A stretch of 64,000 bases of DNA from Naasia sp. SYSU D00057. Lineage in GTDB: Bacteria; Actinomycetota; Actinomycetes; Actinomycetales; Microbacteriaceae. The stretch is from contig NZ_JAFMSZ010000001.1 in NCBI RefSeq assembly GCF_017916505.1, positions 806,001 through 870,000 on the forward strand. Reading direction: 5' to 3'. Positions 1-64,000 of the stretch are shown piece after piece. How positions within the stretch are numbered: position 1 is the stretch's first letter; each line of letters begins with the position of its first letter. The notes below the pieces were generated by a model that searched no databases, had not been told where the DNA came from, and was given only the letters and a program-made list of their open reading frames with translations. Made by a program: the position numbers and the translations under genes.

Positions 1-1550
1 TGGGCGAGAGCTCGGGCACCGCGTTCTCGGACGCCGCCGGTGTGAGCCGTGCGACCTTCGTGAGCGGCGTGACCCTCGGCCAGACGGGCGCGCTGGCGGG
101 CGACAGGGACACCGCCGCTCGCTTCCCGGGGACCGTCGCCGGCGTCGCCAGCACGGGCGTCATGCCGACCGCACCGCAGTTCGCCTCCGAGGCCTGGTTC
201 AGCACGACGAGCACGACGGGAGGCAACATCGTCACGCTCGGCAACAGCCCCCGACCCGACTCGACGGGCTCGCCCGCGCCGTCCTCGGACCGCAACGTCT
301 ACATCGACGGATCGGGCCGCCTCGCTTTCGCCGTGTCGAGCGGCCGTGAGGTCGTGACCCTGCAGACGGCGAGCGCCGGGTACAACGACGGGAAGTGGCA
401 TCACGTCGTCGCGTCCGTCGGCTCCGGCGGCATGGCCTTCTACGTCGACGGCGTGCTCGCCGGCACGAACAGCTCGGTCACCTCGGTGCGCAGCGGCTAC
501 GGCTACTGGCGGATCGGCGGCGACGTTCCGAAGGTGTCCGGCGCTCCGTCCTACTTCTCCGGAGCCGTCGACGAGGTCGCCGTCTACGCGGCGCCTCTCA
601 CCGCCGCTCAGGTGCAGGAGCGCTACAAGCTGGCCGGCGGGGCGCCCACCACGAACGCCGCCCCCGCGGCGTCGTTCACCAGCACGGTCAGCGGCCTCAC
701 CGCGAGCGTCGATGGGACCGGCTCCACCGACTCGGACGGCACCATCGCGTCCTACAGCTGGAACTGGGGCGACGGCACGGCGGCGGGCTCCGGCGCGACG
801 GCGAGCCACACGTACGCTGCGGCCGGAACCTACACGGTGACTCTGACCGTGACCGACGACAAGGGCGCAACCGACACCGAGACGGCGCAGGTCACGGTGG
901 CCTCGTCTCCGCCGCCCACCGGGACCTCCGCCCGTGACGATTTCGCCCGGACCGTGACCGGCGGCTGGGGCGATGCGCCGACGGGTGGGACCTGGACGCG
1001 GAGCAGCAGCACCACGTCGGCCTACTCGGTCGACGGGGCGGTGGCCCGGCTCACGTCGACCTCGGCCGGGCAGACCCGGGAGAGCTACCTGATAGGGGTG
1101 ACGGGCACGAACGCCGACGTCCAGTCCACGGTGGCGATCAGCCCCGTGAACGCCGGCGGCAGCGTGTTCGCCTCGGTGATCGGTCGGCGGATCTCCGCCG
1201 GCGTCGACTATCGGGCGCGAGCGGTCGTGGCCTCCAGCGGGGCCGTCAGCCTGCAGCTGCAGCGCTCCGGGACCACCCTGGTCCAGACCAGCGTGAGCGG
1301 GCTGACGTACGCCGCCGGGGATCAGCTGCGCGTGCGGCTTCAGGTGACGGGCACCAACCCCACCACCATCCAGGCGAAGGTATGGAAGGTGGGCACGGCC
1401 GAGCCGGCGGCCTGGCAGCTGAGCACGACGGACACCACCGCCGAGCTGCAGACCGGCGGACACGTCGGGCTCGGCAGCTACGTGGGCAGCACCCTCACCT
1501 CGCTGCCGCAGACCGTGGCGTTCGACGACTTCGCCGTCACGCAGCCCTGA
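1..1550 (+). CDS. LamG/PKD-domain surface protein, 5' end outside window
   Basis: The frame is open from base 3, so only the C-terminal ~515 residues are seen. They hold a LamG/concanavalin-like jelly-roll domain (visible residues ~1-210, with WHHVVASV and VDEVAVY), a PKD domain (~225-305, with WNWGDGT and GTYTVTLTVTD) and a last ~200-residue beta-rich, probably carbohydrate-binding region starting at DDFARTV. Such domains bind polysaccharide or mediate adhesion outside the cell. No C-terminal membrane anchor or sorting motif is seen; the protein ends in VTQP. Any catalytic domain and signal peptide would lie upstream of the window. A strong hairpin follows the stop. Confidence 0.85.
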   Translation, partial: GESSGTAFSDAAGVSRATFVSGVTLGQTGALAGDRDTAARFPGTVAGVASTGVMPTAPQFASEAWFSTTSTTGGNIVTLGNSPRPDSTGSPAPSSDRNVYIDGSGRLAFAVSSGREVVTLQTASAGYNDGKWHHVVASVGSGGMAFYVDGVLAGTNSSVTSVRSGYGYWRIGGDVPKVSGAPSYFSGAVDEVAVYAAPLTAAQVQERYKLAGGAPTTNAAPAASFTSTVSGLTASVDGTGSTDSDGTIASYSWNWGDGTAAGSGATASHTYAAAGTYTVTLTVTDDKGATDTETAQVTVASSPPPTGTSARDDFARTVTGGWGDAPTGGTWTRSSSTTSAYSVDGAVARLTSTSAGQTRESYLIGVTGTNADVQSTVAISPVNAGGSVFASVIGRRISAGVDYRARAVVASSGAVSLQLQRSGTTLVQTSVSGLTYAAGDQLRVRLQVTGTNPTTIQAKVWKVGTAEPAAWQLSTTDTTAELQTGGHVGLGSYVGSTLTSLPQTVAFDDFAVTQP

Positions 1551-1555
1551 GGTCG

Positions 1556-1599
1556 GGGAGAACGGCACCGCCCCCTGCATCCGGTGGTGCCGTTCTCCC
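1556..1599. terminator. bidirectional hairpin between convergent genes
   Basis: A perfect 14-bp stem (1556-1569 with 1586-1599) encloses a 16-base loop. It lies just after the LamG gene stop and just before the stop of the convergent sortase gene, so it can end both transcripts. No U-tract follows, which is usual in high-GC actinobacteria. Confidence 0.75.
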
Positions 1600-1619
1600 G
1601 CGTCGCCTTCTGAGGCGCC

Positions 1620-2291
1620 CTACACCGTCTCCACGAGCTTCGCGAAGACGACCCGATTGTCGTCGTAGCGCCGGGCCTCCTTGACGTACCCGTCGCACGT
1701 GATGAGCCGCAGCTCGGAGCCGGGGACCGGGAAGTAGACGTCCTGCGTGGGGAACTCGGCCTTCACGAAACTCTCGTTGCGATACACCTCGAACACAGCC
1801 GTCCGTCCGTCCTGACGCGTGACCGAGACGCGGTCGCCCGGCACCAGGTCGCGAAGGCGGTAGAAGACACCGCTCGCGTCGGTCAGCGAGTTGACGTGGC
1901 CGAGGAGGATCGCCGGGCCGGCGGAACCGGGGGTGGACGAGCCGTCGTACCAGCTCGCGGGCGACCCGTCGTCGCCGGGCGGAACATCGAGGGTGCCGTC
2001 CTCGCGCAGCCCGGTGTGCAGCAGATCGGACTCCACGCCGAGCGCGGGGATGCTGAGGTGCACCGGCGCAGACGGCTCCAAGGCGAGCGCCACTTCGGGC
2101 GGCTGGACCACCTCGGGTTCCGGCGCGGGAGTCGCGGATGGAGTGGCCGAGGGCGGAGCAGCGGGGATCGACGCCGCCGGCCGAGGCGCGGCGGGGTCCG
2201 AGCCGGCCGCCGAGCAGCCGGTCCCGAGGACGAGGAGGGCCGCCACCCCCGCCGTGAGGCGAAGGTGGCGGCCCGTTCCGGAGAACTCCAT
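1620..2291 (-). CDS. class F sortase, lipoprotein-like
   Basis: Cysteine transpeptidase of the sortase fold, expected outside the membrane. With this start it has 223 residues: a signal with lipobox-like GTGC (Cys26), a Pro/Ala/Ser-rich linker to ~75, then the sortase domain. His132 (GHVNS), Cys199 (LITC) and an Arg pair at 207-208 before YDDN give the His-Cys-Arg set. It sits 16 bases after an exported protein with a C-terminal membrane helix, which may be its substrate or partner, though that protein shows no clear LPXTG motif. A longer in-frame start at 2348 would overlap the upstream gene. No clear Shine-Dalgarno site is seen here, so coupled translation is likely. Confidence 0.85.
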   Translation of the reverse strand: MEFSGTGRHLRLTAGVAALLVLGTGCSAAGSDPAAPRPAASIPAAPPSATPSATPAPEPEVVQPPEVALALEPSAPVHLSIPALGVESDLLHTGLREDGTLDVPPGDDGSPASWYDGSSTPGSAGPAILLGHVNSLTDASGVFYRLRDLVPGDRVSVTRQDGRTAVFEVYRNESFVKAEFPTQDVYFPVPGSELRLITCDGYVKEARRYDDNRVVFAKLVETV

Positions 2292-2307
2292 CGGAGGTGT
2301 GCGCTGC

Positions 2308-3078
2308 CTAGCGGCCGGCCGTCGCGGAACGGCGCACGAGGAGCGCACCGCCGCCTACCGCGGCCGCCGCGAGCACGCCACCCAGGGCGAGCATGCCCAT
2401 GTCGGAGCCACCGGTGGTCTCCGCGGTGGTCACGCCGGTGGCGGCACCACCGGCGGGCATCACGTCGAGCGAGCCGCACAGGGCGGGCGAGGTCGCCGCG
2501 AGCGGCAGCTCCGGGACGAGGTCACTCGGCGAGGAGGTGCCGGCCTCAGGCTGGGTCGCCGGGTCGAGGCCGTGCACCACGACGACGGCCGTTCCGGCCT
2601 CGAGCGCGTCCTGGGTCTCCTGGTTCAGCTCGAACGTCTCCTTGTACTGGGTGGTGGAGCCGGACGGGGCGACCGTGAGGTCGACGCCCGTCTCGGGGCC
2701 CTTACCCGCGTCGCCGAGGGACAGCGTGGTGCCGATGCCCCCGTAGAACGGTGCGCCCTCCGTGGTGCTGATGATGCCGTCGCCGTTGGTGTCCGCGGAC
2801 ATGTCAGGGCATGTGCCCTGAGCTCCGACGTGGATGTGCTGCACGTGGGGGTACGGGCTGCCGTTGAACGTCTCCGCGAGGCCGGACGCGTTGAGGGTGA
2901 CGGTCGCCATGGTGCCGTCGACCTCGACCCACACCTCGCCGGACGCACCGCTGTTGTTGATCGCGTCGAGGCTCGTGCCATAGGAGCCCGAGGCGTGATC
3001 CGCCATCGCCGGCCCGGCCGACAGTGCGACGAGTCCGAGAGCGAGGGCGGGCGAGAAAAGCAGGATCTTCTTGTTCAT
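2308..3078 (-). CDS. exported CHRD-like protein with C-terminal membrane anchor
   Basis: A 256-residue envelope protein. The N terminus (MNKKILLF, hydrophobic stretch, AMA-DH) is a clear signal peptide and GGAGG lies 8 bases before this ATG, which decides it over longer in-frame starts. The middle resembles CHRD-type domains (HVQHIHVG, an acidic DTNGDGI loop that could bind calcium). The C terminus has a helix of about 20 hydrophobic residues followed by RRSATAGR, a cell-wall-anchoring layout but without a recognisable LPXTG. It is first of a two-gene unit with the class F sortase. Biochemical role is unknown. Confidence 0.8.
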   Translation of the reverse strand: MNKKILLFSPALALGLVALSAGPAMADHASGSYGTSLDAINNSGASGEVWVEVDGTMATVTLNASGLAETFNGSPYPHVQHIHVGAQGTCPDMSADTNGDGIISTTEGAPFYGGIGTTLSLGDAGKGPETGVDLTVAPSGSTTQYKETFELNQETQDALEAGTAVVVVHGLDPATQPEAGTSSPSDLVPELPLAATSPALCGSLDVMPAGGAATGVTTAETTGGSDMGMLALGGVLAAAAVGGGALLVRRSATAGR

Positions 3079-3278
3079 GAGGGATGCCTCCAATGGCATT
3101 TCTCCGAGCCCGGGGCGGACTCTCAGTGGGTCGATGCGCAGGATTCGGAGCTTCGGGAACAGGCGCTTGGTCACGCGGTGGATTCCCAGGAAAGGGGTCT
3201 CAGCCAATCCTTCGGCCGCGCGCCGCCGAATCCGTCGCAAGCACCGGAGGCCGAACGGGCCGGAACAGGAGACCGCGA

Positions 3279-3902
3279 ATGGACGCCAGGGGATCTTTCG
3301 CGGCGGTCGCCGTCGTCGCCTCGCTGCTGCTGACCGGTTGCAGCACCGCGGTCGCCCAGGGGGCGGAAGCGCCGATGCCGTCGCACACCATGCCGGGCGG
3401 CGGCGTGATGCCCGGCTCGCAGCATGGCGCGCACTCCCCCACCGACGATGCCGGCGCGGCGCGGGGGCCTTCGGAGGCGGCGCTGATGGTCTGCGACGGC
3501 CAGGTGCAGGAGTCGATGGGCGCCATCCTCGGCACAGGTCGGCAGCCGGACCCCGACTGGGGATGGGACGACCCGGAGTTCCGCTGCACGTATCGCGTCG
3601 ACGGCCTCCCCCTGATCCTGTCCGTCCACGACGTCACGGACACCGCCGAGGGTGAGGCCTACTTCGCCGAGCTTCGGCGAAGCCTTCCGGGAGCGGCCGA
3701 GATCGAGGGGCTGGCGGCGCTCGGGATGCCGTCCTTCTGGACGCAGGACGGGATCGTCGCCTTCCTGCGCGACGGGAAGACCCTGACGGTCGATGCCACC
3801 GCCCTGCCGAACGGCCTGGGTCCGGGTGGCGACCGAACCCCGCAGCAGATCGCGTACGCGGTCGCCTCGGCCGTGCTGGTCTGCTGGACCGAGCACGACT
3901 GA
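3279..3902 (+). CDS. predicted lipoprotein of unknown function
   Basis: 207 residues with a lipoprotein signal (hydrophobic run then LLLTGC) and a His/Met/Pro/Gly-rich segment (~30-55) that may be flexible or bind metal. A compact domain follows with paired cysteines in MVCDGQ and FRCTYR. AGGAG lies 7-8 bases before the chosen ATG; longer in-frame starts have no such site and lack the signal. It diverges from the CHRD/sortase pair with about 200 bases between. I do not recognise the domain. Confidence 0.75.
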   Translation: MDARGSFAAVAVVASLLLTGCSTAVAQGAEAPMPSHTMPGGGVMPGSQHGAHSPTDDAGAARGPSEAALMVCDGQVQESMGAILGTGRQPDPDWGWDDPEFRCTYRVDGLPLILSVHDVTDTAEGEAYFAELRRSLPGAAEIEGLAALGMPSFWTQDGIVAFLRDGKTLTVDATALPNGLGPGGDRTPQQIAYAVASAVLVCWTEHD

Positions 3903-3948
3903 GCGACGATTCCTCCGTCGCCGGCCGGTGGACGCGCGAGTCGAACGC

Positions 3949-4419
3949 CTACCGCCGTCTGCCCCGGTGCAGCCGGCGGCTCGCGGACGTGCTCGCGCCG
4001 CCTGCCGGCCTTCCGCGAGGGATCCGGCGTGGCGGCGCCACAGCCGGAGCGGCGACGGCGAGCAGCGCCATGAGCACTCCCTGGAACACCAGGCGGGGCC
4101 AGAACGGCACGGCAAGCCGGCCGAACACGTCGGGATGCCGGGCGGCGTAGGCGTTGGCTGGAAAGACGGCTCCGAGGAACACGATCAGGCTGAGCGCCGC
4201 AGGAGAGGCCAGGGCCGGCACGAGCAGGCCGACGCCGCCGGCGACCTCGCACGCCCCGGTGAAGGGGACGAGCCGCATCGGCGTCCGCGGGTCCCGTCCG
4301 CGCAGACGGGGCGGGATCATCCGCGCCATCGTCCGCGCCGGCCCCGGCCGGAAGTGGGCCACCCCCATGAACAGGAACATCCCGGCGAGCGTCGCTCGCA
4401 GTCCGGTCCGTCTGCGCAC
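3949..4419 (-). CDS. DoxX-family membrane protein
   Basis: 156 residues with about four membrane helices and the DoxX-type start (GMFLFMGVAHFRP) and LIVFLGAVFPANAYAA segment. DoxX-like proteins are small membrane proteins with varied or unknown roles, some tied to thiol or sulfur redox; here it lies next to a sulfide:quinone oxidoreductase-like gene. GTG start. The last ~25 residues are Arg/Pro/Gly-rich and may be a poorly conserved tail. Confidence 0.8.
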   Translation of the reverse strand: MRRRTGLRATLAGMFLFMGVAHFRPGPARTMARMIPPRLRGRDPRTPMRLVPFTGACEVAGGVGLLVPALASPAALSLIVFLGAVFPANAYAARHPDVFGRLAVPFWPRLVFQGVLMALLAVAAPAVAPPRRIPRGRPAGGASTSASRRLHRGRRR

Positions 4420-4475
4420 CTCTCGCCCTCTCCCCCTCCGGGCGCTGAGAGCCCCGACGCCCGCGGTGCTGCGGC

Positions 4476-5717
4476 CTAAGCGCGCCCCTGCAGGATGAGG
4501 TGCCAGTAGACCCAGGGCAGCACGTACCGGTCGATCAGCCAGGTGCTTCTCCGTTCGCGAGCGAGCCCGGGCCAGAACGGGACCGTCGGCTTCGGGCGGT
4601 ACTCGTCGTCGAACTCGGCGAAGACCATCGTCCGGCGCGAGACGGTGAACGGGCAGACCGAGTACCCGTCGTAGCGCTCGTCCGGCTCGCGACCCTTGAG
4701 CGTCGCCACCAGGTTGAGCGCGAGCACCTTGGTCTGCTTGCGCAGCGCTCCGCCCGACTTCGAGTTCGTCGTCGCTGCGGCGTCGCCGAGCGACCAGACG
4801 TTGGCGTAGCGGCGATGGCGGAGGGTGCGCGGGTCGACCTCGACGAAGCCGCCGGGATCGTCGGCAGCGGCGAGCGGACTCCCCTTCAGGAAGTCGGGCG
4901 CCGACTGCGGCGGAACCACGTGCAGATAGTCGTACGCGATCCGCTCGGTGCGATCCCCGGAGACGGATCCGATCAGGACGCTCGTCGCATCGACCTCGAC
5001 CAGACGCGCCTCATGCCGCACCTCGATGCCGTACTCCTCGACCTTGCGCTCGAGCTCCTCGTCGATGGCGGGCATCCCGAACATCGTCGGCGTCGGCACG
5101 ACGAAGACGACGCGGATGTCCGGCAGCACGCCGGTCGCCCGCCAGTAGTCGCAGGCGAGGTACATCGGCTTCTGCGCAGCGCCCGCGCAGCTCGCGGGTC
5201 CTGGCGGCTGCGTGAACACCACCGTGCCGGAACGCAGATCCCGCAGGCGGCGGGACGCGGTGGCGACGAGCTCGAACTCGTAGTGCGACGACGCCGACCC
5301 GGTGCGTATCGCCTCCTCCAGACCCGGGATGCTGTGGAAGTCGTTCTGGATGCCCGGGCAGACGATCAGGTGCTCATACGTGATTGCGTCCCCGGAGTCG
5401 AGCCGGACCGTGTCGGTCTCCGGATCGATCTCCGTGACCGCGGCCTGAATCCACTGCACACCGCGCGGGATGACATCGGCCTGCCGGCGCTCGGCCTGGC
5501 TCGCTCTCGCCGTGCCTCCTGCGACGTGGGAGAAGATCGGCTGGTACCGGTGGTGCTCCCGCGGTTCGATCACGACGATGTCGTCGACGCCGTAGCGGGC
5601 GAGCCGGCCGGCGACCGAGAGGCCGGCGTTGCCGCCGCCGACCACCACGACGCGGTGCGCGGTCACGGAATCGGCCGGAAGATGGCTGGAGTGTCCATCG
5701 CCACAGGCTACGGACAT
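4476..5717 (-). CDS. sulfide:quinone oxidoreductase family flavoprotein
   Basis: FAD-dependent enzyme expected to oxidise sulfide at the membrane and pass electrons to quinone. The N-terminal dinucleotide fold shows VVVVGGGNAG (~23-32). Cys177 (PASCAGAAQKPMYL) and Cys355 (YDGYSVCPF, followed by FAEFDDEY) match the two redox cysteines and their surroundings in the mitochondrial SQOR type; Cys120 (VCPG) is a third. The C-terminal hydrophobic end (LPWVYWHLILQG) fits membrane association. 413 residues from this ATG. An upstream ATG at 5747 would add ten Gly-rich residues, and neither start has a perfect Shine-Dalgarno site. A DoxX gene follows at 56 bases. Confidence 0.85.
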   Translation of the reverse strand: MSVACGDGHSSHLPADSVTAHRVVVVGGGNAGLSVAGRLARYGVDDIVVIEPREHHRYQPIFSHVAGGTARASQAERRQADVIPRGVQWIQAAVTEIDPETDTVRLDSGDAITYEHLIVCPGIQNDFHSIPGLEEAIRTGSASSHYEFELVATASRRLRDLRSGTVVFTQPPGPASCAGAAQKPMYLACDYWRATGVLPDIRVVFVVPTPTMFGMPAIDEELERKVEEYGIEVRHEARLVEVDATSVLIGSVSGDRTERIAYDYLHVVPPQSAPDFLKGSPLAAADDPGGFVEVDPRTLRHRRYANVWSLGDAAATTNSKSGGALRKQTKVLALNLVATLKGREPDERYDGYSVCPFTVSRRTMVFAEFDDEYRPKPTVPFWPGLARERRSTWLIDRYVLPWVYWHLILQGRA

Positions 5718-5795
5718 CCGGAAGCCTTCGCCGCCCCCTCCAGCCATTCGTTGGCGCCGGCGAGGACGCGGACAGCCGGAGCCCGGCGACGCGAC

Positions 5796-7091
5796 TCAGC
5801 GGCGCACGGCGAGCTGCTCGGCGATCACCTCGTCGACGCCGGCGAGCCCCGGTGCGCGTGCGATCTCCGCGGAGAGCCGAGCGGCCGCGTCCCGGTAGGA
5901 GCGCTGCGTGAGGACCCGGCGGACCGCATCGCGCAGCCGTTCCGGCCGTGGCGTGTTGGTCCGCAGGTTGACTCCGGCACCCGACCACGCCACTCGCGCT
6001 CCGACTTCCAGCTTGTCCTCGGTGGCACCGGCGACGACGAGGGGCACGCCGTGCGCGAGCGCGCGGTGGACGCCGCCGTAACCGCCGTTAGTCACCATCA
6101 CCGACGTGCGCGGCAGGAGGAGGTCGTGGGGAAGGTACTCGGCCACCCGGACATTGGCCGGAAGCGGTCCGGGAAGCTCGCCGGCGCCACGCCCGCCCAT
6201 GCTGACGACGACGAGCAGCTCGTCCCGGTCCTCCAATGCGGCGATCGCGGGCTCGATGAGCTGGCGGCGGTCCTTGTTGGCGACGGTGCCCTGGGTGACG
6301 TGCACGACGCGTCGCCCGCCATCGAGGTCGCCCCACCAGTCGGGAAGCGGCACTTCCACCTGTGGGGCGGGAAGGGGACCCACGAACCGGACGGTGCCCG
6401 GCAGGTGCCGCCGTGGGTACTCGAACCCGGGAACAGTGAACTGGAGGTACGCATCGGGCAGGACGACGGGGGCATCCAGCAGGCTGAGGTCGACGGCCGC
6501 ACCCGTCGCCCGGAACAGCCGGTGGAGCTCCTCGCGTGCCTGGGCGAAGACGAGGCGGTCGACCGCAGCGTTGAGCACTCGGTTGCGAGGGCGGTTGAGG
6601 GGCCCGGCCAGAGGCGGCAGCCCCATCCCGGGCGGCGCGGTGTCGGGGCTCGGCAGGGCGAGCGGGAAGATCCCGAGAGTGACCACCGCCGGCCGCTGAT
6701 CCGAGGAGCGCGCCGCGAGGAGGACGGCACCGACGAAGCTGGCCTCCGCGAGGACGACGTCGGCGGGCTCCGCAGCGAGCGCCTCGTCGATCGCGGCCAA
6801 CTGGTGAGGACCGGGACGCAGGAAGATGTTCTCGATGTCGAACCGCGCCGCGGCGAGGCCCGTCAGTCCCACTCGCTCGGGGAAGGAGGCGTTCGGATCG
6901 TCGATGCTCGGCCCTGCTTCCGGGGTCAGCGGAACGAATTCGACTCCGTCCGCCCTCGCCACGGCCTCCTCGTAGGGCTTCCCCGTCAGGAAGCGCACCC
7001 GGTGACCGGACGCCGCGAGATGCCGGGCGACGGCGAGCGCGGAGTGGACGTGCGCGTACACCGTGTTGCTGCAGACGAGGATCGACGCCAT
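5796..7091 (-). CDS. family 1 (UDP-glucosyltransferase-like) glycosyltransferase
   Basis: 431 residues in a GT-B fold of the macrolide/UDP-glycosyltransferase group: an N-terminal acceptor domain starting MASILVCSN with HVHSALAVARHL, and a C-terminal donor domain with VTNGGYGGVHRALAHGVP then DKLEVGARV, the nucleotide-sugar site. Probably a cytosolic enzyme putting a sugar on a small lipophilic or polyketide-like acceptor; the acceptor cannot be read. GGAGG lies 8 bases before the ATG. The SQR-like gene follows on the same strand about 80 bases later, so the two may be cotranscribed. Confidence 0.85.
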   Translation of the reverse strand: MASILVCSNTVYAHVHSALAVARHLAASGHRVRFLTGKPYEEAVARADGVEFVPLTPEAGPSIDDPNASFPERVGLTGLAAARFDIENIFLRPGPHQLAAIDEALAAEPADVVLAEASFVGAVLLAARSSDQRPAVVTLGIFPLALPSPDTAPPGMGLPPLAGPLNRPRNRVLNAAVDRLVFAQAREELHRLFRATGAAVDLSLLDAPVVLPDAYLQFTVPGFEYPRRHLPGTVRFVGPLPAPQVEVPLPDWWGDLDGGRRVVHVTQGTVANKDRRQLIEPAIAALEDRDELLVVVSMGGRGAGELPGPLPANVRVAEYLPHDLLLPRTSVMVTNGGYGGVHRALAHGVPLVVAGATEDKLEVGARVAWSGAGVNLRTNTPRPERLRDAVRRVLTQRSYRDAAARLSAEIARAPGLAGVDEVIAEQLAVRR

Positions 7092-7273
7092 CGGTCCGCC
7101 CTCCTTCAGGAAACAGGCTCAGTCTCGCGACGTCGGTCGGGGCTCTGAGGGACCAACGTCCTGACGCCGCCGGTTCCGGACCGGAACCGAGCAGCCGGCA
7201 TCCGCGGGTCGATCGCCTCTGCCGCCGGCGGTCGCGCCACGGATTGACTGCACGCCGATGACGGGAGGGTGAG

Positions 7274-7468
7274 ATGAAAGTCCACCGGGACGACGTCGCC
7301 GAACAGCTCCGCGCCATGGGCCGCGACGCCGAAGCCGAGCGTGCGCTTCAGGAGCTGCCCGAGTGGGTGGACGTGAAGCGCCACCACGACGAGCTGAGCG
7401 CATACGGGCTGGGGCCGCAGGCGTTCGACCAGCCGAGCCGCTACCGCGGCTGGGTGGCGGGCGGGTGA
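7274..7468 (+). CDS. small conserved-looking protein, unknown function
   Basis: 64 residues, charged and soluble, with a helix-forming first half (VAEQLRAMGRDAEAERALQ) and a C-terminal GLGPQAFDQPSRYRGWV. A strong purine-rich site (GGGAGGG) precedes the ATG at good spacing and codon use matches neighbours, so I consider it a real gene. No domain is recognised. It stands alone on the plus strand between two leftward units. Confidence 0.6.
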   Translation: MKVHRDDVAEQLRAMGRDAEAERALQELPEWVDVKRHHDELSAYGLGPQAFDQPSRYRGWVAGG

Positions 7469-7616
7469 GGCGCCGGACGAATGCGGAGGTGGGCATCACC
7501 ACCGGTAGATGGTCAGTCCGTGCTCGTTCCCGGAGGCGATGCGTTGGCCCGTGCCTCCCGGTACATTCAGGCCGCATTCGTCCGCCGCCGACGGGCAGCG
7601 CTGCTCCACCCCGAGT

Positions 7617-8285
7617 TCACTCGGTTCCGAGTGCCCTGATCCTCGCTTCGGCGATCTCGACGAGTTTCTGCCCTTCGAACGCATCCAGGCGCTTCGCCTT
7701 GACGAGCGCGTTCACCTGGGCGATGAAGGCCCTGTACGCCGAGATGGCCCGTCGCGGGTCTCCCTCATCGGCGGCGTCCTGCGCCCGGTCTAGTGTCGAT
7801 GTCAGCGAGCTGCCGGCCGCAGCGCTGAGCGCGCCGCCTGCGACCAGAGCCTGGACTGCCTCCTGGCCTCCGCAGGTGAAGTCGACGGTCTGTGACCCGA
7901 TGAGCACGTCGTCATCGTCTTCGAACGGATTCGTCAGAGAGTCGCCGTCGACGTCCAGGTAGGCCGTGATGGTCAGGGGATAGGCCCACGCTGGCGGCGC
8001 CGCAGAACCAGACGCGTCCCCGTTGGCGTCGGTCACCAATCCGACCTGCCGGTTGTACACCGAATCGGGCTGCGTCCCAACAACCCAGACGAAAACGAGT
8101 CCAGTCTCGGGTGTGGCGTCAGTCACCTCGTACTCGATCAACTGGCGGAGCTGCCCGAACTGCACCTCGCAGGAGCCCGTCGTCAGGGAGAACGTCCCGG
8201 CCGCGGCCGCTGCCGGTGGCGTGGCGAGGACCGGCAGCGCTACAGCCCCGGCGAGCGCAGCCGCAGCCGCAGGCATCTTCTTCAT
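7617..8285 (-). CDS. secreted protein with C-terminal FIMAH-like domain
   Basis: 222 residues. MKKMPAAAAALAGAVALP...ATPPAAAA is a signal peptide and AGGAGG lies about 9 bases before the ATG, fixing the start. The middle has two cysteines (GSCEV, DFTCGG) around an Asp-rich segment (FEDDDDV). The last ~60 residues (LDRAQDAADEGDPRRAISAY to ARIRAL) look like a FIMAH domain, a helical module seen at the C terminus of secreted actinobacterial and Firmicute proteins. Function unknown. It is the last host-type gene before the tRNA-Val direct repeat. Confidence 0.7.
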   Translation of the reverse strand: MKKMPAAAAALAGAVALPVLATPPAAAAAGTFSLTTGSCEVQFGQLRQLIEYEVTDATPETGLVFVWVVGTQPDSVYNRQVGLVTDANGDASGSAAPPAWAYPLTITAYLDVDGDSLTNPFEDDDDVLIGSQTVDFTCGGQEAVQALVAGGALSAAAGSSLTSTLDRAQDAADEGDPRRAISAYRAFIAQVNALVKAKRLDAFEGQKLVEIAEARIRALGTE

Positions 8286-8460
8286 CTCTCGGACCTCCTG
8301 CCTCGGTCGGCGCCAGGCGACTCGACGGCGCGTTAGGAGAGACATACGCCGCCGAACGCAGGCCGGTCAGGGCCGAAGGGCCGAAGAGTGCCCCGACATT
8401 GACGTGGAAGTCGGGCCCAGCCAAGAAGGCACCAAGATCAGTTGCGACCGGGGTTCTGCG

Positions 8461-8499
8461 GTGGGCCCTGAGGGACTCGAACCCCCGACATCCACGGTG
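8461..8499. repeat. 39-bp partial copy of tRNA-Val 3' end (att-like, left)
   Basis: These 39 bases are identical to 12735-12773, the 3' half of the intact tRNA-Val gene from the last anticodon base to one base past the discriminator. After one mismatch (C for T) AAA also matches, then identity ends. The copy cannot form a tRNA. A 3'-end fragment downstream of the intact gene is the usual mark of site-specific integration into a tRNA. Confidence 0.85.
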
Positions 8500-8642
8500 C
8501 AAAGTGCCGAAACGCCTGGCTGGGTGGACATTCGTGGACGGAACCGCGAGAAATCGGCGCTCTTCCGTCTACCCCTATCCAGCCAGCCCGCCGCCGTAGG
8601 CTCCTTCAGAAGGGGCCGGGGCGTCGGCCGCAGTCGCCGAAC

Positions 8643-8810
8643 GTGAAAGGTCCATGGACCTGGCGCGAGCGGGGGTGCAGCATCGGCGCGGCGGCGCGAG
8701 AGGTCGAGGTCTCGCGCACGTCGGGGAACAACTGGGCAAGCGGCTACAAGACCTACCGCGGGGGCGAGCAGGGACCTTCGCCCCTGCAGGTCACTTGGGC
8801 ACTTCCCTAG
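8643..8810 (+). pseudogene. truncated IS30-type transposase N-terminal fragment
   Basis: A 55-codon frame (GTG to TAG) whose product has WRERGCSIGAAAREVEVSR followed by TSGNNWASGYKTYRGGEQ. This is the helix-turn-helix start typical of actinobacterial IS30-family transposases (AAREVGVSR-type, then NNW.xGYK.YR). The catalytic DDE part is absent, so the fragment cannot transpose. No terminal inverted repeats are recognised. It shows earlier insertion-sequence activity beside the left repeat. Confidence 0.6.
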
Positions 8811-8894
8811 CTTCCGGGAAGTGGAGAAGACGCCGGCACCCGGCGAAGCGCGGAGGCGCGGGCGCGCGTCCCGGAAAGCTCCGGGGGCCGCACC

Positions 8895-11561
8895 GTGAGC
8901 GACACCGCTTCCAGCAGCCGTGTCCGGATCCGCACACCGGACCAGCGGTTGCGGGTGTTCGTCAGCTCCACACTCGGCGAGTTGGCGGCGGAGCGGAAGG
9001 CCGCACGACGCGCGATCGAGCGGTTATCCGCCGCCGCGGTGATGTTCGAACTCGGTGCGAGACCGCACCCGCCCCGTTCCCTCTACCGCGCCTACCTTGA
9101 GCAGAGCGACATCTTCGTCGGCATCTACTGGCAGAAGTACGGCTGGGTAGCCCCCGGGGAGACGGTCTCCGGTCTCGAAGACGAGTACAACCTCGCCCCC
9201 AGCAGGATGCCGAAACTGATGTATGTCAAAGCGGGCGACGGGCCACGCGAGCCGGGCCTGGAGAGGTTGCTGGACCGCATTCGAGACGACGACACAGCGT
9301 CCTACAAGCACTTCCGCGACGCCCGAGAACTTTCGCGACTCCTGGTCACCGACCTCGCCGTCCTGCTGGCCGAACGCTTCGATGACAGCCGCGTCCCCGC
9401 CGCTTCGTCCTCGCCCGCTCCCCCTGTTCAGGGTCGAGAGACACCCGTGACGTCATTGCCGACGCCCCTGACCGAGCTTTTCGGCCGAGAGCAGGACGTG
9501 GACGGCGTGGCCGAGATGCTCCGCTCGCCCGACATGCGACTCGTCACCCTCACCGGCCCCGGAGGCATTGGCAAGACGCGACTCGCCATCGAAGCAGCTC
9601 GCGCGCTTGCCGCCGAGGTCGGCGAAGTGGCATTCGTTCCCCTGGCTGCCGTTGACGACGCCACCCAGGTTCCGAACGCGATGGCTCATGCCCTGGGCGT
9701 CCTCGATACCGGCGATGCCCCCCTGGGGCAGAAGCTCGCGCTCTCACTGGGTAGCCGGCACATGCTGATGGTGCTCGACAACTTCGAGCAGGTTGTCGGC
9801 GCGGCACCGTTGGTGTCGCGCCTCCTCGCCGCCGCCCCTCAGCTCAAGGTCATCGTCACCAGCCGAGTGCTCCTCAGAATCGGCGGCGAGCACACCTACC
9901 AGGTGAATCCGCTCGGGCTGCCCGGTGAGGATCGCGAAGCGGACAGCCCCGCGCAGGTCCAGGCGCCCAGCGTCGACCTGTTCATCGAGCGCGCACGATC
10001 TGTCAAGCCGGACCTGGAGCTCACGGCTGAGAACTTGACTGCGATAAAGCAGATCGTCAGGCGGCTCGAGGGCGTACCGCTGGCCATCGAACTGGCCGCG
10101 GCTCGCACCAGCCTGCTGGCTCCCCCCACCCTGCTCGACCGGCTTCAACATCAGCTGCCCGTGCTGGCTGGCGGCCAGAGGGACGCTCCGGTGCGACAGC
10201 AAACGGTGCGGGACACGATCGAGTGGAGCACCCGGCTGCTGGGTGAACACGAACAGAACTTGCTCTGGCGCCTCGGTGTGTTCACCGGCCGGTTCTCGCT
10301 AAACGGCGCTGAAGCCGTCGCCGAATCCGGCGTCACGCCGTTCGACCTACTCGAAAGCCTGGTCGACGCCAGCCTGATTCGCCAGCAGGAGCGCAAGGGC
10401 GCCACATTCTTCCAACTCTTGGCGACAGTTCGCGAGTATGCCACCGAACGACTTGAGCGTCAGGGGCATCAGGCGGAGGTGCGCGACCTCCACGCCCGTT
10501 ATTACGCGAACTGGGCTCTGGCCCTCGCGCCTGATCTGACCGGGCCGCGGCAGCTGCAGACGATCACCGCCCTGTCCGACGAACAAGAGAACCTCCGGAC
10601 GGCGTTGCGTCACCTCCTCGACACTCACCAGTGGGATCTCGCAACCGAGTTGGCCGTCCGGCTCTACACCTATTGGTGGATCGCCGGCCTGCTCGGGGAA
10701 GCCCGGTCTTGGGTCAACGAGGTGATCGCCGCCGGTGAGGCGGCGTCGAAGCACAGCCGCGCCGCGGCCCTGTGGATCCGGTCGTTCCTTGGGCTCATGC
10801 TCGGGGCGGGCGAGGAAGTGGTTCGCGACCTTGACGAGAGTCTGCAGCTGCTGACCGCTTCTGGAGACAGGGACCGCCAGGCCTCCGTGCTCTCACTTCT
10901 CGGCTTCGCTTATGCGCTTTCCCACCCTGCCGAGGTGCAAAGCGGGCAGGAACTCATTCGCCAAGGGATGAGCATGATGTCCGAGGCCGGCAACACACGC
11001 CCGCCCGGCGATCTCTGGACCCAAGCCTTCAGCCCGCTGATCCCGCTCGGCCGGATCGAGCTCGCCCGGGGCAACTTCGAGGCAGCATCGGAGCTATTCG
11101 AGCAAGCTCTGCGCTTCTCCAACCAGGTAGAGGACGACTTCGCTCGCACCTTTCCTCTGAACCACCTCGGCTGGACGCGCCTGCTCGCGGGACGAGTCGC
11201 CGAGGCTGCGCCGTTGATGGAACGGCAACTGGACCTCTCGCTCGGCCTTGGCCATGAGCAGGGGGTCGCGTACGGGCTCGAGTGCTTCGTCGGCGTCGCT
11301 CACGCGCTCGGGCAAACTGAGAACGCCGGTTTGCTCTACGGAGCCGTAAGAGCCATCCGGGACCGTCTCGGGCTCGCGAACGTCAATGACGAGGCGGTTC
11401 TCCCCATCGTCGACAGCATTCGCAACAGCCCTTCGGGACCGGAGTTCGAACGGGCCGTTCAACGCGGGCGTGTCCTACCACGCGGAGAAGTCATCGCCCT
11501 GGCGCGCAAGGTGAGCTCGGCCGCAGCCGCGATGGCTCCGGCCCCCGCAGCCTCGACCTAG
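8895..11561 (+). CDS. DUF4062-STAND NTPase with TPR-like C-terminal region
   Basis: 888 residues. Residues ~18-165 are a DUF4062 domain (RVFVSSTLGEL, later IYWQKYGWV and LEDEYN). Then comes an NB-ARC/STAND ATPase: Walker A GPGGIGKT (221-228), Walker B LMVLDNFEQV (291-300), VIVTSR (319-324) and the GVP motif (393-396). The rest, ~480-870, is helical and resembles the TPR-like sensor half of AfsR/MalT-type proteins, but there is no DNA-binding domain. STAND proteins oligomerise on sensing a ligand; DUF4062 would be the effector or adaptor. A defence role is inference from architecture and island setting. GTG start with a weak ribosome site. Its stop shares the palindrome CTAG with the convergent hemerythrin gene. 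Confidence 0.85.
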   Translation: MSDTASSSRVRIRTPDQRLRVFVSSTLGELAAERKAARRAIERLSAAAVMFELGARPHPPRSLYRAYLEQSDIFVGIYWQKYGWVAPGETVSGLEDEYNLAPSRMPKLMYVKAGDGPREPGLERLLDRIRDDDTASYKHFRDARELSRLLVTDLAVLLAERFDDSRVPAASSSPAPPVQGRETPVTSLPTPLTELFGREQDVDGVAEMLRSPDMRLVTLTGPGGIGKTRLAIEAARALAAEVGEVAFVPLAAVDDATQVPNAMAHALGVLDTGDAPLGQKLALSLGSRHMLMVLDNFEQVVGAAPLVSRLLAAAPQLKVIVTSRVLLRIGGEHTYQVNPLGLPGEDREADSPAQVQAPSVDLFIERARSVKPDLELTAENLTAIKQIVRRLEGVPLAIELAAARTSLLAPPTLLDRLQHQLPVLAGGQRDAPVRQQTVRDTIEWSTRLLGEHEQNLLWRLGVFTGRFSLNGAEAVAESGVTPFDLLESLVDASLIRQQERKGATFFQLLATVREYATERLERQGHQAEVRDLHARYYANWALALAPDLTGPRQLQTITALSDEQENLRTALRHLLDTHQWDLATELAVRLYTYWWIAGLLGEARSWVNEVIAAGEAASKHSRAAALWIRSFLGLMLGAGEEVVRDLDESLQLLTASGDRDRQASVLSLLGFAYALSHPAEVQSGQELIRQGMSMMSEAGNTRPPGDLWTQAFSPLIPLGRIELARGNFEAASELFEQALRFSNQVEDDFARTFPLNHLGWTRLLAGRVAEAAPLMERQLDLSLGLGHEQGVAYGLECFVGVAHALGQTENAGLLYGAVRAIRDRLGLANVNDEAVLPIVDSIRNSPSGPEFERAVQRGRVLPRGEVIALARKVSSAAAAMAPAPAAST

Positions 11562-12265
11562 GTAGGAGAGCCGTACAAGGAGAGCCTGTGCGCGCGGTAG
11601 AGCCGCTGACCTCTTACAAGCCAGAAGAGCTTGAGCGGTGCAGGCAGGACCTCTCGTTGGAACTTCCGACGCATCTCCGGGGGCTGGCTGTCGAGGACGT
11701 GTCCGAGATAGATCAGCTGAGTTCTCACCGGCAGCGCCTTCCCAAGGATCTTCTGCGCATAGGCACCGGCAGCGTCCCACTCCTTCTGCGTCCACGTCCG
11801 TTCGATCTCGGGGAAGATCTGTTCCTCCTCCTGTCCGAGGTGAGCACCCAATGCCCCGCCGATCGCGTTCACAACTTCAGATAAGCGCTCCGTCGCCTGG
11901 TGGTCCGGCGAGGACTGCCACGATGCGACAGCGTCATCCTGCCGGTCCAGCATCTGGGCAATCTGCCGATGCTGGGCCTTCATCTGCCCGACGTGCACAG
12001 CGCAAGCGGGCACGCGGGACTCGAGCTTGTGCCAAATGGTGTCGTCTTCCGCCTGGTGGTGGTGATGGAGCATCACGGCGACCGTCGACAGGTGCGTCGC
12101 CACCGCAGCGGTCCTCATGCCGTCCTCGCTCGCACCACGAACCAAACGGGGCGCCTCACGATATAGGTGCCTGAAGGTGTTGTGGATCACCAGGACGTCG
12201 GAGGTGTCACAGCCGATCTCGGACGCCGATGGCCGGGAGCCTGTGCTGGGAAGCTTCTCAACCAT
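11558..12265 (-). CDS. hemerythrin HHE domain-containing protein
   Basis: 235 residues with a four-helix hemerythrin-like core: IHNTFRHLYRE (helix 1), LHHHHQAEDDTIW (helix 2), HVGQMKAQHRQI (helix 3) and GALGAHLGQEEEQIFPEIE (helix 4) provide the His/Glu/Asp ligands of a di-iron site. Such proteins bind O2, NO or sense redox state. The C-terminal ~70 residues are basic and amphipathic. GGAGG lies 6 bases before this ATG; a frame extending upstream to 12457 is Arg-rich noise. It overlaps the STAND gene stop by four bases, tail to tail. Confidence 0.8.
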   Translation of the reverse strand: MVEKLPSTGSRPSASEIGCDTSDVLVIHNTFRHLYREAPRLVRGASEDGMRTAAVATHLSTVAVMLHHHHQAEDDTIWHKLESRVPACAVHVGQMKAQHRQIAQMLDRQDDAVASWQSSPDHQATERLSEVVNAIGGALGAHLGQEEEQIFPEIERTWTQKEWDAAGAYAQKILGKALPVRTQLIYLGHVLDSQPPEMRRKFQREVLPAPLKLFWLVRGQRLYRAHRLSLYGSPT

Positions 12266-12590
12266 TCGATGCCTCCGTCGTCTGTTCCGCGGGCTCCGAA
12301 GTCTGCCGGAGTGCCTCGTACCGCGGGCAGGACGTAGGTCCCGGCGGCGGTATGAGCCTGCCGAAGGAGCGGGTCGACACCTCGCTGTTTCTCGTCGAGC
12401 TCCTCCTCTTCGAGCTCGCCGGTGTGGCCCTCGAAGACAATGCCGATCGGGTAACACCCGCGGGGTCCTCGGGATGCTCTCCGAGCAGGTCGGCGAAGGC
12501 GAAAAAGCAGGTCAGACTGGACATCCACCATGCCGTCGAGAATGTAGTCGACGTCATCCCCGTCGTCGTCTGCCTCACCCCCCCCCAGGA
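12258..12590 (-). pseudogene. frameshifted small ORF upstream of hemerythrin gene
   Basis: Protein-like sequence alternates between two minus frames: DVDYILDGMVDVQSDLLF, then FAFADLLGEHPEDPAG in the other frame, then CYPIGIVFEG and HTGELEEEELDEKQRGVDPL back in the first, and finally CPRYEALRQTSEPAEQTTEA in the second, ending in a TGA that overlaps the hemerythrin ATG. The switches fall near short homopolymers (TTTTT, GGG) and a run of nine G lies at the 5' end. This fits a decayed gene or sequencing errors in a gene formerly coupled to hemerythrin. Product unknown. Confidence 0.4.
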
Positions 12591-12617
12591 GGACTTGGCC
12601 AGCGCGCCTTCGCTCGC

Positions 12618-12734
12618 TTATCCAATCTCGCGATCGCCGAGGACGCGAAGCCCGACGTAGGTGTTGACGACGGCCGCCTGGGCAGAGCCGAGGAAGTCGC
12701 CAGTGGCTCCGTGCGCGTGGCGGCGCTGTCTCCT
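12618..12734 (-). other. possible gene fragment between island and tRNA-Val
   Basis: Directly downstream of the tRNA 3' end, one minus frame reads ATGDFLGSAQAAVVNTYVGL then RVLGDREIG and a TAA stop. It looks like the C terminus of a protein, but the tRNA leaves no room for the rest. It may be a remnant carried or cut by the integrated element. The support is only that it looks protein-like. Confidence 0.25.
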
Positions 12735-12773
12735 GTGGGCCCTGAGGGACTCGAACCCCCGACATCCACGGTG
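12735..12773. repeat. 39-bp direct repeat inside tRNA-Val (att-like, right)
   Basis: Identical over 39 bases to 8461-8499. It covers the 3' half of the intact tRNA-Val gene plus one base beyond the discriminator, so the element would have restored the tRNA on integration. Confidence 0.85.
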
Positions 12774-12809
12774 TAAACGTGGCGCTCTAACCAACTGAGC
12801 TAAGAGCCC
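12736..12809 (-). tRNA. tRNA-Val (anticodon UAC)
   Basis: A 74-base cloverleaf: acceptor GGGCTCT pairs with AGGGCCC, D arm GCTC/GAGC, anticodon arm CCACG-TTTACAC-CGTGG with TAC at the anticodon, T arm GGGGG-TTCGAGT-CCCTC and discriminator A. CCA is not encoded. Its 3' half is duplicated about 4.3 kb downstream, marking it as an integration site. Confidence 0.92.
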
Positions 12810-12876
12810 GGCACGCCGTCCGGCGCCTGCCCATGCTACCGACCCGCGGGCCCGCCCCTCCCGCCCGTTCCTCTCC

Positions 12877-12955
12877 CCCTCAACAGGCAGAAATCCCGCC
12901 AACAGGCATCCTTCGGCTGTTTCCGCCTGTTGACGGCAGAAATGCCTGTTGAGGG
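12877..12955. repeat. family A dyad repeat, copy 1
   Basis: About 79 bases with a perfect 13-base terminal inverted repeat (CCCTCAACAGGCA at 12877-12889, its complement at 12943-12955) and two inner units (GCCAACAGGCA and CGCCTGTTGACGG). The layout, two forward then two reverse copies of CA(A/G)CAGGCA, recurs at 19218, 19370 and 35966. It lies between the tRNA and the glutathione peroxidase gene. Confidence 0.75.
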
Positions 12956-13024
12956 ACAGGGAAGCCGGCGGCGCGATGGGAAGAGCCGAGGAATGACGGC
13001 ACCACCCGCCCGGTTGGCCCCTGC

Positions 13025-13510
13025 ATGGACCTCCACGACATCCCCGTCCGGACCATCGACGGCACCGAGACGACCCTCGCCCCCTTCGCGGACAAGGTGA
13101 AGCTGATCGTCAACGTCGCCTCCCGCTGCGGCCTCACTCCGCAGTACGAGAAGCTCGAGGAGCTGCAGCGCAGCTACGGCGAGCGGGGGTTCACCGTGCT
13201 CGGCTTCCCGAGCAACCAGTTCCTGCAGGAGCTCGGCACCGAGGAGGCCATCGCCGAGTACTGCTCGACCACCTGGGGCGTCACGTTCCCGATGTTCGAG
13301 AAGGTCAAGGTCAACGGCCGCAACCGGCACCCCCTCTACGAAGTGCTCACCAAGACGCCGGATGCGAGCGGCACCGCCGGCCGCGTGATGTGGAACTTCG
13401 AGAAGTTCCTCGTGACACCGGACGGCCGCGTCTCCCGCTTCCGCCCGACCACCGAGCCGGACGCGCCCGAGATCGTCGAGCTCATCGAGGCCTCCCTGCC
13501 GAGCAGCTGA
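13025..13510 (+). CDS. glutathione peroxidase family (thiol peroxidase)
   Basis: 161 residues, the normal length. Cysteine form of the GPx fold: Cys35 in NVASRCGLTPQY replaces selenocysteine, with Gln65 (FPSNQF) and Trp123 (WNFEKFLV) completing the active site. Cys80 may act as resolving cysteine, although its position is not the classical one. It reduces hydroperoxides in the cytosol, in actinobacteria probably with thioredoxin or mycothiol systems. No strong Shine-Dalgarno site precedes the ATG. A hairpin follows the stop. Confidence 0.9.
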   Translation: MDLHDIPVRTIDGTETTLAPFADKVKLIVNVASRCGLTPQYEKLEELQRSYGERGFTVLGFPSNQFLQELGTEEAIAEYCSTTWGVTFPMFEKVKVNGRNRHPLYEVLTKTPDASGTAGRVMWNFEKFLVTPDGRVSRFRPTTEPDAPEIVELIEASLPSS

Positions 13511-13539
13511 CCCGGCCGGCAGCAGCAGCCCGAAAACCA

Positions 13540-13574
13540 GAACGCCCCGGCCGGGAGACCCGGCCAGAGCGTTC
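13540..13574. terminator. hairpin between convergent GPx and DUF4190 genes
   Basis: GAACGC (13540-13545) pairs with GCGTTC (13569-13574), and inside it GGCCGGG (13549-13555) pairs with CCCGGCC (13559-13565). It sits between two convergent stop codons. Confidence 0.65.
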
Positions 13575-13590
13575 ACGGTGACGGCGGAAC

Positions 13591-14466
13591 TTACTGAATG
13601 GTCCAGATCGCGTCGTCGTAGAGGAAGCCGGGCGACGACTGGAAGGTGATGTCGGCGGGGTCGGCGACCGAGAAGGCCTCCTGCCAGGTGATCGACTGGC
13701 CGGGCAGGATCGTCGCGGTCGGCGCGAGGCCGATGTTGTTCGCCGAGTCGAAGATCGCCGTCGCCTCGGCGCCGCCGGAGGTCACCTGCGAGAACGACAG
13801 CGGCTCGAGCGGCTCCTCGCTGTTGTTGGTGAGCGTCAGGTCGAAGAGCACGGCGCTCTGGCCCGGCTCCGCCGACGCGGTCTCGCTCGGGGTGAACGGG
13901 ACGGGCGCGCTGACCGTCATCTCGACGCCGTCGCTCCACGCCATCGTCTCGCCGAGGCCGAGCACCAGCGTGTCGGCGGACCCGTCCGCGGCCTCGTCGT
14001 CGGTCGCGGCCTCATCCTCGGCCGGGCCCTGGACGCTCGGGGCTGCCGACTCGATGGCATCGTTCACCGAGTTGACGATGGCCGTCGTGTAGACGATCGA
14101 GAGCACGATCGAGAGGATCAGCGCGACACCGGAGACGATGAGGCCCGCGATCGCGATGCCCTTCCTGCGGCCCTTGAGCACGAGGGCGATGATCCCGAGC
14201 ACGACGCCGACGAACGCGAGGAAGGCGCCGAAGTAGCTGACGAACGGGATGACGCCGAAGACGAGGGCGACGATCCCGACGATGAGGGCGGCGATGCCGA
14301 GGCCGTTGGTGCGGGGTCCGGACGCATCCGGCTGACCCGGCGCCTTGCCGTACACCGGCTGCGGCGGAGTCTGCGCGTACGCCGGCTCGGCCGGCGGGGG
14401 GAACGCGGAGGTCGGCACCGCGGCGGACGGCGGGGTCGGCGGGACAGGCGGCTGCGAATCAGTCAT
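13591..14466 (-). CDS. DUF4190/DUF4352-type membrane protein
   Basis: 291 residues: a Pro/Ala-rich cytoplasmic N terminus (~1-50), two membrane segments (GIAALIVGIVALVFGVIPFV then FLAFVGVVLGIIALVL, DUF4190-like), a third helix (IAGLIVSGVALILSIVLSIV), then an extracellular domain from ~155 with the immunoglobulin-like DUF4352 pattern (VLFDLTLTNNSEEPLEP). Such proteins are common in actinobacteria. They are probably envelope proteins whose outer domain binds an unknown partner. No operon partner is evident. Confidence 0.75.
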   Translation of the reverse strand: MTDSQPPVPPTPPSAAVPTSAFPPPAEPAYAQTPPQPVYGKAPGQPDASGPRTNGLGIAALIVGIVALVFGVIPFVSYFGAFLAFVGVVLGIIALVLKGRRKGIAIAGLIVSGVALILSIVLSIVYTTAIVNSVNDAIESAAPSVQGPAEDEAATDDEAADGSADTLVLGLGETMAWSDGVEMTVSAPVPFTPSETASAEPGQSAVLFDLTLTNNSEEPLEPLSFSQVTSGGAEATAIFDSANNIGLAPTATILPGQSITWQEAFSVADPADITFQSSPGFLYDDAIWTIQ

Positions 14467-14565
14467 GATGCGGCGAGTCTCCCAGACCCTGTGAAACCGC
14501 CGAGAACCGCCACGGTCCCCAGATGTGGGGCCAGCGGACGGGGCGGGGCGGGATGCGGGGCCGGC

Positions 14566-15042
14566 TCAGGGCCGGCGCGCGAGCCGGAGCGCGGCGAGCG
14601 CCTCCCGGTAGGCGGCGAAGGGCCGCGCCTCGACGGGCGACGAGGAGAACACCGATCGCACCACACCCTCCTCGCAGAGCAGGACGGTCGTCCGCGAGGC
14701 GACGCCGGTGTCCGGTCGGAAGGCGCCGTACGAGCGCGCTACGCCGCCGTGCGGCCAGAAGTCGGAGAGGAGCGGCATCTCGTAGCCCTCGGCGTCGGCC
14801 CAGGCGCGGAGGGTGTGCTTCGAGTCCACGGAGACGCCGAGCACCTCGACGCCGGCCTCCGTGAAGAGCGCCCGGTTCTCCTGCAGCTCGCGCAGCTCCT
14901 CGGCGCAGGTGCGCGAGAAGGCGAGCGGGAAGAACACGAGCGCGACCGCCCGATCGCCCCGGAAGGACGAGAGCCGCACGGGCTCGCCGAACTGGCTCGG
15001 CAGCTCGAAGTCGGGCGCGGGCGCGCCGATGGCGATGGTCAC
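14566..15042 (-). CDS. peroxiredoxin (AhpE/Bcp-like)
   Basis: 158 residues of thioredoxin-fold peroxiredoxin: APAPDFELPSQFG at the start, VALVFFPLAFSRTCAEEL with the peroxidatic Cys, and LSDFWPHGGVARSYGAF. A one-cysteine AhpE-type enzyme is likely; a second cysteine occurs in VLLCEEG. It reduces peroxides in the cytosol. I chose the GTG start giving MTIAIGAPAPDF, the usual family N terminus; an ATG 18 bases upstream is possible. It diverges from aceE, so the region between should hold both promoters. Confidence 0.85.
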   Translation of the reverse strand: MTIAIGAPAPDFELPSQFGEPVRLSSFRGDRAVALVFFPLAFSRTCAEELRELQENRALFTEAGVEVLGVSVDSKHTLRAWADAEGYEMPLLSDFWPHGGVARSYGAFRPDTGVASRTTVLLCEEGVVRSVFSSSPVEARPFAAYREALAALRLARRP

Positions 15043-15231
15043 CCCGCCATCGTGCCGCATCGGGGCGACGCCGTCGGCGAACCCCCGCCGAACCGTCCGC
15101 CGTCCCCAGACGGAGACAGTAGGCTCGATGCTCGGCCGGGGTGGTGTCGCGACCCGACAGGATCCGGGCTCCGATAAGACAGGTGCAGCCGGCTCCGGCA
15201 CCCGGACCGGTCCCGCGAAGAGAGGTCGACG

Positions 15232-17958
15232 TTGACAGTCAACGACCAGGACCCGTACTCGGTGAACAACACCGACTCAGACCCCGGCGAGACCGCCGAA
15301 TGGCTGGAGTCCCTCGACTCCCTCGTCGAGGCGAACGGTCACGAGCGCGGGCGCGAGATGATGCTCCGGCTGCTGAAGCGGTCGAAGCAGCTGCACCTCG
15401 GCGTGCCGATGGTCCCGACCACGGACTACATCAACACCATCTCGCCGGAGAACGAGGCCGAGTTCCCGGGTGATGAGGATGTGGAGCGCCGCTATCGCGC
15501 CTGGCTGCGCTGGAACGCGGCCGTCATGGTGCACCGCGCCCAGCGTCCCGACGTCGCCGTCGGCGGCCACATCTCCACCTACGCGTCCTCCGCGACGCTC
15601 TACGAGGTCGGCTACAACCACTTCTTCCGCGCCCAGGACCACCCGGGCGGCGGCGACCAGATCTTCTTCCAGGGCCACGCCTCCCCCGGCATGTACTCCC
15701 GCGCGTTCCTCGAGGGCCGGCTCACCGAGCACCAGCTCGACGGCTTCCGCCAGGAGAAGTCGTTCTCCGGCGGCGGGCTCTCGTCCTACCCGCACCCGCG
15801 GCTCATGCCCGACTTCTGGCAGTTCCCGACCGTGTCGATGGGTCTCGGCCCGATCAACGCGATCTATCAGGCGCAGGCCAACAAGTACCTCACCAACCGC
15901 GGCATCAAGGACGCCTCCGACCAGCACGTCTGGGCATTCCTCGGCGACGGCGAGATGGACGAGGTCGAGAGCCGCGGCCAGCTCCAGGTCGCCGCGAACG
16001 AGGGCCTCGACAACCTGACCTTCGTCATCAACTGCAACCTGCAGCGCCTCGACGGCCCCGTCCGCGGCAACGGCAAGATCATCCAGGAGCTCGAGAGCTT
16101 CTTCCGCGGCGCCGGCTGGAACGTCATCAAGGTCATCTGGGGCCGCGAATGGGACGACCTGCTCGCCCGCGACACCGAGGGCGCGCTCATCGACCTGATG
16201 AACCGCACGCCCGACGGCGACTACCAGACCTTCAAGACCGAGAACGGCGCGTTCGTCCGCGAGAACTTCTTCGGCCGCGACCCGCGGACCCTCGAGCTCG
16301 TGAAGGACCTCACCGACGACCAGGTGTGGGCGCTCAAGCGCGGCGGCCACGACTACCGCAAGGTCTACGCGGCGTACAAGGCCGCGATGGAGCACAAGGG
16401 TCAGCCGACCGTCATCCTCGCGAAGACGATCAAGGGCTACGGCCTGGGCAAGACCTTCGAGGGCCGCAACGCGACCCACCAGATGAAGAAGCTCACGCTG
16501 AACGACCTCAAGCTGTTCCGCGACGAGATGCGCATCCCGGTCTCCGACGCGGTGCTCGAGGAGAACCCGTACCAGCCGCCGTACTACCACCCCGGCCAGG
16601 ACGACGAGGCGATCCAGTACCTGCAGGAGCGCCGCCGCGCGCTCGGCGGCTACCTGCCGGAGCGCCGGTCGACGCACACGCCGATCACCCTCCCCGACGA
16701 CTCCGCCTACGCGATCGCCAAGAAGGGCTCCGGCCAGCAGCCGGTCGCCACGACCATGGCCTTCGTGCGCATCCTCAAGGAGATCATGCGCACGAAGAAC
16801 TTCGGGAACCGGATCGTGCCGATCATCCCGGACGAGGCGCGCACGTTCGGCATGGACGCGTTCTTCCCGAACGCGAAGATCTACAACCCGCACGGCCAGC
16901 ACTACACGTCGGTCGACCGCGACCTGCTGCTCGCCTACAAGGAGAGCCCGCAGGGCCAGATCGTCCACGTCGGCATCAACGAGGCGGGGGCCCTCGCGGC
17001 GTTCACCGCCACGGGGACGTCGTACTCGACGCAGGGCGAGCCGCTCATCCCGGTCTACGTCTTCTACTCGATGTTCGGCTTCCAGCGCACCGGCGACGCC
17101 CTCTGGGCGGCCGGCGACCAGATGGCACGCGGCTTCCTGATCGGCGCCACCGCGGGCCGGACCACGCTGACGGGCGAGGGCCTGCAGCACGCGGACGGCC
17201 ACTCCCCCGTGCTCGCCAACACGAACCCCGCCGTCGTGACCTACGACGCCGCGTACGGCTACGAGCTCGGGCACATCGTGCAGGCCGGTCTCGAGCGGAT
17301 GTACGGGGGCAGTCACCCGGACCCGAACGTCATGTACTACCTCACCGTGTACAACGAGCCGATGCCGCAGCCGGCGGAGCCCGAGGGCCTCGACGTCGAC
17401 GGCGTGCTGAAGGGCATGTACCTGCTGAAGCGGGCCGAGAACGAGGGACCGCGCACGCAGATCCTCGCCTCCGGCGTCGCCGTGCCGTGGGCGCTCGAGG
17501 CGCAGAAGCTGCTCGCCGAGGACTGGGGCGTCGCCGCCGACGTGTGGAGCGTCACCTCCTGGTCGGAGCTGCGCCGCGACGGACTCGACGCGGAGCGCTC
17601 CTACTTCGTCGACCCGGACGCCGAGCCGCGCCAGGCCTACGTCACGGCGAAGCTCGCGGGTGCCGAGGGCCCGGTCGTCGCGGTGAGCGACTACTCGCAC
17701 GCGGTGCCGGACATGATCCGCCAGTTCGTGCCAGGGCAGTACTTCACGCTCGGCGCCGACGGCTTCGGCTTCTCGGACACCCGTGCGGCGGCCCGCCGGT
17801 TCTTCCTCATCGACGGCCCCTCGGTCGTGGTGCGGACGCTCGAGGCGCTCGCGGGCCAGGGGAAGGTGGACCGCTCGCTCGCCCGCCAGGCGATCGACAA
17901 GTACCGCCTGCTCGACGTGACGGCGGGCACCACCGGCACCGCCGGCGGCGAGAGCTGA
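15232..17958 (+). CDS. aceE: pyruvate dehydrogenase E1, homodimeric type
   Basis: 908 residues, full length. Thiamine-diphosphate enzyme decarboxylating pyruvate and transferring the acetyl group to lipoyl-E2 to make acetyl-CoA. The ThDP motif GDGE (238-241) through [11 protein letters not shown] is intact; the N-terminal [15 protein letters not shown] and later FGMDAFFPN segments are typical of AceE. TTG start with a weak purine site (GAGAGG); homologues begin at about this point. A TAGGCT hexamer about 110 bases upstream is a possible -10. E2 and E3 are not in the window. A fatty-acid regulator follows 14 bases downstream, linking acetyl-CoA supply and use. Confidence 0.95.
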
Positions 17959-17972
17959 TCCGACCTCCGGGC

Positions 17973-19169
17973 GTGGCACGGACGAAGGCCGAGACTCTCG
18001 CGTGGCTGCGGACGGTCTCGGGTGAGCTCGCGACGGCGACGCTCAAGCGACTGGAGGACACCCTTCCCTGGTATCGGGACATGCCGCCCGGCCGCCGCTC
18101 GGCGGTCGGGCTGGTCGCCCAGGCCGGCATCACCTCGTTCATCAGCTGGTACGACGACCCGAAGTCGGCGCCGTGGATCGCCGCCGACGTGTTCGGGGCC
18201 GCCCCTCGGGAGCTGCTCCGCTCGGTGAGCCTGCAGCAGACGCTGCAGCTCATCCGCGTGACCGTCGAGGTCGTCGAGGACCGCGTGAAGGACGGCGGCG
18301 ACGGCCTCCGCGAGGCGATCCTGCTGTACTCCCGCGAGATCGCCTTCGCCGCGGCCGACGTCTACGCCCGCGCCGCCGAGGCGCGCGGGCTCTGGGACTC
18401 CCGGCTCGAGGCGCTCGTCGTCGACTCGATCCTCTCCGGCGAGGCGGAGAACGAGCTGCCGAGCAGGATCGCGGCGCTCGGCTGGCACGGGCACGGCGAG
18501 GTCTGCGTGCTCGTCGGCACCGCTCCCCCGATGCTCGACGTCGACCAGCTCCGGCGCACGGCGCGGCACGTCGAGGCCGACGTGCTGATCGGCGTTCAGG
18601 GCAGCCGGCTCGTGCTCGTGATCGGGCGGGCGCTTCCCTCTCCCCAGGAGGGCGAGGAGGGCTCCGCCCAGACGCCCCCGCTCAGCTTCCTCGAGATCGC
18701 CCGGCGCCTCGAGCCGGGGTTCGGCTCGGGCCACCTCGTGCTCGGGAACGAGGTGCCGGACCTCGTGCAGGCGCACCGCAGCGCGCGCGCCGCCCTGGCC
18801 GGCTTCGCCGTCGCGCGTGCCTGGCGGAACGCCCCCCGGCCGGTGCTCGCCGACGACCTGCTGCCCGAGCGAGCCCTCGCCGGCGACCCGCTCGCCCGGT
18901 CGACCCTGGTCGGCCGCATCTACCGGCCCCTGCAGGACCACTCCACCGAGCTGCTCGGCACCCTCTGGTGCTACCTCGACAACGGCCGCTCGCTGGAGGC
19001 CACGGCACGCGAGCTGTTCGTGCACCCGAACACGGTCCGGTACCGGCTGAAGCGCATCTCCGAGGTCATCGGATATGACGCCACCGGGGCCCGGGAGGCC
19101 GTGATCCTGCAGTCGGCGCTCATCCTCGGCGCCATCGCGGAGCCCGCCGCCGCTCCGCGGCGCCGCTGA
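17973..19169 (+). CDS. fasR: PucR-type regulator of fatty acid synthesis (FasR-like)
   Basis: 398 residues. The C-terminal ~60 residues form a PucR-type helix-turn-helix (LEATARELFVHPNTVRYRLK), preceded by a GGDEF-like/CdaR sensory region. In Streptomyces the PucR-type activator FasR is encoded just before fabD-fabH-acpP-fabF, and here the order is the same, so I assign that role; binding sites are not identified. GTG start 14 bases after the aceE stop, without a good ribosome site, suggesting coupling to aceE. About 440 bases with two repeat elements separate it from fabD. Confidence 0.85.
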   Translation: MARTKAETLAWLRTVSGELATATLKRLEDTLPWYRDMPPGRRSAVGLVAQAGITSFISWYDDPKSAPWIAADVFGAAPRELLRSVSLQQTLQLIRVTVEVVEDRVKDGGDGLREAILLYSREIAFAAADVYARAAEARGLWDSRLEALVVDSILSGEAENELPSRIAALGWHGHGEVCVLVGTAPPMLDVDQLRRTARHVEADVLIGVQGSRLVLVIGRALPSPQEGEEGSAQTPPLSFLEIARRLEPGFGSGHLVLGNEVPDLVQAHRSARAALAGFAVARAWRNAPRPVLADDLLPERALAGDPLARSTLVGRIYRPLQDHSTELLGTLWCYLDNGRSLEATARELFVHPNTVRYRLKRISEVIGYDATGAREAVILQSALILGAIAEPAAAPRRR

Positions 19170-19217
19170 CGCCGCCCCGTCCGAGGGCGTGTGACGGGGA
19201 TGTCCCTCCCGCGACCA

Positions 19218-19298
19218 CTTCCAGCAGGCACGGAGGCCGCTCAGCAGGCAAACGAGCCCCGGTGCTACCTGCTGAACGCGGTCTATGCCTGCTGAAGG
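19218..19298. repeat. family A dyad repeat, copy 2
   Basis: Two forward units (TTCCAGCAGGCA, GCTCAGCAGGCA) followed by two reverse units (TACCTGCTGAACG, TGCCTGCTGAAGG) over about 81 bases in the fasR-fabD gap. It has the same architecture as copies at 12877 and 19370. It could fold as nested hairpins and end the aceE-fasR transcript. Confidence 0.75.
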
Positions 19299-19369
19299 TG
19301 CCTCGCGAAGCGCAACGATCCGAAGTCGAGGCATTCGCAAGGAATGGACGGACGGCCCTTCCGTGACGA

Positions 19370-19450
19370 CCTTCAGCAGACAGAGACGCCGTTCAGCAGG
19401 CGAATTCACCCCAGTTCTACCTGCTGAGCGCGGTTGGTGCCTGCTGAAGG
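19370..19450. repeat. family A dyad repeat, copy 3
   Basis: A second copy about 150 bases after copy 2: CCTTCAGCAGACA (19370-19382) and GTTCAGCAGGCG, then TACCTGCTGAGCG and TGCCTGCTGAAGG (19438-19450). Together the two elements fill much of the 440-base gap before fabD. The other ~270 bases show no coding sign; ~19451-19597 would hold the fab promoter region. Confidence 0.75.
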
Positions 19451-19597
19451 CGACGGGGAGGCAACCGCAATGTGCAGACCCCGACGAGCTCGCGTCACCG
19501 GCACAGCGACCCGCACAACTCGGGCCCGTGCACGGCTTCCACAAGCATTGGGGCGATCTTTCGTGCAGGATCTGCCGATCGGGTCCCGGGTGATTGG

Positions 19598-19603
19598 CAG
19601 GAT
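19598..19603 (+). promoter_or_regulatory. -10-like hexamer for fabD (possible leaderless start)
   Basis: CAGGAT lies six bases before the fabD GTG. This matches the spacing seen at several other genes here and fits a transcript starting at or next to the start codon. The same bases could instead serve as an AGGA ribosome site, so the reading is uncertain. Confidence 0.4.
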
Positions 19604-19609
19604 GGACCA

Positions 19610-20524
19610 GTGATCATCGTCGTCGCGCCCGGACAGGGCTCGCAGACCCCCGGCTTCCTCTCCCCCTGGCTGGAGGATACGTCCGCCTGGGAGACCCTGA
19701 GCCGCCTCTCGGAGCACGCCGAGCTCGACCTCGTGCTGCACGCGACGCTGTCGGACGCCGACACGATCCGCGACACGCGCATCGCCCAGCCGCTGATCGT
19801 CGCGGCCGGGATCCTCACGCTCGAGGCCCTGCTGGCCGGCGGACGCAGGCTGTCCGGCATCGCCGGCCACTCCGTCGGCGAGATAACCGCCGCCGCAGGC
19901 GCCGGCATCCTCACCTCCGAGGAGGCGATCCGCCTCGTCGCCGAGCGCGGCCGCGCGATGGCCGAGGCCGCGGCCCAGGTCGAGACCGGCATGAGCGCTG
20001 TGGTCGGCGGCGACGAGGCCGTCGTGCTCGACACGATCGCGTCGCACGGCGTGTTCCCCGCCAACTACAACGGCGGCGGCCAGCTCGTCGTCGCGGGTCC
20101 CCGTCCCGCCCTCGCGGAGCTCGGCGCCAACCCGCCCGCCGGCAGCCGCGTCATCCCGCTGCAGGTCGCGGGCGCCTTCCACACCGAGTACATGGCGCCC
20201 GCCGTCGACCGGATGCGCGCCGTCGCCGGCACCCTGACGCCGCGCGACCCCGCCACCCGGATCTGGACGAACAAGGACGGCAGCGAGGTCACCTCGGGCG
20301 CCGAGTTCCTCGACCTCCTCGTCGGCCAGGTGTCCTCGCCGGTGCGCTGGGACCGCTGCATGGAGTCGTTCGCCGCCGCCGGCGTCACCGGGATCATCGA
20401 GCTCGCCCCGGCCGGCGCGCTCACCGGGCTCGCCAAGCGCGCCCTGCGCGGCATCCCGACCGTGGCCGTGAAGACCCCCGCCGACCTCGAGGCGGCGCAC
20501 GCGCTGCTGGACGGAGACAAGTGA
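19610..20524 (+). CDS. fabD: malonyl-CoA:ACP transacylase
   Basis: 304 residues. Moves malonyl from CoA to acyl carrier protein for type II fatty acid synthesis in the cytosol. GQGSQTPG near the N terminus, Ser88 in GHSVGE and His191 in GAFHTEYM form the expected active site. The GTG start is chosen because the family begins V/M-I-I-V-V-A-P-G-Q-G; upstream codons in frame are noise. fabH begins inside its stop (GTGA overlap), so the genes are translationally coupled. Confidence 0.95.
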   Translation: MIIVVAPGQGSQTPGFLSPWLEDTSAWETLSRLSEHAELDLVLHATLSDADTIRDTRIAQPLIVAAGILTLEALLAGGRRLSGIAGHSVGEITAAAGAGILTSEEAIRLVAERGRAMAEAAAQVETGMSAVVGGDEAVVLDTIASHGVFPANYNGGGQLVVAGPRPALAELGANPPAGSRVIPLQVAGAFHTEYMAPAVDRMRAVAGTLTPRDPATRIWTNKDGSEVTSGAEFLDLLVGQVSSPVRWDRCMESFAAAGVTGIIELAPAGALTGLAKRALRGIPTVAVKTPADLEAAHALLDGDK

Positions 20525-21519
20525 CCGAGCTCAGGCAGGCGACCGGCCCGCAGTACACCCGCATCCTCGGACTGGGCGCCGCCCGCGGCGACCTCGTCGT
20601 GCCGAACGACGACCTGGTCGGCCCTATCAACTCCTCGGACGAGTGGATCCGCCAGCGCACCGGCATCGAGACCCGCACGCGCGCGTCCGCCGCGGTCAGC
20701 GCCCTGGACCTCGCCACCACAGCGGGCAAGGACGCGATCGCCGCCGCCGGGGTCTCCCCCGAGCAGGTCGACCTCGTTCTGGTGGCGACCATCAGCAACG
20801 TCCAGCAGACGCCGTCGCTGTCCGCCGTTCTCGCCGACCGCGTCGGCGCCAACCCGGCAGCCGCCTACGACGTCAACGCCGCCTGCGCCGGCTACACCTA
20901 CGCTGTCGCGCAGGCCGACGCCCTCATCCGCGCCGGTATCGGCACCTACGCCCTCGTCGTCGGCGCCGAGAAGCTGTCCGACGTCGTCGACCCGACCGAC
21001 CGCAGCATCTCGTTCCTCCTCGGCGACGGGGCCGGCGCCGCCGTCATCGGGCCGAGCGACACCCCCGGCATCTCGAAGACCGTGTGGGGCTCGGACGGCT
21101 CGAAGGCCGACGCTGTCGGCATGAACGCGACCCTGACCGAGTTCCGCGACGGCTCCGCCGCCTGGCCGACGCTGCGGCAGGAGGGCCCCACGGTCTTCCG
21201 CTGGGCCGTCTGGGAGATGGTCAAGGTCGCCCGCCAGGCCATCGAGGAGGCGGGCATCACCCCCGACCAGCTCGCGGCGTTCATCCCGCACCAGGCCAAC
21301 ATGCGCATCATCGACGAGTTCGCGAAGCAGCTCGGCCTGCCGGACACGGTCGCGATCGGCCGCGACATCGCCACCACCGGCAACACGTCAGCCGCCTCGA
21401 TCCCCCTCGCGACGCACCGGCTGCTCGAGGAGCACCCGGAGCTCTCCGGCGGTCTCGCCCTCCAGATCGGCTTCGGCGCAGGCCTGGTCTACGGCGCGCA
21501 GGTCGTCGTCCTGCCCTGA
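20521..21519 (+). CDS. fabH: beta-ketoacyl-ACP synthase III
   Basis: 332 residues. Starts fatty acid chains by condensing an acyl-CoA primer with malonyl-ACP; in actinobacteria branched primers are common. Catalytic Cys122 (NAACAGYTYA), His257 (FIPHQAN) and Asn288 (TGNTSAAS) are all present, and the GDGAGAAV and C-terminal GFGAGLVYGA segments are canonical. GTG start overlaps the fabD stop by four bases; acpP follows 70 bases later. Confidence 0.95.
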   Translation: MTELRQATGPQYTRILGLGAARGDLVVPNDDLVGPINSSDEWIRQRTGIETRTRASAAVSALDLATTAGKDAIAAAGVSPEQVDLVLVATISNVQQTPSLSAVLADRVGANPAAAYDVNAACAGYTYAVAQADALIRAGIGTYALVVGAEKLSDVVDPTDRSISFLLGDGAGAAVIGPSDTPGISKTVWGSDGSKADAVGMNATLTEFRDGSAAWPTLRQEGPTVFRWAVWEMVKVARQAIEEAGITPDQLAAFIPHQANMRIIDEFAKQLGLPDTVAIGRDIATTGNTSAASIPLATHRLLEEHPELSGGLALQIGFGAGLVYGAQVVVLP

Positions 21520-21589
21520 CCGGCCGCCGAAACCTCCCCCGATAAGCTCGAAATCCCGCCTCTACCGAACACCTCAAGGAGACATGAAC

Positions 21590-21838
21590 ATGGCCCAGTC
21601 CACTGAAGAAGTCCTCGCCGGCCTCGCCGAGCTCGTCAGCGACGAGACGGGCATCGCGACCGACACGGTCGAGATGGACAAGTCCTTCACGGACGACCTC
21701 GACATCGACTCCATCTCGATGATGACCATCGTGGTCAACGCCGAGGAGAAGTTCGACGTGAAGATCCCGGACGAAGAGGTCAAGAACCTCAAGACCGTCG
21801 GCGACGCCGTCAACTACATCGTCAAGGCCCAGGGCTGA
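21590..21838 (+). CDS. acpP: acyl carrier protein
   Basis: 82 residues, acidic four-helix carrier. Ser41 in DLDIDSISM is the 4'-phosphopantetheine site (DSIS rather than the common DSL). AAGGAG lies 8 bases before this ATG; another in-frame ATG at 21584 would be only 2 bases from it, so the second is preferred. It carries the growing chain between FabD, FabH and FabF, encoded on either side. Confidence 0.95.
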   Translation: MAQSTEEVLAGLAELVSDETGIATDTVEMDKSFTDDLDIDSISMMTIVVNAEEKFDVKIPDEEVKNLKTVGDAVNYIVKAQG

Positions 21839-21873
21839 TCCAGCCTTTTCCCTGACCTCAGGAGCACCACCTC

Positions 21874-23109
21874 ATGCCGAAGAAGATCGTCGTCACCGGG
21901 ATCGGCGCCACGTCGCCGCTCGGTGCCACAGCGCGCGAGTCCTGGGATGCGCTGCTCGCCGGTGAGTCCGGCGCGCGCACTCTGACCGAGGAGTGGGTCG
22001 GGCGGCTCGAGCTGCCCGTCACGTTCGCTGCTTCGGCCAAGGTGGAGCAGGCCGAGCAGCTGGAGCGGGTCGAGGCCAAGCGCCTCGACCCGGGCAGCCA
22101 GTTCGCCCTCATCGCCGCCCGCGAGGCCTGGGCCGACTCCGGCATCACCGACATCGAGCCCGAGCGGCTCGGCGTCGACTGGTCGACCGGCATCGGCGGC
22201 GTGTGGACCCTCCTCGACGCGTGGGACACCCTGCGCGAGAAGGGCCCGCGCCGGGTCCTGCCGATGACCGTCCCGATGCTGATGCCGAACGCCCCGGCCG
22301 CGGCGATCGAGATGAACCTCGGGGCGCGTGCCTTCGCGCGGACCGTGGTGTCGGCGTGCGCCTCGAGCACCGAGTCGATCGCGAACGCGTACGAGCACCT
22401 GCAGCTCGGGTACGCCGACGTCGTCATCGCGGGCGGCAGCGAGGCGGCCATCCACCCGCTGCCGCTCGCGTCCTTCGCGTCGATGCAGGCGCTGTCCAAG
22501 CGCAACGACGACCCGGCCACGGCGTCCCGCCCGTACGACGTGACCCGCGACGGGTTCGTCCTCGGGGAGGGCGGCGCGGCCCTGGTCGTCGAGACCGAGG
22601 AGCACGCCGTCGCCCGCGGCGCCCGCATCTACGCGGAGCTGGTCGGCGGCGCGGTGACGAGCGACTCGTACCACATCACCGCTCCCGACCCCGAGGGGTC
22701 GGCCGCCGCTCGCGCGATGATCGCCGCCATCGAGTCCTTCGGCTACAGCCGCTCGGACGTTCGGCACGTCAACGCGCACGCCACCAGCACCCCCGTCGGT
22801 GACGTCGCCGAGTACCGCGCGCTCCGCCACGTGTTCGGCGACGGCCTCGCCGACATCGCGGTGTCGGCGACCAAGGCGTCCACAGGGCACCTGCTGGGCG
22901 GCGCCGGCGGCATCGAGGCGATCTTCACCGTCCTCGCGCTGCACGAGCGCACCGCTCCCCCGACCATCAACCTCAAGGAGATGGACCCGGAGATCGACCT
23001 CGACGTCGTCCGGGAGCCGCGCACGCTGCCGCAGGGCGACCTGCTCGCGCTCAGCAACTCGTTCGGCTTCGGCGGGCACAACGCCGTGGTGGCGTTCGCC
23101 ACCGCCTGA
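21874..23109 (+). CDS. fabF: beta-ketoacyl-ACP synthase II
   Basis: 411 residues, full length. Elongates acyl-ACP with malonyl-ACP. The Cys-His-His triad is visible: Cys162 (VVSACASSTES), His302 (NAHATSTPVGD) and His339 (KASTGHLLGGAGG), with the glycine-rich SNSFGFGGHN end. AGGAG precedes the ATG. Last gene of the fab unit, followed by a strong terminator. Reductases and dehydratase of the cycle are not in this window. Confidence 0.95.
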   Translation: MPKKIVVTGIGATSPLGATARESWDALLAGESGARTLTEEWVGRLELPVTFAASAKVEQAEQLERVEAKRLDPGSQFALIAAREAWADSGITDIEPERLGVDWSTGIGGVWTLLDAWDTLREKGPRRVLPMTVPMLMPNAPAAAIEMNLGARAFARTVVSACASSTESIANAYEHLQLGYADVVIAGGSEAAIHPLPLASFASMQALSKRNDDPATASRPYDVTRDGFVLGEGGAALVVETEEHAVARGARIYAELVGGAVTSDSYHITAPDPEGSAAARAMIAAIESFGYSRSDVRHVNAHATSTPVGDVAEYRALRHVFGDGLADIAVSATKASTGHLLGGAGGIEAIFTVLALHERTAPPTINLKEMDPEIDLDVVREPRTLPQGDLLALSNSFGFGGHNAVVAFATA

Positions 23110-23123
23110 TCCGGCAGCACTCG

Positions 23124-23160
23124 CGACGAACGGCAACCGGGAACGGTTGCCGTTCGTCGT
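23124..23160 (+). terminator. strong hairpin after fabF
   Basis: A ~15-bp stem (23124-23138 with 23145-23159, core ACGAACGGCAACC) with a six-base GGGAAC loop begins 15 bases after the fabF stop. It marks the end of the fab transcript. Confidence 0.8.
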
Positions 23161-23224
23161 TCCGGTTCCCGCAACCCCCTGATGCTCGTTCCGCCCGGCT
23201 GGTTGGCTGATCCGGGAGGCAGGG

Positions 23225-24076
23225 ATGAGCGACGAGCGCCGTCAGGAGCTGGGCGAGGGAGACGCCCCCGTCGAGGGCGAGATCGAGGAGTCGTTCGACG
23301 CGATCGTCGACGAGGGCGCGCAGCGGCTGCACCGCACCTTCGCCTCCATGCTCATCACCGGGCTGTTCGGGGGCCTCGATGTCGGGGTGGGCATCATGGG
23401 CTACCTCGCCGTCCTCGAGCAGACCGACAGCCATCTTCTCGCGGGGATCGCGTTCGGCATCGGATTCGTCGCTCTGCTTCTCGCCCACAGCGAGCTGTTC
23501 ACCGAGAACTTCCTGGTCCCCGTCGCCGCGGTAGCCGCACGCGAGGCGTCGCTGCGGCGGCTCGGCATGCTGTGGGGCGTCACCCTGCTCGCGAACCTCG
23601 TGGGCGGCTGGGCGTTCATGTGGCTGCTGATCACCGCCTTCCCGCAGTGGGGGCCGCTGCTCGACGAGGCCGCGCACCACTTCACCGACCCGGGACTCAC
23701 CCTGCAGACCGCAGTCCTCGCGATCCTCGCCGGCAGCACCATCACGCTGATGACGCGCATGCAGCAGGGCACGAAGTCGGACGTCGGCAAGATGATCGCC
23801 GCGATCGCGGGCGGCTTCCTGCTCGCCGGACTCCAGCTGCACCACTCGGTGCTCGACTCGCTGCTGATCTTCGGCGCCATCCAGTCCGGGTCGGGTGTCG
23901 GCTATCTCGACTGGCTCCTCTGGTTCGTCCCGACCGTGCTCTTCAACCTGGTGGGCGGAGTCGGGCTGGTGACGGCGCTCCGGCTGGTGCGCACCAAGCC
24001 GCTGCTGCAGCAGCGCCGCCGCGAGGCCCCGGCAGACCCGGACGCCCCGCGGTCCGGTGCCGGCCACGGAGATTGA
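23225..24076 (+). CDS. formate/nitrite transporter (FNT) family protein
   Basis: 283 residues with six membrane helices between ~40 and 260, preceded by an acidic cytoplasmic N terminus (EEGDAPVEGEIEESFD type). Sequences such as FVALLLAHSELFTENFLVP and LLANLVGGW match the FNT fold, pentameric channels for formate, nitrite or similar small anions; the YfdC-like branch has unclear substrate. GGAGG lies a few bases before the ATG. The stop codon falls in the first bases of a REP-like element. Confidence 0.85.
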   Translation: MSDERRQELGEGDAPVEGEIEESFDAIVDEGAQRLHRTFASMLITGLFGGLDVGVGIMGYLAVLEQTDSHLLAGIAFGIGFVALLLAHSELFTENFLVPVAAVAAREASLRRLGMLWGVTLLANLVGGWAFMWLLITAFPQWGPLLDEAAHHFTDPGLTLQTAVLAILAGSTITLMTRMQQGTKSDVGKMIAAIAGGFLLAGLQLHHSVLDSLLIFGAIQSGSGVGYLDWLLWFVPTVLFNLVGGVGLVTALRLVRTKPLLQQRRREAPADPDAPRSGAGHGD

Positions 24077-24207
24077 GGAGGCCGCGAAGCGGCCGTCTCG
24101 AAATCACGCGACGTGTCCTTGGACTTCAGCCCCTTCGCGTGGTGCGGTCCGGAGACGAGGTTGCGTGATTTCGAGACGCGGCCCTTCGGGCCGCTCCTCA
24201 ATCACCG
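24071..24207. repeat. family C REP-like element, copy 1
   Basis: An inverted pair: ATTGAGGAGGCCGCGAAGCG ... GTCTCGAAATCACGCGA on the left, and its near complement GTGATTTCGAGACG ... GGGCCGCTCCTCAATCACC on the right, about 50 unique bases between. Each arm contains its own small hairpin. Such elements recur in Microbacteriaceae intergenic DNA; related tandem copies lie at 37888-38340. Confidence 0.75.
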
Positions 24208-24237
24208 GGGTGGCCGGACACGGGCGCAGAAAAGGTG

Positions 24238-24276
24238 AAGAGCCCCTGACTGGTACCCATCCGGTCAGGGGCTCTT
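24238..24276. terminator. hairpin between FNT and DUF3145 genes
   Basis: A perfect 13-bp stem (AAGAGCCCCTGAC with GTCAGGGGCTCTT) and 13-base loop, ending CTTCTGT. Symmetric enough to end both the rightward FNT gene and the leftward DUF3145 gene. Confidence 0.8.
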
Positions 24277-24407
24277 CTGTCGCTTTCGCTAAGTTCGAGG
24301 GCCGCTACCCATACGACCCGAACGGGTTGGAGCGCGATGCGAACAAGTCCAGACTAGGTGCGCCACGCCGCGTTCACGCGACTTAACGGCGGCGTGTCGG
24401 GGAAGAC

Positions 24408-24911
24408 TCAGCCTGCTCGATGCAACCAGACGACCGGGCTCTTCTCGCCGGCGGTGCGGAACGGCTCGAGCTCGTCGTCCCAGGACTGGCCGAGGGCGAG
24501 CCGGAGCTCCTTGTGCAGCTCGAGCGCGTTCACGCCTGCGGCCTCCATGGCGTAGCGGATGCGGTCCTCGGGGACGACCACATTGCCCGCGGTGTCCGTC
24601 TGGGCGTAGAAGATGCCGAGGTCGGGCGTGTGCATCCAGCGGGCGCCGTCGGCGCCGAAGCCGGCGTCCTCCGTCACCTCGTAGCGGAGGTGCTCCCAGC
24701 CCCTCAGCGCCGACGCGATGGCAGCACCGGTGCCCTGCGGACCCTCCCAGAAGAAGTCGGTGCGCAGGGTGTTCTTCAGCACGGGCTGCTCGATCCACGT
24801 GAAGTTGACGGCGCGCCCGAGTGCGCGACCGGCCGCCCACTCGACATGGGGGCAGAGCGCGCGCGGGGAGGAGTGCACATAGAGCGCACCCCGAGCGAGT
24901 GGTGCAGCCAT
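24408..24911 (-). CDS. DUF3145 domain-containing protein
   Basis: 167 residues, starting MAAPLARGALYVHSSPRALC with PHVEWAAGRALGRAVNFTW, the DUF3145 signature. This actinobacterial family is usually encoded beside the fatty acid synthesis genes, as here, but its function is not known. GGAG lies about 9 bases before the ATG. Upstream is a ~190-base, relatively AT-rich stretch that probably holds its promoter. Confidence 0.85.
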   Translation of the reverse strand: MAAPLARGALYVHSSPRALCPHVEWAAGRALGRAVNFTWIEQPVLKNTLRTDFFWEGPQGTGAAIASALRGWEHLRYEVTEDAGFGADGARWMHTPDLGIFYAQTDTAGNVVVPEDRIRYAMEAAGVNALELHKELRLALGQSWDDELEPFRTAGEKSPVVWLHRAG

Positions 24912-25103
24912 GGTTCTTTCTCCGTTCGACTAGGTACGTCTTCCCCTACGACCTGGTGAACGGTTCACCTGTTGCACCGTTATGAAATTAACATTCCGGC
25001 CTTGCCGGCCCTTGCATTATGCAGGACGACACGCCGGACTTACAACAGTGTAAGAGACCGTCGGAATGGCTGCCCGGAGTGTCGCTGAGCGTTCGATATG
25101 AGC

Positions 25104-25946
25104 TCAGTGCAGGAGGGAACCGTCTTTGGCGAGCACGTTCTTCTCCCCCGCCTCGACGGGGAACGGGAACCGGTTCTGCTTGGGCGGCATCGGGCAGTTG
25201 AAGTTGTAGCTGAACGCGCACGGCGGCAGGACCGCGGTGTTGAAGTCGAGCGTGATCGTGCCGTCAGGGTTCGGCGCGGTGAAGAGGAACCGGCCGACGC
25301 TGTACGTGCTGTCGCCGCTCGTCGCGTCCGCGAACACGAGCTGAAGCGCCCGGCCTTCCTTGAACGCCAGGATGCTGTACTCGGTTCCGTCGTGTTCGAA
25401 GGTGATCTCGCCGGGGATGACCATCTCGCGCGACTCGCCCTCGTCCTTGATGTGGGCGAAGCCGGCGGTGGTGCCCTCGGGGTTCGGCGTGAAGGTGCCG
25501 CGGACCACCCAGGCCGGGTCGTACGGGAACGCGTCGATGCCGCCGAAGTTCTCGATGGCCTCCGCCTGCGAGTCCCAGACCCGCAGCGCGAAGCTGGCGC
25601 CGTCGTGGCCGGCGATGATCGTGCCGGTCGTGTGATCGTCGAAGGAGATGTCGCTGGGGGTCGCCGAGTTCTTGGGCGACAGGAGCGCCTCACCGTCGAC
25701 GAGCTCGCCGTTCACCCGGATGCCGTCGGCGGCGGTCGCGGTCAGCAGGAGGCCCGGCTCACCGTCCGGGCGCGGCGCCCAGGTGCCGGGCACGCCCCAC
25801 ACCGGCTGCGCGGAGTCGATCCACTGGGTGTTGACGAGCGCGAGGAAGCCGCGCGGCTGCACCACCGCCTCCTCCCGGCGCGAGTGGAACCGGGCGTACC
25901 GCTCCTCTGCGGTCAGCGGAGCGGCGGGGGCGGTGGTCTCGGTCAT
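25104..25946 (-). CDS. DUF1684 domain-containing protein
   Basis: 280 residues, no signal peptide or membrane helix. The DUF1684 layout is seen: an N-terminal region with FHSRREEAVVQPRGFLALVN, a middle with FGGIDAFPYDPAWVVRGTF and a C-terminal LDFNTAVLPPCAFSYNFNCP followed by PPKQNRFPFPVEAGEK, the most conserved part. The fold is beta-rich; activity is unknown. AAGGA lies about 8 bases before this ATG; longer frames are noise from the neighbouring gene. It follows the S9 peptidase by 47 bases and may be in its operon. Confidence 0.85.
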   Translation of the reverse strand: MTETTAPAAPLTAEERYARFHSRREEAVVQPRGFLALVNTQWIDSAQPVWGVPGTWAPRPDGEPGLLLTATAADGIRVNGELVDGEALLSPKNSATPSDISFDDHTTGTIIAGHDGASFALRVWDSQAEAIENFGGIDAFPYDPAWVVRGTFTPNPEGTTAGFAHIKDEGESREMVIPGEITFEHDGTEYSILAFKEGRALQLVFADATSGDSTYSVGRFLFTAPNPDGTITLDFNTAVLPPCAFSYNFNCPMPPKQNRFPFPVEAGEKNVLAKDGSLLH

Positions 25947-25993
25947 CCGTTCATCCTTCCTTCTGCTGTCGTGCAACGCGGTCCGACACGGCG

Positions 25994-27931
25994 TTATTCG
26001 CCCGCGCGCCAGAGCTCGAGCGCGGGCACGTCGGCCGGCTCGAAGCCGAACACCTGGCCGTAGAACGAGAGCGCTGCCTCGCGGGCGCGGATGCGGGTCT
26101 CGATCTTCCGGAACCCGTGCGACTCGCCCTCGAAGGCGAGGTACGCGTGCGGGATGCCCTTGCGCACGAGCCCGTCGCGGAAGCGCTCCGACTGGGCAGG
26201 CGGTACGACGGGGTCGTCGAGGCCCTGCAGGAGCAGCACCGGGCAGTCGAGCCCGTCGACGTGGTTGAGGGGCGAGCGCTCGTCGTACACCGCCTGCGCC
26301 TCCGGCAGCGGGCCGACGAGCCCGTCGGTGTACCGGGCCTCGAAGTCGTGCGTGTCCTCGGCGAGGGCCGTGAGGTCGGCGACCCCGTACAGCGAGACGC
26401 CGCAGGCGAACACGTCGGTCTTGGTGAGCGCGGAGAGCACCGTCCAGCCGCCGGCGGAGCCGCCCTCGATCCCGAGCCGCGCCGGATCGGCGAGCCCGGC
26501 GTCGGCGAGCCCACGGACCGCGGTGACGACGTCCTCGACGTCCACGACGCCCCACTGACCCTTGAGCCGCTCGCGGTACTCGCGGCCGTAGCCGGTGGAG
26601 CCGCCGTAGTTGACGTCCACCACGCCGATCCCCCGGCTCGTGTAGTACGCGAACACGAGGTTCACCGATGCGGTGGTACGGGTCGTGGGGCCGCCGTGCA
26701 CGAACGCGACGAAGGGCGGCAGCTCACCGTCCGGAGCGCTGAAGTGCGGGTTGCGGGGCGGATAGACGACGGCGTGGACCTCCCGCTCGCCGGAGAAGGT
26801 GCGCTCCTCGGCGCGCGGCAGCAGGCCGGCCTCGGGCAGGGCGTCGTAGTCGAGGCGGACGTCGCGCAGTTCCCCGGTGGCGAGGTCGAGCTCCCGGGCG
26901 CCGCCGACGAGCGCCGCGCTGCCTCCGTCGAGGAGCAGGCGGCCCGGTGCCGCGTCGAGCAGCTCGATCGTGGTGAGCGGAAGGTCGAGGACGCGCGGCT
27001 CTTCCCCGCCGGCGGGCAGCACCTCGAGCCGGTCCGCGCCGAGCGTCGACACCAGGGCGAGGTCGCCGCCCGGCAGGGGCAGGTACCAGTCGCGGCCCAG
27101 GTTCCAGAGGGGGCCGCCCGTCTCCCGCGCCTGCTCGAGCAGCGGTGTGACGGCGCCGCCGTCGAGGTCGACCCGGACGGGGTTCCACCAGCCGCTGCGA
27201 TCGGTGACGGCGTACAGCGCTCGGTCGCCGTCCCACTCGGGCTGGAGCACCGACTCGTCGGGGCCGCCGAGAAGGGTCCGCCACTCGGCCACGCGCTCGC
27301 CGTCGAGCTCGCCGACCCGCAGCTCGGTGCCGTCCCACGGCATCTGCGGGTGGTTCCAGGCGATCCAGGCGAGGCGCCGGCCGTCCGGGGAGAATCGCGG
27401 ATAGGCGAGGAAATCGCTGCCGGCGACGACCGACACGATCGCCTCCGGATCGGACGCCGCGCGTCCGTCGAGCGGGACGAGCACGATGTCGCGGCTGACC
27501 GCGCCGTCCTCGTGCCGCTCGCGCACCGCGACGACCCGGTCGCCCCGAACACGGAGGTCGCCGAAGCGGTCACGCGCATCCTCGGGCGTGAGCGGCGCGG
27601 GCTCCGCACCGGGACGGAGCACGTGGATGCGCTGATCGGAGAACTGGACGAACACCAGGTCGCCGTCGTCGGTCGCCGTCCAGGCGCCGCCGCCGTACTC
27701 GTGCACGCGGCTGCGGGCGTTCCAGGGTGCGGGCAGCACCGGCTCCGGCTCGCCGTCGCGCCCGGCGCGGAAGATGCCGTATCGGCCCCCCTCGGCGGCA
27801 CGCAGCTCGGCCCACCACACCTCGCCGCCGACGTAGCGGGCTCCCGACACGGGGTGGGAGCCGGCGGCGACGTCCGCCGCGGTGAGGGGCGAGGCCCAGG
27901 TGCCGAAGGGGGCGACGGTGCGGTCGGTCAT
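25994..27931 (-). CDS. S9 family (prolyl oligopeptidase-type) serine peptidase
   Basis: 645 residues: an N-terminal beta-propeller (~1-385, repeated WD-like RFSPDGRRLAW motifs) that restricts access, and a C-terminal alpha/beta hydrolase domain. Ser492 in GIEGGSAGGW is the nucleophile, with Asp in GLDDPVVPP and His in EGESHGF completing the triad. It cleaves short peptides or acyl-aminoacyl ends, in the cytosol (no signal peptide). TACGCT lies six bases before the ATG and no ribosome site is seen, fitting a leaderless transcript. Confidence 0.92.
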   Translation of the reverse strand: MTDRTVAPFGTWASPLTAADVAAGSHPVSGARYVGGEVWWAELRAAEGGRYGIFRAGRDGEPEPVLPAPWNARSRVHEYGGGAWTATDDGDLVFVQFSDQRIHVLRPGAEPAPLTPEDARDRFGDLRVRGDRVVAVRERHEDGAVSRDIVLVPLDGRAASDPEAIVSVVAGSDFLAYPRFSPDGRRLAWIAWNHPQMPWDGTELRVGELDGERVAEWRTLLGGPDESVLQPEWDGDRALYAVTDRSGWWNPVRVDLDGGAVTPLLEQARETGGPLWNLGRDWYLPLPGGDLALVSTLGADRLEVLPAGGEEPRVLDLPLTTIELLDAAPGRLLLDGGSAALVGGARELDLATGELRDVRLDYDALPEAGLLPRAEERTFSGEREVHAVVYPPRNPHFSAPDGELPPFVAFVHGGPTTRTTASVNLVFAYYTSRGIGVVDVNYGGSTGYGREYRERLKGQWGVVDVEDVVTAVRGLADAGLADPARLGIEGGSAGGWTVLSALTKTDVFACGVSLYGVADLTALAEDTHDFEARYTDGLVGPLPEAQAVYDERSPLNHVDGLDCPVLLLQGLDDPVVPPAQSERFRDGLVRKGIPHAYLAFEGESHGFRKIETRIRAREAALSFYGQVFGFEPADVPALELWRAGE

Positions 27932-27937
27932 CGTTCC

Positions 27938-27943
27938 AGCGTA
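27938..27943 (-). promoter_or_regulatory. -10-like hexamer, S9 peptidase (leaderless)
   Basis: TACGCT on the minus strand, exactly six bases before the ATG, with no Shine-Dalgarno sequence. Matches the TAnnnT -10 pattern of leaderless actinobacterial genes. Confidence 0.5.
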
Positions 27944-27956
27944 TGGGCGGGGCCGG

Positions 27957-29612
27957 TCAAGCCTGGCCGTAGTCGTCGACCACGGCGACGTCGAGCGGGA
28001 AGTCGACGGGGAACCCGCCGAACATCAGCCGGCCCGCGGCGCCCGCCGCCTCCCGGACGGCAGTGGCCACGTCGGCCGCGAGGGGCGCCGGCGTGTGCAC
28101 GAGCACCTCGTCGTGCAGGAAGTAGACCAGCTCGGGGCGCCGGCCGGCGACGGGCTCGAGCGCCGTCAGGCGGCGGCGCAGCTCGGCAAGCCAGCACAGA
28201 GCCCACTCCGCCGCGGTCCCCTGCACGACGAAGTTGCGGGAGAACCGGCCCCGCTCGCGAGCCTGCGCCCGGGCGCGGCGCTCCTCGTTCGGCGACGCAT
28301 CCGCGTCGGACGCCGCCGACTGAGCCGCACGCCAGGACGCGCCCGCGACGCCGGAGCTCCGCCCGAGCCGGGTGGTGACGGCCTCGCCCCGCTCCCCCGA
28401 GCGCGCGGCCTCCTCGACGAGCCCGATGGCGCGCGGGAAGGCGCGCGCGAGGCGCGGCAGCAGCCGGCCGCCCTGCCCTGCCGTGGCGCCGTAGATCGCG
28501 CCGAGCATCGCGTACTTCGCCGAGTTCCGGTCCGGCACCGCCCCGGTGGCGACGATGCCCTCGTACAGGTCGCCCGCACGTCCGGCGCGGGCCATGTCGG
28601 TGTCTCCGGCGAGAGCCGCGAGCACGCGCGGCTCCAGCTGCGCCGCGTCGGCGACGACGAGCTTCCAGCCGGGGTCGGCCACGACGGCGGAGCGCAGCTG
28701 CTTGGGCAGCTGCAGCGCCCCGCCTCCGCGTGCGGCCCAGCGTCCGCTCGGCACGCCGCCGGGCAAGAAGTCGGCCCGGAAGCGGCCGTCCACCACCCAG
28801 GTGTCGAGCCACGCCCAGCCGTTGGCGCCCAGCAGGCGCGCCCGCTTCTTGTAGTCGAGCAGCGGCCCGATCGCGGGATGCTCGAGCCGGCGCAGCTCGG
28901 CGGACCGGGTGGTGCTCACGACGAGCCCCGCGGCGCGGAGCGCGCCGAGCACCTCCTGCGGCGAGTCCGGGTTGAGCATCGGCGCCCCGAGCGCGCTTCG
29001 GATCTCGCGCGCGAGCTCCTCCAGCCGCCGCGGGCGCATCCCCGCCGGCACCCGCGGGCCCAGCAGATCGGCGAGGAGCGCCTCGTGCCGCTCCGCGCTC
29101 CAGGGCAGCCCCGCATGCCGCATCTCCGCGGCGGCCAGCGCGCCAGCGGACTCCGCGGCGAGCAGGAGGCGGATGCGGCCCGGCTCGGCGGCGCCTGCGA
29201 CGGCGTCGAGCTGGAGCCGCAGCTCGGCGAGAGGGTCGACCTCGGAGGCGGCCGGCGCGACGTCGAACAGCGTCTGCGCCGACTCGGGGCCGTGCAGCGG
29301 CGACTCACCGTCGAGGGCGTCGAGGGGCGCGCGGGCGAGCGCGCTGCCGCTCGTCAACGTCGAGCCGCGCAGGATCGCACGGCAGAGGCGCAGGTCGTGG
29401 CACCGCTCGACGCGGATGCCTGCCCGAAGCAGCGGCGGGTAGGAGACGGCGGTGTCCTGCCACACCCAGCGGACGCCGGCCTGAGCGGGATCCGCCACGA
29501 AGGCGGCGTACTCGTCGTCCGTCAGCTCGACCGGATCCGCGAGCGCCGTGCCCGCATCGTCGGTGCGGGTGACGAGCACCCCGCCCGAGGAGGGCGCCAC
29601 GACGACGAGCAT
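27957..29612 (-). CDS. DNA polymerase I-like (family A) protein, exonuclease-polymerase type
   Basis: 551 residues, much shorter than PolA and lacking the 5' nuclease. The polymerase half has motif A (VVADAAQLEPRVLA, ~319-332), motif B (RNSAKYAMLGAIYG, 362-375) and motif C (FLHDEVLV, His500-Asp501-Glu502). The N-terminal ~200 residues correspond to a degenerate 3'-5' exonuclease-like region without evident DEDD residues. This actinobacterial family is usually named bifunctional 3'-5' exonuclease/DNA polymerase; its role, perhaps repair, is not established. CAGACT lies six bases before the ATG. Its 3' end stops 25 bases before the S9 gene start. Confidence 0.88.
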   Translation of the reverse strand: MLVVVAPSSGGVLVTRTDDAGTALADPVELTDDEYAAFVADPAQAGVRWVWQDTAVSYPPLLRAGIRVERCHDLRLCRAILRGSTLTSGSALARAPLDALDGESPLHGPESAQTLFDVAPAASEVDPLAELRLQLDAVAGAAEPGRIRLLLAAESAGALAAAEMRHAGLPWSAERHEALLADLLGPRVPAGMRPRRLEELAREIRSALGAPMLNPDSPQEVLGALRAAGLVVSTTRSAELRRLEHPAIGPLLDYKKRARLLGANGWAWLDTWVVDGRFRADFLPGGVPSGRWAARGGGALQLPKQLRSAVVADPGWKLVVADAAQLEPRVLAALAGDTDMARAGRAGDLYEGIVATGAVPDRNSAKYAMLGAIYGATAGQGGRLLPRLARAFPRAIGLVEEAARSGERGEAVTTRLGRSSGVAGASWRAAQSAASDADASPNEERRARAQARERGRFSRNFVVQGTAAEWALCWLAELRRRLTALEPVAGRRPELVYFLHDEVLVHTPAPLAADVATAVREAAGAAGRLMFGGFPVDFPLDVAVVDDYGQA

Positions 29613-29667
29613 CGACTCAGTCTGCCTCCTGCGTCCGACGTCCCCCCGTCGGACGCACGACGTGCGG

Positions 29668-29705
29668 CCGGCTCGGGTGGTGCTCCGAAGCGCCGCCCGA
29701 GCCGG
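29668..29705 (-). terminator. hairpin after BrkB-family gene
   Basis: CCGGCTCGGG (29668-29677) pairs with CCCGAGCCGG (29696-29705). It lies 15 bases past the stop of the leftward BrkB gene and separates it from the polymerase gene. Confidence 0.65.
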
Positions 29706-29720
29706 ATCACACGGACGGGA

Positions 29721-30869
29721 CTAGTCCCGCTTGTTGGCGCGGACCGCAGCCTCGTGGCGGCCGATGCGCTGGCCGTCGTCGTTCTTGCCACCGGAATCGC
29801 CGCCGGCGTCGCCCGAGCTGCGGGCGGCCTCCTCACGGATCTTGCGACCCTCCGCGACGTCCTTCTCCTCCTTGTCCGCGTTCTTCGCGGACTTCTTCGC
29901 ATCCCGCGGCGGGAGCTGGATGTCCTCCTCGGCCGCGATGCCGCCGCGCAGCTGGCGGCCGCGCTCGAGCTCCGCGTCGAGCTCCGCGCCGAACAGCAGC
30001 GCGAGGTTCGCGATCCAGAGCCAGAGAAGGAAGATCACGACGCCGGCGAGCGAGCCGTAGTTCTTCGCGTAGTTGGAGAAGGTGGTCACGTAGAAGGCGA
30101 AGCCGACCGACGCGATCACGAGGACCAGCAGCGCGACCAGCGCGCCGACGCTCATCCAGCGGAACTTCGGCTGCTTCACGTTCGGCGTCGCGTAGTAGAG
30201 GATCGCGACCATCAGCACGAGGATCAGGGCGATGACCGGCCACTTGGCGATCTCCCACACCGTCTGCACGGCGCCGCCGAGCCCGATCGCGTTGCCGATC
30301 GCTTCGGTGACCGGTCCCGAGATGACGAGCATCAGGACGACGATCAGGATCATTACGATGCCGATCACGGTCACCAGCAGCTGCATCGGCTTGAGCTTCA
30401 GGAAGGTGCGGCCCTCGTCGATCTCGTAGATGCGGTTCATCGCGCGGGTGAACGCGCCGACGTAGCCGGACGCCGACCAGATTGCGAGCACGATGCCGGA
30501 GATGAGGGCGAAGCCCGAGGCGGGGGAGTTCACGAAGCCCTGGATGGGTCCCTCGAGCACGCGCAGGGCGTCGGGCGGCGCGACGCTGCCGAGCACGCCC
30601 ATCAGCGCGTCGACCGACTGCTGGCCCTGGCCGAAGACGCCGAGGAGCGAGATCAGGGCGATCAGCGCGGGGAAGATCGAGAGGACCGAGTAGTAGGTCA
30701 GCGCGGCGGCGATGTCAGTGCACTGGTCCGACGTGAACTCGCGCAGCGTCTTGCGGAGGGTGTACTTCCAGCCGGACGCGCCCATCTCCTTGAGGGAGTC
30801 GGGCTTCCGGGGGTCTTCAGGTGACGGCGCGTTCTGCAGACGCTCTGCGGCGCCGATGTTGTCCGACAT
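29721..30869 (-). CDS. YihY/BrkB family membrane protein
   Basis: 382 residues. After a soluble start (to ~50) come six membrane helices to ~310, with the family segments FTSDQCTDIAAALTYYSVLS and AIWSASGYVGAFTRAMNRIY, then a highly charged Lys/Glu/Asp C-terminal tail. The family, once misnamed ribonuclease BN, is of uncertain function, possibly envelope transport. It stands between the polymerase gene and the envelope operon, each side with its own hairpin. Confidence 0.9.
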   Translation of the reverse strand: MSDNIGAAERLQNAPSPEDPRKPDSLKEMGASGWKYTLRKTLREFTSDQCTDIAAALTYYSVLSIFPALIALISLLGVFGQGQQSVDALMGVLGSVAPPDALRVLEGPIQGFVNSPASGFALISGIVLAIWSASGYVGAFTRAMNRIYEIDEGRTFLKLKPMQLLVTVIGIVMILIVVLMLVISGPVTEAIGNAIGLGGAVQTVWEIAKWPVIALILVLMVAILYYATPNVKQPKFRWMSVGALVALLVLVIASVGFAFYVTTFSNYAKNYGSLAGVVIFLLWLWIANLALLFGAELDAELERGRQLRGGIAAEEDIQLPPRDAKKSAKNADKEEKDVAEGRKIREEAARSSGDAGGDSGGKNDDGQRIGRHEAAVRANKRD

Positions 30870-30927
30870 GGGTTCTCGTGCCTCTCTGCTGTGCTGGTGC
30901 GGCGGGCTGTGCTCGCGAAGGGAATGC

Positions 30928-30963
30928 GTGAGGGGCCGCTGGCGGATGCCGGCGGCCCCTCAC
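30928..30963 (-). terminator. hairpin ending the three-gene envelope operon
   Basis: A 12-bp stem (GTGAGGGGCCGC at 30928-30939 with GCGGCCCCTCAC at 30952-30963) just downstream of the DUF3618 stop. Confidence 0.75.
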
Positions 30964-30973
30964 TGGAACCTCG

Positions 30974-31681
30974 CTACGCGTTCTGGACGTTGTCCTTCGC
31001 GCTCGTGGCGGTGTCCTTGACGTCCTGCGCAGAGCCCTGCGCCTCGGACTTGACCGTGCCGGCCGCGTCCTGCGCGGTCGACTTGACGGACTCGGCACCC
31101 TGCTGAGCGGTGCCCTTGACGGCGTTGACGGCCTCCTGGGCCGGCTCCTTGAGGTTGCCGGCGACCTCCTTGGCGGCGTCCTGCACCTTCCCGACGAGCG
31201 GCTGCGCAGCGTCCTTCGCCTGGGAGGCGAGCTCCTTCTCCTTCTGGCTCGCCGGGATCAGCGACGAGGCGAGCCAGCCGACGCCGAAGGCGATGAGGCC
31301 GACGGCGAGGGGGTTGCCCTGCGCCTTGTCGACGACCGCCCGCGGAGCGTCGCCTACGGCGTGCGCCGCGTTGCCGAGGGCGTCCTTGGCGCCGGACGTG
31401 GCGTCGGAGGCGGTGCCACTGACGCGGTGCTTCGCGTCGGAGGCGGTGCCCATGACGCTCGACTTGGCGCTCGAGGCCTTGCCCATGACGCGGTCCTTGA
31501 CGGATCCGAGCTTGCTCTTCACCTTGTCGGCCTGGCGGTCGACGATCTTGGAGGGCGTCACCTTGTCGGCGAGGGCGTCGACGTCCGAGCTGAGCGACTG
31601 GCGGGTGGCCTCGATGTTCGCTCGGATGACGGCCGGGTCGTCGCTGTTGGTGGCCCCGTAGGTGCCAGCGGCATCAGTCAT
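30974..31681 (-). CDS. DUF3618 domain-containing protein
   Basis: 235 residues. The N terminus has the DUF3618 signature (DPAVIRANIEATRQSLSSDV), then Lys/Ala/Asp amphipathic repeats (KSKLGSVKDRVMGKASSAKS) like those of LEA or apolipoprotein-type helices, one membrane segment at ~130-150 (GLIAFGVGWLASSLI) and a second repetitive half (AKDAAQPLVGKVQDAAKE). Probably membrane-associated; role unknown. Its ATG overlaps the stop of the holin-X gene by four bases, making it last in a three-gene operon. Confidence 0.85.
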   Translation of the reverse strand: MTDAAGTYGATNSDDPAVIRANIEATRQSLSSDVDALADKVTPSKIVDRQADKVKSKLGSVKDRVMGKASSAKSSVMGTASDAKHRVSGTASDATSGAKDALGNAAHAVGDAPRAVVDKAQGNPLAVGLIAFGVGWLASSLIPASQKEKELASQAKDAAQPLVGKVQDAAKEVAGNLKEPAQEAVNAVKGTAQQGAESVKSTAQDAAGTVKSEAQGSAQDVKDTATSAKDNVQNA

Positions 31682-32142
31682 CGGTTCTCCTCATTCCTCT
31701 TGAACGTTTCCGGGAGCTTCTTGACGGAGTCGGCGGTGCGCGGCAGGCCCTGGACTTCCTTCAGCCGCTTGCGGCCGATCACGTACAGGATGGCCGCGAT
31801 GATGGCCCAGATCACGGCCACGATGACCGCCGCCCAGCCGACGCTCTCGATGAGATCGGCGAGACCCCACCAGAGGGCGCAGGACAGGAAGAAGACCGCC
31901 ATGAGACCGGCGTAGCCGGCGCCGCCCAGCAGTCCGGCGCCTGCACCGGCGCGGGAGGCCGACTGCTTCAGCTCCGCCTTGGCGAGCTCGACCTCCTGCC
32001 GGATGAGCGTCGACATGTCCTTCGTGACCTGGCCGAAGAGCTCACCGAAGGACGTGCTCGCGGCCCGCCTCTCGGACGGCGTCGGCTCGTCGGACTCCGG
32101 AACGGGCACTGCGCCCGCCGGCTGCGAGTAGGGGTCAGTCAT
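31678..32142 (-). CDS. phage holin family (Holin-X, DUF1469-type) membrane protein
   Basis: 154 residues: LFGQVTKDMSTLIRQEVELA, an amphipathic helix, followed by two membrane helices (~65-120). This is the actinobacterial Holin-X/DUF1469 family, found in cellular operons and not a sign of prophage. It overlaps both neighbours by four bases, so all three genes are translated together and may shape the membrane or resist envelope stress. Confidence 0.85.
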   Translation of the reverse strand: MTDPYSQPAGAVPVPESDEPTPSERRAASTSFGELFGQVTKDMSTLIRQEVELAKAELKQSASRAGAGAGLLGGAGYAGLMAVFFLSCALWWGLADLIESVGWAAVIVAVIWAIIAAILYVIGRKRLKEVQGLPRTADSVKKLPETFKRNEENR

Positions 32143-32969
32143 GGGCGCACATCCCCGGTAGCCGAGCCGCCGAGGCCCGTGCCGTACTCGTTCTCGCCGT
32201 AGACGCCGCCCGTCGTGGTGCCGGTGCCGCCCGTGCCGCCGGTTCCCGTGTACGCGTCACTGACCGGGGTGGTCGTCGTGTAGGAGTCGATCGGGGTGTA
32301 CGTGGTCGTGCCCGCCTGGTCGGAGGTGAGGGCCTCCTCCTCCTTCTCGTCCTGAACGGCGCCGACGACGCCGCGCGTGAGGCGCCCGGCGAGGATGCCG
32401 GCGATCGCCGCTGCGGCGATGAAGGTGCCCGGGCGGCGGGCGGCGAAGTCCTTGACCTCCTGAAGAAGGTCGCCCGGCTCGCGCTGATCCAGCCAGTCGG
32501 CCACGCCCTGGAGGCGCGTCGAGGCCTGGTTGACGAGGTCGAGGGCGATTCCGCTCTCCGGGACGTTGCCCGAGGCGAGACCCTGCAGGTGCTCGCTGAT
32601 CGTGCGGACGCCCGTCGCCGCCTTCTTCTGCTGGCTCGACGCCTGCTCGCGGACCTGGCTGCCGGCCTGGTTGATCAGGTCGCGCGCCTGGTACTTCGTC
32701 TCGGACGCGACCTGCTTCACCTGGCTCTTCGCCTCGGACGCGACGTTCGCGGCCTCGTCCTTCGCGACGCCCGCCACGTGCTTGCCCGCATCCGCCGCGC
32801 CGCTGGCGACCTGGCCGGCCTGCTCCTTGGCGACATCCGTCTTTCCGGAGGTCCCTCCGGTCGACTCCGTGCCGTAGGTCTCCACACCCACGACGGTGTC
32901 CGTCCGGATGATGGCATCGTCGTCGGGAAGCCCCGACGACGGGGGGTTCACTGGGTAACTGTTCGACAT
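32139..32969 (-). CDS. LEA-like amphipathic repeat membrane protein
   Basis: 276 residues, first gene of the operon. Residues ~45-125 are Ala/Lys/Glu/Gln-rich amphipathic 11-mer-like repeats (VAKDEAANVASEAKSQVKQV), then a DLINQAGSQVREQASSQQ helix, a membrane segment at ~175-195 (GTFIAAAAIAGILAGRL) and a Thr/Gly-rich tail. Homologues are annotated as nutrient-deprivation or stress proteins. GGAAGGG is at good spacing for this ATG rather than the one six bases upstream. About 290 bases without a gene lie upstream and presumably carry the operon promoter. Confidence 0.75.
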   Translation of the reverse strand: MSNSYPVNPPSSGLPDDDAIIRTDTVVGVETYGTESTGGTSGKTDVAKEQAGQVASGAADAGKHVAGVAKDEAANVASEAKSQVKQVASETKYQARDLINQAGSQVREQASSQQKKAATGVRTISEHLQGLASGNVPESGIALDLVNQASTRLQGVADWLDQREPGDLLQEVKDFAARRPGTFIAAAAIAGILAGRLTRGVVGAVQDEKEEEALTSDQAGTTTYTPIDSYTTTTPVSDAYTGTGGTGGTGTTTGGVYGENEYGTGLGGSATGDVRP

Positions 32970-33205
32970 TGTCATCCCTTCCAGTGCCGGTGCGCCGGGG
33001 ACCGTCCCGCGACGCATCGTTCGGTGTATCGACGTTCCCACCGCCGAGGATTTGCCTTCAACCCGTCGCGGAGGGGGCACGTGAGGGTTATAGTTACCGA
33101 CCCTTCTCCGAGGAGGGCCCAGCCGTCTTCTGGTATCGGCCAGTGGATCCACCGGGGTGGGCGTGCGCCCGTGCGGCCCGTCGGCTCGATCAGGTCGGAC
33201 ACGCA

Positions 33206-33239
33206 GAAACCCCGCCGTTCCGGAGAACGACGGGGTTTC
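33206..33239 (-). terminator. hairpin after DUF7882-type gene
   Basis: GAAACCCCG (33206-33214) pairs with CGGGGTTTC (33231-33239), with a further CGTTC/GAACG inner stem. It lies 23 bases past the stop of the leftward small gene. Confidence 0.75.
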
Positions 33240-33262
33240 GGAGCCTCCGAGGCGGAGGACGT

Positions 33263-33586
33263 TCAGGGGTGGGCGGGAGCCTCGTCCGGAGCCGGCTCCG
33301 GGATGAGCTGCAGGCCTCCGGTGCTGTTGGCGGAGAGGAGCAGCGCCTCGATCCATGCTCGGTTCAGGACGGGCTGGCGGCTGCCGTCGAACTTGAAGCG
33401 GATCGGGATGGAGGGGTGGATCCAGATCGTGCTGCGGCCACCGCCGCCCTCGACACCGTGCTGCCACGAGAACGTGAACTTCTCGTCCCGGCGGAGCTTG
33501 GCGATGATGGCCATCTTGACGTGGGCGAGGAGCCGGTCGTCCATGTCGATGCCGAGGTCATCGTCGCCGTAATAGAGCTTTCCCAT
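33263..33586 (-). CDS. DUF7882-type small protein
   Basis: 107 residues beginning MGKLYYGDDDLGIDMDDRLL, then HVKMAIIAKLRRDEKFTFSW, then STIWIHPSIPIRFKF and LNRAWIEALLLSANSTGG. I recognise this as the small Microbacteriaceae family now called DUF7882, sometimes wrongly labelled ATP-dependent DNA ligase; no ligase motif is present. Function unknown. It has its own terminator and a short upstream region, so is probably monocistronic. Confidence 0.8.
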   Translation of the reverse strand: MGKLYYGDDDLGIDMDDRLLAHVKMAIIAKLRRDEKFTFSWQHGVEGGGGRSTIWIHPSIPIRFKFDGSRQPVLNRAWIEALLLSANSTGGLQLIPEPAPDEAPAHP

Positions 33587-33748
33587 GCCCGCCTAACTGC
33601 AGAAAATCGAATCAGTCTCATCCTAGCCCGGGAACGCCCCAGGCAGGGGGCGCAGTTTCGCGCGTGCCTGTGAACGCGCGCGCGGGCGGATCACGCATGG
33701 CGCCGTTCTGGGCCGGTCGACGTCGCCGGTCACTGCCAGGATGATGCC

Positions 33749-34423
33749 ATGTGCGGTCGCTACGTCGTGACGAAGGCGGTCTCCGACCTCCTGCCCGACC
33801 TCCTCGGGGACTTCGGTCCCCTGCCCGACGACTACAACGTCGCGCCCACCGAGGACGTGCCGATCCTCCGAGCGCGCCACGGCGAGCGGCAGCTGGTGCC
33901 CGCCTCGTGGGGTTTCAAGGCGGCGTGGATGGGTGAGAAGCAGAAGCGGCCGATCAACGCGCGCATCGAGACCGTCGCCACCTCGGGCATGTGGCGGAAG
34001 GCGTTCGCGCAGGCCCGATGCATCGTCCCGGCCCTCGGCTACTACGAGTGGACCGTCACCCCGACCGGGAAGCAGCCGCACTTCATCCACGACCCGGACC
34101 ACGCGCTCGCGATGGCCGGCGTCGTGGGCGTCTGGCCGGACCCCACCAAGCCGGAGGACGCGCCGGATCGCTGGCGGCTGTCCATGGCGATCGTCACGCG
34201 CGACGCCCACGTCGCGCCGGGCGAGGTCCACGACCGCATGCCGGCCTGCCTGACGCCGGACGCGTACGACGACTGGCTCGGCGACGACCTCTCCCCCGAC
34301 GATCTCGTGCACCTGCTCGACGACTCGTCGCTCAGAGTCGCCGGCGAGCTGACGCACTACGAGGTGTCCCGGGCCGTCAACTCGGTGCGGAACGACGGAC
34401 CGGAGCTCATCCAGCCCCTCTAG
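33749..34423 (+). CDS. SOS response-associated peptidase (SRAP, YedK/HMCES-like)
   Basis: 224 residues. Forms a thiazolidine crosslink with abasic sites in single-stranded DNA to protect them. Cys2 (exposed after Met removal), Asn30 (YNVAPTE), Asn70 and Glu74 (INARIET), Glu100 (GYYEW) and His161 (VHDRMP) are all present, matching the YedK active site. CAGGAT lies six bases before the ATG with no separate ribosome site, suggesting a leaderless message. No SOS box is identified. It stands alone. Confidence 0.93.
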   Translation: MCGRYVVTKAVSDLLPDLLGDFGPLPDDYNVAPTEDVPILRARHGERQLVPASWGFKAAWMGEKQKRPINARIETVATSGMWRKAFAQARCIVPALGYYEWTVTPTGKQPHFIHDPDHALAMAGVVGVWPDPTKPEDAPDRWRLSMAIVTRDAHVAPGEVHDRMPACLTPDAYDDWLGDDLSPDDLVHLLDDSSLRVAGELTHYEVSRAVNSVRNDGPELIQPL

Positions 34424-34447
34424 CCCGGGTCGGCTCGAGTGGCTCCC

Positions 34448-34705
34448 TCAGCCGGTGCGGTGCCGAGCGATCTCCACGACCAGCGCGTGGATCAGATCCG
34501 GCGTCAGGTCCTGGTCGTCGCGCGCGGCCTGCCGCAGCGTCGTCATCAAGTCGCGGAACTCCATGTCGAAGCGATCGGCGGCAGCGGCGTCGTGCGGACG
34601 CAGGCGCCGATCCTGGGCGAGCTCGACGATCAGCTCGAGAGTCGGTCCGAGCGTCGTCGGCGGCCGGGTCTGCGACCGGCGCTCGTACAGCAGCGCCTCA
34701 GCCAC
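34448..34705 (-). CDS. small hypothetical protein
   Basis: 85 residues, soluble and helical (LGPTLELIVELAQDRRLRPHD and MEFRDLMTTLRQAARDDQDL). Codon use fits the region, the GTG start has no clear ribosome site, and no domain is recognised. It converges with the SRAP gene with only 24 bases between stops. It may be a real small gene or a chance frame. Confidence 0.45.
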   Translation of the reverse strand: MAEALLYERRSQTRPPTTLGPTLELIVELAQDRRLRPHDAAAADRFDMEFRDLMTTLRQAARDDQDLTPDLIHALVVEIARHRTG

Positions 34706-34992
34706 GCCCGCTCGTTCCCCGCAGCATCTCTGATTCAGCCATCCCTGCCCCCTCGGCTCTGATTGCCGGGAACGCTAGAGCAGGCGAAGCGCCGACACGC
34801 AAGAGACATGCCGTGGGAATCCACCCCGAAACACGATGGCAACCTGGGAGCGCGACCGCCGATTGCGCTTCTACGCCCGTTCTCCGTCGCAAGTCGAGCC
34901 CCAAACGCGCCCCCGAGTGCCCTCGCTAGCGTCGATCGGGTGGCCGCCGCTCCCCGGTGGCGGCTGACGACGATCAAGTGAAGGAGCAACAC

Positions 34993-35868
34993 ATGATTGG
35001 CACGGAGAACATCGATCGGCTGAACGGCGCCACCGTCTACGGAGCTGACGGGGACAAGATCGGCACCGTCGGCCAGGTCTTCGTCGATGCCAACGACGGT
35101 CACCCCAGCTGGGTGACGGTGCGCACCGGACTGTTCGGCAGCAAGGAGACCTTCGTTCCGCTGGACGACGCGACCGCGCAGGGTGACGACCTGCGCATCA
35201 CCTACGACAAGGCGTTCGTCAAGGACGCCCCGCGGATCGACACCGACAGCGCCCTCACTCCTGAGGAGGAGAACGAGCTGTACCGCTACTACAACCTCTC
35301 CGGAGGCACGAGCGGCTACACCGACACCAGCGCCGGCACCACCGGCTACACCGACACCAGTGCCGGCACCACCGGCTATGCGGACACCGCCACGACCACC
35401 GGCGCCACCGGTTACTCGGACACGAGCCGCACCGACTACTCGGACACCGAGACGGGCGGCCCGGGCCGCGACACCTCCGGCCCCAACACAGACAGCGCCA
35501 TGACCCGCTCGGAGGAGCAGCTCAAGGTCGGCACCGAGCGCGTGGAGACGGGGCGTGCGCGCCTGCGCAAGTACGTCGTCACGGAGAACCAGACGGTCAC
35601 CGTCCCGGTGGAGCGCGAGGAGGTGCGGCTCGAGCGCGAGCCCATCACCGATGCCAACCGCGGCGCGGCCTACGACGGCCCCGCGATCAGCGAGGAGGAG
35701 CACGAGGTGACCCTCTCCGAGGAGCGCCCCGTGATCGAGAAGGAGGCCGTCCCGGTCGAGCGCGTCCGCCTCGACACCGAGACCGTCACCGAGAACCGCC
35801 AGGTGAGCGAGGACGTCCGCAAGGAGCAGATCGACCTCGACGGGGACGCCGACACCACCCGTCGCTGA
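34993..35868 (+). CDS. PRC-barrel and DUF2382 domain protein
   Basis: 291 residues. Residues ~1-85 are a PRC-barrel (MIGTENIDRLNGATVYGADG, later WVTVRTGLFGSKETFVPL). A Gly/Thr/Tyr linker follows with near-identical repeats (GYTDTSAGTT twice, then GYADTATTTG). The C-terminal ~110 residues are DUF2382 (ENQTVTVPVEREEVRLEREP, then EEEHEVTLSEERPVIEKEAV). Proteins of this type are stress-induced in actinobacteria and cyanobacteria. AAGGAG six bases before the ATG fixes the start. A TAGCGT hexamer near 34927 is a possible -10. Confidence 0.88.
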   Translation: MIGTENIDRLNGATVYGADGDKIGTVGQVFVDANDGHPSWVTVRTGLFGSKETFVPLDDATAQGDDLRITYDKAFVKDAPRIDTDSALTPEEENELYRYYNLSGGTSGYTDTSAGTTGYTDTSAGTTGYADTATTTGATGYSDTSRTDYSDTETGGPGRDTSGPNTDSAMTRSEEQLKVGTERVETGRARLRKYVVTENQTVTVPVEREEVRLEREPITDANRGAAYDGPAISEEEHEVTLSEERPVIEKEAVPVERVRLDTETVTENRQVSEDVRKEQIDLDGDADTTRR

Positions 35869-35882
35869 CCCGCAGCCTGCGA

Positions 35883-35916
35883 GATGCGGCCGTCGCCTTC
35901 GGGCGGCGGCCGCATC
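35883..35916 (+). terminator. hairpin with TTCG loop after DUF2382 gene
   Basis: A 15-bp stem (GATGCGGCCGTCGCC with GGCGGCGGCCGCATC, one G-T pair) closed by the stable TTCG tetraloop, 14 bases after the stop. Confidence 0.85.
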
Positions 35917-35965
35917 CGCGTTGTCGCGGCGTCTGGAGCTGACCCGCGCCACGAGCTGTGGCACG

Positions 35966-36066
35966 ACCTCAGCAGGCACTCCCGATCTGAGCAGGCACGC
36001 GGCCCCTTCAGCAGGCGTTCGCGGCCCCGATCCTCCTGCTGGAGGACACGGGCACCTGCTGAGTCG
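35966..36066. repeat. family A dyad repeat, copy 4 (longer)
   Basis: Five units: ACCTCAGCAGGCA, TCTGAGCAGGCA and CTTCAGCAGGCG forward, then TCCTGCTGGAGG and CACCTGCTGAGTCG reverse. It lies between two convergent genes after a separate terminator, so transcription termination alone does not explain it. Confidence 0.65.
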
Positions 36067-36079
36067 ATCGGGTCCGGCG

Positions 36080-36331
36080 CTAGAGGACGAGCAGGCCGAC
36101 GGCCTGCAGCGCGATCGTGACGACGGCGGCGCAGCCGCCCAGCGCCGCGAGCGCGCGCTCGCGGCGCGGAACCTCGTAGGTGGAGCGCCGCATCGCCCTG
36201 CCGCCTCGGGTGGCCGACGTGCGGCCGGCGGAAGCACCGGGGAACCGCGGGGACAGGACCGACGTGCCCAGCCCACCCGACAGCGCGACACCGGCGGGAA
36301 CAGGCTGAGTGAGGTGCAGATCCTGGATCAT
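36080..36331 (-). CDS. small membrane protein, unknown function
   Basis: 83 residues: an N-terminal soluble part (MIQDLHLTQPVPAGVALSGG), an Arg-rich middle (GGRAMRRSTYEVPRRERAL) and one C-terminal membrane helix (AALGGCAAVVTIALQAVGLL). AGGAAGGA precedes the ATG at suitable spacing. Similar tail-anchored small proteins occur in Microbacteriaceae, but I assign no function. Confidence 0.6.
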   Translation of the reverse strand: MIQDLHLTQPVPAGVALSGGLGTSVLSPRFPGASAGRTSATRGGRAMRRSTYEVPRRERALAALGGCAAVVTIALQAVGLLVL

Positions 36332-36462
36332 CGGAGTCCTTCCTGGGCGGGTGTGGGAAGCGTACGTTCGCCCGGGAATGACACCTCGGGGATTGACAGA
36401 CCGGCCGCCGGATGTACCGACGGCCGGTCCGGGCTGCTCAGGGAGCGGGCGGGACCGACCGG

Positions 36463-36807
36463 TCAGGATCCGTCGGTGGGCTCGTCCGGGTCGTAGTCCT
36501 CGATGCCCGCCTCGCCGACCCGCGCGACGAGGGGCGAGCGGATGGCGGCCGACCGGCGGCGGATGTCGGCGAGGAACTCCTCGGCGGGGATGTCGGCGGT
36601 CCGATTGTCGGTCTCGAGCACAGTGAGTTGGCTCGCCGGACCGATCAGCAGCTGGACCTCTCCGACGTGTCCATCCTCGTAGAGCGCCGGGACGTCGACG
36701 GTGTCGGCCAGATGACTGCGCCCGAGGTCCCGGGCGTAGCTCAGCACCTCGCCGGCGATCTCATCGGTCGTGACGATGTGCTCCTCCGCATACGAGATCA
36801 CTTTCAT
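36463..36807 (-). CDS. hypothetical protein
   Basis: 114 residues, acidic and soluble: MKVISYAEEHIVTTDEIAGE, a helical DLGRSHLADTV, VQLLIGPASQLTVLETDNRT in a beta-like segment and an Asp/Glu-rich end (DYDPDEPTDGS). GAGG lies ten bases before the ATG. No domain is recognised and there is no partner gene. Confidence 0.6.
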   Translation of the reverse strand: MKVISYAEEHIVTTDEIAGEVLSYARDLGRSHLADTVDVPALYEDGHVGEVQLLIGPASQLTVLETDNRTADIPAEEFLADIRRRSAAIRSPLVARVGEAGIEDYDPDEPTDGS

Positions 36808-37064
36808 GGGGAAAGCCTCGTCCGGGGCACCGCGGAAGCGTAGCCGTTGCGACCCGAAGCACGATCGGCTAGGTGCCGAGCACCGCCGCGTGAAGAGGGC
36901 ACGCGCGCGTGCGCGCGGTGGACGGCGGAGGGGCTCTCAAGTCGAGGGCGTACTATCGCGGGGTCGACCGGGGCGTTCCGCCCGTCGACGTGCGGCCCGC
37001 CTCGCTGGCCCTCCGGGCGACGTGCGCCCCTCACCGCTCCGCGGTGATCAGGAAGGACCTTCCC

Positions 37065-37388
37065 ATGAACGATTCCGCCATGCCCACGCCCGAGCGGGTG
37101 CAGTACTCGCGGGCGCCCGGCTGGCGGCTGCCGCCGGGGACCATCCTCGTCTCCGGCCCGACCCGATGGGCCAACCCGTTCCTCGTCGGCGAGGACGGCT
37201 CCACCAACCGCGAGCGTGCCGTCGCCGAGTTCCGCACGGCACTCGAGGAGGGCCGCCTCGAGGTGAGCGTCGACGACGTGCGCCACCAGCTGAAGGGCCA
37301 GAACCTCGGCTGCTGGTGCCCCCTCGACCGCCCCTGCCACGCGGACGTGCTGCTCGAGGTCGCGAACCGGGACGCCGGCACCTCCTGA
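37065..37388 (+). CDS. DUF4326 domain-containing protein
   Basis: 107 residues. The pattern GPTRWANPFLVGEDG, then AVAEFRTAL, then LKGQNLGCWCPLDRPCHADVLLEVAN is the DUF4326 signature, with a conserved C-W-C...C-H cluster that could bind metal. This family occurs in phages and actinobacteria; function unknown. AGGAAGGA before this ATG selects it over longer in-frame starts. Confidence 0.85.
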   Translation: MNDSAMPTPERVQYSRAPGWRLPPGTILVSGPTRWANPFLVGEDGSTNRERAVAEFRTALEEGRLEVSVDDVRHQLKGQNLGCWCPLDRPCHADVLLEVANRDAGTS

Positions 37389-37482
37389 GCGCCCTGCGGC
37401 TACTCCGTTCGCGAGGGAACGTCAAGGTCGTCCGGCCCGCGCACCCGCCTCGCGATACTGAGGGCAACGAGAGGCGGGAACC

Positions 37483-37866
37483 ATGGACGCAGGCCTGATC
37501 TGGACGATCGTCATCGTCATCGTCGTCGTACTCATCGTCGCGGCGGTCGCACTCTTCCTGTATCGCAAGCGCGGCGGCGCGCACCGCGTGCAGGCCGGAC
37601 GCCAGAAGGCGGCGCAGATCCGCGAGGAGGCCCAGCAGCACGACCTCACCGCCCGGGAGCGCGAGGCGGAGGCGCTCCGCGTGCAGGCGGACGCCCAGCG
37701 CGCGAAGGCCGAGGCTCAGCAGGCGCAGGTCAACGCGGAGCGGCTGGCTCAGCAGAGCAGGGAGAAGGAGTCGGCGGCTCAGGAGGTCCGCTCGAAGGCC
37801 GACGACCACTTCCGCCGCGCCGACGAGGTCGACCCGGACGTCGACACGAAGAAGGACAAGCGCTAG
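37483..37866 (+). CDS. single-pass membrane protein with coiled-coil tail
   Basis: 127 residues: a strong membrane helix at ~5-27 (IWTIVIVIVVVLIVAAVALF) with positive residues after it, then ~90 residues of charged coiled coil rich in Ala/Glu/Gln/Arg (AREREAEALRVQADAQRAKA). AGGCGGGA precedes the ATG. Similar proteins are widespread in Microbacteriaceae without known function. A GATACT hexamer ~30 bases upstream is a possible -10. Confidence 0.7.
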   Translation: MDAGLIWTIVIVIVVVLIVAAVALFLYRKRGGAHRVQAGRQKAAQIREEAQQHDLTAREREAEALRVQADAQRAKAEAQQAQVNAERLAQQSREKESAAQEVRSKADDHFRRADEVDPDVDTKKDKR

Positions 37867-37887
37867 CGCTTCCCCTCCACCTCGGCG

Positions 37888-38340
37888 CTTGAGGAGCGCC
37901 CGCAGGGCGCGTCGAAACCACGCGACCCCGTCTCTGGACTGAGCCGCGGCCGGTTCCCTTCGGAGGGACTCGGGTGATCTCGAGACGGCCGCTGCGCGGC
38001 CTCCTCGATCACCGGAAGAGGCCGCCGCCACCATCACCTCGGTGGTTGAGGAGCGCCCGCAGGGCGCGTCTCGAAACCACGCGACCTTGTCTCACGAACT
38101 CAGCCACGCCCGGTTCCCTTTGGAGGGACTCGGGTGATTTCGAGACGGCCGCTGCGCGGCCTCCTCAATCGCCGGGTACGACTCAGCCGCCGCCGGGCCA
38201 CCCCGGCGGTTGAGGAGCGCCCGAAGGGCGCGTCTCGAAACCACGCGACCTCGTCTGAGGAACTCAGCCACGGCCGGTTCCCCTCGAAGGGACTCGGGTG
38301 ATCTCGAGACGGCCGTTGCGCGGCCTCCTCGATCACCGGG
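37888..38340. repeat. three tandem family C REP-like elements
   Basis: Three copies (about 37888-38014, 38044-38175, 38208-38340), period ~156-164 bases. Each has TTGAGGAGCGCCCGCAGGG on the left, CTCGAAACCACGCGACC, a variable centre with CGGTTCCC and AGGGACTCGGGTGAT, then TCGAGACGGCCGCTGCGCGG and CTCCTCRATC on the right. Arms pair with each other and hold inner hairpins. They fill the 485-base gap between the coiled-coil gene and the anti-sigma gene stop; nothing else is seen there. Confidence 0.85.
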
Positions 38341-38351
38341 GGCGGGTGGGG

Positions 38352-39140
38352 TCAGGAGGACTGGAGCTGGCCCCGCACGATGGAGTCGCCCGAGTGGGTC
38401 GGGTCGCCGTCGAAGGGCTCCTCCGAGACGTCCACGAGGTCGTACCGGGACGTGTCGATGCCGGCCGGCACCGAGAACGTTCCCGACGTGCCGTCGAGGA
38501 CGCCGAGGCTCACCAGCTCCGTCGCATCGGAGGTGATGAGCCACACCTCGCGGTAGCCCTCGTCAGTCCCGGGCGCCTCGAGTGTCACCTGGACCTGGCG
38601 CGCGCCGGTTCGGGTCTCCTCCAGCTCGGCGGTGCCGGCCGCGCCGCTCCAACCCGGGAACGGGTCGAGCTCCGCCGTAGCGAGCACCGCCGCGGGCGCA
38701 GGCCGCAGCAGCTGCCAGACGGTCACCCCTCCACCGATGACGAGCAGCACCACGGCCACGGCCGCCAAGGCGAGCATCCACGCGCGGCGCGGTCGTGCGG
38801 TCGGACGCTGCCTCGGGGCGGCATCGGCGGCGGGGCGCTCCGCGGGCACCGAAGCGACGGGCGCCTCAGGCGGAGTCGCCGACGCCGCTGCCGCGGGCAC
38901 TCCCGGCAGCGTCGCATCCTGCAGCTCGAGCTCCTCCGCAATCCGGGTCCAGACCCGGGCCGGAGCGGGCAGGAGGTCGCCGGCGCCGAGGGCGCTGCGG
39001 CCGACCGTCGCCGTGCGACGGAGGTTCGCGAGCTCCGCCCGGCAGGCGGCGCAGTCGGCGACGTGCGCCCGCTCCTCGGGTGACGCGACGTCCTCGCCGA
39101 GCGCGAGCAGCGCGAGGACGTCAGGGTCGACGTGCGGCAT
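38352..39140 (-). CDS. anti-sigma factor, RskA-like
   Basis: 262 residues. A cytoplasmic zinc-binding anti-sigma domain with H26-x3-C30-x2-C33 (HVADCAACR), an Ala/Pro linker, one membrane helix at ~119-141 (MLALAAVAVVLLVIGGGVT) and an extracellular RskA-type domain (YREVWLITSDATELVSLGVL). It should hold the ECF sigma factor inactive and release it by regulated proteolysis. Its ATG lies 20 bases inside the sigma gene, so the two are coupled. Last gene of a four-gene operon. Confidence 0.9.
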   Translation of the reverse strand: MPHVDPDVLALLALGEDVASPEERAHVADCAACRAELANLRRTATVGRSALGAGDLLPAPARVWTRIAEELELQDATLPGVPAAAASATPPEAPVASVPAERPAADAAPRQRPTARPRRAWMLALAAVAVVLLVIGGGVTVWQLLRPAPAAVLATAELDPFPGWSGAAGTAELEETRTGARQVQVTLEAPGTDEGYREVWLITSDATELVSLGVLDGTSGTFSVPAGIDTSRYDLVDVSEEPFDGDPTHSGDSIVRGQLQSS

Positions 39141-39684
39141 CGGTCACCTCCAGTCGGGAGCGCAGGCGCTGCAGGCTGCGGCGGATGTGGCTCTTCACCG
39201 TGCCGAGGGGCATGCCGAGCCGTGTCGCGATCTCCGCGTGCGTGAGGTCGTCGAAGAATGCCAGGTGCATCACCTTCTGTGCGTCCGGCTCGAGCCGGGA
39301 GATCTCGTCGGCGAGGAGCAGGGAGTCGGCCAGATCCACCGGCTCCTCGGCGTACTCCTCGGTGCGCCCGGTCGCCGCCAGCTGCTCCTGCAGGCGGCGG
39401 ATCTTCGCTCGCGCGTCGTGGGTGTCGGCGATCTTGTTCTTGGCGATGCCGACGAGCCAGGCGGAGATCCGGGCCCGGTCGGGGTCGAAGCCGGCGCGGC
39501 CGGTCCAGGCGGCCACGAACGTCTTCTGGGTCACGTCCTCAGCATCGCCCACGTCGCCGAGGGATCGGACCGCGAGGGTGTAGACGAGCGACGACCAGCG
39601 GGCATACACGGCTGCGAGGGCCTGCTCGTCGCCGGCACGGAACGCCGCTTCGACGGCGCGCTCGTCTGCGTCGTCGTCGCTCAT
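39121..39684 (-). CDS. ECF-type RNA polymerase sigma factor
   Basis: 187 residues, two domains: sigma-2 (~15-95, with GDAEDVTQKTFVAAW) and sigma-4 (~128-182, with LEPDAQKVMHLAFFDDLTHA and GTVKSHIRRSLQRLR). SigK/ECF19-like by its pairing with an RskA-type anti-sigma. GAGGAG lies six bases before the ATG. It follows the sortase gene by 36 bases, so the sigma is probably made from the same transcript as the exported DUF4397 protein, which may be one of its own targets. Confidence 0.92.
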   Translation of the reverse strand: MSDDDADERAVEAAFRAGDEQALAAVYARWSSLVYTLAVRSLGDVGDAEDVTQKTFVAAWTGRAGFDPDRARISAWLVGIAKNKIADTHDARAKIRRLQEQLAATGRTEEYAEEPVDLADSLLLADEISRLEPDAQKVMHLAFFDDLTHAEIATRLGMPLGTVKSHIRRSLQRLRSRLEVTDAARRP

Positions 39685-39720
39685 GAGGTTCTCCTCGGGC
39701 GATACGTCATCGTCGTCGCC

Positions 39721-40368
39721 TCACTCCACCGGGACCGCGGTCACCAGGACGTTGTCAGAGTAGCGGAGGGCTTCGCGGTCGAACTGCCCGCCGCACGTGA
39801 TGAGGACGAGCCGCTCCGGGCCCGCGCGGTCGAAGATCTGATTTACCGGCAGGTCCTCCTTGCGGACGCTGCTCACGCCTTCGATGGCGTAGCGGTGCTC
39901 GGCGCCGTCCACCGTGGTGACGACGATCTCGGCCCCCGCGGCCGCGCCCTTCAGGCGGGCGAAGGGACCGAGTCCGTACTCCAGGGAGTCGACGTGGGCG
40001 GCGATCACCGTGGTGCCCGCACCGGTGGTGGGGTCGGAGCCGTAGCGGTACCACCCGGCGACGGAGACGTCCTCCGGCAGCTCCATGAGGGTGTCCTTCC
40101 GGACTCCGACGGGGATGACGTCGACCTCCACGTCGACCGATGGCACGCGGACCCGCACCGGCGGGACAGGGGCGTCCGGGCTCGGCAGCCGCGTGCTGAA
40201 GATGGGGACCTCGCCCGCGGCCGTCGGCCGCGGCGCCGGCGTGACCGTCGGCTCGCGGTCGATGGCGGGGGCGGGCTCCGCGGCGGGCACCGGGGTCGAA
40301 GGAGCGACCCCGGTGCAGCCGGAGAGGAGGAGCAGGGAGCTCAGCACGACGGCTGTCCGGATGCTCAT
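39721..40368 (-). CDS. class F sortase, lipoprotein-like
   Basis: 215 residues from this ATG. Signal with LLLLSGC (Cys18), a Pro-rich linker to ~55, then the sortase domain: His125 (AAHVDSLEYG), Cys192 (LITCGG) and Arg202 just before YSDNV. It should act outside the membrane. It follows the DUF4397 exported protein by 38 bases, repeating the arrangement at 1620-3078. A GTG three bases upstream is an alternative start; AGGAG spacing favours the ATG. Confidence 0.88.
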   Translation of the reverse strand: MSIRTAVVLSSLLLLSGCTGVAPSTPVPAAEPAPAIDREPTVTPAPRPTAAGEVPIFSTRLPSPDAPVPPVRVRVPSVDVEVDVIPVGVRKDTLMELPEDVSVAGWYRYGSDPTTGAGTTVIAAHVDSLEYGLGPFARLKGAAAGAEIVVTTVDGAEHRYAIEGVSSVRKEDLPVNQIFDRAGPERLVLITCGGQFDREALRYSDNVLVTAVPVE

Positions 40369-40406
40369 CACCGCTCCTCCTCCCCCTTGTCCTGTCCTTT
40401 GCTCCG

Positions 40407-41240
40407 TCAGCGGCCGTTGGAGGCGACGGCGCGGCGACGGATCAGCACGGCGCCGGACGCCGCACCGAGGAGCAGGACGAGCGCGGCCGCGGTGGTCCAG
40501 CCGGCGATCGACGGGTCAGGGTCGGCGGCGAGGCCGGCCTGGCCGGAGTTCACGCCGCCCGGCGCGGAGTGCAGGCCGCCGATCGTCTGGACGGCGAGCT
40601 GCAGGTTGCCGTCCTCGGCGCTGCCCCAGGCGTAGACGATCGTGTTCACGCCCTCGGCCACCTCCACGTCGGCGGGGCCGATCACCGGGTCGGTCGTGCC
40701 GGCGACCGCCACCGCGGCGGACACCACCCCGGCCGGGAGGTTGAGCACGGCCTCCTTCGGGTTCTCGAGCCCGGAGACGACGGCCTGTCCGCCGGCGAGG
40801 ATGTCGACGGCCGGCGCCGCGGCGGTGTGCCGGACGGTGAGGCGGCCCTCACCCGCGGCGGTCGTCGCGATGTCGTTCGTGAACAGCGTCGCGGTCGGGG
40901 CGCCGTCGGCGCCCAGGTGGGCGACGGCGGTGTAGCTGGTGCCGGCCTCGAGCGGCAGGTCGACGGGGCCGATCACGGGCTGGGAGTCGTCCGCGGCGTC
41001 CGGCGCCGTGATGGCCACCGAGTAGGTGCCGGCCGGCAGCTCGAGCGGGCCGGCGAGGTCGCCGGGCTGGAAGTCGTCGAGCGTGAGCTCGCCGTTCACC
41101 CACACGTCCACCGGAGTGTCCGGCACACCGTGCAGGACCGAGAGGTCCGCCGCGGTGTCGGAGAGAGCGTTCGCGGGGATCGCCAGCGCTGCGGCGGCGA
41201 GAATGCCGGCGGTGGTGCCGGCCAGAAGCGTAGAGCGCAT
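40407..41240 (-). CDS. exported DUF4397 protein with C-terminal membrane anchor
   Basis: 277 residues. Signal peptide (MRSTLLAGTTAGILAAAALA, then IPANALS), two DUF4397 beta-domains (LSVLHGVPDTPVDVWVNGEL and, later, LTVRHTAAAPAVDILAGGQA), and a C-terminal hydrophobic helix followed by RRRAVASNGR. Adjacent to a class F sortase it is the likely anchored partner, though no LPXTG is clear. AGGAGG seven bases before the ATG fixes the start. First gene of the operon with sortase, sigma and anti-sigma. Confidence 0.85.
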   Translation of the reverse strand: MRSTLLAGTTAGILAAAALAIPANALSDTAADLSVLHGVPDTPVDVWVNGELTLDDFQPGDLAGPLELPAGTYSVAITAPDAADDSQPVIGPVDLPLEAGTSYTAVAHLGADGAPTATLFTNDIATTAAGEGRLTVRHTAAAPAVDILAGGQAVVSGLENPKEAVLNLPAGVVSAAVAVAGTTDPVIGPADVEVAEGVNTIVYAWGSAEDGNLQLAVQTIGGLHSAPGGVNSGQAGLAADPDPSIAGWTTAAALVLLLGAASGAVLIRRRAVASNGR

Positions 41241-41362
41241 TTTCAGTCCTCCTCTGAGGTGTCGGCGTATCTCGCCGTCACCCATCACTTCCGGGCTTCC
41301 CCCTCCTTCGGATGCACCTGCTCCGATTTTTTTCCCACTGTGGCGCGGTATGCCCTTTCCGA

Positions 41363-41368
41363 CATACT
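41363..41368 (+). promoter_or_regulatory. -10-like hexamer, flotillin gene (leaderless)
   Basis: CATACT, six bases before the GTG, with no ribosome site between. No convincing -35 hexamer is seen at 17 bases. Confidence 0.45.
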
Positions 41369-41374
41369 GAGCAT

Positions 41375-42901
41375 GTGTTCAACAACGCCTCTTCCGACCT
41401 GATCGGCACGCTCTTTTGGGTCGGCCTCGTCGTCGTCCTCCTCCTCATCGTGCTCGTCTCCCTGCTGCGCGGCATCAAGGTCGCGAAGCCCGACGAGGCG
41501 ATCATCGTCACCTCCCGGCAGCGCGGCCGGAAGACGGGCGCCGAGGAGGACGAGAACGCCGGCCAGCGCGTCGTGTTCGGCTCGCGCGTCTTCGTCAAGC
41601 CGATCATCGAGGCGCACTTCAAGCTGAGCCTGCGCAGCCGCCAGCTCAACGTGCAGGCGACCGCGCAGACGCGGGACGCGATCACGATCCGCGTCAACGC
41701 CGTCGCGGTCGTGAAGGTGGGCGGGTCCGAGGCGATGGTGCGCGCGGCCGCGCAGCGCTTCCTCAACCAGCAGGACGAGATCGAGGCCTCGACCGAGGAG
41801 GTGCTCAGCGGCTCGGTGCGCTCGATCGTCGGACAGCTGACGGTCACCGAGATCATCACCAACCGCTCCGCGCTGCAGGGCCAGGTGCTCGAGGCGGTGC
41901 GGGAGTCGCTCGACGTGCAGGGCCTCCAGATCGACACCCTCCAGATCAAGGAGATCGACGACGACAACGGCTACATCCGCGATCTCGGCCGTGCCGAGGC
42001 GGCGCGCGCCAAGCAGGTGGCCGAGATCGCCGAGTCCGTGTCGCGGCAGGCCTCAGAGGAGGCGCGCATCGCCGCGGAGCAGGCGGTCGCGGAGTCGCAG
42101 CGCAAGCTCGACCTGCGCCGTGCCGAGATCCAGAAGGAGACCGACCGGGCCCGCGCCGAGGCGGCCGCCGCCGCGCCGCTCGCCGAGGCCATCGCCCAGC
42201 AGGAGGTCGTCTCGCAGCAGGAGGTGACCGCCGGGAAGCGGGTCGGCCTGCGCAAGCAGGAGCTCGACGCCGAGATCCGCGCCGTCGCCGACGCCGAGGC
42301 CTACGCCGTCCAGGCGCGCGCGGAGGCGGACGCCACCGCCGCCCGCGCGAACGCCGCCTCCGAGCGCGACGCCCGCAAGGCGGCGGCCGAAGCCGCCGAG
42401 GCCGAGGGCATCGCCGAGCGCAACCGCCGCATCGCCGCCGCGGAAGCAGCCGAGGCGGAGGGTCGCGCCGAGCGCAACCGGCGCATCGCGGGCGCCGAGG
42501 CGCTCCGTGCCGAGGGTGAGGCGCAGGCCGACTCGACCCGCGTCACCGGAAACGCGACAGCGGACGCCACCCGCGCCCAGGCCGAGGCCCTGCGCGAGCA
42601 CGGCACCGAGCTGCTCCGCCAGCAGGTCATCGAACAGCTGCCCGACATCGTGCGCGCCGCGGCCGAGCCGCTCGCGGCGATCTCGCAGATGACGGTGATC
42701 TCCTCGGACGGCAACGCCACGGGAGCGCTCGGCCAGAGTGTCTCCAACCAGCTCGCCACCTCGACCCAGCTGATCAAGGACCTCGTCGGCATCGACATCT
42801 CCGAGATCGTCACGGCCCGGGCGGCGGGCACCGCCGCCGGCGATGCGATCGGACAGGCCGGCAACGGCCGCCGGCGCCCCTCGACGGCCACCGAGAGCTG
42901 A
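41375..42901 (+). CDS. flotillin-like SPFH-domain protein
   Basis: 508 residues. A membrane segment (~10-33), an SPFH/Band 7 domain (~40-200, KVAKPDEAIIVTSRQRG to IDTLQIKEIDDDNGYIRDLG), then a long Ala/Glu/Arg coiled coil to ~420 containing a direct repeat of AAEAAEAEGxAERNRRIA. Scaffold of membrane microdomains. The GTG after CATACT is preferred over an upstream ATG at 41312 whose extra residues look non-coding. A 65-residue gene with a strong ribosome site follows 20 bases later. Confidence 0.88.
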   Translation: MFNNASSDLIGTLFWVGLVVVLLLIVLVSLLRGIKVAKPDEAIIVTSRQRGRKTGAEEDENAGQRVVFGSRVFVKPIIEAHFKLSLRSRQLNVQATAQTRDAITIRVNAVAVVKVGGSEAMVRAAAQRFLNQQDEIEASTEEVLSGSVRSIVGQLTVTEIITNRSALQGQVLEAVRESLDVQGLQIDTLQIKEIDDDNGYIRDLGRAEAARAKQVAEIAESVSRQASEEARIAAEQAVAESQRKLDLRRAEIQKETDRARAEAAAAAPLAEAIAQQEVVSQQEVTAGKRVGLRKQELDAEIRAVADAEAYAVQARAEADATAARANAASERDARKAAAEAAEAEGIAERNRRIAAAEAAEAEGRAERNRRIAGAEALRAEGEAQADSTRVTGNATADATRAQAEALREHGTELLRQQVIEQLPDIVRAAAEPLAAISQMTVISSDGNATGALGQSVSNQLATSTQLIKDLVGIDISEIVTARAAGTAAGDAIGQAGNGRRRPSTATES

Positions 42902-42921
42902 TCGACGCGAGGAGGGACGGC

Positions 42922-43119
42922 ATGGCAGCCACCCCCGAGGAGATCGCCGAGCGCATCGACGAGCGCGTGCGGCGGGAGTGGCCAGGCACGCACGTCGGCT
43001 CCCGCACCGCCTTCATCGCCCCGCAGATCGGGGACGGCGGCGTCACCGACACGCTCCTCAAGCTGGTGCGCCGCGTGATCGAGGAGGAGCTCGAGCAGGA
43101 GGCGCTCACCCGGCTCTGA
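42922..43119 (+). CDS. small hypothetical protein downstream of flotillin
   Basis: 65 residues, charged and helical: TPEEIAERIDERVRREWPGT, then GSRTAFIAPQIGDGGVTDTL and LVRRVIEEELEQEALTRL. GGAGG six bases before the ATG and the 20-base spacing make it the second gene of the flotillin transcript. No domain is recognised. Confidence 0.65.
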   Translation: MAATPEEIAERIDERVRREWPGTHVGSRTAFIAPQIGDGGVTDTLLKLVRRVIEEELEQEALTRL

Positions 43120-43144
43120 GTCGAGGCGCGGCGCCCGATCCTCC

Positions 43145-43222
43145 CCCGCCGAGTGCGCCCCGGCGCGCCGAGTGCACCCCGTGCACCGGGAGCACTCGGT
43201 GCTGCGGGGCGCACTCGGCGGG
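43145..43222. repeat. family B dyad repeat, copy 1
   Basis: A 78-base element with a perfect 17-base terminal inverted repeat (CCCGCCGAGTGCGCCCC at 43145-43161, its complement at 43206-43222) and an inner inverted pair (CCGAGTGC and GCACTCGG, 43168-43199). It lies between the convergent 65-residue gene and pspC, and may also serve as terminator. A second copy is at 45988. Confidence 0.85.
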
Positions 43223-43227
43223 TTCGG

Positions 43228-43413
43228 TCAGGCGCGCTCGTTCGGCACGATGATCCACATCGCGAGGTAGATGAGGATCTGCGGTCCCGGCAGCAGCAGC
43301 GACAGCACGAACAGCAGCCTCACCAGGAACGGCGAGATGTTGAAGCGGTTGGCGATGCCGGCGCAGACGCCGGCGATGATGCGGCCGCGGATGGGACGGG
43401 TCAATGAAGGCAT
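43228..43413 (-). CDS. PspC domain-containing small membrane protein
   Basis: 61 residues. IRGRIIAGVCAGIANRFNIS followed by LVRLLFVLSLLLPGPQILIY and LAMWIIVPNERA is the PspC domain, a membrane-associated module of envelope stress responses. The ATG gives the usual family N terminus; an upstream extension is non-coding. The stop lies six bases from repeat B1. Confidence 0.88.
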   Translation of the reverse strand: MPSLTRPIRGRIIAGVCAGIANRFNISPFLVRLLFVLSLLLPGPQILIYLAMWIIVPNERA

Positions 43414-43612
43414 GCGCCCATCATCGCGACCGGACCTGCGGGACGCCAGGCTTCCTGGCGAGCGCGGGCGAGGGCTAGCGCTCCCAGGACTCGCTCTCGG
43501 TCTCGACGTGGAGCGGCGGCTCCGAGCGACGGTGTGGTAGCCCTGGAGGTATGACACCACCTCGCCCGGCCCCCACGGACGTCCCATCCCGATCGGGAAG
43601 CCGGAGCGGGCG

Positions 43613-45976
43613 TTGATCGGCAGACCGGAGTTCAGCGTCGAGCCCTGGGGCATCACGGCGGCGGGCGCCGACCTGGAGACACTGGCGCAGAGCGAGACGC
43701 TGTTCAGCCTCTCGAACGGACACCTCGGCTGGCGCGGCAACCTCGACGAGGGCGAGCCGGCGGGGATGCCCGGCAGCTACCTCAACGGCTTCTTCGAGGA
43801 GCGCCCGCTCCCCCACGCCGAGCCCGGCTACGGGTATCCGGAGACCGGCGAGACCCTGATCAACACCGTGAACGGCAAGCTGATCCGGCTCCTCGTCGAC
43901 GACGAGCCGCTCGACCTTCGGACGGGCGAGGCGCGGCGCCACGAGCGACGGCTCGACTTCCGGCAGGGGATGCTTCGGCGGGACCTCGAGTGGACGTCGC
44001 CGTCCGGTCGGACCGTGCGAGTGCGATCCCGGCGGATCGTGTCCCTGACCGAGCGCTCGGTCGCCGCCGTCGTGTACGAGGTGGAGGCCGTCGACCGGGC
44101 CTGCCGGGTGGTGGTGCAGTCGGAGCTGCTCGCAAACGAGCCGCTGCCGGTCGAGTACGACGATCCACGCATCGCCGCCGCACTGAAGCGGCCCCTCACC
44201 GCGGTGGCCGCGTCCGCCTCCGGCGCGCGGGCGGACCTCGTGCATCGCACGTCCGGCAGCCGGCTGACCGTCGCCACCGCGATGGACCACCTCATCGAGG
44301 GCACGGTCGGCTTCGGCGTGGAGACCGTCGTCGAGCCCGACCTCGCCCGTACCACTGTCACGGCCGACCTCGAGCCCGGCCAGTCGCTCCGCATCGTCAA
44401 GTTCGTCGCCTACTGCTGGTCGGCCGATCGCGGGCCCGCCGCGCTGCGTGACGAGGCGGACGCGAACCTCGCCGTCGCGCTCCGCTCCGGCTGGGACGGC
44501 CTCGTCGAGCAGCAGCGCGGCGTCCTCGACGACTTCTGGGCGCACTCGGACGTCGCGATCGACGGCGACCCCGAGCTGCAGCAGGCCGTCCGGTTCTCGC
44601 TGTTCTCCGTGCTGCAGGCCTCCCTGCGGGCCGAGGGGACCGCCCTGCCCGCGAAGGGCCTGACCGGCCCGGGCTACGACGGGCACTCCTTCTGGGAGAC
44701 CGAGATCTTCGTCCTCCCCGTCCTCGTCTCGACGCTGCCGGACGCCGCGCGGGACGCTCTCCGCTGGCGCCACTCCACGCTGGGCATCGCCCGCCGGCGA
44801 GCGCAGGAGCTGCGCCTCCGCGGCGCCGCGTTCCCGTGGCGGACGATCGACGGTCGCGAGTGCTCCGGCTACTGGCCGGCCGGCACGGCCGCCTTCCACG
44901 TGAACGCCGACATCGCGCACGCCTGCCTCCGGTACCTCCGGGCGACCGGCGACGACGAGTTCGAGGCGGGCATCGGCCTCGAGCTGCTCATCGAGACGGC
45001 CCGGCTCTGGCAGACTCTCGGGCACTTCGACGCGCACGGCCGCTTCCACATCGACGGCGTGACCGGGCCGGACGAGTACTCGGCGATCGTCGACGACAAC
45101 GTGTACACGAACCTGATGGCCGCCCAGAACCTCCGAGGCGCGGCCGAGTTCGCGGAGCGCCACCCGGCGGGCGCCGCGAAGCTGGGCGTGACGCCGGAGG
45201 AGATCGCCGGCTGGCGGACCGCCGCCGGCGCCATGTCGATCCCCTACGACGAGGAGCGGCGGGTCCACCCGCAGTCGCACGAGTTCACGGACCACGACCG
45301 GTGGGACTTCGAGGGCACTCCGCCCGAGGAGTATCCGCTGATGGAGCACTTCCCGTACTTCGAGCTGTACCGGAAGCAGGTGGTCAAGCAGGCCGACCTC
45401 GTGCTCGCACTGGTGCTGCGATCGCGCGAGTTCACCGACGCCGAGAAGCTGCGCGACTTCGCCTACTATGAGGCCCTCACGGTGCGCGACTCGTCACTGT
45501 CGGCGGCGGTGCAGGCGATCGTGGCCGCCGAGGTGGGCGCCCTGCAGCTCGCGGCGGACTACCTGGCCGAAACCGCACTGATCGACCTCGGCGACCTGCA
45601 CGGCAGCACTGGAAGCGGCCTGCACATGGCGTCGCTGGCGGGGATCTGGACGACGCTCGTCGCCGGGTTCGGCGGCATGCGCCATGACGAGGACGGCCTC
45701 CGCTTCGCGCCGCGCCTTCCCGAGAATCTGGACCGCCTCTCGTTCGGCATCCGGGTCGACGGCGGCTCGCTTCGAGTCGAGGTGGGGCGGGACGAGACCG
45801 CCTACACGTGGACCGGTGCGGCGGCTCTGCGCTTCGCCCACGGCCGCGAGCAGGTCGAGGTGGAGCCGGGCGCGTCGACACGGCTGCCGAACCCGCCGGT
45901 GCCCGTCCCGGTTATCGAGATCACGCAGCCGCGCGGGCGCTCCCCCAGGACGGTCATCCACAGCAACGGCGGCTAG
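43613..45976 (+). CDS. GH65 family glycoside phosphorylase/hydrolase
   Basis: 787 residues: an N-terminal beta-sandwich (~1-270), a helical linker and an (alpha/alpha)6 barrel, then a small C-terminal domain. Glu488 in GVTGPDEYSAIVDDNVYTN is the general acid, as in maltose phosphorylase. It would cleave an alpha-glucoside such as maltose, trehalose or kojibiose by phosphorolysis; the exact sugar cannot be read. TTG start with GGAG seven bases before. No phosphoglucomutase gene is adjacent, unlike many such operons. Family B repeats lie on both sides of the pspC-GH65 segment. Confidence 0.92.
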   Translation: MIGRPEFSVEPWGITAAGADLETLAQSETLFSLSNGHLGWRGNLDEGEPAGMPGSYLNGFFEERPLPHAEPGYGYPETGETLINTVNGKLIRLLVDDEPLDLRTGEARRHERRLDFRQGMLRRDLEWTSPSGRTVRVRSRRIVSLTERSVAAVVYEVEAVDRACRVVVQSELLANEPLPVEYDDPRIAAALKRPLTAVAASASGARADLVHRTSGSRLTVATAMDHLIEGTVGFGVETVVEPDLARTTVTADLEPGQSLRIVKFVAYCWSADRGPAALRDEADANLAVALRSGWDGLVEQQRGVLDDFWAHSDVAIDGDPELQQAVRFSLFSVLQASLRAEGTALPAKGLTGPGYDGHSFWETEIFVLPVLVSTLPDAARDALRWRHSTLGIARRRAQELRLRGAAFPWRTIDGRECSGYWPAGTAAFHVNADIAHACLRYLRATGDDEFEAGIGLELLIETARLWQTLGHFDAHGRFHIDGVTGPDEYSAIVDDNVYTNLMAAQNLRGAAEFAERHPAGAAKLGVTPEEIAGWRTAAGAMSIPYDEERRVHPQSHEFTDHDRWDFEGTPPEEYPLMEHFPYFELYRKQVVKQADLVLALVLRSREFTDAEKLRDFAYYEALTVRDSSLSAAVQAIVAAEVGALQLAADYLAETALIDLGDLHGSTGSGLHMASLAGIWTTLVAGFGGMRHDEDGLRFAPRLPENLDRLSFGIRVDGGSLRVEVGRDETAYTWTGAAALRFAHGREQVEVEPGASTRLPNPPVPVPVIEITQPRGRSPRTVIHSNGG

Positions 45977-45987
45977 CGCGCTCGGCG

Positions 45988-46063
45988 CGCCGAGTGCCCC
46001 CTGAGACACCGAATGCACCCTGGGCACGGGGCGCACTCGGTGCTTCGGGGCGCACTCGGCGGG
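45988..46063. repeat. family B dyad repeat, copy 2
   Basis: Units CGCCGAGTGCCCCC and ACCGAATGCACCCTG forward, then CGGGGCGCACTCGGTGC and CGGGGCGCACTCGGCGGG reverse. Same two-plus-two layout as copy 1, somewhat diverged in the second unit, 11 bases after the GH65 stop. Confidence 0.8.
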
Positions 46064-46107
46064 ATCGTGCGTGCGCACTGGGACGCGAGCTCCTCCGCAG
46101 GTCGAGA

Positions 46108-46476
46108 ATGAAGCATGCGCGCTCCCATCCTCGCCCCGCGATGAACGCCCTGGCGCCCCCGAGCGGCGACGGCTGCTCGGCCTGCGAGGAGACCGGCGGC
46201 TGGTGGTTCCACCTGCGGCGGTGCGCCGAGTGCGGCCGCATCGGCTGCTGCGACTCGTCGCCCTCCCAGCACGCCCGGCGGCACTTCGAGGAGACCGGCC
46301 ACCCCCTCATCCGGACGTTCGAACCCGGGGAGGGCTGGTACTGGCACTACCCGACCGCGCAGTTCGCCGACGGGCCGGAGCTCCCCCCGCCGCAGAACCA
46401 TCCGCTCGAGCAGCCGGCACCCGGTCCCGCCGGTCGCGTCCCCGCCGACTGGCGCGAGCGCCTGCACCCACGCTGA
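46108..46476 (+). CDS. UBP-type zinc finger protein
   Basis: 122 residues. Cys/His pattern CSACEETGGWWFHLRRCAEC then GRIGCCDSSPSQHARRHFEE and TGHPLIRTFEPGEGWYWHY is a ZnF-UBP domain, known in eukaryotic ubiquitin proteases but also found as a short stand-alone protein in actinobacteria. Its bacterial ligand is unknown. AGGTCGAG before this ATG favours it over the ATG at 46141, which would still retain the whole finger. The C-terminal ~25 residues are Pro-rich. Confidence 0.85.
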   Translation: MKHARSHPRPAMNALAPPSGDGCSACEETGGWWFHLRRCAECGRIGCCDSSPSQHARRHFEETGHPLIRTFEPGEGWYWHYPTAQFADGPELPPPQNHPLEQPAPGPAGRVPADWRERLHPR

Positions 46477-46550
46477 CCCGGCCGCGGCGCCTGATCCTGG
46501 CCGGTGTGCCGCGCGCCGGGGTCGCCGCAGCGGCCGCTTCCACGACCACT

Positions 46551-46570
46551 CCTGCCGCCTTCGCGGCAGG
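46551..46570. terminator. short hairpin between UBP and kinase genes
   Basis: An 8-bp perfect stem (CCTGCCGC with GCGGCAGG) and CTTC tetraloop between two convergent genes. Confidence 0.6.
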
Positions 46571-46578
46571 CTGAGCCG

Positions 46579-47640
46579 TCAATCGAGGATGGGGGCGGAC
46601 GCCTCGAGCAGCACGTCGGTGAGCACGATGAGTTCGGCGAGGGCGTCCTCGGGCGCCTCATCCGGGAGGCTGCCCCGTCGCGGGACGGCGCCGCGCTCCA
46701 GCGAGTCCGCGACGTCGACCGCCTGCTTCCACCGCAGCGCGATGGCCGCGTCCAGCCCGCGGCGCACCTCGGCGCCGTCGGCGCCCGGCGCCTCCTCGCG
46801 CAGACCGTCGAGGTAGGCCGCGAAGGCCTCGTCGAGAAGCGGAGCGACCACGTTCGCGGAGGCGTCGCCGCGCCGGACGGAGGAGAACAGGAGGGACGCG
46901 AGATCCGCGCCGACGGAGCCCGGGCCGACCGACTCCCAGTCGATCAGCACCACCTCCCCGCCCGAGCGGAACACGTTCGCGCCGACGGCGTCGTGGTGGC
47001 AGAGCGTCTGCGGCAGCGCCTCCAGGACGGCTCGCACCCGCGGCTGCGCGAGGATCAGCCGTTCGGCTGCGTCGAGCCGGTCGCCGAGGCGAGCCACAAC
47101 TGCGGGATCGCGCCGGCGCAGGGTGGCGAGGCCCTTCTCGGCCGCCTCGGGCTGGGCGTGCCTGTCGATCCAGCCGCGGAACAGCCACGGCTCCCGCAGG
47201 TCGCGGCCGAGCCACCGACCGCCAAGTCCGCCGAGGTCGCGGGCTGCGGCGAGGATCGACTGCGCATCGAGCGGCCGAGTGCCCTCGTGCCGGATCTCCT
47301 CGAGCCAGAGGAGCTTCCGCCCGTCCGCCTCAGCGGACATTCCGAACACCCGCGGAGCCCGGACGGCCGGCGCGAGGTCGTCGAGCAGCCCCGACGCGTA
47401 CGCCGCGTACTCCCGGTCGCCGTTGTCGATGAGGTAGGGGACGGCGAGGTGCGGACCCTCCGTCGTCTTCTCGATCATCGACCACGGGATCCGCTCACCG
47501 TCCGCGTGGGCGACACCGGAGACGCGCGTGACGGCGCGGTGCGCGAGGAACGCGTCGTACTCGAGGGGGTCGCGGCGCACGTCGGACAGCCCGTTGACGT
47601 CGCGGGTCAGGGCGGCCGCGACCGCCGCTCCGAGATCCAC
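46579..47640 (-). CDS. APH-fold phosphotransferase
   Basis: 353 residues of the aminoglycoside/choline kinase fold. The catalytic loop LCHHDAVGANVF (HxDxxxxN) and metal-binding VLIDWESVGPG are present; the N-terminal half has LVPYLIDNGDREYAAY-like nucleotide-binding features. Substrate unknown; members phosphorylate sugars, choline or antibiotics, and nothing here indicates resistance. GTG start with TAGGCT six bases upstream, suggesting a leaderless transcript. Confidence 0.85.
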   Translation of the reverse strand: MDLGAAVAAALTRDVNGLSDVRRDPLEYDAFLAHRAVTRVSGVAHADGERIPWSMIEKTTEGPHLAVPYLIDNGDREYAAYASGLLDDLAPAVRAPRVFGMSAEADGRKLLWLEEIRHEGTRPLDAQSILAAARDLGGLGGRWLGRDLREPWLFRGWIDRHAQPEAAEKGLATLRRRDPAVVARLGDRLDAAERLILAQPRVRAVLEALPQTLCHHDAVGANVFRSGGEVVLIDWESVGPGSVGADLASLLFSSVRRGDASANVVAPLLDEAFAAYLDGLREEAPGADGAEVRRGLDAAIALRWKQAVDVADSLERGAVPRRGSLPDEAPEDALAELIVLTDVLLEASAPILD

Positions 47641-47646
47641 CCGGCG

Positions 47647-47652
47647 AGCCTA
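47647..47652 (-). promoter_or_regulatory. -10-like hexamer, kinase gene (leaderless)
   Basis: TAGGCT on the minus strand, six bases before the GTG, with no Shine-Dalgarno sequence. Confidence 0.5.
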
Positions 47653-47883
47653 ATGTCGCAGCGGCCGCCTGCGGGCTTCGGGCCTGCCGCCTGATGGTCA
47701 GGAGGTCAGATCGGGGGCCAGTCCGGTTGTCCGGAAGGCTGCGCTTCACATGCCGATCGGTGGCAGCTCGACCACTTTCACCCTGCAGGCATCGCGCACA
47801 CTCGAGGAAGGGCGAGATCCCCGGGTCGCGGTGAATCACCTACTTGTGCATCCCCAGCGAGCACGACACGTTCTTGCAGTGCG

Positions 47884-48168
47884 TCACCGCGGCCTGGTGG
47901 TCCCGCCCGTCATGCGTCGCATCTCCTCCTGGATGCGGTCCTCGGTGATGTAGGACCGGCCCGGGCCGTAAGCCGCGAAGAAGATGAAGGCCGCAGCGAT
48001 CCCCATGCCGAAGATGGGCCACAGAGGCCAGAAGTAACCTGCTCCGCTGAACAGCCAGATGCCGACGAGCAGGAGCGAGACCGCCGCCCATACGCCCAGG
48101 TACTGCCAGAACCCGAGCTTCGCCTCCAGCCGCTTGCGCGCCTGCCTCCTGAGCTCGTCGTCGGTCAT
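47884..48168 (-). CDS. 2TM domain-containing protein
   Basis: 94 residues: a charged start (TDDELRRQARKRLEAKLGFW), two membrane helices with a short turn (YLGVWAAVSLLLVGIWLFSG and WPLWPIFGMGIAAAFIFFAA), then a basic tail. This matches the 2TM family. TAGCTT lies seven bases before the ATG and no ribosome site is visible. Role unknown. The 240 bases downstream, to the kinase start, show no gene. Confidence 0.8.
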   Translation of the reverse strand: MTDDELRRQARKRLEAKLGFWQYLGVWAAVSLLLVGIWLFSGAGYFWPLWPIFGMGIAAAFIFFAAYGPGRSYITEDRIQEEMRRMTGGTTRPR

Positions 48169-48351
48169 GGCGGGGAAGCTAAGAGGCGAGCGCCGGCAGG
48201 TGCAGGGTCTTTCGACCCGCGGCGAGCCCGGCGACTGGGACATCGGCCGGCGGCGCCGGGCCGCGGCCTTCCGTTCCCGGGAGGCTACAGGCGGGAACAA
48301 CGCCTGATCGGAGGCAGATCCGATGTCGGAGGGTGGTGGCAGAGTGCAGGC

Positions 48352-49755
48352 GTGGAAGAGCGGACGACGACGCTGCTGGCGGAGCAGGCGGACACCCTCG
48401 CTCTGCGCGTCGACGCCCTCGCCGCTGGCCGTCCGACGGCTCTCGCGGAGACGCTCATGGCGGCCTCCGACGGCGACCTGCTCGACTTCCACCGCAACGC
48501 CGTCCAGGTCCTCCGGCTCGCCGAGGCGGCCGTCGTCTCGGCCGCGGGCGAGGTCGCCCGGCGCAGCGAGAGCGGCCTGCCCGACTCCCTCGCCCGGCGG
48601 TACGGCGAGAAGAGCGCGGCCGCCCTGCTCGCTCAGCGCTCGGGTCAGCACGAGGCGGACGCGGCGGCGCACGCCAGGCTCGGGCTGGCGCTCGCGCAGC
48701 GGGAGGGCGTGACCGGGGACGTGCTGCCGCCGTTCTTCCCGCGGGTCACCGAAGCCCTGGCGGCAGGGCTGCTCTCGACGCGATCCGCTCGGGCCATGGT
48801 GCAGGCGCTCGAGAAGATCGAGCGATCCGCGACGACGGACGACCTGGGGCGCGCCGAGAAGCTGCTCGTCGACGGCGCCATATCGCACTGGTCGGCGACG
48901 ACCCTGCTCGACGTATGCCGTGCGCTGCCCGACCGCTTCGACCCCGACGGCGCGGAGCCTCGGGAGGCCGCGGTGCGAGCTCGGCGGGGACTGCTCAAGC
49001 GGGTCCTCGACGACGGGACCATCCAGTACCTGCTCAACTGCGATCCTGAAGGCTCCGCCTATCTCGACGCGGCGCTCGACGCGCGCACCGCCCCTCGTCG
49101 CCGAGTACGGTTCGAGGAGGACGATGAGAGCGACGGGGCCATCGCTCCCGACGCGACGAGGTGGGACGACCGCAGCTGGCCCCAGAAGCGTCTGGACGCT
49201 CTCATCGACATCGCGCGCGACAGCATCCGGCACGACGACGGTCAGATCGCGGGAGTCGACACCACCGCAGTCATCCACGTGCCCCTCGAGGCGCTGACCG
49301 AGGGCCGCGGCGCGGCCTGGTTCGAGGGAGTGGAGACGCCCGTCTCCGCCCGCACCGCCCAGCGGGTGATGCAGTGCGCGGACATCGTCGCCGTACTCCT
49401 CGACGGCGACGGGCAGCCCATCGGGCTCGGCCCCACCCGGCGCTTCTTCAGCCGAGCGCAGCGCCGCGCGATGGCCGCGCGTGACGGCGGGTGCGTCTGG
49501 CCGGGCTGCACCGCGCCCCCGCGCTGGTGCGACGGCGCCCACGTCGAGCCGTGGCGCAGCAGCTTCCGCACCGACATCGGCAACGGGGTGCTGCTCTGCC
49601 ACTTCCACCATCGCCGACTCGATGAAGACGGCTGGACCCTCGAGATCCGCGACGGTGTCCCGTGGTTCACCCCGCCGTCCCACATCGACGCATCCCGCAC
49701 CCCGCGGCGGGGCGGACGCTCGTCGGCGCCCAGGGCGCGACCACCCGGCGGCTGA
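48352..49755 (+). CDS. DUF222 and HNH endonuclease domain protein
   Basis: 467 residues. An N-terminal DUF222/13E12-like helical region (~25-330) and a C-terminal HNH nuclease module (CVWPGCTAPPRWCDGAHVEP, then GNGVLLCHFHHRRLDEDGW) with the zinc cysteines and HNH-type histidines. Actinobacterial genomes carry many copies, often linked to insertion or REP13E12-type elements. GTG start with weak ribosome site. The protein is intact, with a Pro/Arg-rich end. Confidence 0.9.
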   Translation: MEERTTTLLAEQADTLALRVDALAAGRPTALAETLMAASDGDLLDFHRNAVQVLRLAEAAVVSAAGEVARRSESGLPDSLARRYGEKSAAALLAQRSGQHEADAAAHARLGLALAQREGVTGDVLPPFFPRVTEALAAGLLSTRSARAMVQALEKIERSATTDDLGRAEKLLVDGAISHWSATTLLDVCRALPDRFDPDGAEPREAAVRARRGLLKRVLDDGTIQYLLNCDPEGSAYLDAALDARTAPRRRVRFEEDDESDGAIAPDATRWDDRSWPQKRLDALIDIARDSIRHDDGQIAGVDTTAVIHVPLEALTEGRGAAWFEGVETPVSARTAQRVMQCADIVAVLLDGDGQPIGLGPTRRFFSRAQRRAMAARDGGCVWPGCTAPPRWCDGAHVEPWRSSFRTDIGNGVLLCHFHHRRLDEDGWTLEIRDGVPWFTPPSHIDASRTPRRGGRSSAPRARPPGG

Positions 49756-49768
49756 CCGGGCATCCTCG

Positions 49769-50536
49769 TCAGTCGGCGGGCCGCACCGTCGTGAACGCCC
49801 CGAACTTCGGCTTGCGCATGTCCCCGGAAGACCGGCCGGTCAGGCGCCGCATCACCCAGGGCGCCACATGCTCCCGGTAGTAGGCGGCCTGTCGCTCCCG
49901 CGCGGCCGGCGACTGCTGGGGCGCCGGCAGCGACCACCACTCCGCGGGCGGCTCGACCCCGAGCGCGGTCAGCACGCGGGCGGCGACCCGATGGTGGCCG
50001 CGGGCGTTCATGTGCAGCCGATCCTCGCTCCAGTAGTCGCGCTTCGACAGCTCCTCGTCGGGCCAGTTGAGCGCGCGGATGATGTCGGTTCGATCGGCGA
50101 ACCGCTCGGTGACGGCCTCGGAGAGCAGGTCCCCGCGGCGCTTGATCAGCCGCCCCAGCGGCAGGTGCGGGGACGGGTTGGCGCCGCTCAGCAGGATGAG
50201 CTGCACGCCCTCCTCGTCGCAGCGGCGCAGCACCTGAGCGAACACGTCGACGATCGCGGTCATCGGAGTGCGCGGGCGCAGCATGTCGTTGCCGCCGCCG
50301 TTGAACGACAGGTGCGTCGGCTTGAGCGCGAGGGCGGGCTCCAGCTGCTGCTCGAGGATCGGCCGCGCCAGCCTGCCGCGGATCGCGAGGTTCGCGTACT
50401 CGATCGGTTCGCCCAGGCCGGTCGCCCAGCCCTCGGCGACGAGGTCCGCCCAGCCGCGGACGATGCCGCCCGGCAGCTCGTCCCCGACGCCCTCGGTGAA
50501 GGAGTCCCCGATCGCGACGTATCGCACGCTGGTCAT
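49769..50536 (-). CDS. SGNH/GDSL family hydrolase
   Basis: 255 residues. GDSF near the N terminus (VAIGDSFTEGVGD), the NGGGND block III and DRLHMNARGH (Asp-x-x-His) form the Ser-Gly-Asn-His active site of esterases/lipases. No signal peptide, so cytosolic. TAGGGT around 50585-50590 on this strand is a possible -10. It converges with the HNH gene with 13 bases between stops. Substrate unknown. Confidence 0.9.
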   Translation of the reverse strand: MTSVRYVAIGDSFTEGVGDELPGGIVRGWADLVAEGWATGLGEPIEYANLAIRGRLARPILEQQLEPALALKPTHLSFNGGGNDMLRPRTPMTAIVDVFAQVLRRCDEEGVQLILLSGANPSPHLPLGRLIKRRGDLLSEAVTERFADRTDIIRALNWPDEELSKRDYWSEDRLHMNARGHHRVAARVLTALGVEPPAEWWSLPAPQQSPAARERQAAYYREHVAPWVMRRLTGRSSGDMRKPKFGAFTTVRPAD

Positions 50537-50823
50537 CGCGACAGGTGGTCCCTCCCCGGAGCGCCCCGGCGCACCGACAGATCGACCCTAGACGCTCGGC
50601 GAACACCGGCGGAGCCGCCGTCCGGCGCACACACCTTCCGCCGCGGGGCCTCGCTCCGTAGTGTGAGCACTCCCAGCCCCGCCCCTTCGCAGAGAGGCGG
50701 CCCCCCATCGCTCGTGCCGTTCCCACAACCGAACACGGCGTTCCCGTCCGCGGCAGGCACCGGCTGCCCGGAAGCCGCCAGCGCCCGCCGTCAGTCGATG
50801 CGGGGCGCTCCCCCGGCGCGCCC

Positions 50824-51819
50824 GTGCTCGCGCGAGTCAGTGTCGACTTCGGCATCGACCTCGCCCGCGCGGTCCCGGTCGACGGCGGCCTCGACAAGCG
50901 CGCGCACCTCTACTTCGGCGAGGACGCCGACGGCGGCGCCTGGAGCGTGAAGCTCAGCCGGCGCGACTGCCGGTTCGGACTCGCGTTCGCCCGATCGCTC
51001 GCCGACGAGGGGGTCCAGGGTGTCAGCGCACCGGCGCGCTCGCTCGCCGGCACGCCGTGGAGTGAACGGGATGGCGTGCTGCTGTCCGTCGCCCCGTGGG
51101 TGATGGGCGCGGACGCGACCGAGACAGGGGCGGAGCCCGCGCAGTGGGAGGCGCTCGGCGCCACGCTGCGCGCAGTGCACACGCACCGACCGCCTCCCGG
51201 GCACGCTCCCGCGCGCCGCGGGATCCGGCGCAGTAGGACTCCGGCGTCGCGGCTGCTCGTGGACGTCGATCACGTCGTCGAGCACTCCCCCACGACTTCC
51301 GCCGCCGCCGAGCAGCGAGCCGACCTCGAACCGGTCCAGGCGCTGTGGGCGCACCACCGGCACCGGCTCGACCGCCTGGCACGCACCGCCCGAAGGCTGA
51401 AGGAGGAGCGGACCCCGGCACCCCGCGTCCCCCTGCACGGCGATCCCCACCTCGGCAACGTCGTGCTCGACGAGGGCGGTCGGCCGTGGCTCATCGACTT
51501 CGACGAGGCGACCATCGCCCCGCGCGAGGTCGACCTCATGCTCGTCGAGCTGGGAGTCCTCTTCTCGATGCCGATCGACGACGAGCAGCGCCGCGCGTTC
51601 CGCTCCGGCTACGGCGACGTCCCGCTCGACGAGCAGCGCATCGCCCGCTTCGGGTGCATGCGGGCGATCGAGGACGTCTCGGCGACCATGCACCGCCTCC
51701 TGTCGGGCAGCTCGGCGGAGGCCGAGACGCACCTCGCGATCCTCGACGGGATCCTGGGCCCGCACGGCCTCGTCACCCTCACCGAGCAGTACCTGGAGGG
51801 GATCGGCGCCTCGCGATGA
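50824..51819 (+). CDS. APH-fold phosphotransferase
   Basis: 331 residues with VPLHGDPHLGNVVL (HGDxxxxN catalytic loop) and WLIDFDEATIAPREVDLML (metal-binding Asp), the aminoglycoside/macrolide phosphotransferase-like fold. The N terminus VSVDFGIDLARAVPV is nucleotide-binding-like. The GTG start is uncertain; no ribosome site is seen and ~285 bases upstream hold no clear gene. It ends 59 bases before the ABC importer and may be the kinase of that sugar-type pathway. Confidence 0.8.
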   Translation: MLARVSVDFGIDLARAVPVDGGLDKRAHLYFGEDADGGAWSVKLSRRDCRFGLAFARSLADEGVQGVSAPARSLAGTPWSERDGVLLSVAPWVMGADATETGAEPAQWEALGATLRAVHTHRPPPGHAPARRGIRRSRTPASRLLVDVDHVVEHSPTTSAAAEQRADLEPVQALWAHHRHRLDRLARTARRLKEERTPAPRVPLHGDPHLGNVVLDEGGRPWLIDFDEATIAPREVDLMLVELGVLFSMPIDDEQRRAFRSGYGDVPLDEQRIARFGCMRAIEDVSATMHRLLSGSSAEAETHLAILDGILGPHGLVTLTEQYLEGIGASR

Positions 51820-51878
51820 CCCGGCGCCATCCGCCCCGCTTCCCGACTACGAACTCCAGCAGACGAAAGGCGAGTGCC

Positions 51879-53177
51879 ATGCGCAACCGACGATCGATCC
51901 TTCCGGCAGCGGTGGCGCTGCCGGTGACCCTCGCCCTCGCGGGCTGCACCGGCTTCACCGGCGGCGGCGGAGGCGGCGACGACTCCGGATCGGGCACCCT
52001 GACCTTCACGACGTGGGCGAGCGAGTCGGAGCAGGCGGCGTTCGAGTCGCTGATCGCCGACTTCGAGTCGTCGCACGAGGGCACCGACGTGAAGCTCAAC
52101 GTCGTGCCGTACGAGCAGATGTTCAGCAACATCGACGCGCAGCTGAGCTCCGGCGAGGCGCCCGACGTGTTCCGTGTCGACTACGGCAACCTCGGCGTCT
52201 ACTCGAGCCAGGAGCAGCTGCTCGACTTGAGCGACTACTTCGAGCAGGACGAGATCGACGCCTTCGTGCCTGCCATGTGGGAGGCGGTGTCCTACGACGG
52301 GGTGCCATACGGCGTTCCGCACCAGACGGACGTGTCGGCGCTCATGGTCAACGTGCCGCTCCTCGCCGCTGCCGGCGTCACCGACATCCCGACCTCGGCC
52401 GACGACGCGTGGACGTGGGACGAGTTCGCCGACGTCGCCGCGAAGCTGCGCGCCTCCCTTCCCGCCGACAAGTACCCGTTCGCCTACAACTGGCAGCTCG
52501 GCGGAACGCTCCGGTGGCTGAGCTGGCTCTTCCAGGCCGACGGGGCGCTGCTCGAGGAGGACGGCACGACGCCCGCCATCGACTCGGCGGCCGGCGCGAA
52601 GGCGCTCGACTTCACGAAGAGCTTCTTCGAGAACCAGTGGGTGCCACCGAACAGCTCGGTGAAGTCGACGACCTACGCCGACTCCCTCTTCTCGGAGGGG
52701 ACGACCGCGATGGCCTTCGTCGGGTCCTTCCTCGTGCCGGACGTGGATGGCCTCGCGGACTTCGAGTGGGCGGTCACCCCCATGCCGGTCGATGCTCGCG
52801 GCGCCACCGATCTGGGCGGCAACGCGCTGGTGGCGACGGCCGACACGTCGGAGCCCGACCTCGCCGCGGAGTTCCTGAAGTTCATGGTCGAGGCCGAGAG
52901 CATGACCGCGTTCTGCGCCGCCACCAACGAGCTGCCGACCCGCGTCGACATCGATCCGGCGTCCATCGACTTCGCCGTCCGTCCCGACGTCATGCCCGTC
53001 TTCGTCGAGCAGGCGGCGACGATCGAGCCGAGCGACGTCAAGCAGCTGACGTCGCCCTATCTGGCGCAGATCGCCGTCGCGCTGCAGGACGAGCTCGAGC
53101 TCGCGTTCACCGGCGGCCAGGCGACGGACGAGACCCTGCGCAAGATCAGCGCCGCCGTGGAGGAGGCGACAGGCTGA
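51879..53177 (+). CDS. ABC transporter sugar-type substrate-binding lipoprotein
   Basis: 432 residues. Lipoprotein signal (LPVTLALAGC), Gly-rich linker, then a family 1 extracellular solute-binding fold (LTFTTWASESEQAAFESLIA, PDVFRVDYG, FVGSFLVPDV). Delivers a sugar or similar ligand to the permeases. AAGGCGAG precedes the ATG. Its TGA overlaps the first permease ATG, so the genes are coupled. First of a unit running to the cyclase gene. Confidence 0.92.
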   Translation: MRNRRSILPAAVALPVTLALAGCTGFTGGGGGGDDSGSGTLTFTTWASESEQAAFESLIADFESSHEGTDVKLNVVPYEQMFSNIDAQLSSGEAPDVFRVDYGNLGVYSSQEQLLDLSDYFEQDEIDAFVPAMWEAVSYDGVPYGVPHQTDVSALMVNVPLLAAAGVTDIPTSADDAWTWDEFADVAAKLRASLPADKYPFAYNWQLGGTLRWLSWLFQADGALLEEDGTTPAIDSAAGAKALDFTKSFFENQWVPPNSSVKSTTYADSLFSEGTTAMAFVGSFLVPDVDGLADFEWAVTPMPVDARGATDLGGNALVATADTSEPDLAAEFLKFMVEAESMTAFCAATNELPTRVDIDPASIDFAVRPDVMPVFVEQAATIEPSDVKQLTSPYLAQIAVALQDELELAFTGGQATDETLRKISAAVEEATG

Positions 53178-54097
53178 TGACGGCGGTGCCCCTCCGCCGC
53201 CCGTCAAGCCGCGGCGGGCGGCGGCCGGCACGGTCGCGGGACGCCCTCGCCGGCTACGGCTTCCTCGCGCCGAACCTGCTGCTGATGGCGGTGTTCCTGT
53301 TCGTGCCGATCGCATGGGCGATCCAGCTGTCCTTCCAGGAGACCCGCGGCTTCGGCACGCCCGAGTGGGTCGGATTCGACAACTACGCCCGCATGGCCGC
53401 GGATCCCGTGTTCTGGCAGAGCCTCGGCAACACCGTGCTCTTCACCGCCGTGACGGTCCCCCTCGAGCTGCTCGGCGGGCTCGGCCTCGCGGTGCTGCTG
53501 AACTCGGTCCTGCCCGCTCGCGGCGTGTTCCGCACGATCATCGTGCTGCCGCTCGTCATCTCGGGCGTCGCGTCGGGGATGATCGCCGTGATCCTCTTCT
53601 ACGAGTCGAACGGGCTGATCAACAAGCTGCTCGCGGCGGTCGGGCTCTCCCCCATCGGGTGGCAGTCGGACGGCGCCTCGGCCATGGTCTCGGTGATGGT
53701 CGCAGCGGTGTGGCTGCGGATCGGCTTCAACATGATGATCTACGTCGCCGGACTGCAGAGCGTCTCGCCCGACCTGTACGAGGCGGCCCGGATCGACGGG
53801 GCGACCGCCTTCCAGCAGTTCCGGTCGGTGACGGTGCCGCTCGTCGGTCCGTCCACCTTCTTCCTGCTGATCATGAACGTGATCGCGTCGTTCCAGGTGT
53901 TCGACCTGATCTTCGTCATGACGGGCGGCGGCCCGGGGTACTCCACCTCCGTGCTCGGCACCTACGCGTACCGCAACGGCTTCCAGATCCGTGAGCAGGG
54001 CTACGGGGCGGCGCTCGGCGTCGTCATCCTCGTCGTCACGCTCGTGTTCACCTATGTGCAGTGGCGCACGAGCCGCACGCGCGACCTCGTCGAATAG
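53177..54097 (+). CDS. ABC transporter permease, CUT1 type (MalF-like)
   Basis: 306 residues with six membrane helices starting at ~30 (GYGFLAPNLLLMAVFLFVPI). The cytoplasmic coupling loop YEAARIDGATAFQQFRSVTV matches the EAA motif that contacts the ATPase. Pairs with the next gene to form the channel. It overlaps the binding-protein stop. The ATPase is not encoded nearby and is probably a shared MsiK/UgpC-like subunit. Confidence 0.92.
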   Translation: MTAVPLRRPSSRGGRRPARSRDALAGYGFLAPNLLLMAVFLFVPIAWAIQLSFQETRGFGTPEWVGFDNYARMAADPVFWQSLGNTVLFTAVTVPLELLGGLGLAVLLNSVLPARGVFRTIIVLPLVISGVASGMIAVILFYESNGLINKLLAAVGLSPIGWQSDGASAMVSVMVAAVWLRIGFNMMIYVAGLQSVSPDLYEAARIDGATAFQQFRSVTVPLVGPSTFFLLIMNVIASFQVFDLIFVMTGGGPGYSTSVLGTYAYRNGFQIREQGYGAALGVVILVVTLVFTYVQWRTSRTRDLVE

Positions 54098-54106
54098 GAG
54101 CGCCCG

Positions 54107-55006
54107 ATGACCGCCCCCACCCTCGTCCAGTCCGCCGCCGTCGCCGCCCCGCCGACCACCGGAGCGCGGCCCTCGCGGCGCCGCCGACGCGGATCGACCG
54201 CCGGCCTCGTCCTCCGAACCGCCGTGGCGGCCATCGCGGCGGCGGTCGTCTTCTTCCCGCTCTACTGGATGCTCGTGGTCGCGTTCTCCCCGCGCGGCGA
54301 GGCGTTCGAGCCGGGCCTGCGGCTCTGGCCGAGCGCGCTGACCCTCGACAATTTCGCGAGGGCGTTCGAGCGCTATCCGGTGGGCGAGTGGTTCGTCAAC
54401 TCCGTCGTCATCGGCGCGTTCATCACCGTCGTCACGGTCACGCTCAACCTGATGGCGGGCTACGCCTTCGCGCGCATCGCATTCCCCGGGCGGAACGTGC
54501 TCTTCCTCGTCGCGCTGGCGACGCTGATGATCCCGGTGCAAGCGATCATGGTCGCTCAGTTCCGGGTCGTCACCGGCCTGCAGATCTACGGCACCTACTG
54601 GTCCGTGATCCTTCCGGGCGCGGCGACCGCGTTCGGCATCTTCCTGGCACGGCAGTTCATCCTCGCCATTCCGCAGGAGCTCGTCGAGGCCGCCCGCATC
54701 GACGGCGCCGGGCACGTGCGCGTGTTCCTGCGGATCGTGCTGCCCCTCAGCCGGCCGCTCATCGCGGTGCTCACCCTGCTGACTCTGCTCGGCAGCTGGA
54801 ACGACTTCGCCTGGCCACTCATCGCGCTGAAGGACAACGCGCTGTTCACACTGCCGATCGGGCTGCTGTACATGAAGGGACAGACGACACCCGACTACAG
54901 CGGCATCATGGCGCTGGCCCTGTTGTCCGTCCTGCCGATGGTCGTGCTGTTCCTCGTCTTCCAGCGCTACTTCGTGCAGGGCTTCGCGCGCAGCGGCATC
55001 CGCTGA
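54107..55006 (+). CDS. ABC transporter permease, CUT1 type (MalG-like)
   Basis: 299 residues, six helices, with LVEAARIDGAGHVRVFLRIV as the EAA loop and the MalG-like end FQRYFVQGFARSGIR. AGGAG six bases before the ATG and only 9 bases from the previous stop. Second half of the importer channel. Confidence 0.92.
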   Translation: MTAPTLVQSAAVAAPPTTGARPSRRRRRGSTAGLVLRTAVAAIAAAVVFFPLYWMLVVAFSPRGEAFEPGLRLWPSALTLDNFARAFERYPVGEWFVNSVVIGAFITVVTVTLNLMAGYAFARIAFPGRNVLFLVALATLMIPVQAIMVAQFRVVTGLQIYGTYWSVILPGAATAFGIFLARQFILAIPQELVEAARIDGAGHVRVFLRIVLPLSRPLIAVLTLLTLLGSWNDFAWPLIALKDNALFTLPIGLLYMKGQTTPDYSGIMALALLSVLPMVVLFLVFQRYFVQGFARSGIR

Positions 55007-55127
55007 CCGGATCCCCGCGCGGAGCGGTGGGCGAGCCGGGCGCCGGCACTCCCGCTCGGGAGCACGAGAATGGGGTCAGCCTGCGCGAGAGCGCCGGCTG
55101 CACCGTCGACCCGAGCAATGGAGCCCG

Positions 55128-55571
55128 ATGTCAGAGCAGTCCCCCCTTCCCGCGCCGTCCGAGCCGGAGGTCCTGGCGGCCGCGGCCGCGATCGTCGACG
55201 CCTTCGCGGCGACCGACGGCGAGCGCTACTTCGCGACGTTCGCTGCCGACGCGACGTTCGTGTTCCACACCGAGCCGCAGCGGCTCCCCGATCGCGGCGC
55301 CTACGAGCGGATCTGGGCGGGCTGGCTCGAGAGCGGCTGGCGCGTCGTCTCCTGCGCGTCGACGGACCAGCTCGTCCAGCCGTTTCCGGGCGGCGCCGTC
55401 TTCACGCACACCGTCGACACGACGGTCGACACGGGCGCAGGCACCGAGTCGTACCGCGAGCGCGAGACCATCGTCTTCCGCGTCGCCGACCCGGCCCATC
55501 CCGCATCCGGCCTCGTCGCCGTGCACGAGCACCTCTCCCCGCAGCCGTCGGCCGACGACGACGCGGCCTGA
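55128..55571 (+). CDS. NTF2-like (SnoaL-type) protein
   Basis: 147 residues with the NTF2 cone fold: ATDGERYFATFAADATFVFH, then YERIWAGWLESGWRVVS and TESYRERETIVFRV. Such proteins are small enzymes or binding proteins. It lies between the importer and an NCS1 permease, suggesting a role in the same pathway. GGAG precedes the ATG. Function in detail unknown. Confidence 0.8.
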   Translation: MSEQSPLPAPSEPEVLAAAAAIVDAFAATDGERYFATFAADATFVFHTEPQRLPDRGAYERIWAGWLESGWRVVSCASTDQLVQPFPGGAVFTHTVDTTVDTGAGTESYRERETIVFRVADPAHPASGLVAVHEHLSPQPSADDDAA

Positions 55572-55601
55572 TCGTTCCCGCCCACCACAGAAGGACCTGC
55601 A

Positions 55602-56993
55602 ATGACGCTCTACTCCCGGCTCGACCGGTATCTCGAGGACCACTCCGATGACGCGGGCCCCGTCCGCGGCACCCTGACGCTCCCCCGCGTCGGCATGATC
55701 TGGCTCGCCGCGAACCTCGTCGTCACGACCCTGCTGACCGGCACGCTGTTCGTGCCCGGCGTGGACTACGGCCTCGTCGTGCTGCTGATCATCGTCGGCA
55801 CGCTGATCGGCGCGGCCGTGCTCGTCACGGTCGGCAGCATCGGCACCCGCACCGGGCTCCCGACCATGGCGCTGACCCGCGGGCCGTTCGGCATCCGCGG
55901 CAGCCTGCTGCCCGTCGCCGTCAACGTGCTCATCCTGATGGGGTGGAGCTGGGTGCAGGCGATGCTCGCCGGTATCGCCCTCGACTTCCTGGTGGCGTCG
56001 GTCACCGGGTTCTCGAGCCCCGTCCTGTTCGCGGTGCTCTGCCAGACCCTGGTGGTGCTGCTCGCGATCTTCGGGCACACCGGCATCGCGAAGGTCGAGC
56101 CGTGGCTCGCCGTGCTCATCCTCGGCATCATCGCGTACATCTTCATCGTCGCGTTCACGACGTACGCGCCGGCGGAGTTCGCCGCGATCGCCGAGGACCC
56201 CGCGCTGGGCTACACGCCCATCCTCGTGCTCGACGTCGTCATCGCGACCGCCATCTCGTGGACCGTGCTGGCCGCCGACTTCAACCGGTTCGCCGGCTCG
56301 ACCCGCGCGGGCGTGATCGGCTCGGGCGTGGGCTATTCGCTGTCGACCGTCATCTCGATGACCGTCGGCGCGACCGCCCTCGGCTACGTGCTCCTCTCCG
56401 GCGGCGAAGCCATCCCGTTCGACCCGGTGACCATCATCGAGCCGTTCGGCGCCCCGCTCGCGATCGTCATCTTCCTGTCGGTCATGGCGACCAACACGAT
56501 GGTCGTCTACGGCATGGTGACGACGGTCGTGAACGCCGTGCCGGGCGGACGGAAGCTCCGGTTCCTGCCCACCGCGCTCATCATCGGCGTGATCTCGATC
56601 GCCGGGGCGACGTTCTTCGGGCTGCTGAATCAGTTCACGACGTTCCTCGTGACGATCGGGGCGCTGTTCGCCCCGATCTTCGCGATCATGATCGCCGACT
56701 ACTACCTCATCAAGCGGGGCGCCTACACGGCGGACATCATGCGGGCGCGCGAAGGCCGGTACTGGCACCTCGGCGGGGTCAATTGGGGCGCGGTGGTCGT
56801 CTGGGCGATCGGCGCGATCGCGGCCTACGGGTTCACCTACCTGTGGCCTACCCCGATCGGCGCGACCATCCCCGCCTTCGTGATCACCTTCGTGCTCTAC
56901 ACGCTGATCTCGCTCCGCGAGCGCTCCTCCCGGCCCGCAGCGCGCAGCGAGCACCTGCTCGATGCGGAGCCGGCACAGGCGCAGCATGCGTGA
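55602..56993 (+). CDS. NCS1-family (purine-cytosine permease-type) transporter
   Basis: 463 residues with about twelve membrane helices, cytoplasmic start (YSRLDRYLEDHSDDAGPVRG) and GTRTGLPTMALTRGPFGIRG, the NCS1 signature region. Imports nucleobases, hydantoins or related nitrogen compounds; substrate not readable. GAAGGA precedes the ATG. It overlaps the downstream cyclase gene by eight bases, so the transported compound is probably acted on by that enzyme. Confidence 0.9.
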   Translation: MTLYSRLDRYLEDHSDDAGPVRGTLTLPRVGMIWLAANLVVTTLLTGTLFVPGVDYGLVVLLIIVGTLIGAAVLVTVGSIGTRTGLPTMALTRGPFGIRGSLLPVAVNVLILMGWSWVQAMLAGIALDFLVASVTGFSSPVLFAVLCQTLVVLLAIFGHTGIAKVEPWLAVLILGIIAYIFIVAFTTYAPAEFAAIAEDPALGYTPILVLDVVIATAISWTVLAADFNRFAGSTRAGVIGSGVGYSLSTVISMTVGATALGYVLLSGGEAIPFDPVTIIEPFGAPLAIVIFLSVMATNTMVVYGMVTTVVNAVPGGRKLRFLPTALIIGVISIAGATFFGLLNQFTTFLVTIGALFAPIFAIMIADYYLIKRGAYTADIMRAREGRYWHLGGVNWGAVVVWAIGAIAAYGFTYLWPTPIGATIPAFVITFVLYTLISLRERSSRPAARSEHLLDAEPAQAQHA

Positions 56994-57612
56994 CCTGAGC
57001 CATCCGCTCGCCACCGGCATGCAGGTGTACCCCGGGGACCCGGAGGTGCACCTGCAGGCCGCGCTCGAGCTGGAGCGGGACGGAGTGGCGGTCACCGCTC
57101 TGCGGTTCGGGTCGCACACCGGAACCCACATCGACGCCCCGTCCCACACGATTTCGGGCGGGCGCACTCTGGACCGGGTCGGGCTCGACGAACTGGTCGG
57201 CGACGCCCTGGTGCTGCACGTCCCCGGCCTCGCGGATGGCGCCACGGTCACCACCGAGGACCTCGGCGACCTGCCGGACCGGGTGCCGCCGATCGTGGTG
57301 CTCGACCTCGGCTGGGCCCGCCACTTCGGCACGGCACGAGCGCTGGCCCATCCCGCCGTGGGCGTCGAGGTCGCGCGCCTGCTGGTCGATCGCGGCATGC
57401 GCGTGCTCGGCGTGGACACGCTCAGCCCGGACCCCACCGGCCCCGAGGGAGGCGGCGACTTCCCGGTGCACGAGGTGGTGCTCGGGGCTGACGGACTCAT
57501 CGTCGAGAACCTCGCTGGACTGGACGGGCTGCCGACGCGGACGCGGATCGGCATCTTCCCGCTCCGACTCGCGGGCGACGGGGCGCCCGTCCGGGCGGTC
57601 GCGTTCGACTGA
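56986..57612 (+). CDS. cyclase family protein (kynurenine formamidase-like hydrolase)
   Basis: 208 residues. The metal site H44-x3-H48-x-D50-x3-H54 in SHTGTHIDAPSH is intact (HxGTHxDxPxH family motif). Members hydrolyse formamides or cyclic amides such as N-formylkynurenine or isatin. The ATG giving MRDLSHPLATGMQVYPGDPE is chosen because it matches the family start. Together with the NCS1 permease it suggests uptake and opening of a cyclic nitrogen compound. Confidence 0.9.
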   Translation: MRDLSHPLATGMQVYPGDPEVHLQAALELERDGVAVTALRFGSHTGTHIDAPSHTISGGRTLDRVGLDELVGDALVLHVPGLADGATVTTEDLGDLPDRVPPIVVLDLGWARHFGTARALAHPAVGVEVARLLVDRGMRVLGVDTLSPDPTGPEGGGDFPVHEVVLGADGLIVENLAGLDGLPTRTRIGIFPLRLAGDGAPVRAVAFD

Positions 57613-57627
57613 TGACGCGCACAGGCC

Positions 57628-57633
57628 TAGCGT
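57628..57633 (+). promoter_or_regulatory. -10-like hexamer, DUF427 gene (leaderless)
   Basis: TAGCGT, six bases before the GTG start; no ribosome site between. Confidence 0.5.
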
Positions 57634-57639
57634 GACCTC

Positions 57640-58134
57640 GTGAGCATCCAGCGCGTGCAGCCCGGACCCGGGCAGGAGTCCGTGTGGGACTACCCGCGGC
57701 CGCCGCGGGTCGAGCCGAGCGGTGAGCGGGTCGTGGTGCGGCTCGGCGGCGTCATCCTCGTCGACACCCGCGACGCCCTCCGCGTGCTCGAGACGAGTCA
57801 CCCGCCCGCGTACTACCTGCCCCGGTCGGCCTTCCGCGCCGGCGCCCTGATGCCGGCCGCCGGCTCCTCGGTGTGCGAGTACAAGGGCCTCGCCGCCTAC
57901 CTGGACGTGCAGTCGGGCGGCAAGGTCGCGCGACGGGCGGCGTGGACCTACCCGTCCCCGCTGCCGGGCTACGAGGCCCTCGCGGACCACGTCTCGCTCT
58001 ACCCCGCCGCGATGGACGCGTGCGAGGTCGACGGCGAGGCCGTCGTGCCGCAGGAGGGTGGCTTCTACGGCGGCTGGATCACCTCGCGGGTGGTCGGGCC
58101 GTTCAAGGGGGCGTCCGGCACCCTGGGCTGGTGA
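57640..58134 (+). CDS. DUF427 domain-containing protein
   Basis: 164 residues: VWDYPRPPRVEPSGERVVVR, then YYLPRSAFRAGALMPAAGSS and CEYKGLAAYLDV, then TYPSPLPGYEALADHVSLYP are the DUF427 motifs. A small beta-rich domain of unknown function, common in actinobacteria and fungi. Probably starts a new, leaderless transcript after the NCS1-cyclase unit. Confidence 0.88.
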   Translation: MSIQRVQPGPGQESVWDYPRPPRVEPSGERVVVRLGGVILVDTRDALRVLETSHPPAYYLPRSAFRAGALMPAAGSSVCEYKGLAAYLDVQSGGKVARRAAWTYPSPLPGYEALADHVSLYPAAMDACEVDGEAVVPQEGGFYGGWITSRVVGPFKGASGTLGW

Positions 58135-58187
58135 GCGCTCGGACGTCGACGAAGCGCGGAACAGCCGGGCGGATCGGCCGCCCCTGA

Positions 58188-58193
58188 GACAAT
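58188..58193 (+). promoter_or_regulatory. -10-like hexamer, TauE/SafE gene (leaderless)
   Basis: GACAAT, seven bases before the ATG at 58201. It overlaps an alternative ATG at 58192, which supports the downstream start. Confidence 0.4.
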
Positions 58194-58200
58194 GGGCGCG

Positions 58201-59019
58201 ATGGACCCGCTCTCCTTCCTCGGCGACGTGCATCCGGGAGTCGTGGTCCTCGTGCTCGTCGCCGCCTTCGCGGCCGGCTGGATCGACGCCGTCGTCGGAG
58301 GCGGGGGCCTGCTGCAGCTGCCCGCCGTCCTGCTCGTCCCGGGGATCACCCCGGTCGAGGCGCTCGCGACGAACAAGACCGCGTCCATCTTCGGCACCAC
58401 GACGAGCGCCGTCACCTGGTACCGCCGAGTCGGACCGGACCTCGGGACGGCGCTGCCCATGGCGGCGGTGGCCTTCGCCGGCAGCTACGGGGGCGCGACC
58501 CTCGCCTCCCTGCTGCCCGCCTCCGTCTTCAAGCCGGTCATCGTCGTGGCCCTCGTCGTCGTCGCCGTCGTCACGGTCGCCCGCCCGGCGCTCGGCAGCG
58601 TCGTCGCGCTGCGCCACGAGGACAGCCGACGGCACCACGCGGTCGCCGGCCTGCTCGGACTCGCGATCGGCTTCTACGACGGGCTCATCGGGCCCGGCAC
58701 GGGCACCTTCCTGATCATGACCCTGATCGCGGCGCTCGGCTACGACTTCCTCCAGGCCAGCGCGAAGGCCAAGATCGTGAACGTCGCCACGAACGCCGGG
58801 GCGCTGCTCTTCTTCGTCCCGCAGGGTCACGTGATCTGGGCGCTCGGTCTGGCCATGGGAGTGGCCAACACGGCGGGAGGCTGGCTCGGCTCGCGGACCG
58901 CGACCGCGCGGGGCAACCGGTTCATCCGACTCGCGTTCCTCGTCGTGGTGGCGGCGCTCATCGTCAAGGTCGGCCACGACGTGGTGGTCGAGAACGTGGT
59001 GCCCCTGTTCTCGACCTGA
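58201..59019 (+). CDS. TSUP-family (TauE/SafE) transporter
   Basis: 272 residues with about eight membrane helices in two repeats: AGWIDAVVGGGGLLQLPAVL and LGLAIGFYDGLIGPGTGTFL are the paired family motifs. Exports or imports sulfite, sulfonates or other organic anions. ATG at 58201 chosen for the hexamer seven bases before; nine bases upstream is another ATG. No partner gene indicates the substrate. Confidence 0.9.
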   Translation: MDPLSFLGDVHPGVVVLVLVAAFAAGWIDAVVGGGGLLQLPAVLLVPGITPVEALATNKTASIFGTTTSAVTWYRRVGPDLGTALPMAAVAFAGSYGGATLASLLPASVFKPVIVVALVVVAVVTVARPALGSVVALRHEDSRRHHAVAGLLGLAIGFYDGLIGPGTGTFLIMTLIAALGYDFLQASAKAKIVNVATNAGALLFFVPQGHVIWALGLAMGVANTAGGWLGSRTATARGNRFIRLAFLVVVAALIVKVGHDVVVENVVPLFST

Positions 59020-59106
59020 GGTCCATGCCGGGGCCTGACCGACGTGGGAGGCGGAGGCGGACGACGCAGTACGCTTCCTTCTCCAGCCGTTCTCGAGGAG
59101 GTCGCC

Positions 59107-59556
59107 GTGGCGGAGAAGCAGCCCGCGATGTCGCCGTCCGACCTCCCGGTCGAGGAGGTGCTCGCCCGCGCCACCGGTCCCCGGCGGGCCGAGGCGGAGG
59201 AGCTGCTCGCACTGCTCGGCGAGATCAGCGACGAGCGCCCGGTCGTGTGGGCGGGGCGCATCCTCGGCTTCGGCGAGTACGAGTACCGCTATGAGAGCGG
59301 GCGGGGCGGTCGCTCCCCTCGGCTTGCGTTCGCCCCCGGCCCCCGGGAGCACACGGTCTACCTCCCCGAGGACTTCGCGGAGCGCTGGCCGGAGGTCCTC
59401 GCGAAGCTCGGCAAGCACCGCGCGACCAAGACCTGCCTCTACCTTCCCCGGCTGACCGGCGTGGACCGCGAAGCGCTGCGCACGCTGCTCGAGCGCTCGC
59501 TCGCGGAGACGGCTACCGCGCCACCCGGTAGTGATAAAAGAGGACGCGCGAACTGA
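59107..59556 (+). CDS. DUF1801 domain-containing protein
   Basis: 149 residues: RRAEAEELLALLGEISDERP, VVWAGRILGFGEYEYRYESG and LGKHRATKTCLYLPRLTGVD are DUF1801 features (YdhG-like fold). Function unknown. GAGGAGG five bases before GTG sets the start; the 21 codons upstream are non-coding. Its last 44 bases overlap the end of the convergent reductase gene. Confidence 0.85.
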   Translation: MAEKQPAMSPSDLPVEEVLARATGPRRAEAEELLALLGEISDERPVVWAGRILGFGEYEYRYESGRGGRSPRLAFAPGPREHTVYLPEDFAERWPEVLAKLGKHRATKTCLYLPRLTGVDREALRTLLERSLAETATAPPGSDKRGRAN

Positions 59557-60076
59557 GAGTGCGCGTCTCGATGAGCTCCAGATCGACGCGCCGCTCGTGC
59601 TGCGGGAAGAACGGGACGCCGCCGCCGAGCAGCACCGGGTAGACCCTCGCCCGGTACTCGTCGAGAAGTCCCAGCTCGGCGACCGCGGCGGCGAGGGCTG
59701 CGCCGCCGATGCCGATGTTCCCCTCACCCGGCTCGGCACGCAGCCGCTCGATCTCCTCGGCGAGACCGGACGTGGCCAGGCGGGCGTTGCCTTGCACCTC
59801 GGACAGCGTCGACGAGAACACCACCTTCGGCAGCCGCTTCCAGAGCGTCGCGAACTCCGTCGTCGAGAACTCGAGCGACGGGCTCTGATCGACGGTCTCC
59901 CAGTACGTCATCGACTCGTACAGCCGCCGACCCAGCAGGTGCACGCCGAGCGCGCGCACCTCCTCGGTCGCGAACCGGAAGAGCTCCTCGTCCGGGAACC
60001 CCCAGTCCATGCCGCCGTCCGGCCCGAGGATGTAGCCGTCGAGCGAGACGCTCATCGAGTAGGTCACGCTGCGCAT
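59513..60076 (-). CDS. dihydrofolate reductase family (RibD C-terminal-like) protein
   Basis: 187 residues with MSVSLDGYILGPDGGMDWGF, then LGVHLLGRRLYESMTYWE and IGIGGAALAAAVAELGLLDE, the RibD C-terminal/DHFR-like fold that binds NADPH. Stand-alone members are reductases of unknown substrate. Its 3' end overlaps the DUF1801 gene by 44 bases, tail to tail. Both proteins look intact. Confidence 0.9.
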   Translation of the reverse strand: MRSVTYSMSVSLDGYILGPDGGMDWGFPDEELFRFATEEVRALGVHLLGRRLYESMTYWETVDQSPSLEFSTTEFATLWKRLPKVVFSSTLSEVQGNARLATSGLAEEIERLRAEPGEGNIGIGGAALAAAVAELGLLDEYRARVYPVLLGGGVPFFPQHERRVDLELIETRTLSSRVLFYHYRVAR

Positions 60077-60122
60077 GCGGACATCCTCGTCGCGCGCGGG
60101 CTTCCCTCGCGAGAGCGAGTTG

Positions 60123-60968
60123 CTACCCGATCGCGAGCGCCGGATCCGGGTCGTTCCACTTCTCCACCGTCTGCAGGACCCAGAAGAGCAGGAACAGCGC
60201 CAGGGCGAGCGCCTCGAGGACGAGCACCCATGGGATCGGCGCGGCCGGCGGGTTCACCACGAGAACGAGGATGGCGGCCGCCACGTCGACGACCATCCCG
60301 ACGGCCACGAGCAGGTACAGGCGCCGGAACATCGGGGACGGGCGCAGCCCCGCCCGCCCGGGGAAGGCGTTGGCGACGGCGACCGACCCGATCAGGAGGA
60401 AGAACAGGCTGGCGGCGGCGAAGTGCGCCGTGGTGAGGAAGGCGTCGCGGGCGAACAGCCAGCCGCAGAGCACCGTCACGGCGACCACCACGCCGATCGC
60501 GACCGAGACGGCGACGGCACGAGGATCGACCTGGCGCCGGATCGCGAGGACCACCCCGACGGCGAGGACCCCCAACACGACCACGAGGTAGGTGAGGACC
60601 GCGGCCTCGATGTCGGGCTGGACCTGCGCGGGCACGCAGCCGGGAGCGGGACAGCCGGGCAGGCCCGGCACGTCTCCCGGCAGCAGCGGCGTCGGCACGA
60701 ACGCGACCAGCGGGGCGAGCAGCGCGGCCGCGTCGAGGAGGGCACGAGGAACTCCGCGGCCGGAGAGCGCGAGGAGGGCGAGCGAGGCCGCGACGAGGGC
60801 ACCGACGAGCACGTTCCGAGCGGGCGTGTAGTAGTACGCGCTGATCGAAGGCAGCCAGCCGATCCGGAACGCCGCGATCACCACACCGGTGAAGATGACG
60901 ACCACCGCGCCGGCGATGCTCATGCGGAGGTACCGGTAGGTCCTCTGCAGCGACGACGTGTCAGCCAC
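60123..60968 (-). CDS. multi-pass membrane protein, unknown function
   Basis: 281 residues with about seven or eight helices: MSIAGAVVVIFTGVVIAAFR, NVLVGALVAASLALLALSG, VLTYLVVVLGVLAVGVVLAI, FAAASLFFLLIGSVAVANAF, LVAVGMVVDVAAAILVLVVN and ALALALFLLFWVLQTVEKWN. An outer loop has a Cys pair (GCPAPGC). It resembles DUF998-type proteins; not assigned further. GTG start with GAGGA upstream. Confidence 0.7.
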   Translation of the reverse strand: MADTSSLQRTYRYLRMSIAGAVVVIFTGVVIAAFRIGWLPSISAYYYTPARNVLVGALVAASLALLALSGRGVPRALLDAAALLAPLVAFVPTPLLPGDVPGLPGCPAPGCVPAQVQPDIEAAVLTYLVVVLGVLAVGVVLAIRRQVDPRAVAVSVAIGVVVAVTVLCGWLFARDAFLTTAHFAAASLFFLLIGSVAVANAFPGRAGLRPSPMFRRLYLLVAVGMVVDVAAAILVLVVNPPAAPIPWVLVLEALALALFLLFWVLQTVEKWNDPDPALAIG

Positions 60969-61157
60969 CGATGTCCTCTGCGTCTGTTCGGATGAGTGAG
61001 GAATTCGGAGCGTACCGGCTGGGGCTGACTACACGACGCGCACGCTCCGACTCCACGCCGTCAGCGCCCTCCTGCCCGAGCCCCCGACGCCCGAGCTGCG
61101 CATCACCCCGTCGGTGACAGGGAATGCGCCGACCACCCTTCCAGTTGTTTACCTCTT

Positions 61158-62246
61158 GTGAACCTCTTCTCCTCCCTCGCCCTCGGCGATCTCCAGCTCA
61201 ACAACCGCATCGTCATGGCCCCGCTCACGCGACTGCGCGCCGATGACGCAGGCGTACCGAACGAGCTGCTTGTGGAGCACTACGCCCAGCGGGCGGGGAT
61301 CGGGATGATCGTCACAGAGGGCACCTGGCCGATCCAGGAGTCCCGCTCCTATCCGCGGCAGCCCGGCATCGAGACCGAGGCGCAGGTCGAGGGCTGGCGC
61401 CGGGTCGCCGACGCCGTCCACGAGGAGGGCGGCACGATCGTGATGCAGCTGATGCACGGCGGCCGCGTCTCGCACCCCGACATCACCGGCACTCCCCGCA
61501 TCGTCGCTCCGAGCGCTCTCGCCGCCCCCGGCGAGACGCGGACGACCGCCGGCAAGGTCGACATGCCGGTCCCGCACGCCCTCACGCTCGACGAGGTGCG
61601 CGCCACCATCGACGTGTTCGTCCGCGGTGCCGAGAACGCGATCCGGGCGGGCCTCGACGGCGTCGAGGTGCACGGCGCGAACGGCTACCTCATCCACGAG
61701 TTCCTCTCCCCCGTCTCCAACGTCCGCGACGACGTGTACGGCGGCAGCCCCGAGAATCGCGCGCGATTCGCCATCGAGGTGACAACAGCGGTGGCGGACG
61801 CGATCGGCGCCGGCCGCACCGGCATCCGCCTCTCCCCCGAGCGCAACATCCAGGGCGTCCTCGAGGAGGACCCGGCGGATGTGCTCGCCACCTACACGGC
61901 GGTCGCGAAGGGCCTCGCGCCCCTGGGCCTCGCGTTCGTCGACGTGCTGCACCCCGAGCCCGCCGGCGACCTCGTGCAGACGATCCGCCGCCTGATCGGC
62001 GCCCCGCTGATCGCGAACACCGGCTTCGCCACCCCCACCACCCGGGAGGAGGCCCTCGCGATCGTCGCCGACGGACACGCCGACGCGGTCGGTGTCGGCC
62101 GGGCCGCCATCGCGAACCCCGATCTCGCGATCCGGTGGGAGCTCGAGACGGAGGAGAACGAGCTCGTCGGCGCGACCATCTACGGTCCCGACCACCGCGG
62201 CTACAACGACTACCCCAGCCTCGACGCGGCGCGCGCCGGACGCTGA
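61158..62246 (+). CDS. old yellow enzyme family alkene reductase
   Basis: 362 residues, FMN-dependent TIM barrel reducing activated C=C bonds or nitro compounds with NAD(P)H. LNNRIVMAPLTRLRADD, VMQLMHGGRVSHP, EVHGANGYLIHEFLSP and DVYGGSPENRARF are the family blocks, and LIANTGFATP with VGVGRAAIANPDL binds the flavin phosphate. GTG start; homologues begin NLFSSL likewise. It faces the aldo/keto reductase gene across a strong hairpin. Upstream 190 bases contain its promoter, not resolved. Confidence 0.92.
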   Translation: MNLFSSLALGDLQLNNRIVMAPLTRLRADDAGVPNELLVEHYAQRAGIGMIVTEGTWPIQESRSYPRQPGIETEAQVEGWRRVADAVHEEGGTIVMQLMHGGRVSHPDITGTPRIVAPSALAAPGETRTTAGKVDMPVPHALTLDEVRATIDVFVRGAENAIRAGLDGVEVHGANGYLIHEFLSPVSNVRDDVYGGSPENRARFAIEVTTAVADAIGAGRTGIRLSPERNIQGVLEEDPADVLATYTAVAKGLAPLGLAFVDVLHPEPAGDLVQTIRRLIGAPLIANTGFATPTTREEALAIVADGHADAVGVGRAAIANPDLAIRWELETEENELVGATIYGPDHRGYNDYPSLDAARAGR

Positions 62247-62248
62247 AC

Positions 62249-62291
62249 CGCTGCTGCGCGGCTGCCACAGATCGTGTGGCAGCCGCGCAGC
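62249..62291. terminator. strong bidirectional hairpin between two reductase genes
   Basis: A ~19-bp stem (left arm from 62249, core GCTGCGCGGCTGCCACA; right arm TGTGGCAGCCGCGCAGC) with a five-base loop, between convergent stops. Confidence 0.85.
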
Positions 62292-62297
62292 GGGTCG

Positions 62298-63353
62298 TCA
62301 GCCGCTGATGTGCCGCCCGAGCAGCGAGAGGTCCGCCGGGCTGAGCCGGTCGGACGCCGTGTTGGCCTGGTGCCAGTGCGGGTACCGCAGCGGCTGAGCA
62401 CTCACCCGGTCGAGGCGCTCCACCTGCTCGGCGCTCAGCACCACGTCCGCCGCCGCGAGGTTGTCCGCGAGCTGCTCCTCGGTCCGGGCTCCGGCGATCA
62501 CCGACGTGACGCCCGGCTTGCCCAGTGTGTAGGCCAGAGCGACCTGCGCCGCGGAGACGCCCAGCTCCTCACCGACCGCGACCACCTCGTCGATCGTGTC
62601 GTAGAGCTTCACCTCGTCGTGGACGGGCGGCTCATCCCACCCCTCGAACCGGCGGGTGCCCTCGGGCGCGTCCTGACCCCTGCGGTACTTGCCGGAGAGC
62701 AGCCCTCCGGCGAGCGGGCTCCAGACGAGGACGCCGAGGCCCTGATCGAGCGTGAGCGGGATCAGCTCCGACTCCGCGTCCCGCGCCTGCAGCGAGTAGT
62801 AGATCTGCTGGCTGACGAACCTCTCCAGCCCCCGCCGGTCCGCGACCCAGAGCGCCTTCATCAGCTGCCACCCGGCGAGGTTCGACGCGCCGATGTACCG
62901 CACCTTGCCGGACGTGACGAGCGCGTCGAGTGCGGAGAGCGTCTCCTCGAGGGGCGTCTGCCCGTCCCACTCGTGCACCTGGTAGAGGTCGATGTAGTCG
63001 GTGCCCAGCCGGCGCAGGCTCGCCTCGGCGGCGCGGAGGATGTGGTGGCGGGAGAGCCCCGCGTCGTTCGGCCCGTCGCCCATCGGCATGCGCACCTTCG
63101 TCGCGAGGAGGACCTCGTCGCGGCTGCCGCCGAGTGCCTCGCCGACGATCTCCTCACACACGCCCTGCGAGTAGACGTCCGCGGTGTCGATGAGGTTCAC
63201 TCCGGCGTCGCGCGCCATGCCGATCTGACGACGCGCGCCTTCGACGCCGATCTGCCCGACCGCGCTCGCCCATCCCTTGCCGCCGAACCCCATCGTCCCG
63301 AGAGTGATCGTCGAGACCCGCAGGCCGGAGCTGCCCAGCTGTCTGTATTCCAT
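62298..63353 (-). CDS. aldo/keto reductase
   Basis: 351 residues, NADPH-dependent TIM barrel. The catalytic tetrad is present: Asp56 ([10 protein letters not shown]), Tyr61, Lys86 (LLATKV) and His127 (YQVHEWD). The C-terminal [17 protein letters not shown] binds the cofactor. Reduces aldehydes or ketones in the cytosol; substrate unknown. TAGCTT lies six bases before the ATG. Confidence 0.93.
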
Positions 63354-63359
63354 TCGACC

Positions 63360-63365
63360 AAGCTA
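63360..63365 (-). promoter_or_regulatory. -10-like hexamer, aldo/keto reductase (leaderless)
   Basis: TAGCTT on the minus strand, six bases before the ATG; no ribosome site between. Confidence 0.5.
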
Positions 63366-63585
63366 CTCACCCTGCTCACCCGGCAGCCGGCGGCGGCAGC
63401 GTCGTCGCCTTCCTGCTGATCGGGGCGCCCACGCTCTCGCAGATGGGTGCCGACTCGGATCATCAGGTGGTGCGCAGTGCCTCCGGGAGGGCTACGCTCT
63501 GACCTCGGAGAGCCGGGAAGCCTGGTCGGCCCGCGAGGAGTGCGCGGGCGACCGCTCGGGCACTGGTCCGAACCTGGAGATGATC

Positions 63586-64000
63586 GTGCTCACATCCGAT
63601 CACCCCATCGTTGTGCGCGCCCTGCACAAGCACTACGGAGCGACTCCCGCCCTCGACGACCTGGACCTGACCGTTGGAGCAGGCGAGGTGCATGGCTTCC
63701 TCGGCCCCAATGGGGCAGGCAAGTCGACCACCATCCGCATCCTGCTCGGCCTCATCCGAGCCACCTCCGGATCCGTGCAGGTGCTCGGTCGCGACCCCTG
63801 GCCGGACCCGGTCGTCACCAATCGGGACATCGCGTATGTTCCCGGCGACGTCTCCCTGTGGCCGAATCTCACCGGCGGAGAGATCATCGATCTCCTGCTC
63901 AGCCTGCGCGGAGGAGGAGGTCCAGGTGAGCGCGCCCGCCTGATCGACGCGTTCGAACTCGACCCCCGCAGGAAGGCCAGAACCTACTCCAAAGGCAACC
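63586..64000 (+). CDS. ABC transporter ATP-binding protein, 3' end outside window
   Basis: The frame is open to the last base, giving the first ~138 residues of an ATPase domain. [20 protein letters not shown], then Walker A in [20 protein letters not shown], the Q-loop region ([20 protein letters not shown]) and the start of the signature (RTYSKGN) are visible. It looks like an exporter or drug-type (CcmA/NatA-like) ATPase. GTG at 63586 has GGAG six bases before; an ATG at 63580 directly abuts GGAG and is less likely. Confidence 0.88.

Follow-up and report, generated by a model that had tools for sequence, protein, structure and literature searches.

The question raised by this locus is how the 3' end of a tRNA gene came to be duplicated 4.3 kb away from the intact gene, and whether the DNA between the two copies was brought in by an integrative element. 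The window, i.e., the whole stretch of 64,000 nucleotides of Naasia sp. SYSU D00057 that was analysed, contains an intact tRNA-Val(UAC) gene on the minus strand (positions 12735–12809), annotated by ARAGORN as tRNA-Val(tac) and matching the Rfam tRNA model with 69.7 bits. In agreement with the original prediction of a perfect 39-bp repeat, its 3' end (12735–12773) recurs on the minus strand at 8461–8499, identical in 39 of 39 positions, while 100 shuffles gave an expectation of 0. A search of the genome allowing up to 3 mismatches found the 39-bp sequence at just these two sites, and not the many unrelated copies that the prediction had named as evidence against insertion. The extended repeat of 43 bp (8461–8503 and 12735–12777) is identical in 42 of 43 bases, with C at 8500 and T at 12774, and covers the tRNA from the opening base of its anticodon loop through to the 3' end. 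One copy (12735–12777, minus strand) is thus the 3' part of the intact tRNA-Val(UAC); the other is a displaced fragment, read here as the distal att site, which lies on the 3' side of the tRNA in the same orientation, as is expected of an island.

Segment 8461–12773 is probably a remnant of an integrative element inserted at tRNA-Val(UAC), CIME-like in organization and with a likely phage sensor among its cargo. The element would have entered the 3' end of the tRNA gene through a tyrosine integrase, with the crossover in or near the anticodon loop; its own tRNA 3' part would have rebuilt the complete tRNA at 12735–12809, and the original 3' part of the host would have been displaced to 8461. 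The integrase, whose usual place would be beside the tRNA, would then have been lost together with any transfer genes, rather than never having been present, with both att-like ends kept, which would make the remnant CIME-like. The cargo would consist of a STAND protein with a DUF4062 domain and a hemerythrin protein. Islands of this kind are ordinary, tRNA-anchored remnants being already known; for this particular locus, no earlier reports were seen among the papers listed on CIMEs, DUF4062, anticodon-loop attachment sites, the Naasia genome and tRNA-Val islands, which is no proof of their absence.

According to the available text on Islander islands (PMC4383910), crossover in the anticodon loop represents the larger class (2083 versus 1836), and an integrase gene is required inside the island. 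The segment resembles these islands in the intact tRNA, the correctly oriented displaced 3' fragment and the repeat reaching into the anticodon loop, but differs in that no integrase was found by the PF00589 search. Similar to the cis-mobilizable elements (CIMEs) defined in PMC5704250, as far as its available text describes them, the segment carries no recognised genes of integration or transfer and retains attL- and attR-like ends. Unlike a CIME of known parent, it could be assigned to no parent ICE or IME.

Integrase-coding DNA was found directly at the 3' end of the same tRNA-Val in two of the eight genus relatives, G007 and G005, whose loci extend for another 1.3 and 0.2 kb, respectively, beyond the tRNA. 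The integrase of G007 has a PF00589 match, and in G005 the last part of the gene is seen at the contig end. Genome G118, belonging to another genus of the same family, contains a 15-kb element at tRNA-Val(UAC) with a broken integrase (83% identity) and a displaced tRNA-Val fragment 14,986 bp away; its repeat is also 43 bp long, identical in 42 of 43 bases, and, in this one integrase-bearing element available for comparison, starts from the identical anticodon-loop base and runs to the tRNA 3' end. These loci support the predicted integrase-mediated insertion and point to tRNA-Val(UAC) as a target used repeatedly for integration, both in this genus and in a second one of the family, with a single repeat geometry. 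Unlike the segment, the G118 element contains other genes in addition to its integrase, and inspection of its ORF list, as distinct from a STAND-family search, revealed no DUF4062–NB-ARC gene. No cargo in common was seen between the segment and the integrase-bearing loci of G007, G005 and G118.

In a different account of the repeat, the tRNA gene was first duplicated in tandem; unrelated DNA was then inserted and one copy truncated, for example by IS30, so that its 3' half remained by chance. This has precedents in the genus: in G006 a partial tRNA-Val copy adjoins the intact gene, and G003 has a 27-bp 3' fragment 58 bp downstream, in both cases with no element in between. An IS30 remnant also lies about 160 bp from the fragment in the window. 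However, this remnant does not abut the fragment, and the copy is broken precisely where the anticodon loop begins, at its first base, just as in the G118 element that carries an integrase; duplication is accordingly considered very unlikely. Counting against insertion, G225 has a 51% related integrase beside tRNA-Val(cac), and no displaced fragment was found there within 15 kb. Likewise, a second copy of the 39-mer was absent at up to 9 mismatches from the loci of all 11 relatives, although the coverage beyond the tRNA is 1.3 kb in G007 and 0.2 kb in G005.

The gene aceE is located on the 5' side of tRNA-Val in all 11 loci fetched from the 78 relatives searched. On the 3' side, few stretches are common at a threshold of at least 45% identity over 50 residues (12 genomes, 0.2–30 kb each), and the window has matches there of the STAND family only, with G004. 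The gene GPx, found on the other side of the tRNA in G004 and G029, is no fixed landmark. An empty site, in which a single tRNA-Val would adjoin the FIMAH gene, was found in none of the nine genus genomes; dS of aceE to the eight others is 0.30–0.43, and there is therefore no close relative among them. Comparison of the sequences flanking the repeat gave 12 of 13 identical aligned columns between the fragment and the integrase side of G007 (2 of 200 shuffles as good, 78 pairs compared); the flank was considered as a possible terminus of another element, but the match is too weak and terminator-like and was not used.

As predicted, no integrase gene of the PF00589 family, which the profile search covered, was detected in or near the segment. 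The absence of a PF00589 integrase and the presence of both att-like ends fit the reading as a remnant; that no recognised trace of an integrase is left nevertheless speaks against insertion. The alternative also named in the original prediction, a complete small satellite mobilised in trans by the integrase of another element, would agree with the retention of both ends, the near-perfect repeat and the open cargo genes, but found no support and is highly improbable. Within the PF00589 family, to which the search was confined, the genome has three matches, none of them a matching integrase: two are Xer-like by score in our reading, and the single remaining one adjoins a tRNA-Glu/Asp/Phe cluster. 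Further copies of the repeat are absent from the genome, the viral contig collection contains no exact 39-bp match, and the IS30 scrap together with the gene-poor tRNA side looks like decay.

Base composition of the segment is atypical and foreign-looking. Its GC content is 66.3% against a mean of 71.0% (sd 1.8), with 5 of 240 overlapping 4.2-kb windows as low or lower, and its tetranucleotide distance is 0.267 against 0.154 (sd 0.031), with 6 of 240 windows as high or higher. The predicted difference in composition is therefore real, but the repeat does not delimit it: all six top tetranucleotide windows start at 7751–9251, and the atypical stretch extends past the fragment. GC3 is 0.80 for the STAND gene, 0.78 for the hemerythrin gene and likewise 0.80, an island-like value, for the gene of a FIMAH-domain protein outside the fragment (7617–8285, minus strand; Pfam), compared with a mean of 0.90 (sd 0.07) for the coding-like ORFs of the window (n = 41, a mechanical set with some ORFs in wrong frames). 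Outside the region, two ORFs have GC3 as low as that of STAND, 27882–30824 (0.74) and 38632–40635 (0.80). The FIMAH-domain gene was possibly left by an earlier insertion; accretion of CIMEs, in the terms of the available text of PMC5704250, would fit foreign-looking DNA beyond the fragment.

The left interior of the segment (8500–8660) contains no recognised gene, but includes a 47-bp segment (8526–8572) that is 87% identical to DNA of G004 about 0.5 kb from tRNA-Val. It was considered as an arm-type integrase site or an IS end and rejected, its 29-bp core being present in 2 of 79 genomes (up to 3 mismatches); three viral-contig matches to a 19-bp core, inside unrelated phage DNA, look like chance. 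The predicted IS30 fragment is real, although short: 8661–8768 (plus strand) encodes the N-terminus of an incomplete IS30-type transposase, of which 32–36 residues have 60–75% amino acid identity to five plasmid loci; the annotation names an IS30 family transposase at two of these and is missing at the other three. Both of these predicted genes are confirmed by Pfam matches and have open reading frames, the gene of the 888-aa STAND protein with DUF4062, NB-ARC and TPR-like parts (8895–11561, plus strand) and the gene of the hemerythrin-domain protein (11558–12265, minus strand; 235 aa from the ATG at 12265; Pfam Hemerythrin 7e-14 for a longer frame). No gene was recognised in the tRNA-proximal interior (12266–12734), the expected place of the integrase: the two minus-strand frames tested gave no Pfam match, and PF00589 gave none. 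NCBIfam matches of seven proteins were all below cut-off, and the best PADLOC E-value among five proteins was 0.02.

The STAND protein has an effector domain in front (DUF4062, 65.3 bits), followed by NB-ARC (26.3 bits, cut-off 23.5) with the Walker A motif GPGGIGKT at residue 221 and by repeats, with TPR matches below their cut-offs; this is the layout of STAND/NLR-like ATPases. In the preprint PMC13174449, as far as its available text goes, Swarozyc is described as a DUF4062 NADase, and its representative KpSwz has an auxiliary domain. A 190-aa N-terminal piece of the STAND protein gave the KpSwz chain (326 aa as deposited) as the sole PDB match, a weak one (phmmer E 0.42) over residues 16–109. 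Glutamate E95, the putative catalytic residue, aligns with the KpSwz residue counted by us as E97, and a glutamate occupies this position in all 19 homologues aligned. Similar to Swarozyc of that text, the protein carries an N-terminal DUF4062 with this glutamate and is predicted to act as an NADase; unlike KpSwz as described there, it combines DUF4062 in one chain with NB-ARC and TPR-like parts, the rest of the protein according to Pfam, in an NLR-like layout, and no portal-binding part was recognised in it. The protein may be an anti-phage immune protein, most likely an abortive-infection phage sensor with an N-terminal TIR-like NADase domain (DUF4062), and the cargo would have a role in defence. 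The locus links the scar of a mobile element with a bacterial DUF4062–NB-ARC–TPR protein of NLR-like type, related to NADase defence proteins that were described only recently. A mosaic origin, with the front domain taken from another paralogue, was suggested by a tblastx match and rejected by sliding identities, which showed this domain to be conserved throughout the paralogues compared. With its conserved front domain and divergent repeat region, the homologue family provides candidate phage sensors that are open to experiment. Among plasmid records, 254 match the protein at 1e-30; no record covers 80% of the query at a single place.

The prediction had set conserved synteny of the STAND and hemerythrin genes at this site in most relatives against insertion. 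This applies only in part, a STAND homologue being present there in one of the eight genus relatives, not in most. That one, in G004, is the closest (100/100 clade); 2.5 kb separate it from the same tRNA, with no tRNA fragment, and STAND could for this reason be an older resident. It would then have stood beside tRNA-Val since the ancestor shared with G004, the fragment at 8461 arriving later by rearrangement or with a second element, and STAND would therefore have come with a unit whose limits are not those of the repeat. The two genomes further share a related 64-aa ORF (MKVH) upstream of STAND (45% identity in a search of 20 genomes), which in the window lies beyond the repeat, and the 47-bp segment, though in a different order; they differ in the arrangement of the entire region around tRNA-Val. 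However, the ORF matches another G004 copy no worse (47%), and dS of STAND between this strain (G000) and G004 is 1.23, compared with 0.36–0.77 for ten other gene pairs, while its GC3 is 0.80 in both, compared with 0.85–0.98 in nine other pairs. A fragment as old as the split is itself hardly compatible with the 39/39 identity, the probability that 43 bp acquire no more than one change being 0.004 to 1e-6 under neutrality. Long residence is thus unlikely, and synonymous divergence and composition favour, though not conclusively, separate acquisition of STAND in this strain and G004. Besides the preferred reading as a remnant, the segment might be a minimal integrase-less defence cassette that is still mobile, its NLR-like NADase clade apparently acquired separately in two genomes and its repeat produced by recent excision and re-integration through integrases of passing tRNA-Val elements; this is regarded as quite improbable. 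In the tree of 19 homologues, the clade of this STAND protein occurs only beside tRNA-Val, in two genomes.

The intact tRNA-Val(UAC) gene is located at 12735-12809 on the minus strand, and the displaced fragment at 8461-8499, on its 3' side and in the same orientation, is an exact copy of its last 39 bases. This confirmed the original prediction of a perfect repeat flanking the segment 8461-12773; the genome contains these two copies at up to three mismatches and none elsewhere. The extended repeat comprises 43 bases with a single difference (8500 against 12774, both copies read outward); it runs from the first position of the seven-base anticodon loop to the 3' end of the tRNA. The IS30 fragment, STAND protein and hemerythrin gene reported from between the repeats are present, the first as a scrap of an IS30-type transposase and the other two as open frames; the STAND gene (8895-11561, plus strand) encodes 888 aa with DUF4062, NB-ARC and TPR-like domains according to Pfam. 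The approximately 470 bp adjoining the tRNA gave no Pfam matches in the two frames tested.

The claim of a different base composition was borne out by the GC and tetranucleotide profiles. The GC content of the segment is 66.3% against 71.0% for the window, with 5 of 240 overlapping 4.2-kb windows equally low; tetranucleotide usage is equally or more atypical in six of the 240, all starting within 7751-9251. GC3 is 0.80 for the STAND gene and 0.78 for the hemerythrin gene, compared with 0.955-0.975 for the four genes to the right of tRNA-Val and 0.87-0.91 for six that lie further to the left. In a mechanically chosen set of 41 coding-like ORFs from the window, some of them in wrong frames, GC3 averages 0.90 (sd 0.07), and two ORFs outside the region have values as low as that of STAND. 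Since the FIMAH gene (7617-8285, minus strand), just beyond the fragment, also has a GC3 of 0.80, foreign-looking DNA extends about 0.85 kb beyond the fragment, where an earlier insertion may have taken place. At the DNA level, other matches to this gene in the nine genus genomes were weak, none being better than E 4e-4.

In two of the eight genus relatives, G007 and G005, a tyrosine integrase is encoded next to the same tRNA-Val at its 3' end and runs towards it. The G007 integrase has a PF00589 match; in G005, where only the last part of the integrase is present before the contig end, no PF00589 match was found at tRNA-Val. With the G007 integrase as the query, three of 199 family genomes (a sample evidently without G007 and G005) were matched at E ≤1e-60: G118, from another genus, where the integrase (83%) adjoins tRNA-Val(tac); G225, where it (51%) adjoins tRNA-Val(cac) and no displaced tRNA fragment was found within the 15 kb read; and G040, where a scan of 4 kb revealed no tRNA. 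In G118, a 43-bp copy of the 3' part of the tRNA gene (42/43 identical) lies at a distance of 14,986 bp and starts at the same anticodon-loop base as the repeat in the window. No other single finding supports integrase-mediated insertion as strongly as this agreement of boundaries, which is with one element. The 15-kb element at tRNA-Val(UAC) of G118 (G118:C1:1487611-1502670, loci L169-L173) contains an integrase gene broken into two pieces, plus 18 further ORFs of at least 60 aa (naive caller), including genes that we read as ABC transporter, esterase-like and LuxR-like.

Loci of tRNA-Val were retrieved from 11 of 78 relatives, namely all eight genus members, G031, G017 and G029. The gene aceE lies 5' of tRNA-Val in all 11, and a second copy of the 39-mer is absent from all of them at up to nine mismatches. 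Downstream of the tRNA, 12 genomes (0.2-30 kb per genome) compared in translation have few stretches in common at a threshold of 45% identity over 50 residues; those of the window were matched in G004 (Naasia sp. SYSU D00948) only, via STAND-family genes, the last being a 53-residue match spanning the STAND start. A variable hotspot shows such a pattern, with the caveat that just 1.3 kb of G007 and 0.2 kb of G005 entered the comparison. An empty site was not found: a query of FIMAH plus fragment gave tRNA matches in all nine genus genomes, the remaining matches being at E 4e-4 or weaker, except for a 27-bp fragment in G003. The predicted tRNA-linked, integrase-mediated insertion is supported by the boundaries in G118 and the integrases of G007 and G005 at the same tRNA.

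The isolated 27-bp tRNA-Val 3' end in G003 (G003:C2:656112-656138, L049), 58 bp downstream of the intact gene, is possibly another integration scar. In G006 (L050:9785-9839), a partial second tRNA-Val without the 3' end, with duplicated leader sequence, adjoins the intact gene. A sortase/CHRD-like/lipoprotein block (1620-3902) and a GPx/DUF4190-like pair (13025-14466), both named by our reading, flank tRNA-Val oppositely in the window; in G004, their sides are swapped with orientation kept. A tandem duplication and subsequent reciprocal loss would account for this swap. The sortase block and GPx lie on one side of tRNA-Val in G005, and GPx lies on the tRNA's 3' side in G029 (loci compared: L046, L087, L045, L054).

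The closest STAND homologue (68-69% identity) is encoded in G004, 2.5 kb from the same tRNA-Val, with no tRNA fragment within 40 kb; in a tree of 19 homologues, taken from the 25 strongest family matches, the two proteins group together with 100/100 support. In both genomes, a 64-aa ORF lies upstream of STAND, the two ORFs being related at 45% identity. Presence of STAND at tRNA-Val in their common ancestor is less favoured: the STAND pair has a dS of 1.23, compared with values of 0.36-0.77 in ten other gene pairs from these genomes, three STAND paralogue pairs among them having 0.58-0.59, although the ten were hand-chosen, mostly near the locus, an NG86 dS of 1.2 is near saturation, and weaker codon bias may raise it. 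The STAND genes of the two genomes both have a GC3 of 0.80, and nine other gene pairs have 0.85-0.98. Under neutrality, the tRNA fragment is also too well preserved for the age of the split, though short repeats can undergo conversion. Separate arrival, with STAND brought twice by related elements, is given the edge. A 47-bp segment, 87% identical, is common to 8526-8572 and L046:10565-10611 of G004, in a different order; its 29-bp core occurs in these two genomes only among 79 (up to three mismatches).

The genome contains three PF00589 matches (156, 135 and 79 bits), the first two of which score, by our reading, like Xer recombinases, while the third lies just past a tRNA-Glu/Asp/Phe cluster. 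They do not indicate a partner integrase for the suggested satellite mobilised in trans. The best label for the segment is a decayed, CIME-like tRNA-Val element; like a cis-mobilizable element in the sense of PMC5704250, it keeps both ends. It is not classifiable as an Islander-type island, because an integrase is obligatory in the definition given in PMC4383910.

A 2026 preprint (PMC13174449) describes DUF4062 as a family of TIR-like NADases that act in defence against phages. The front domain of STAND matches Pfam DUF4062 with 65.3 bits; its sole match in the PDB is the chain of the Swarozyc DUF4062 NADase KpSwz (weak, E 0.42). In this weak alignment, E95, conserved in 19/19 homologues, corresponds by our count to the KpSwz glutamate at position 82 of the chain, equivalent to residue 97 provided that the chain begins at residue 16. 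Across the 19 proteins, mean pairwise identity is 76% in DUF4062 and drops to about 40% in the TPR-like region, the picture that a common effector combined with diverging sensors would give. We infer a putative antiphage function; the best PADLOC match has E 0.02. Five STAND-family members with matches covering the front domain are encoded in the genome. Three are in tandem at 1.41 Mb (G000:C11:1408461-1416387, L088), and a similar DUF4062-NB-ARC-TPR array of four genes is present in G004 (G004:C1:1889223-1899893, L174), each array having one matched stretch that contains a stop.
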